From Bombilactobacillus folatiphilus (GTDB lineage: Bacteria; Bacillota; Bacilli; Lactobacillales; Lactobacillaceae): a stretch of DNA of 15,159 bases. A program made the translations under genes and the position numbers. The stretch covers positions 1 through 15,159 of the forward strand of contig NZ_CP093367.1 in the NCBI RefSeq assembly GCF_023380265.1. The letters are read 5' to 3'. Each line of letters starts with the position of its first letter. Positions within the stretch are counted from its first letter, which is position 1. The notes under the pieces are model-generated. The model was given only the letters and a program-made list of their open reading frames with translations. It did not search any database and was not told where the DNA came from. Of this stretch, positions 1 through 15,159 are shown one piece after another.

Positions 1-330
1 TTTAAAGAGGCCTTAATCAATGGCATTGATAAACAATGGGAAAATAATTTTTTGAATGGTGACATCATCATCTTGTCCCGTCAGGATCATCAGTTTAGGG
101 ACACTATTAATCGTTACAATGACCAAATCATTGAACTGATTATGGATATTTTGATGATCACTAACCCTTTAATAAAAGAAAAACCTAAAGTCAAAGCAAT
201 GCTGGTCATGAATCTAATTGAAAATTCGGGCCCCGCATTCTTTAAATTTGACTCTGCTGCACAACAAGAAGCTTATATTGATGAGTTAGTTATGACGATC
301 TACAAGATTTGCTTTGGGAAAGAGTCATAA
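1..330 (+). CDS. TetR/AcrR-type regulator, C-terminal part (5' truncated by window)
   Basis: The frame is open from base 1 and ends at TAA 328-330, giving 109 residues with no start in view. A TTG at 52 also opens the frame, but the 17 upstream codons read as normal protein (FKEALINGID...), so the gene enters from outside the window. The visible part is all-helical with a mixed hydrophobic face and ends in IYKICFGKES, as expected of the ligand-binding and dimerisation domain of a TetR-family repressor. The DNA-binding helix-turn-helix would lie upstream, so the family call rests on fold-like character and position. It lies directly upstream, same strand, of a DHA2 drug exporter, the usual place for its repressor. 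It is not obviously related to the two TetR paralogues further right. Another helical regulator is possible. Confidence 0.6.
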   Translation, partial: FKEALINGIDKQWENNFLNGDIIILSRQDHQFRDTINRYNDQIIELIMDILMITNPLIKEKPKVKAMLVMNLIENSGPAFFKFDSAAQQEAYIDELVMTIYKICFGKES

Positions 331-532
331 GCATGACCAATATGTTAGAAGGTAAAACTTAAGTAAACCGTATCAAACAGGAAAATGCGCTCTAACTGAA
401 AGTATTGGTAACAGTGAGCTTATATATTGGAGTATTTTTATCATTGCTTGGTGTGCTCGGAAAAAGAGAGTTAATTAGAAAAATTAATATTAAAAATCAT
501 TTTAAAAAATTATGGATTGAAGGAAAGTTGAG

Positions 533-2329
533 ATGTCCAATACCAAAAAATTAATTAGTTTTGTTGGTTTAACAATTGCAATGTTCATGGGAACGTTGGA
601 TAGTACAATTATTAATATTGCTTTGCCTAGTATTATGGATCAATTTCATGCCAGTCTGAATGATACGAGTTGGGTGACCACCATTTATACTTTAGCGTTG
701 GCTGTGTTTATGATCACAGGTTCTAAATTAGCGGATCGTTACGGTCGCAAAAAGTTAATGCTCATTGGCTTGGTGCTCTTTGGTGGCTTTTCAGCGGCTT
801 GTATGTTTGCACCCTCATTATTGGCTTTAATTGTTTTTAGATTTTTCCAAGGCATTGGCGGGGCGATTATCACACCAATTGTGTTGCCTATGGGGATTGA
901 AATTTTTGGGAAAGAAAATACGTCTAAAATTTCGAGTGTCGTTGGTGCCATTACAGCGTTGGCGGCTGCTGGTGGACCACCGATTGGTGGCGTTATTTTA
1001 CAATATGGTTCCTGGCGCGGTGTGTTTGGGATTAATTTACCATTATCCATTCTTGCCCTATTAATTGTGGTCTTTTTCATTCAAGAATCATATGACAACA
1101 CACTATCTGGCAAAATTGATTGGTTTGGTATGCTGGCACTGTCTGTTTCACTAGGCGGAATTGTCTTCGGCTTGCTGGAAGGTCGACAATTAGGTTGGCA
1201 TTCAGTGATTATTGTGACTAGTTTAGTAATTGGCGTTTTAGCGCTATTGGTCTTTTACCTAATTGAAAAACGCGTTGCGGAACCGTTAATTGAACTAGAT
1301 CTAATCAAGGAAAAGACTTTTACAGCATCCAGCTTAGTTTATTTTGTGACAGGCTTTTCATTAGTCTGCCCTATGTTAATTATTAATTATTTTTTACAAG
1401 ATTTACTCAATTACAGCGCACTGCATGCCGCGTTGATTATTATTCCGGTATCGTTGACGGTGGTTGTAGCGATGCCTTTGGGAACGAAAATTTTTGATGC
1501 AATGGGTGCCAAATGGGTCACAGGAATCGGACTATTATTGATTGCGGGTAGTTTAGGCTTGCTATCATTAATCAAAATGAATACCCCAACCATTATTATT
1601 GTTGTTTTTCTGATTATTAATGGTTTTGGCTTTGGTTTTTCATCGGTTTCACTTGTTGCTTCGGTCCAATATTTGCCTAAAGAAAAAACGGGGATTGGTT
1701 CGGGAATCGTTAATTCGATGCGTCAAATTGGTACGTGTCTAGGCATGGCGTTATTGGTGACAGTTTTAAACAACAATGTTTTAAATGCGAAAAATGAAAT
1801 TAGAAGTGATGCAGTTCAAACGATTCAAACCCATCGTTTGGCGCCACAGGTTCAGAATGTGGCAGAAAAAGAAGTTAAACGTCTTTTTAAAACGAATTCC
1901 AAGGGTAAAAATATTAAAACGAAAACTTCTGGTTTACAGAAAAAAATCAAACGGGTAGCTCAGCAAACTAATAATTTACCTGAACCTGCTAAAAAGAGTT
2001 CTTTAGGAATCATTTATCAAAAACAAAAAATGATGACTGATGGCACCAGAACGCTCAATACTGGTCTCACTAAATTGGTGAAAGATAGCAATAATCCTTT
2101 GTTGACGGCGACTGGTGGTTTAGTGAAGGGACAACAGAAGATGTTGACCGGTATTAAGTTGTTGGCACAAAAGAACGAAATCAGAACCACGTTAAGGGAC
2201 ATTAAGAAACAAAAAAATAAAAAACTAACGGCTGCATTTAGTAAAACTTATTTACTTGCCGCGATCATTGTCTTGCTGTGTTCGCCAATTGCGTTGTTAA
2301 CGGATTATCAAAAGAAAAAAGTAGCTTAA
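533..2329 (+). CDS. DHA2-family (EmrB/QacA) 14-TM drug:H+ antiporter
   Basis: This is a 598-residue Major Facilitator Superfamily exporter of the DHA2 drug:proton antiporter group, acting in the cytoplasmic membrane. TM1 carries the family motif with a membrane-embedded Asp (LDSTIINIALPSI, about residues 22-34). Motif A (GSKLADRYGRKK, about 63-74) lies between TM2 and TM3, and the antiporter motif C (GGPPIGG, about 147-153) is in TM5. Twelve further hydrophobic segments run to about residue 415. A basic, Lys/Gln-rich stretch of about 150 residues (about 416-568) follows, then a last helix (LLAAIIVLLCSPIALL) and a Lys-rich tail. Such an insert before the final helix is common in Gram-positive DHA2 pumps. 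The ATG at 533 has AAGGAAAG 8 nt upstream. A TetR-type gene ends 202 bp upstream and probably controls it. Substrate cannot be told from sequence. Confidence 0.93.
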   Translation: MSNTKKLISFVGLTIAMFMGTLDSTIINIALPSIMDQFHASLNDTSWVTTIYTLALAVFMITGSKLADRYGRKKLMLIGLVLFGGFSAACMFAPSLLALIVFRFFQGIGGAIITPIVLPMGIEIFGKENTSKISSVVGAITALAAAGGPPIGGVILQYGSWRGVFGINLPLSILALLIVVFFIQESYDNTLSGKIDWFGMLALSVSLGGIVFGLLEGRQLGWHSVIIVTSLVIGVLALLVFYLIEKRVAEPLIELDLIKEKTFTASSLVYFVTGFSLVCPMLIINYFLQDLLNYSALHAALIIIPVSLTVVVAMPLGTKIFDAMGAKWVTGIGLLLIAGSLGLLSLIKMNTPTIIIVVFLIINGFGFGFSSVSLVASVQYLPKEKTGIGSGIVNSMRQIGTCLGMALLVTVLNNNVLNAKNEIRSDAVQTIQTHRLAPQVQNVAEKEVKRLFKTNSKGKNIKTKTSGLQKKIKRVAQQTNNLPEPAKKSSLGIIYQKQKMMTDGTRTLNTGLTKLVKDSNNPLLTATGGLVKGQQKMLTGIKLLAQKNEIRTTLRDIKKQKNKKLTAAFSKTYLLAAIIVLLCSPIALLTDYQKKKVA

Positions 2330-2352
2330 GTATTTAAATTAACACTTCCCAG

Positions 2353-2380
2353 AGAGCTGATGAAAATCGGCTCTTTTTTT
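2353..2380 (+). terminator. Rho-independent terminator of the DHA2 gene
   Basis: A 9-bp stem (AGAGCTGAT / ATCGGCTCT, one G-U pair) with a 4-nt loop is followed directly by seven T residues. It starts 24 bp after the stop codon of the transporter gene and isolates it from the surface-protein gene downstream. Confidence 0.9.
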
Positions 2381-2634
2381 GGTTACAATTGTTCCACATC
2401 ATACTTATACGGAGATTGTTATTGCTTATATATAATCTGGAAATTAATTAAATTGAAGATAAATTATTAAGTTAATTGCAAACTTTCAGCTGAGGGTTTA
2501 AGATGAAGATGATTTCGCAAACATATTATTAGCTAAAAGGATAATTAATATGTTAAAATGATAAGTTTTGTTTATTGAAAATCTGTAATCGTGATGGCGT
2601 CTTTGGTTAACATTAGTGAGAGGACAAGAGCCTG
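2381..2634 (+). promoter_or_regulatory. Upstream region of the WxL repeat protein with extended -10 promoter
   Basis: This AT-rich spacer contains no ORF of note. The best promoter is an extended -10 element, TG-T-TAAAAT, with the TG at 2551-2552 and the hexamer at 2554-2559. The matching -35 region (2531-2536, AGCTAA) is poor, as is common with extended -10 promoters. A second TATAAT at 2431-2436 lacks a spaced -35. The ribosome binding site GAGAGGA (2618-2624) lies 10 nt before the ATG at 2635. No operator-like repeat stands out. Confidence 0.45.
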
Positions 2635-5600
2635 ATGTTTAAAAAAGTTGTGAAAGTCGTTTTACTTTTAATTTTTGTCGGTAGCGTTTTCTTATTTAAA
2701 AGATTCATTTTATCCCAAGCTGCTAATGTTCAACCAACTGTCATGATTAATACCAAAAATAAAGATGTGGTTAATTTTTTACAAAAATTACAACAATTAT
2801 CTGAGAATACAATCCAAGATCAGGAAGCAACAGATCAGCCTGACCAGCACCAATTGATTAGTACGAAAGTGTCTGCCGACATTCCAGCTACGGGTGTGAG
2901 CGGAACTGATGGAACTTGTGCATGGACTTTAGATGCAGCTGGTAATTTAACGATTAATAGCGGCACTTTAAATCAGAGTAATGATAGAGGTATTGGTTGG
3001 GACAGTGATCATTCTGGCTTTTATGCTTATAGAACGAATATTAAACAAATTGATTTTGCGGGTCCAGTCACTGCACCAGTTAATAGTCAATATTTGTTTC
3101 AGGAAATGTCAAACCTTGTATCATTTACCAATCTGTCTAATTTCATAACAAATCAGACTGTTGATACGTCTTATATGTTTTATGACTGTCGGGGGCTAAT
3201 CAAATTGGATGTAAGTAATTTTGATACTAGTAATGTAACTAATATGTCTGGTATGTTTAGTAGTTGCAACAACGTAACTCATTTGGATGTAAGTAATTTT
3301 GATACTAGTAATGTAACTAATATGTCTGGTATGTTTAGTAGTTGCAACAACGTAACTCATTTGGATGTAAGTGGTTTTGATACCAGTAAAGTTACGAATA
3401 TGTCTAATATGTTTAGTAATTGCCGCAATACTGATCTGGATGTAAGTAATTTTGATACTAGTAATGTAACTAGTATGTCTGGTATGTTTAGTAGTTGCAA
3501 CAACGTAACTCATTTGGATGTAAGTGGTTTTGATACTAGTAATGTAACTAGTATGTCTGGTATGTTTAGTAGTTGCAACAACGTAACTCATTTGGATGTA
3601 AGTAATTTTGATACTAGTAATGTAACTAATATGTCTGGTATGTTTAGTAGTTGCAACAACGTAACTCATTTGGATGTAAGTGGTTTTGATACCAGTAAAG
3701 TTACGAATATGTCTAATATGTTTGATGGTTGCCGCAATACTGATCTGGATGTAAATGGTTTTGATACTAGTAATGTAACTAATATGTCTGGTATGTTTAG
3801 TAGTTGCAACAACGTAACTCATTTGGATGTAAGTGGTTTTGATACCAGTAAAGTGACTAATATGTCTTATATGTTTAGTATTTGTAGTCACTTAACTAGT
3901 TTAGATTTGAGTAATTTTGATACTAGTAAAGTGACTAATATGTCTTATATGTTTCAGGATTGTAGCAAATTGCCCAAGTTAGACGTCGGCAATTTTGATA
4001 CTGGTAAAGTGAACTATATGTCTGGTATGTTTTCTATGTGTTATGGTTTAACTAAATTGGATTTGAATAATTTTGATACTAGTAAAGTGACTAATATGTC
4101 TAGTATGTTTACAGCTTGCAGTGGTTTAACTAAATTGGATTTGAGTAATTTTGATACCAGTAAAGTTACGAATATGTCTGATATGTTTGATAGTTGCACT
4201 AGATTAACTAAATTGGATTTGAATAATTTCGATACTAGTAAAGTGACTAATATGTCTGATATGTTTGATTTTTGTCCTAGTCTTTGGGGGATTCAATTTG
4301 GTTCGCAATTTATAATTCCATCCAATGTATCACCTTCTTTAGCTATGCCTACAATAGGTAATACTTTTATTGATAATGACAAAACCTATCTTGTCACTGC
4401 TGCTGCATGGCAAGATGTCGGCAATGGCAGTGACCATAAGCCTACGGGTCCTGTCTATGATAATAATCAATCACTTGTATCATCTTTAAGTTCGCCACAC
4501 GCACCGTTTACTTATGTTTGGCAAAATGAGTTGCAGGATGTGAAGCCAACATTATCCAATGTATCGGTTACAGATGCAAGTACGAATCAAACTGGGACAA
4601 CAACTTCCGCATTAACTTATTGTTATGATTCAGCGGTTGCTGAGTTGCCTAGTTTAACTGTGAGACTCGGGATTACCGATACCGATAGCACCAAATTTGA
4701 TGTTTACTATGGTATTGATCCTGTAACCGCTATTACGGATGCTAAAGATATCGTGAATAATGCCAATTTTCATAAGCTTCCTGCGTCTGATTTGAACCCT
4801 GGTAGTTATTCGATCACCGATCAAACTGATTTATGCCAAGTAGCTCAACCTAAGTCTGGTGGCCATCGGTTAGTCTTTTATGCTGTGACCAAAGATGCCC
4901 AAGGCGAAGCTGTTAGCCCGGGGAAGATTTCACAGCCGATGACGATTACGACCAAAGAGAATCTTTACGCTAGATTGCATTATAAGAATTCAAACGGTGT
5001 TGTCATTAAAAGTGCTCAACCTGTTATTTTCGGAACTGCGGGTGATGTTATCAAAACTGACGGTTCTGACGATTTAATCCCTCCTTTTATTAGTCATAGG
5101 AACACTCGTTATCAACTCAGCACTGCTAATTCATTCCCTAAAATTGATGCTACGACCTCAGCTGGCATTTCTAAAAATAATCCTAAAGATTTAGATGTCC
5201 TTTATGACGTTGAGGGTGCGGTCACAGTTAATGCGCCGAGTCTTGATTTTGGTAAGGGGGTGCCTTTGGTTAAAAAGCAATATCACTTGCAGAAAGATTC
5301 CGCCGAAAAGTTAATTGTGACAGATACCACGGGAGCTCCTTGTTGGCAGCTATCGTTAGCGATCACACCTTTTTCAAGTGATAAGCAAAATCAAAGTATT
5401 GATGGAATTATGAATTATCAGCCTGTGGGCTTAATTGGCGCCAGTCCGATTCTGATTAGTCAATTTAATGAAACGGATGCTAATAATGTACAGACGGGTT
5501 CTGAATGTATTACCAATATTTCGAATGGTTGGTGGCAAGATAGTCAGCAAACGAGTGGTCCGATGCTAGATATTTCGAATCAATCTGCCGAGATTATACC

Positions 5601-5652
5601 TGGTAACTATCAAGCTACGGCGACTTGGTCGGTGGTCGATTCATTAAATTGA
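2635..5652 (+). CDS. Secreted cell-wall protein: DUF285/BspA-like 26-residue repeats plus C-terminal WxL domain
   Basis: This is a 1005-residue surface protein. Residues 1-30 form a signal peptide (basic MFKK, hydrophobic LLLIFVGSVFLF, likely cleavage after SQAA). An N-terminal domain (about 80-190) is followed by one degenerate and 14 clear 26-residue repeats (191-552) of the type LDVSNFDTSNVTNMSGMF, the bacterial surface 26-residue repeat related to DUF285 and BspA leucine-rich repeats. A linker with beta-sandwich-like segments (about 553-860) leads to a WxL domain. LDFG marks its start, the first WxL motif is C903-W904-Q905-L906 after DTTGAP, and the second Trp (W998-S-V) departs from W-x-L. 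WxL domains hold proteins non-covalently on peptidoglycan, and no LPXTG motif is present. The usual WxL-cluster partners (DUF916 protein, small WxL protein) are absent here. A role in adhesion is inferred from the family. Confidence 0.92.
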   Translation: MFKKVVKVVLLLIFVGSVFLFKRFILSQAANVQPTVMINTKNKDVVNFLQKLQQLSENTIQDQEATDQPDQHQLISTKVSADIPATGVSGTDGTCAWTLDAAGNLTINSGTLNQSNDRGIGWDSDHSGFYAYRTNIKQIDFAGPVTAPVNSQYLFQEMSNLVSFTNLSNFITNQTVDTSYMFYDCRGLIKLDVSNFDTSNVTNMSGMFSSCNNVTHLDVSNFDTSNVTNMSGMFSSCNNVTHLDVSGFDTSKVTNMSNMFSNCRNTDLDVSNFDTSNVTSMSGMFSSCNNVTHLDVSGFDTSNVTSMSGMFSSCNNVTHLDVSNFDTSNVTNMSGMFSSCNNVTHLDVSGFDTSKVTNMSNMFDGCRNTDLDVNGFDTSNVTNMSGMFSSCNNVTHLDVSGFDTSKVTNMSYMFSICSHLTSLDLSNFDTSKVTNMSYMFQDCSKLPKLDVGNFDTGKVNYMSGMFSMCYGLTKLDLNNFDTSKVTNMSSMFTACSGLTKLDLSNFDTSKVTNMSDMFDSCTRLTKLDLNNFDTSKVTNMSDMFDFCPSLWGIQFGSQFIIPSNVSPSLAMPTIGNTFIDNDKTYLVTAAAWQDVGNGSDHKPTGPVYDNNQSLVSSLSSPHAPFTYVWQNELQDVKPTLSNVSVTDASTNQTGTTTSALTYCYDSAVAELPSLTVRLGITDTDSTKFDVYYGIDPVTAITDAKDIVNNANFHKLPASDLNPGSYSITDQTDLCQVAQPKSGGHRLVFYAVTKDAQGEAVSPGKISQPMTITTKENLYARLHYKNSNGVVIKSAQPVIFGTAGDVIKTDGSDDLIPPFISHRNTRYQLSTANSFPKIDATTSAGISKNNPKDLDVLYDVEGAVTVNAPSLDFGKGVPLVKKQYHLQKDSAEKLIVTDTTGAPCWQLSLAITPFSSDKQNQSIDGIMNYQPVGLIGASPILISQFNETDANNVQTGSECITNISNGWWQDSQQTSGPMLDISNQSAEIIPGNYQATATWSVVDSLN
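3205..4290 (+). repeat. Tandem 78-bp coding repeats (14 units) in the surface protein
   Basis: There are fourteen in-frame units of 78 bp (26 residues). Units 3 and 7 are 75 bp because one codon is missing after CRNTD. Units 1, 2, 4-6 and 8 are almost identical at DNA level, while units 9-14 share the protein pattern but differ at many bases. Units 2-3-4 and 6-7-8 share the same order of variants, which indicates duplication of a block of several units. A long open frame on the opposite strand here is a by-product of the repeat. Confidence 0.95.
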
Positions 5653-5711
5653 TGGAAGCATCACGCATTATCATCGTGTTGTTCGGATTAATTATAGAAT
5701 CTGTGGAAATC

Positions 5712-5761
5712 ATAAGCCTTTTGAGCAGGCTAAATCTGGTCTGCTTAAAAGGCTTATTTAG
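5712..5761 (+). terminator. Long stem-loop after the surface-protein gene
   Basis: A 17-bp stem (5712-5728 with 5741-5757, one G-U pair) with a 12-nt loop lies 60 bp after the stop. The T tract after it is weak (TTATTTA), but the stem is long enough to act as a transcription terminator or a 3' stabiliser. The remaining 5762-5839 is AT-rich without recognisable features. Confidence 0.65.
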
Positions 5762-5915
5762 TACGGCTTTTTAGTTAATAAAATTATTTTTTAATTTATT
5801 TTAACACTAACTTTAATAAACGAATGATTTAATTCTTTTAAAAGGAGAATACGATTTTAATGATCTGGATAGATATTTTTATGAAATAAACCAAATAGAT
5901 AGATTCGAAAATGAA

Positions 5916-6104
5916 ATGCCAGTTTATATAAATGATAAACGTAGGGATTTGTTAGAAAAGATAGCTCTAAGTAATACAACAGATTTAGAATTTGTGCGCC
6001 CTATCAAAGCTGATTTAGGAGTAATCCTTTCTAAGGAAGCGCTATTATATGAAACAAATCAGTTGCTTGCTAACAAGTGGACTACTGATCCAGAAACCGT
6101 ATGA
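5916..6104 (+). CDS. Piece 1 of the frame-disrupted gene, 62 aa
   Basis: The open frame begins at an internal ATG without a ribosome binding site and ends at TGA 6102-6104. Its reading extends upstream to at least 5862 as plausible coding sequence. The last four bases overlap the next piece as ATGA. It is charged, helical in character and not recognised. It probably represents the N-terminal segment of the composite protein rather than a free gene. Confidence 0.4.
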   Translation: MPVYINDKRRDLLEKIALSNTTDLEFVRPIKADLGVILSKEALLYETNQLLANKWTTDPETV

Positions 6105-6373
6105 ACCAAGATTTGGCTGAGAAAGCTGATCTGTTAGTTATCGGTTTGTTCCAAGATTTTACTGAGAATAAAATTTTAGAGCTGCTTAATTTTGCTGACC
6201 AGAAAGATATAAATATTTACTTTTTGTTAGGTCGAGATATGTCGTCTTTGTCTTGGCTAGTAGCCAAACAGTTTTTGAGAAAGAAAAATGTTCAGCAATT
6301 GCCTAATGGATTGTTTTCACATAAAAAAATGAATTCTTATCAGGATCAAACATCTTGGCAGATTTTACACTAA
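6101..6373 (+). CDS. Piece 2 of the frame-disrupted gene, 90 aa
   Basis: The piece starts at ATG within the ATGA overlap and has no ribosome binding site, so at best it is translationally coupled. Residues 10-17 (DLLVIGLF) and 37-44 (INIYFLLG) look like buried beta-strands of an alpha/beta fold. The frame of piece 3 is open upstream to 6325, overlapping a run of seven A residues at 6323-6329, a likely site for a lost base. Not recognised as a separate protein. Confidence 0.4.
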   Translation: MNQDLAEKADLLVIGLFQDFTENKILELLNFADQKDINIYFLLGRDMSSLSWLVAKQFLRKKNVQQLPNGLFSHKKMNSYQDQTSWQILH

Positions 6374-7005
6374 GCGGCTTAAATGCAGCGCTACCATATA
6401 ATGGTCCTTTTGCTCCTTCAGTTGGTCATGCAGGACAATCCTTTTTTAAAGATGCCAGTAAAGCCATCAAAACCTCAGAGATTCAATGTCAAACCTTTTT
6501 CTTTTTATCCTGCAATAATTTAATTTTTAATGATACGAAATTATATGGACCAAGATACAATTTAGTACTCAATGCTATTGATGGTTATGCTTCGACCATA
6601 GTTGCCGCGATAGGTGTTCAATCAGCAGATAATCCGGAATTAGATTTAGTCATGAAGCACGCGGGAAATAAAAATATATCACGGATGTTAAATAAAAAAT
6701 TGTCCGATGTGCAACCTTTTGTATCTATTATTCATGTGGGACTACCTGAAAATAGTGAAGTTGATGGAACAACATCCGCAGCTGTTAGGTTAACTCCAAC
6801 CACAAAAATTATTTTATCTAGATTGTCGTCATATATTTCTTCCATGATGCTAGGACAAGAGCATTTAATTTATAAATTAGCAAAAAACATTTTGTTTGAC
6901 TTTATGCAACGTACTCGGCGTGGAACTTTTGGTGTTTCTGATGCTGAAGCTAAAGATTTTGAATTGTCGTTGATCAATCGTGTGAACCCTTTTTCTAAAA
7001 AATAG
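6355..7005 (+). CDS. Piece 3 of the frame-disrupted gene, 216 aa, His/Cys-containing domain
   Basis: This is the largest piece. It opens with a TTG at 6355 with at best a weak AGGA upstream, so the frame may simply continue from piece 2. It is alpha/beta in character, with two candidate active-site residues: the His of SVGHAGQ (about residue 25) and the Cys of FFFLSCNN (about residue 53). A glycine-rich hydrophobic segment, DGYASTIVAAIGV, follows. This is reminiscent of CHAT/caspase-like folds, without a firm match. The C-terminus is helical and basic (RVNPFSKK). It is followed after 8 bp by the zinc-ribbon gene, suggesting one transcript. Confidence 0.5.
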   Translation: MADFTLSGLNAALPYNGPFAPSVGHAGQSFFKDASKAIKTSEIQCQTFFFLSCNNLIFNDTKLYGPRYNLVLNAIDGYASTIVAAIGVQSADNPELDLVMKHAGNKNISRMLNKKLSDVQPFVSIIHVGLPENSEVDGTTSAAVRLTPTTKIILSRLSSYISSMMLGQEHLIYKLAKNILFDFMQRTRRGTFGVSDAEAKDFELSLINRVNPFSKK

Positions 7006-7013
7006 CTGAATTA

Positions 7014-7205
7014 ATGATGAATAATTCAGTAGATTCACTGCAAGAATTCGATAGTTATAATGTTTATCGTTCGGTTCTAGATAAGATGAGTATTCAAAAA
7101 ATGCGCTGTGAATGTGGGAATGTAGCAACTTTTTGTCAGTATTTGCCAGAAGTTAATGGGATATTTCCGGTTGCTATCGTTGTGGTGATAAGACAACAGG
7201 AATGA
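7014..7205 (+). CDS. Zinc-ribbon gene, 5' piece, 63 aa
   Basis: N-terminal piece with tandem ATG codons at 7014 and 7017 and the first two cysteines (CEC) of a probable zinc ribbon. Its last 14 codons are probably out of frame. Confidence 0.4.
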   Translation: MMNNSVDSLQEFDSYNVYRSVLDKMSIQKMRCECGNVATFCQYLPEVNGIFPVAIVVVIRQQE

Positions 7206-7543
7206 AAAACATGTCTAATTTAAAATTTAGTTGTGATTCCTATAACAATGATGACTTAACGATCCATTATAGGATTGAAATTACCCCCAGTGAGAAGGGT
7301 GATATTTATTATGGGATACAACTGCCTAGTTATGTAGAACAATATTCTACAACACAGTTTAAAGTGACTCGAATCAAAATGAAAACACCGCAGACTAAAA
7401 TTATTACTGGAGAGATTGCCTTTTCTGAGCAAACCCAGTTACAAAGTTATTATATGAAACTAATCATCGTTCAAAATGGAGGAATCCAAATCAGTAGAAG
7501 CTTTTTTAATTTGATTGAACCAAACAAAGCTAAACTAATTTGA
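7202..7543 (+). CDS. Zinc-ribbon gene, 3' piece, 113 aa beta-rich domain
   Basis: The piece begins at an ATG in an ATGA overlap, without a ribosome binding site. It is rich in alternating hydrophobic residues (LTIHYRIEI, YYMKLIIV), suggesting a beta-sandwich. Upstream codons in the same frame carry the second cysteine pair. Confidence 0.45.
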   Translation: MKNMSNLKFSCDSYNNDDLTIHYRIEITPSEKGDIYYGIQLPSYVEQYSTTQFKVTRIKMKTPQTKIITGEIAFSEQTQLQSYYMKLIIVQNGGIQISRSFFNLIEPNKAKLI

Positions 7544-7616
7544 TGTACAATTTATTTTGGACGTTATGGGTAATGAATAATATTGTTAATATTTGTGTTG
7601 GGAGTGGTGATACATT

Positions 7617-8156
7617 ATGTTATCTTTTGGTAGAAAACCACTATATCGACCGTTAATGGTTAGTTTTGTTATTAGTGCAGTTTGTGGTTTGTTTGTTGGT
7701 TCCGTGTTTAGATACGATTTGGGCTTTTTAACTTTTATCATTTGCTTTATTTTGGCTATTTTAAATTATGCCAGCAAGATTGATATTTTAGATGGTTTTT
7801 TAAAAATTAAGCGCCCAAAAATTTATTACTATGATATGAGTACTTTGACGAAACGTATTCTGTTAGTGATATTTCCGTTTAGGCGGCCGCAAAATATCGA
7901 TCTAAGTTCTATTGCAGATTATCAATTGCAAGGTGACTATAATAAGTTTGAGGATATCAAATTACCCTTGACCATGACTACTGCTTATGGCCTCTTTTTT
8001 CCGGCTATCTTATCAATTAAAAATTCTATGGTTTTCAATTTGTATCTTAAGAATTCAAAAGTGATTGTTATTAATTTATCAATGGACTATGTTTACTATC
8101 CTGATGAATTTAGACAAAAGATAGATTCACTACAATCTTATTTGCCACGCAGATAG
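7617..8156 (+). CDS. Two-helix membrane protein, unknown function
   Basis: A 179-residue protein, not recognised. After a short basic N-terminus, two closely spaced hydrophobic helices form a hairpin (about residues 13-29 and 34-50). A soluble domain of about 125 residues follows, with alternating strands (KVIVINLSM, YVYYPDEF) and a C-terminal amphipathic helix. The layout is like bacterial membrane-anchored PH-type domains, but no motif proves this. The ATG at 7617 follows an in-frame TGA at 7608 and has GGAG at 7601-7604, about 12 nt away. It follows the frame-disrupted pair on the same strand after 73 bp and may belong to the same locus. No terminator is visible between it and the next TetR gene. 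Confidence 0.7.
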   Translation: MLSFGRKPLYRPLMVSFVISAVCGLFVGSVFRYDLGFLTFIICFILAILNYASKIDILDGFLKIKRPKIYYYDMSTLTKRILLVIFPFRRPQNIDLSSIADYQLQGDYNKFEDIKLPLTMTTAYGLFFPAILSIKNSMVFNLYLKNSKVIVINLSMDYVYYPDEFRQKIDSLQSYLPRR

Positions 8157-8219
8157 AGTGGTGAAAAATTGATGACAAAAAAAGTTACTTATTAATAATA
8201 AATTATTCCGAATTCAATT

Positions 8220-8242
8220 CAGTATTTTATAAAAAAATGCTG
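8220..8242. promoter_or_regulatory. Inverted repeat upstream of TetR paralogue 1 (operator candidate)
   Basis: Arms CAGTATTTT (8220-8228) and AAAATGCTG (8234-8242) are complementary at 8 of 9 positions around a 5-bp centre. It lies 52 bp before the start of the adjacent TetR-type gene, a typical position for an autoregulatory operator. No clear -35/-10 pair could be fixed around it. Confidence 0.35.
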
Positions 8243-8293
8243 TATCGTAAAAGTATGTATTCAATATTTTTTTGTTAAGGAGATAGTGTTTCG

Positions 8294-8839
8294 ATGGCCA
8301 AGTTAGATCCCCGAGTCCGGAAAACGAAATCAAGAATTCAACACGAGTTAGTATTGATGCTCAGTTATCAAGATATTAATGATATTTCTATTACTAAATT
8401 GTGTAATCAAGCGCAAATTAACCGTTCGACTTTTTACAAGCATTACGATTCAACCCTTGAAGTCTTGGAAGAAATTGAATCTGAAGTGATTCAAAAATTT
8501 GAAGAATATTTACGTCAACAACGTCGGAAGATTGATGTGTCCAATCGTGAACAAATGTGGACGATGTATTTACAGCTGTTGCAGTTTTATCAATCCAATC
8601 CAGACATGATTCAAGCTTTGTTTGTGTATCCGATCAATAAAACTTTCAAAGCAGATTTGCTCAATTTTTCGATTCAATACAATACTTATACGGATAGTTA
8701 TTATCAACAAGCTTATACAATTGCGGGTGGCTTAGAGATGATTGAATTGTGGGTCAAGCGTGACTTTGATTTGTCACCGGAGCATCTTTGTCGGTTAATG
8801 ATGGAGATGGGACCATTTCATGATGATTCTTCCAAGTAA
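8294..8839 (+). CDS. TetR/AcrR-family transcriptional regulator, paralogue 1
   Basis: A 181-residue one-component regulator, presumably a repressor. The N-terminal helix-turn-helix is clear: ISITKLCNQAQINRSTFYKH, about residues 31-50, ending in the TFYxHY signature of the family. The C-terminal half (about 60-175) is a helical ligand and dimer domain of the DhaS-like type. The ATG at 8294 has AAGGAGA (8277-8283) about 10 nt upstream. It is about 75% identical by hand count to the second TetR at 12591-13166, including the segment QYNTYTDSYYQQAYTIAGGL, so the two are duplicates. Unlike that copy it has no transporter beside it. Downstream lies a small membrane protein with its own promoter. Target and inducer are unknown. 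Confidence 0.9.
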   Translation: MAKLDPRVRKTKSRIQHELVLMLSYQDINDISITKLCNQAQINRSTFYKHYDSTLEVLEEIESEVIQKFEEYLRQQRRKIDVSNREQMWTMYLQLLQFYQSNPDMIQALFVYPINKTFKADLLNFSIQYNTYTDSYYQQAYTIAGGLEMIELWVKRDFDLSPEHLCRLMMEMGPFHDDSSK

Positions 8840-8860
8840 AGTGCATTCTCAATTATTGTC

Positions 8861-8869
8861 TGCTATAAT
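8861..8869 (+). promoter_or_regulatory. Extended -10 promoter of the small membrane protein
   Basis: TG-C-TATAAT is a perfect -10 hexamer with the extended TG motif, 41 bp before the ATG at 8910. The -35 region is not conserved. It overlaps no coding sequence and lies 22 bp after the TetR stop. Confidence 0.6.
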
Positions 8870-8909
8870 TTTCATTTAAATTATAAATTTGGTAAAGGGG
8901 TCTAGTCTT

Positions 8910-9290
8910 ATGGAAATAGGCAGTTTAGCCGAGTGGATTACTGGCATTGCAGAGGTGGCGGCCGTGGTTGTAGCTCTATTTTTACCATCTTATCAGGCTC
9001 GCAAAGCGCGCAAAGTTAGTCAGCAGCGGATAATGAATTTAGTGCGCAGCTTGTTGAATGACTTATTGTCTAAAGTTAAAGCAACTCCGGATATGGATAT
9101 TGCAGCGTCTGATGAATATAGTGATTTTCAAAAGCTAGTTTCCATCTTGGCAGTTACCGATGCTGATTTAGTCAATATTGATATTTTGCGACAAATTGAG
9201 GGCTTATTAACAGATAGCGATCGTGGAGATACAACCGAACAACTTGTCGTTAAAGTAGAAAACCTGATGAATAATTATCTGTCAAAATAG
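8910..9290 (+). CDS. Small single-helix membrane protein, unknown
   Basis: The frame can be opened at TTG 8889, but the proper start is ATG 8910: AAAGGGG (8894-8900) lies 9 nt upstream and the -10 promoter at 8864-8869 precedes it. The product is 126 residues. An N-terminal hydrophobic helix (about residues 8-29, GIAEVAAVVVALFLP) is followed by a basic stop-transfer segment (QARKARKVSQQR), and then about 80 helical residues ending MNNYLSK, predicted cytoplasmic. The family is not recognised. No terminator is visible before the T-box promoter downstream. Confidence 0.7.
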   Translation: MEIGSLAEWITGIAEVAAVVVALFLPSYQARKARKVSQQRIMNLVRSLLNDLLSKVKATPDMDIAASDEYSDFQKLVSILAVTDADLVNIDILRQIEGLLTDSDRGDTTEQLVVKVENLMNNYLSK

Positions 9291-9319
9291 TGATTCACAT
9301 CGTGTTGACTGATCTTTTC

Positions 9320-9348
9320 TTGACAAACACCAAATAATATTGTAAATT
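9320..9348 (+). promoter_or_regulatory. Promoter of the T-box/hydratase transcript
   Basis: A consensus -35 TTGACA (9320-9325), a 17-bp spacer and -10 TAAATT (9343-9348) with TG just before it. Transcription should begin near 9355, immediately before the T-box leader. Confidence 0.75.
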
Positions 9349-9354
9349 GCTCAT

Positions 9355-9633
9355 AACAATTAAAATAAAATTAAGGCTCATGAAGGAAACTTTATCTTGT
9401 GGGTACAGTCAGCGAGTTGTCGGTTGGTGCAAGACAATCTGTCAAACAAGATTATGATCAGCCTAAAAGAGTGCAGTGCTGAAATTTAGTAAGCACTGCT
9501 GGTGGACAATCATTAACATGGATGCAAAATGAATACGTTTTGTAGAGTGGTATTTAAGCTGTTTAAATAACTAAAATAAGGTGGTACCGCGTTAATTGAC
9601 GCCCTTAGCAAAAAATGCTAAGGGCGTTTTTTT
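9355..9633 (+). ncRNA. T-box leader (tRNA-sensing riboswitch) with terminator
   Basis: This is a canonical T-box. Stem I runs from about 9375 (AGGCT) to 9464 (AGCCT), with an AG bulge (AGCGAG 9411-9416) and a distal loop (GGTTGGTGCAA) closed by TTGTC/GACAA. A stem III-like hairpin with arms AGTGCT/AGCACT lies near 9475-9497. The T-box AAGGTGGTACCGCG is at 9578-9591, with bulge TGGT 9582-9585 whose last base pairs with a tRNA discriminator A. The competing terminator is an 11-bp stem (9600-9610 with 9616-9626) plus seven T. The specifier lies in ATTATGATC (9451-9459). ATG (Met) or ATC (Ile), each followed by A, are the best candidates and TAT (Tyr) is possible; I cannot fix it by eye. Uncharged cognate tRNA would permit read-through into the hydratase gene. 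Confidence 0.93.
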
Positions 9634-9638
9634 AATTT

Positions 9639-9657
9639 AAGGAGGTGAGGCAAAATT
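9639..9657 (+). promoter_or_regulatory. Extra strong ribosome binding site before an in-frame ATT
   Basis: AAGGAGGTGA (9639-9648) is a near-perfect Shine-Dalgarno sequence just after the T-box terminator. No ATG, GTG or TTG stands at the proper distance in the hydratase frame, but ATT at 9655 is in frame with the hydratase ATG at 9706 with no stop between (ISDLVGISLGANLGGKR). It is either a remnant of a lost first gene or a near-cognate start. The normal start has its own AGGAGG (9693-9698). Confidence 0.5.
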
Positions 9658-9705
9658 TCAGATCTTGTTGGGATTAGTTTAGGAGCCAATTTAGGAGGAA
9701 AAAGG

Positions 9706-10506
9706 ATGACCGATTTTAACGATTTAACAGACGACCAAATGAGTTTAGCAGAGAATTTATATCAAGCTTATGAAAATCATCAGCCGTTAGACCAAGCTAA
9801 ATATGCAAAAGTTTTGGATGATGAGGATACGGCTTACCAGGTTCAACAATATTTAATGCAACTAAAAAATGAACCGATTGGTGGCTACAAGGTGTCTTTG
9901 ACGAGTGAGGAAACTCAAAAAATGTTTGATTCTCAAAATCCGCTATATGGTGTGCAAGTAGTTAGTCATTTCGTACCATCACCTTCGCATTTTCGAACTT
10001 CACAACTGATGGATCCACTAGCCGAGGTGGAATTGATGTTTACAGCCACGCAAGATTTACAACCAAATGATAGCTTAGAAGATTTAATGCGAAAAACGAC
10101 GATAGCCCCCGACATTGAGGTTCCTGATTCCCGTTTTTCGGATTGGTTTCCCGATTTGTCTAAGTACTTAGTGGTTGCTGACGCAGCTGTGGGCGGGTAC
10201 GTTGTTTATGGCCGACAAGTTCCCACCACTCAAGCTTTTGCCTCAGTTGATGCCGTTACGCAAGTAACTTGTGAATTATTGCATGACGGTCAAACACTCA
10301 AGACAGGTGCTGCAACAGAAGTTTTGAGTAACCCATTGTTGTCTTTACAATGGTTGGTACAGAAACTGGCGGCTCAAGGTGTTCAATTTTTAGCAGGACA
10401 GCGTGTTTCCAGCGGAACTTTTTTGTTGCCGGAACGTGTCACTACAGGTCAATGGCAGGCCGAATTTAATCATGATTTAGGTGATGTAGAGTTGACAGTG
10501 CAGTAA
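9706..10506 (+). CDS. 2-keto-4-pentenoate hydratase-like protein (MhpD/FAH-type superfamily)
   Basis: A 266-residue cytosolic enzyme, the usual length for the 2-keto-4-pentenoate hydratase / 2-oxo-hepta-3-ene-dioate hydratase group. These add water to, or act on, 2-oxo-enoic acids using a divalent metal. Family features are GGYKVSLTS (about residues 59-67), LYGVQV (about 80-85), the acidic metal-site strand AEVELMF (about 106-112) and PDIEVPDSRFSDWF (about 127-140). ATG 9706 has AGGAGG 7 nt upstream. It is the only gene behind the T-box and is closed by its own terminator. No neighbouring gene completes an aromatic meta-cleavage pathway, so the true substrate in this organism is open. T-box control suggests a link to amino-acid supply. 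Confidence 0.88.
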   Translation: MTDFNDLTDDQMSLAENLYQAYENHQPLDQAKYAKVLDDEDTAYQVQQYLMQLKNEPIGGYKVSLTSEETQKMFDSQNPLYGVQVVSHFVPSPSHFRTSQLMDPLAEVELMFTATQDLQPNDSLEDLMRKTTIAPDIEVPDSRFSDWFPDLSKYLVVADAAVGGYVVYGRQVPTTQAFASVDAVTQVTCELLHDGQTLKTGAATEVLSNPLLSLQWLVQKLAAQGVQFLAGQRVSSGTFLLPERVTTGQWQAEFNHDLGDVELTVQ

Positions 10507-10573
10507 ATGCTAGATACTGATTTGTCCTGCGTTTATGTCTAAAGGTTTCTACAGTTTAAATCAAAAAAATATT

Positions 10574-10612
10574 AAAGGACTAACTTCGAAATTTAATCGA
10601 TTTTAGTCCTTT
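10574..10612. terminator. Terminator shared by the hydratase gene (+) and lipoprotein operon (-)
   Basis: A 9-bp perfect stem (AAAGGACTA 10574-10582 / TAGTCCTTT 10604-10612) is followed by T residues on the plus strand. On the minus strand it is followed by TAATATTTTTTT, so it can stop both converging transcripts. Confidence 0.85.
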
Positions 10613-10616
10613 TTTG

Positions 10617-11255
10617 TTAATTTTTATAATCCTGCAAGTTGATTTTATAAGAGGTTCCTACAGACTTACTATCCACGTTATGCATATCTTTTTTGGCAGT
10701 AGCAAAAACCGGATGCTTCTTATTATTTAATTCATAGCCCCGGACTACTTTGATGCTTTTACCAGGTAATAATTGAGCGTTTAAAGGTTTAACGTATTTT
10801 TGGTTATAGTCAGTAGCTTTACCAATATTTGTACTGGCATCTGCTGTTGAAGATCCATCTGAATTAATAGTGGGAAAGAGTGCCGCGGCAACATTAAAAA
10901 CTGGCCTTAAGTCATAATTTGAACTGCTATTGCTTTGGTGGAAGTTCAGATAGTTTAATAAAGCTGACGGTTTAATTCGATGCTTCGATTTGTTTTGGAT
11001 CCAGAAAGTAACGATTAAACCGTCGCTTTGAGTTTTGTTTGAATGGCCAACTTGGGTTTTTAAAATTTTGATTTTAGTTTGCCTATTTTCAAAAATTCCA
11101 TTCTGAAAAGTGGTTGCGGACGGATGGTTTTGATCAGTAGATATATTGCCGCCAATGTCAAATTTCATACCACCAATCTCAAACTTTGAATCACATCCTG
11201 ATAATAATATGGCTGATAATAAAGTAATGATGGTTAATTTGTGACCCTTATTCAT
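10617..11255 (-). CDS. DUF5067-like lipoprotein
   Basis: A 212-residue membrane-anchored lipoprotein. Residues 1-20 form a signal peptide with the lipobox LLSG-C, and Cys21 is the predicted lipidated residue. A Gly-rich linker (SKFEIGGMKFDIGG) follows. Residues about 53-205 form an Ig-like beta domain of the DUF5067 type (KIKILKTQVG...LIVTFWIQNKS...LLPGKSIKVVRGYELNN), common in lactobacilli and of unknown function. The start has AAGGAGA about 8-10 nt upstream. It lies 18 bp behind the MFS gene on the same strand and is probably cotranscribed from the promoter at 12482-12509. Nothing links it mechanistically to transport beyond the operon. Confidence 0.85.
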   Translation of the reverse strand: MNKGHKLTIITLLSAILLSGCDSKFEIGGMKFDIGGNISTDQNHPSATTFQNGIFENRQTKIKILKTQVGHSNKTQSDGLIVTFWIQNKSKHRIKPSALLNYLNFHQSNSSSNYDLRPVFNVAAALFPTINSDGSSTADASTNIGKATDYNQKYVKPLNAQLLPGKSIKVVRGYELNNKKHPVFATAKKDMHNVDSKSVGTSYKINLQDYKN

Positions 11256-11273
11256 ATATATCTTTCTCCTTAA

Positions 11274-12452
11274 TTATTGAACTTTTGAGGATTGTTTCCT
11301 GTTCACGTGATTTAACGCTAAGACTAAGACGAAGGTTACGACTGTAAAAACCACTCCGCCTGCCCCAATATCTTGGACTTTGAATTGTAGTGTGACAATG
11401 CCCCCTACGGCTGAACCCAACGAAATACCTAAATTTGAAAAAATCGAATTAATTGATGATGATAAAACGAGGCTTTGGGGATATTCTTTTTCTGCAATGC
11501 CCATTATGTGTAATTGAATAGGCGAATTAATTAAGTACATCAAAAAGCCAACACATAAAATATCAATGACCCCCAGCAATTGATTAGTTAATAACTTCGG
11601 CATGAATAGTAAAACGAAAAATTCGATAGCGTAATACCACGGCATTATTTTTAAACCGTGTTTATTTGCAATTTTGCCACTGAATTGATTACTTAATAAT
11701 GACATCAAACCATAGGCAACTAATAAGAAGGTGATCGTTTGATGATTAAAGCCTAGAGTTTGGGACAAGATTGGCCGTAAATAAGTATAAAAAACATATA
11801 CCCCTGCTAAGCTAAACATAATAATTCCAACACTTAAAAAAATTCGAGGATCTTTGAAAATTATAAATTGTTTCCAAACGGAATCTGCTTGTGTTTGATT
11901 TAATTGATGAGGTAATACTTTCATAATTAAAATTAGGGCGATAATGCTAAATAAAACAATCGTCACAAAAGTTATGCGCCATCCCCAAGTTGTACTAATC
12001 CAGGTACCTAGTGGTACACCGAAGACTGATGCAATACTGAATCCAGAAAAAATCCAGCTCACGAGCCAAGCTTTTTTCTCCATCGGGGCAATTTTGGCTG
12101 CGAAAGTCATGGCTAAAGAAACTAAAGAACCAGAAACTAGTGCTACAATGATACGAGAAATAACTAACCAACTATAATTAGGTGCGATAACGGTTACTAA
12201 GTTGCCTAAGATAAAGATGCCAATTAAAACTAGTAATGCGTGGTAGAGATTGTTCTTTAATAATGAAGTTATAACGGGCGTACTAAAAGCATAAACCAAC
12301 GCAAAGATTGTTACTAACGACCCTGCAGTTGCCACGGTAACATTGAATTGATGTGCTAAATCATCCAAAATGCCAATAATGATGAATTCACTGAACCCTA
12401 AAACAAATGATAATAAAATCAAAGCCCAGCTTTGTAAGTAGAATTTTTTCAT
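11274..12452 (-). CDS. 12-TM MFS efflux protein, DHA1/AraJ-like
   Basis: A 392-residue Major Facilitator Superfamily protein with 12 hydrophobic helices, of the AraJ-type drug or sugar efflux group. TM1 has the family pattern GFSEFIIIGILDDLA (about residues 19-33). The TM5 region carries SIASVFGVPLGTWIS (about 138-152), matching antiporter motif C. The loop after TM2 lacks the basic residues of a full motif A (LLKNNLYHALL instead of G..DR.GR), as is seen in some members of this group. ATG has GAGGAA about 7 nt upstream. It is transcribed divergently from the TetR gene at 12591, which is the likely repressor, and is followed by a cotranscribed lipoprotein. Substrate unknown. Confidence 0.92.
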   Translation of the reverse strand: MKKFYLQSWALILLSFVLGFSEFIIIGILDDLAHQFNVTVATAGSLVTIFALVYAFSTPVITSLLKNNLYHALLVLIGIFILGNLVTVIAPNYSWLVISRIIVALVSGSLVSLAMTFAAKIAPMEKKAWLVSWIFSGFSIASVFGVPLGTWISTTWGWRITFVTIVLFSIIALILIMKVLPHQLNQTQADSVWKQFIIFKDPRIFLSVGIIMFSLAGVYVFYTYLRPILSQTLGFNHQTITFLLVAYGLMSLLSNQFSGKIANKHGLKIMPWYYAIEFFVLLFMPKLLTNQLLGVIDILCVGFLMYLINSPIQLHIMGIAEKEYPQSLVLSSSINSIFSNLGISLGSAVGGIVTLQFKVQDIGAGGVVFTVVTFVLVLALNHVNRKQSSKVQ

Positions 12453-12471
12453 GCTATTCCTCGTCTTTTTA

Positions 12472-12509
12472 CTAATATTAGGTTATAAAAAATTAAAGGT
12501 AGTTGTCAA
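12472..12509 (-). promoter_or_regulatory. Promoter and operator candidate of the MFS-lipoprotein operon
   Basis: Read on the minus strand: -35 TTGACA (12504-12509), 16-bp spacer, -10 TATAAC (12482-12487). A perfect 10-bp palindrome, CTAATATTAG (12472-12481), abuts the -10 on its downstream side, where a bound TetR protein would block initiation. Confidence 0.7.
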
Positions 12510-12511
12510 AT

Positions 12512-12538
12512 ACATTTACTAATTATTTGATAAAATGT
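12512..12538 (+). promoter_or_regulatory. Promoter region of TetR paralogue 2
   Basis: An extended -10, TG-A-TAAAAT (12528-12536), lies 54 bp before the ATG at 12591. Imperfect inverted arms ACATTTA (12512-12518) and TAAAATGT (12531-12538) flank it and could be a second operator half-site pair. Divergent transcription from 12482-12509 would let one repressor control both genes. Confidence 0.45.
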
Positions 12539-12590
12539 TTAATATTTATGTTCAAATTATTGTATTGGTCAGTAAGGAGATACTTCTACA

Positions 12591-13166
12591 ATGGTAAAAG
12601 TTGATGCGAGAGTATGTAAAACTAAATTAAGAATTCGACATGAATTGGTAACGATGCTACAGCATCAAAATATTAATAATATTTCTATTACGAAATTATG
12701 TGATCAAGCGCAGATTAATCGTTCCACTTTTTATACACATTACAACTCAACGATTGAGGTTTTGGAGAAAATGGAATCAGAAGTCCTTCAAAAATCCAAG
12801 GAATATTTACGCCAGCAGCGTCAAACGTTTGATGTACGTGATCATCAAAAAATGTGGGTCATGTATTTGAAACTTTTAAATTTTTATAAGGCTAATCCTG
12901 ATATGACTCGGGCTTTGTTTGTTTATCCTATTAATAAAAAATTCAAGACAGATTTGTTTAATTTTTCAGATCAATATAACACTTATACAGATAGTTATTA
13001 TCAACAGGCTTATACGATTGCAGGTGGCTTAGAGATGATTGAATTGTGGGTTAAGCATGACTTTGATTTGTCTCCTGAGCGCTTGTGCAAATTGATGGTG
13101 GAGATGGGCCCCTCTTTAACGATAACGGTACCACTTATAATCGCTTTAATGAGCGGTCAAGAATAA
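12591..13166 (+). CDS. TetR/AcrR-family regulator, paralogue 2, with altered C-terminus
   Basis: A 191-residue regulator with helix-turn-helix ISITKLCDQAQINRSTFYTH (about residues 31-50) and a DhaS-like C-terminal domain. ATG 12591 has AAGGAGA about 11 nt upstream, as in paralogue 1. About 75% identity to paralogue 1 (8294-8839) runs to residue 174 (EMGP), then the copies part. Here the end is hydrophobic (SLTITVPLIIALMSGQE), while paralogue 1 ends FHDDSSK. One extra C in the CCCC at 13109-13112 would give a hydrophilic end, LFNDNGTTYNRF..., stopping at 13174, so a single-base loss is possible. The last 31 bp lie inside the terminal palindrome. It probably represses the divergent MFS operon. 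Confidence 0.88.
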   Translation: MVKVDARVCKTKLRIRHELVTMLQHQNINNISITKLCDQAQINRSTFYTHYNSTIEVLEKMESEVLQKSKEYLRQQRQTFDVRDHQKMWVMYLKLLNFYKANPDMTRALFVYPINKKFKTDLFNFSDQYNTYTDSYYQQAYTIAGGLEMIELWVKHDFDLSPERLCKLMVEMGPSLTITVPLIIALMSGQE

Positions 13167-13195
13167 GGGCCTGATCTATCAAGCGCCCGTTTTTA
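13167..13195 (+). terminator. Terminator of TetR paralogue 2
   Basis: GGGC (13167-13170) pairs with GCCC (13185-13188), with an inner TGAT/ATCA pair, followed by GTTTTTATT. It starts directly after the TAA at 13164-13166. A mirror copy lies at 15100-15128 in the right arm. Confidence 0.7.
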
Positions 13196-13701
13196 TTAGC
13201 TATACGGATTCGCATGATACTTTTTTCGATCAAGCATTGACCAAGTTCAATAAAAATAATAAATGTAGAATCAGATGAATTGGCTAAGTTTAAGCTTTTT
13301 GTGTTTATCTGGCTTAAAAAAGTATAATTTATCAACAAATATTAAAACTATATAGATAGATTTTATAAATTACTATGGGCTTAAGAACTAAGTTAAAAAA
13401 TACGATTTAATGATAGTTGCTGATGGTAATGTTTACTTTAAGGAAATCAAAGTAATACTTAGAAGTGAAGAATCTTATCGATTGTTATAAAACAGATTTT
13501 AAACAAAAAATATGTTTGAAGTATTGTCAACATATATCGATACGTGTTGGCAATTAATTATGTCATGAGGCAAGAGATCACATATCAAAATTCAAAAATT
13601 AGATAAAAGACCGGTTATTATTCTGCATGGCGAACTATCTTCTAAAGAGAAGCTGGATTAAAGTAAACGGCTTTTTTGTGACTTTTAAAGGGGATATTTT
13701 C
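13196..13701. other. Gene-poor subterminal region with short coding-like scraps
   Basis: There is no complete gene. Two short plus-strand stretches read like protein: 13153-13264 (KGLIYQAPVFISYTDSHD...) and 13392-13487, containing ATG 13410 (VKKYDLMIVADGNVYFKEIK), neither with a ribosome binding site. They may be decayed fragments. The region also holds the 30-bp imperfect palindrome at 13524-13553. Confidence 0.5.
13524..13553. repeat. 30-bp imperfect palindrome in the terminal arm
   Basis: The arms TTGTCAACATATAT and ATACGTGTTGGCAA are complementary at 11 of 14 positions around a CG centre (inner ATCGAT). It is a plausible dimer-binding site. The mirror copy is at 14742-14771. Confidence 0.6.
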
Positions 13702-13842
13702 ATGTTAGTCTTTATCATTTTCCGCGATTTTGATAATAGTGTAGCTCAAGGAGTTAATGAAAATGATTTTATACGGATGGCTTCAGATTATTTTAAATCG
13801 AATCTGACGGATAATTATGTTAGTCGATTGATAAATTTCTAA
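13702..13842 (+). CDS. Small subterminal protein, 46 aa
   Basis: The frame opens at 13627, but ATG 13702 is the better start because AAAGGGGA (13687-13694) lies 8 nt upstream. The product, MLVFIIFRDFDNSV... ending YVSRLINF, starts with a hydrophobic strand and continues as a charged helical stretch. It is not recognised. It is the only gene with a proper ribosome binding site in the terminal arm. It could be the stub of a longer gene. Confidence 0.45.
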   Translation: MLVFIIFRDFDNSVAQGVNENDFIRMASDYFKSNLTDNYVSRLINF

Positions 13843-14147
13843 ACTGTTAAATTTAGTGTCTATTTTGTTAAGTAAAAACAATCTATATGAGAATAAACTT
13901 GATTATAATAAAGGTTTAGTATAGTGATTTAGCTTTCCGAAAGTATTCGCTGATTCTTTTTTAGTGTAGATTATAAAAAAAGTTAATAAAACTATAGTCT
14001 TATTGCTAAAAAAGCGGTGAATCTTTTATTTTATCTGGAATAGTTAGAGATATAGGACAATAAAAAAAGACGTGTCAAAATAACACAGTATATATATATA
14101 TATACTGTGTGTCATAATAATACGAAAAATAAGAGTCCTATGAGCTA
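13843..14147. other. Terminal non-coding AT-rich stretch up to the palindrome centre
   Basis: No gene is visible. It contains paired CTTTTTTAG / CTAAAAAAG arms (about 13960 and 14010), the 28-bp AT palindrome at 14083-14110, and the last 16 bases GAGTCCTATGAGCTA before the symmetry centre. The mirrored stretch 14148-14452 is the same sequence in reverse. Confidence 0.6.
14083..14110. repeat. 28-bp perfect palindrome with alternating TA core
   Basis: Arms ACACAGTATATATA and TATATATACTGTGT meet without spacer, 37 bp from the centre of the large palindrome. The mirror copy is at 14185-14212. It is independent of the large symmetry because it is palindromic within one arm. Confidence 0.9.
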
Positions 14148-14452
14148 TAGCTCATAGGACTCTTATTTTTCGTATTATTATGACACACAGTATATATATA
14201 TATATACTGTGTTATTTTGACACGTCTTTTTTTATTGTCCTATATCTCTAACTATTCCAGATAAAATAAAAGATTCACCGCTTTTTTAGCAATAAGACTA
14301 TAGTTTTATTAACTTTTTTTATAATCTACACTAAAAAAGAATCAGCGAATACTTTCGGAAAGCTAAATCACTATACTAAACCTTTATTATAATCAAGTTT
14401 ATTCTCATATAGATTGTTTTTACTTAACAAAATAGACACTAAATTTAACAGT

Positions 14453-14593
14453 TTAGAAATTTATCAATCGACTAACATAATTATCCGTCAGATTCGATTT
14501 AAAATAATCTGAAGCCATCCGTATAAAATCATTTTCATTAACTCCTTGAGCTACACTATTATCAAAATCGCGGAAAATGATAAAGACTAACAT
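14453..14593 (-). CDS. Mirror copy of the 46-aa subterminal protein
   Basis: Identical to 13702-13842 in reverse complement, with ATG at 14591-14593 and its AAAGGGGA ribosome binding site mirrored. If the large palindrome is a hairpin end or an artefact, this is the same gene read twice and not a second copy. Confidence 0.4.
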   Translation of the reverse strand: MLVFIIFRDFDNSVAQGVNENDFIRMASDYFKSNLTDNYVSRLINF

Positions 14594-15099
14594 GAAAATA
14601 TCCCCTTTAAAAGTCACAAAAAAGCCGTTTACTTTAATCCAGCTTCTCTTTAGAAGATAGTTCGCCATGCAGAATAATAACCGGTCTTTTATCTAATTTT
14701 TGAATTTTGATATGTGATCTCTTGCCTCATGACATAATTAATTGCCAACACGTATCGATATATGTTGACAATACTTCAAACATATTTTTTGTTTAAAATC
14801 TGTTTTATAACAATCGATAAGATTCTTCACTTCTAAGTATTACTTTGATTTCCTTAAAGTAAACATTACCATCAGCAACTATCATTAAATCGTATTTTTT
14901 AACTTAGTTCTTAAGCCCATAGTAATTTATAAAATCTATCTATATAGTTTTAATATTTGTTGATAAATTATACTTTTTTAAGCCAGATAAACACAAAAAG
15001 CTTAAACTTAGCCAATTCATCTGATTCTACATTTATTATTTTTATTGAACTTGGTCAATGCTTGATCGAAAAAAGTATCATGCGAATCCGTATAGCTAA

Positions 15100-15159
15100 T
15101 AAAAACGGGCGCTTGATAGATCAGGCCCTTATTCTTGACCGCTCATTAAAGCGATTATA
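15100..15159 (-). repeat. Mirror copy of the TetR 3' end and its terminator
   Basis: 15129-15159 repeats the last 31 bp of the TetR gene (13136-13166) and 15100-15128 its terminator, in reverse orientation. The window ends inside the copy, so whether the repeat includes more of the gene cannot be seen. Confidence 0.9.

Follow-up and report, generated by a model that had tools for sequence, protein, structure and literature searches.

The window, a stretch of 15,159 bp from Bombilactobacillus folatiphilus (genome G000), a bee-associated lactic acid bacterium, ends in a perfect inverted repeat that takes up its final 2,024 bases. The two arms of 1012 nt each are 100% complementary and are separated by a spacer of 0 nt. 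The centre reads GAGC-TATA-GCTC (14142-14153) and the axis lies at 14147/14148, which bears out the zero-spacer palindrome with a TATA centre described in the initial annotation; the additional palindromes that it placed beside the centre are real as well. The start of the repeat at 13136, on the other hand, is no biological border and merely mirrors where the window stops, as the arms on the chromosome contig (C1) reach 15,318 nt. The features are the following:

1..14147, no strand: lies within the left copy of the terminal inverted repeat (15,318 bp), which begins at C1:796025, 1,171 bp ahead of the window
13136..14147, plus strand: left arm, the part mirrored in the window; 1012 nt, 100% complementary
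14148..15159, minus strand: right arm; either the hairpin read through or the second, identical end of the chromosome
14138..14157, no strand: tip core CTATGAGCTATAGCTCATAG, with the axis at 14147/14148; proposed physical end, with a TATA loop
14172..14186, plus strand: box GTATTATTATGACAC, candidate binding site at +25 to +39 from the axis, in a register common to the aligned tips
14109..14123, minus strand: left-arm counterpart of the box, from arm complementarity and the tip alignment
14083..14110, no strand: satellite palindrome ACACAGTATATA...TATATACTGTGT, 14 bp per arm
14185..14212, no strand: mirror of the satellite palindrome, located by sequence

In a computed fold, the strand from 14060 to 14235 gives a hairpin whose stem is perfect and whose four-base loop is TATA, at -92.1 kcal/mol (z = -29.74), a value equalled by none of 200 shuffles. 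The satellite palindrome of 14083-14110 is absent from the other tips that we compared.

The window corresponds to G000:C1:797196-812354 on a contig of 1,622,785 bp. The perfect arms occupy C1:796025-811342 and C1:811343-826660, so that window bases 1-14147 lie wholly in the left copy, and the DNA beyond the two arms differs between the flanks. A separate contig of 15,159 bp, C2, is identical to the window letter for letter. Since the 1.62-Mb contig that holds the axis also holds gyrBA, topA and hslVU, the replicon is not a plasmid. An open frame of 687 codons, which we take to be GdpP-like, spans the joined ends of C1 near gyrB and gyrA (both named by eye), and the palindrome axis lies about half a contig from this origin side, 50 bp off the midpoint. 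All 5-kb pieces sampled between 10 kb and the axis have a positive GC skew (at least 0.005), and those sampled past the axis, as far as the end of the contig, as well as those in the initial 10 kb, are all negative; a change of sign within the arms is automatic, whereas the agreement outside the arms is not. The sampled stretches thus agree with a linear chromosome with a central origin, in which the skew flips once in the middle and the chromosome ends lie at the terminus, and the flip together with the axis at the midpoint places the palindrome where such a chromosome would end.

The same arrangement is found in a sister species. In B. thymidiniphilus SG4_A1 (G003; NZ_CP093365.1, 1,494,436 bp, labelled 'chromosome, complete genome') the core begins at 6189, and both axes, which follow bases 6197 and 1488239, lie within the identical 20-mer and 6,197 bp in from either end of the contig. 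The record folds back at both ends, and its terminal repeats measure 16,099 bp with 99.96% identity. All pieces sampled between 6 and 746 kb have a negative skew and all those sampled between 780 and 1,488 kb a positive one, so that the sampled sequence shows a single flip, located between 746 and 780 kb. The hairpin telomere of a linear replicon that the initial annotation had proposed is supported, and the position of the skew flip and the sister chromosome's same 20-mer at both ends point to the chromosome as that replicon.

A scan of 397 family genomes for the core with at most two mismatches returned three, all Bombilactobacillus (B. folatiphilus, B. thymidiniphilus and the draft genome G004); the control with the reversed core gave 0 among the matches listed. 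The variant in G004, CTATGGGCTATAGCCCATAG, carries changes on both sides of the axis that compensate each other and preserve the palindrome. One axis lies 14 bp into contig C6 and the other 63 bp short of where contig C7 ends, and the two tips are identical over 29 nt from the first core base before they diverge, which matches how hairpin ends would look in a draft assembly. The three tip-bearing genomes are three of seven in one genus and do not represent independent events. Several weaker signals were set aside. The half-core pattern with at most one mismatch was exact only in G004, and the other seven genomes gave 21 one-mismatch hits against 56 in the reversed control. In a DNA search of 120 relatives (E up to 1) the matches beyond B. 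folatiphilus and B. thymidiniphilus were short A+T-rich stretches, and 18-mer matches in two Deltaproteobacteria MAG contigs and two viral contigs had arms of at most 16 bp. A phage relation of the tip DNA was also dropped (12 phage records, best E about 0.03, no match to the palindrome).

Tips of this type are also found on plasmids. The linear record of the Lactobacillus johnsonii G2A plasmid (NZ_CP040855.1) carries the identical 20-mer at axes 12011 and 112093, with mirrored DNA from the axes out to the record ends (at least 99.9%). The enterococcal plasmid pELF2 starts with TATAGGGAATAGGAC, a TATA-centred tip, and the linear record of a Staphylococcus warneri plasmid (NZ_CP134465.1) has TAGCCCATAG at both ends. 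Three records labelled circular complete the set: S. aureus NZ_CP134804.1, with AGCCCATAG at one end and nothing similar at the other; S. simulans NZ_CP017429.1, with a 23.3-kb palindrome whose arms each measure about 11.7 kb in the section retrieved and whose axis has one extra A; and Melissococcus plutonius pMP1 (NZ_AP021886.1), with perfect arms of 7,071 nt around CCCTATTCCC-TATA-GGGAATAGGG and a switch in the sign of the skew approximately at the axis. All six plasmid records that we examined, out of 122 with the protein C introduced below, thus have such a tip. The earlier suggestion of a TATA tip like that of pELF1 fits these observations. pELF1 is reported to be linear on gels (PMC6863802), and its left end was presumed, from reads and mfold, to be a hairpin with the loop 5'-TATA-3', the right end being capped by protein (PMC6863802).

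An alignment of ten tips, from which pMP1 was left out, has AG at +2/+3, ATAG at +7 to +10 and AC at +38/+39 in common (10/10); the aligned tips have T at +1 where that base is present, and the S. aureus record lacks it. The Bombilactobacillus tip shares the consensus TATA-G-N3-ATAG of the pELF-type hairpin telomere. The box resembles GTxTC-N5-GAxAC in Bombilactobacillus and Lactobacillus, with A for the first G in G004; in the staphylococcal tips it reads GTTC...GAAC, and in pELF2 it is less clear.

The second element that the chromosomes share with the plasmids is a module of three genes. In B. folatiphilus these overlap one another, follow galM at C1:760480-762083, about 50 kb from the tip, and encode A (HTH-like by eye), B (RusA, PF05866) and C (helical by model). 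The match of B to PF05866 is strong (E 6.5e-19; 69.2 bits against a cut-off of 22.8), and the motif PDIDNL...D, presumably catalytic, is conserved in five aligned RusA proteins. The module A-RusA-C, which we use as a mark of pELF-type telomeres (a criterion of this study, not a published one), is found in B. folatiphilus, B. thymidiniphilus, G004 (two copies), the L. johnsonii plasmid and pELF2. In the latter two RusA takes the form of a fused pair, and B. folatiphilus has a single one; identity between the plasmid and the B. folatiphilus proteins is 26-29% for A and C and 36-46% for RusA. As 25 of 100 relatives carry RusA, the gene by itself says little, but within Bombilactobacillus it is confined to the three tip-bearing genomes.

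The profile of protein C matched five of 397 family genomes, strongly only the same three; the weak matches in G401 (1.9e-11) and G007 (4.9e-4) were set aside, the neighbours in G401 including no RusA and the 40 kb analysed no tip. With tblastn, C of the L. johnsonii plasmid matched 113 plasmid records (101 Enterococcus, 7 Staphylococcus, 4 Melissococcus, 1 Lactobacillus) and C of pELF2 matched 122 (102 Enterococcus, 14 Staphylococcus, 4 Melissococcus, 1 Lactobacillus, 1 Mammaliicoccus). The plasmids carry the module whole or in part, and RusA adjoins C in the staphylococcal and Melissococcus records that we opened. The end of C lies 293 bp from the tip in the L. johnsonii record, 373 bp in S. 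warneri and 379 bp in S. aureus. An AlphaFold model of C is all helical (pLDDT 87.2, pTM 0.78) and had no match among viral structures at E <=0.001. Profile matches of C in the PDB were viral coiled coils (best E 0.0029), which we read as an effect of composition; C had no match in phage records, and no relative was confirmed among viral contigs. The RusA profile found nothing in the PDB at 0.01, with E. coli-type RusA (1q8r) at E 0.26 only.

The three tip-bearing genomes also differ from most relatives in their recombinases. The XerD model TIGR02225 exceeds its cut-off in 83 of 100 relatives. Within Bombilactobacillus, G005 and G006 are above the cut-off and G002 matches at 1.1e-76; the matches in B. 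folatiphilus (4.1e-16), G001 (1.1e-21) and B. thymidiniphilus (9.4e-6) are below grade, and G004 has none. By profile search, none of the three tip-bearing genomes has a gene of XerC or XerD grade. Outside the genus, G036 and G039 are likewise without an XerD-grade match. In G005 the locus reads topA-xerC-hslV-hslU-galM (names by eye); in B. folatiphilus xerC is absent between topA and hslV, which lie 100 bp apart. G001 likewise has no XerC/D-grade gene, yet it is without core, RusA and protein C. Long perfect palindromes are cut by SbcCD, and SbcD is a threat to hairpins. SbcD is present in B. folatiphilus and B. thymidiniphilus, so that a predicted loss of SbcCD failed there; G004 has a weak match only, as does the XerCD-bearing G006.

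The initial annotation had suggested looking in the genome for a gene of a telomere resolvase or terminal protein. The protelomerase domain PF16684 had no match in B. folatiphilus at E up to 10 (the control search matched in two of 14 genomes); the RusA module is a candidate resolvase. Of the tyrosine recombinase family PF00589, B. folatiphilus has two genes, both phage-integrase-like and one with an internal stop. G004 has no PF00589 match, so we rejected integrases as the general resolvase.

Taken together, the sequence comparisons suggest, with a probability of roughly 0.88, that the chromosome is linear, bears terminal inverted repeats of 15.3 kb and has a covalently closed hairpin tip at 14147/14148; a hairpin topology of the linear Bombilactobacillus chromosome appears very probable. 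Sequencing reads would pass through the hairpin, and the two ends, because they are identical, could be joined end to end in the assembly, which would close it falsely into a circle whose terminus holds a palindrome of 30.6 kb; C2 would be one more end copied by fold-back. When hairpin ends are replicated, the products stay joined by palindromes, which have to be resolved. Replication from a central origin would round both hairpins and produce a head-to-head dimer whose junctions are the tip palindrome. The HTH-like protein A may bind the paired boxes, and the TATA-centred core would ease extrusion of the palindrome as a cruciform. The RusA-type Holliday-junction resolvase B, with C, could then make paired cuts and a ligase seal two hairpins, while the conserved tail of C may link the complex. 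With SbcD present in B. folatiphilus and B. thymidiniphilus, the tips would need protection, and A or C might shield them, as TelN is reported to protect the ends of N15 (PMC12624138). A linear chromosome forms no circular dimers, so XerC and XerD could be lost, and linearised E. coli is described as able to dispense with XerCD/dif (PMC12624138).

That RusA, and not a protelomerase, resolves the replicated ends is the assignment that we favour slightly on the sequence evidence, and we lean towards the view that the proposed end-processing system maintains a linear chromosome in three or more Bombilactobacillus species, which have lost XerC/XerD. A substantial competitor, which we rate below even odds, keeps the linear hairpin chromosome but has its ends made by an unrecognised protelomerase or other enzyme, with the RusA module accessory to recombination, end protection or replication. 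RusA enzymes are usually general junction resolvases, the search for PF16684 covered B. folatiphilus alone, and that genome does have its two integrase-like genes. However, such an enzyme would have to be reconciled with the lack of a PF00589 match in G004, with an L. johnsonii plasmid that has no annotated tyrosine recombinase and none in the 15 proteins scanned with Pfam, and with three plasmid records (L. johnsonii, S. warneri, S. aureus) in which 293-379 bp separate the module from the tip.

Hybrid ends, one hairpin and one protein-capped, are reported for pELF plasmids (PMC6863802, PMC13417996), and the identity of the repeats makes the two ends of B. folatiphilus indistinguishable; but the fold-back at both ends of the B. 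thymidiniphilus record, the two different hairpin-type tips of G004 and the two of the L. johnsonii plasmid make this arrangement quite unlikely here. A truly circular chromosome with a 30.6-kb perfect palindrome at its terminus would explain why C1 closes inside a gene on the origin side, but it is highly improbable in a genome that encodes SbcD and has no XerC/D-grade genes, and the B. thymidiniphilus record is unclosed with fold-back on both sides. Fold-back during library preparation or assembly would yield the same picture, including the duplicate contig C2, but is hardly credible because the same 20-mer forms the axis in three replicons (B. folatiphilus, B. thymidiniphilus and the L. johnsonii plasmid), related tips recur in six more, and fold-back of one end cannot yield arms that run into two different flanks. 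Open ends of the Streptomyces type share the terminal inverted repeats, but the fold-back at the tip speaks against them.

A linear chromosome in lactobacilli would be unexpected, and a single genus would allow XerCD-bearing species to be compared with XerCD-less, telomere-bearing ones. For the pELF plasmids of hospital enterococci the module offers a candidate gene set for end maintenance, possibly a new kind of end-processing system on linear plasmids with matching tips, and records labelled circular, such as those of pMP1 and the S. simulans plasmid, may conceal linear replicons. Hairpin chromosomes are a known kind; the combination of host, tip and module was not found in the literature searched. 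We found no report linking Bombilactobacillus with a linear chromosome in a search mostly outside subscription journals and bioRxiv preprints. Judged by title, the matches listed for Lactobacillaceae and linear chromosomes concerned other subjects, and those for RusA with linear plasmids in Enterococcus, or with telomeres or hairpins, did not concern such a system.

Borrelia, Agrobacterium and Ca. Phytoplasma mali have linear chromosomes with hairpin ends, as proposed here. In Borrelia and Agrobacterium the hairpin ends are made by protelomerases, whereas B. folatiphilus has no match to PF16684. Poxvirus concatemers are resolved by a Holliday-junction resolvase, and the proposed logic would be the same: the inverted-repeat junction forms a cruciform, which a junction resolvase then cuts; the enzyme family and the host are unrelated to RusA and Bombilactobacillus, and the likeness is one of analogy only. 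Ca. Phytoplasma mali shares the long terminal inverted repeats, reported there as 42.9 kb (PMC2459194). The hairpin left end of pELF1 and pELF2 has the TATA-centred tip that is also found here, and pELF2 the three-gene RusA module; the differences are that here a whole chromosome is concerned, that RusA is single and not a fused pair, that Xer is lost, and that the sister species has hairpin-type tips at both ends, in contrast to the protein-capped right end of pELF. The L. johnsonii plasmid NZ_CP040855.1 resembles B. folatiphilus in the identical 20-mer at both axes, the boxes and the module, and differs from it in being a plasmid with the module beside the tip and RusA as a fused pair.

The second contig of the Bombilactobacillus folatiphilus genome (C2, 15,159 bp) is identical letter for letter to the window and to positions 797196-812354 of the chromosome contig C1, and it is probably a redundant fold-back copy of a chromosome end rather than a plasmid. 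Within the terminal repeat, the following genes were found (window coordinates):

2635-5652, a 1005-aa protein with DUF285 repeats, encoded by DNA repeat units of 78 bp and likely a surface protein
8294-8839, an HTH-type regulator, TetR-like by eye
12591-13166, a related HTH-type regulator, also TetR-like by eye

The two regulator genes share 74% DNA identity over 300 nt. Window positions 7656-8157 match the terminal repeat of B. thymidiniphilus in the opposite orientation, with 88% identity over 503 bp; beyond this segment the alignment of the two repeats is limited to one 27-nt match.

In the third tip-bearing Bombilactobacillus genome, a draft rated 100% complete, PF00589 has no match anywhere, and SbcD gives only a weak match (4e-17). 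Whole-genome searches of three genomes without an XerC/D-grade match, one from the same genus (G001) and two from elsewhere in the family (G036 and G039), recovered neither the TATA-centred core nor a strong match to protein C, the helical third member of the RusA module.

The same tip lies in long palindromes of two plasmid records labelled circular, Melissococcus plutonius pMP1 (NZ_AP021886.1; axis at record base 58814) and a Staphylococcus simulans plasmid (NZ_CP017429.1). Both plasmids also carry RusA and protein C, and they may be linear replicons despite their circular label.
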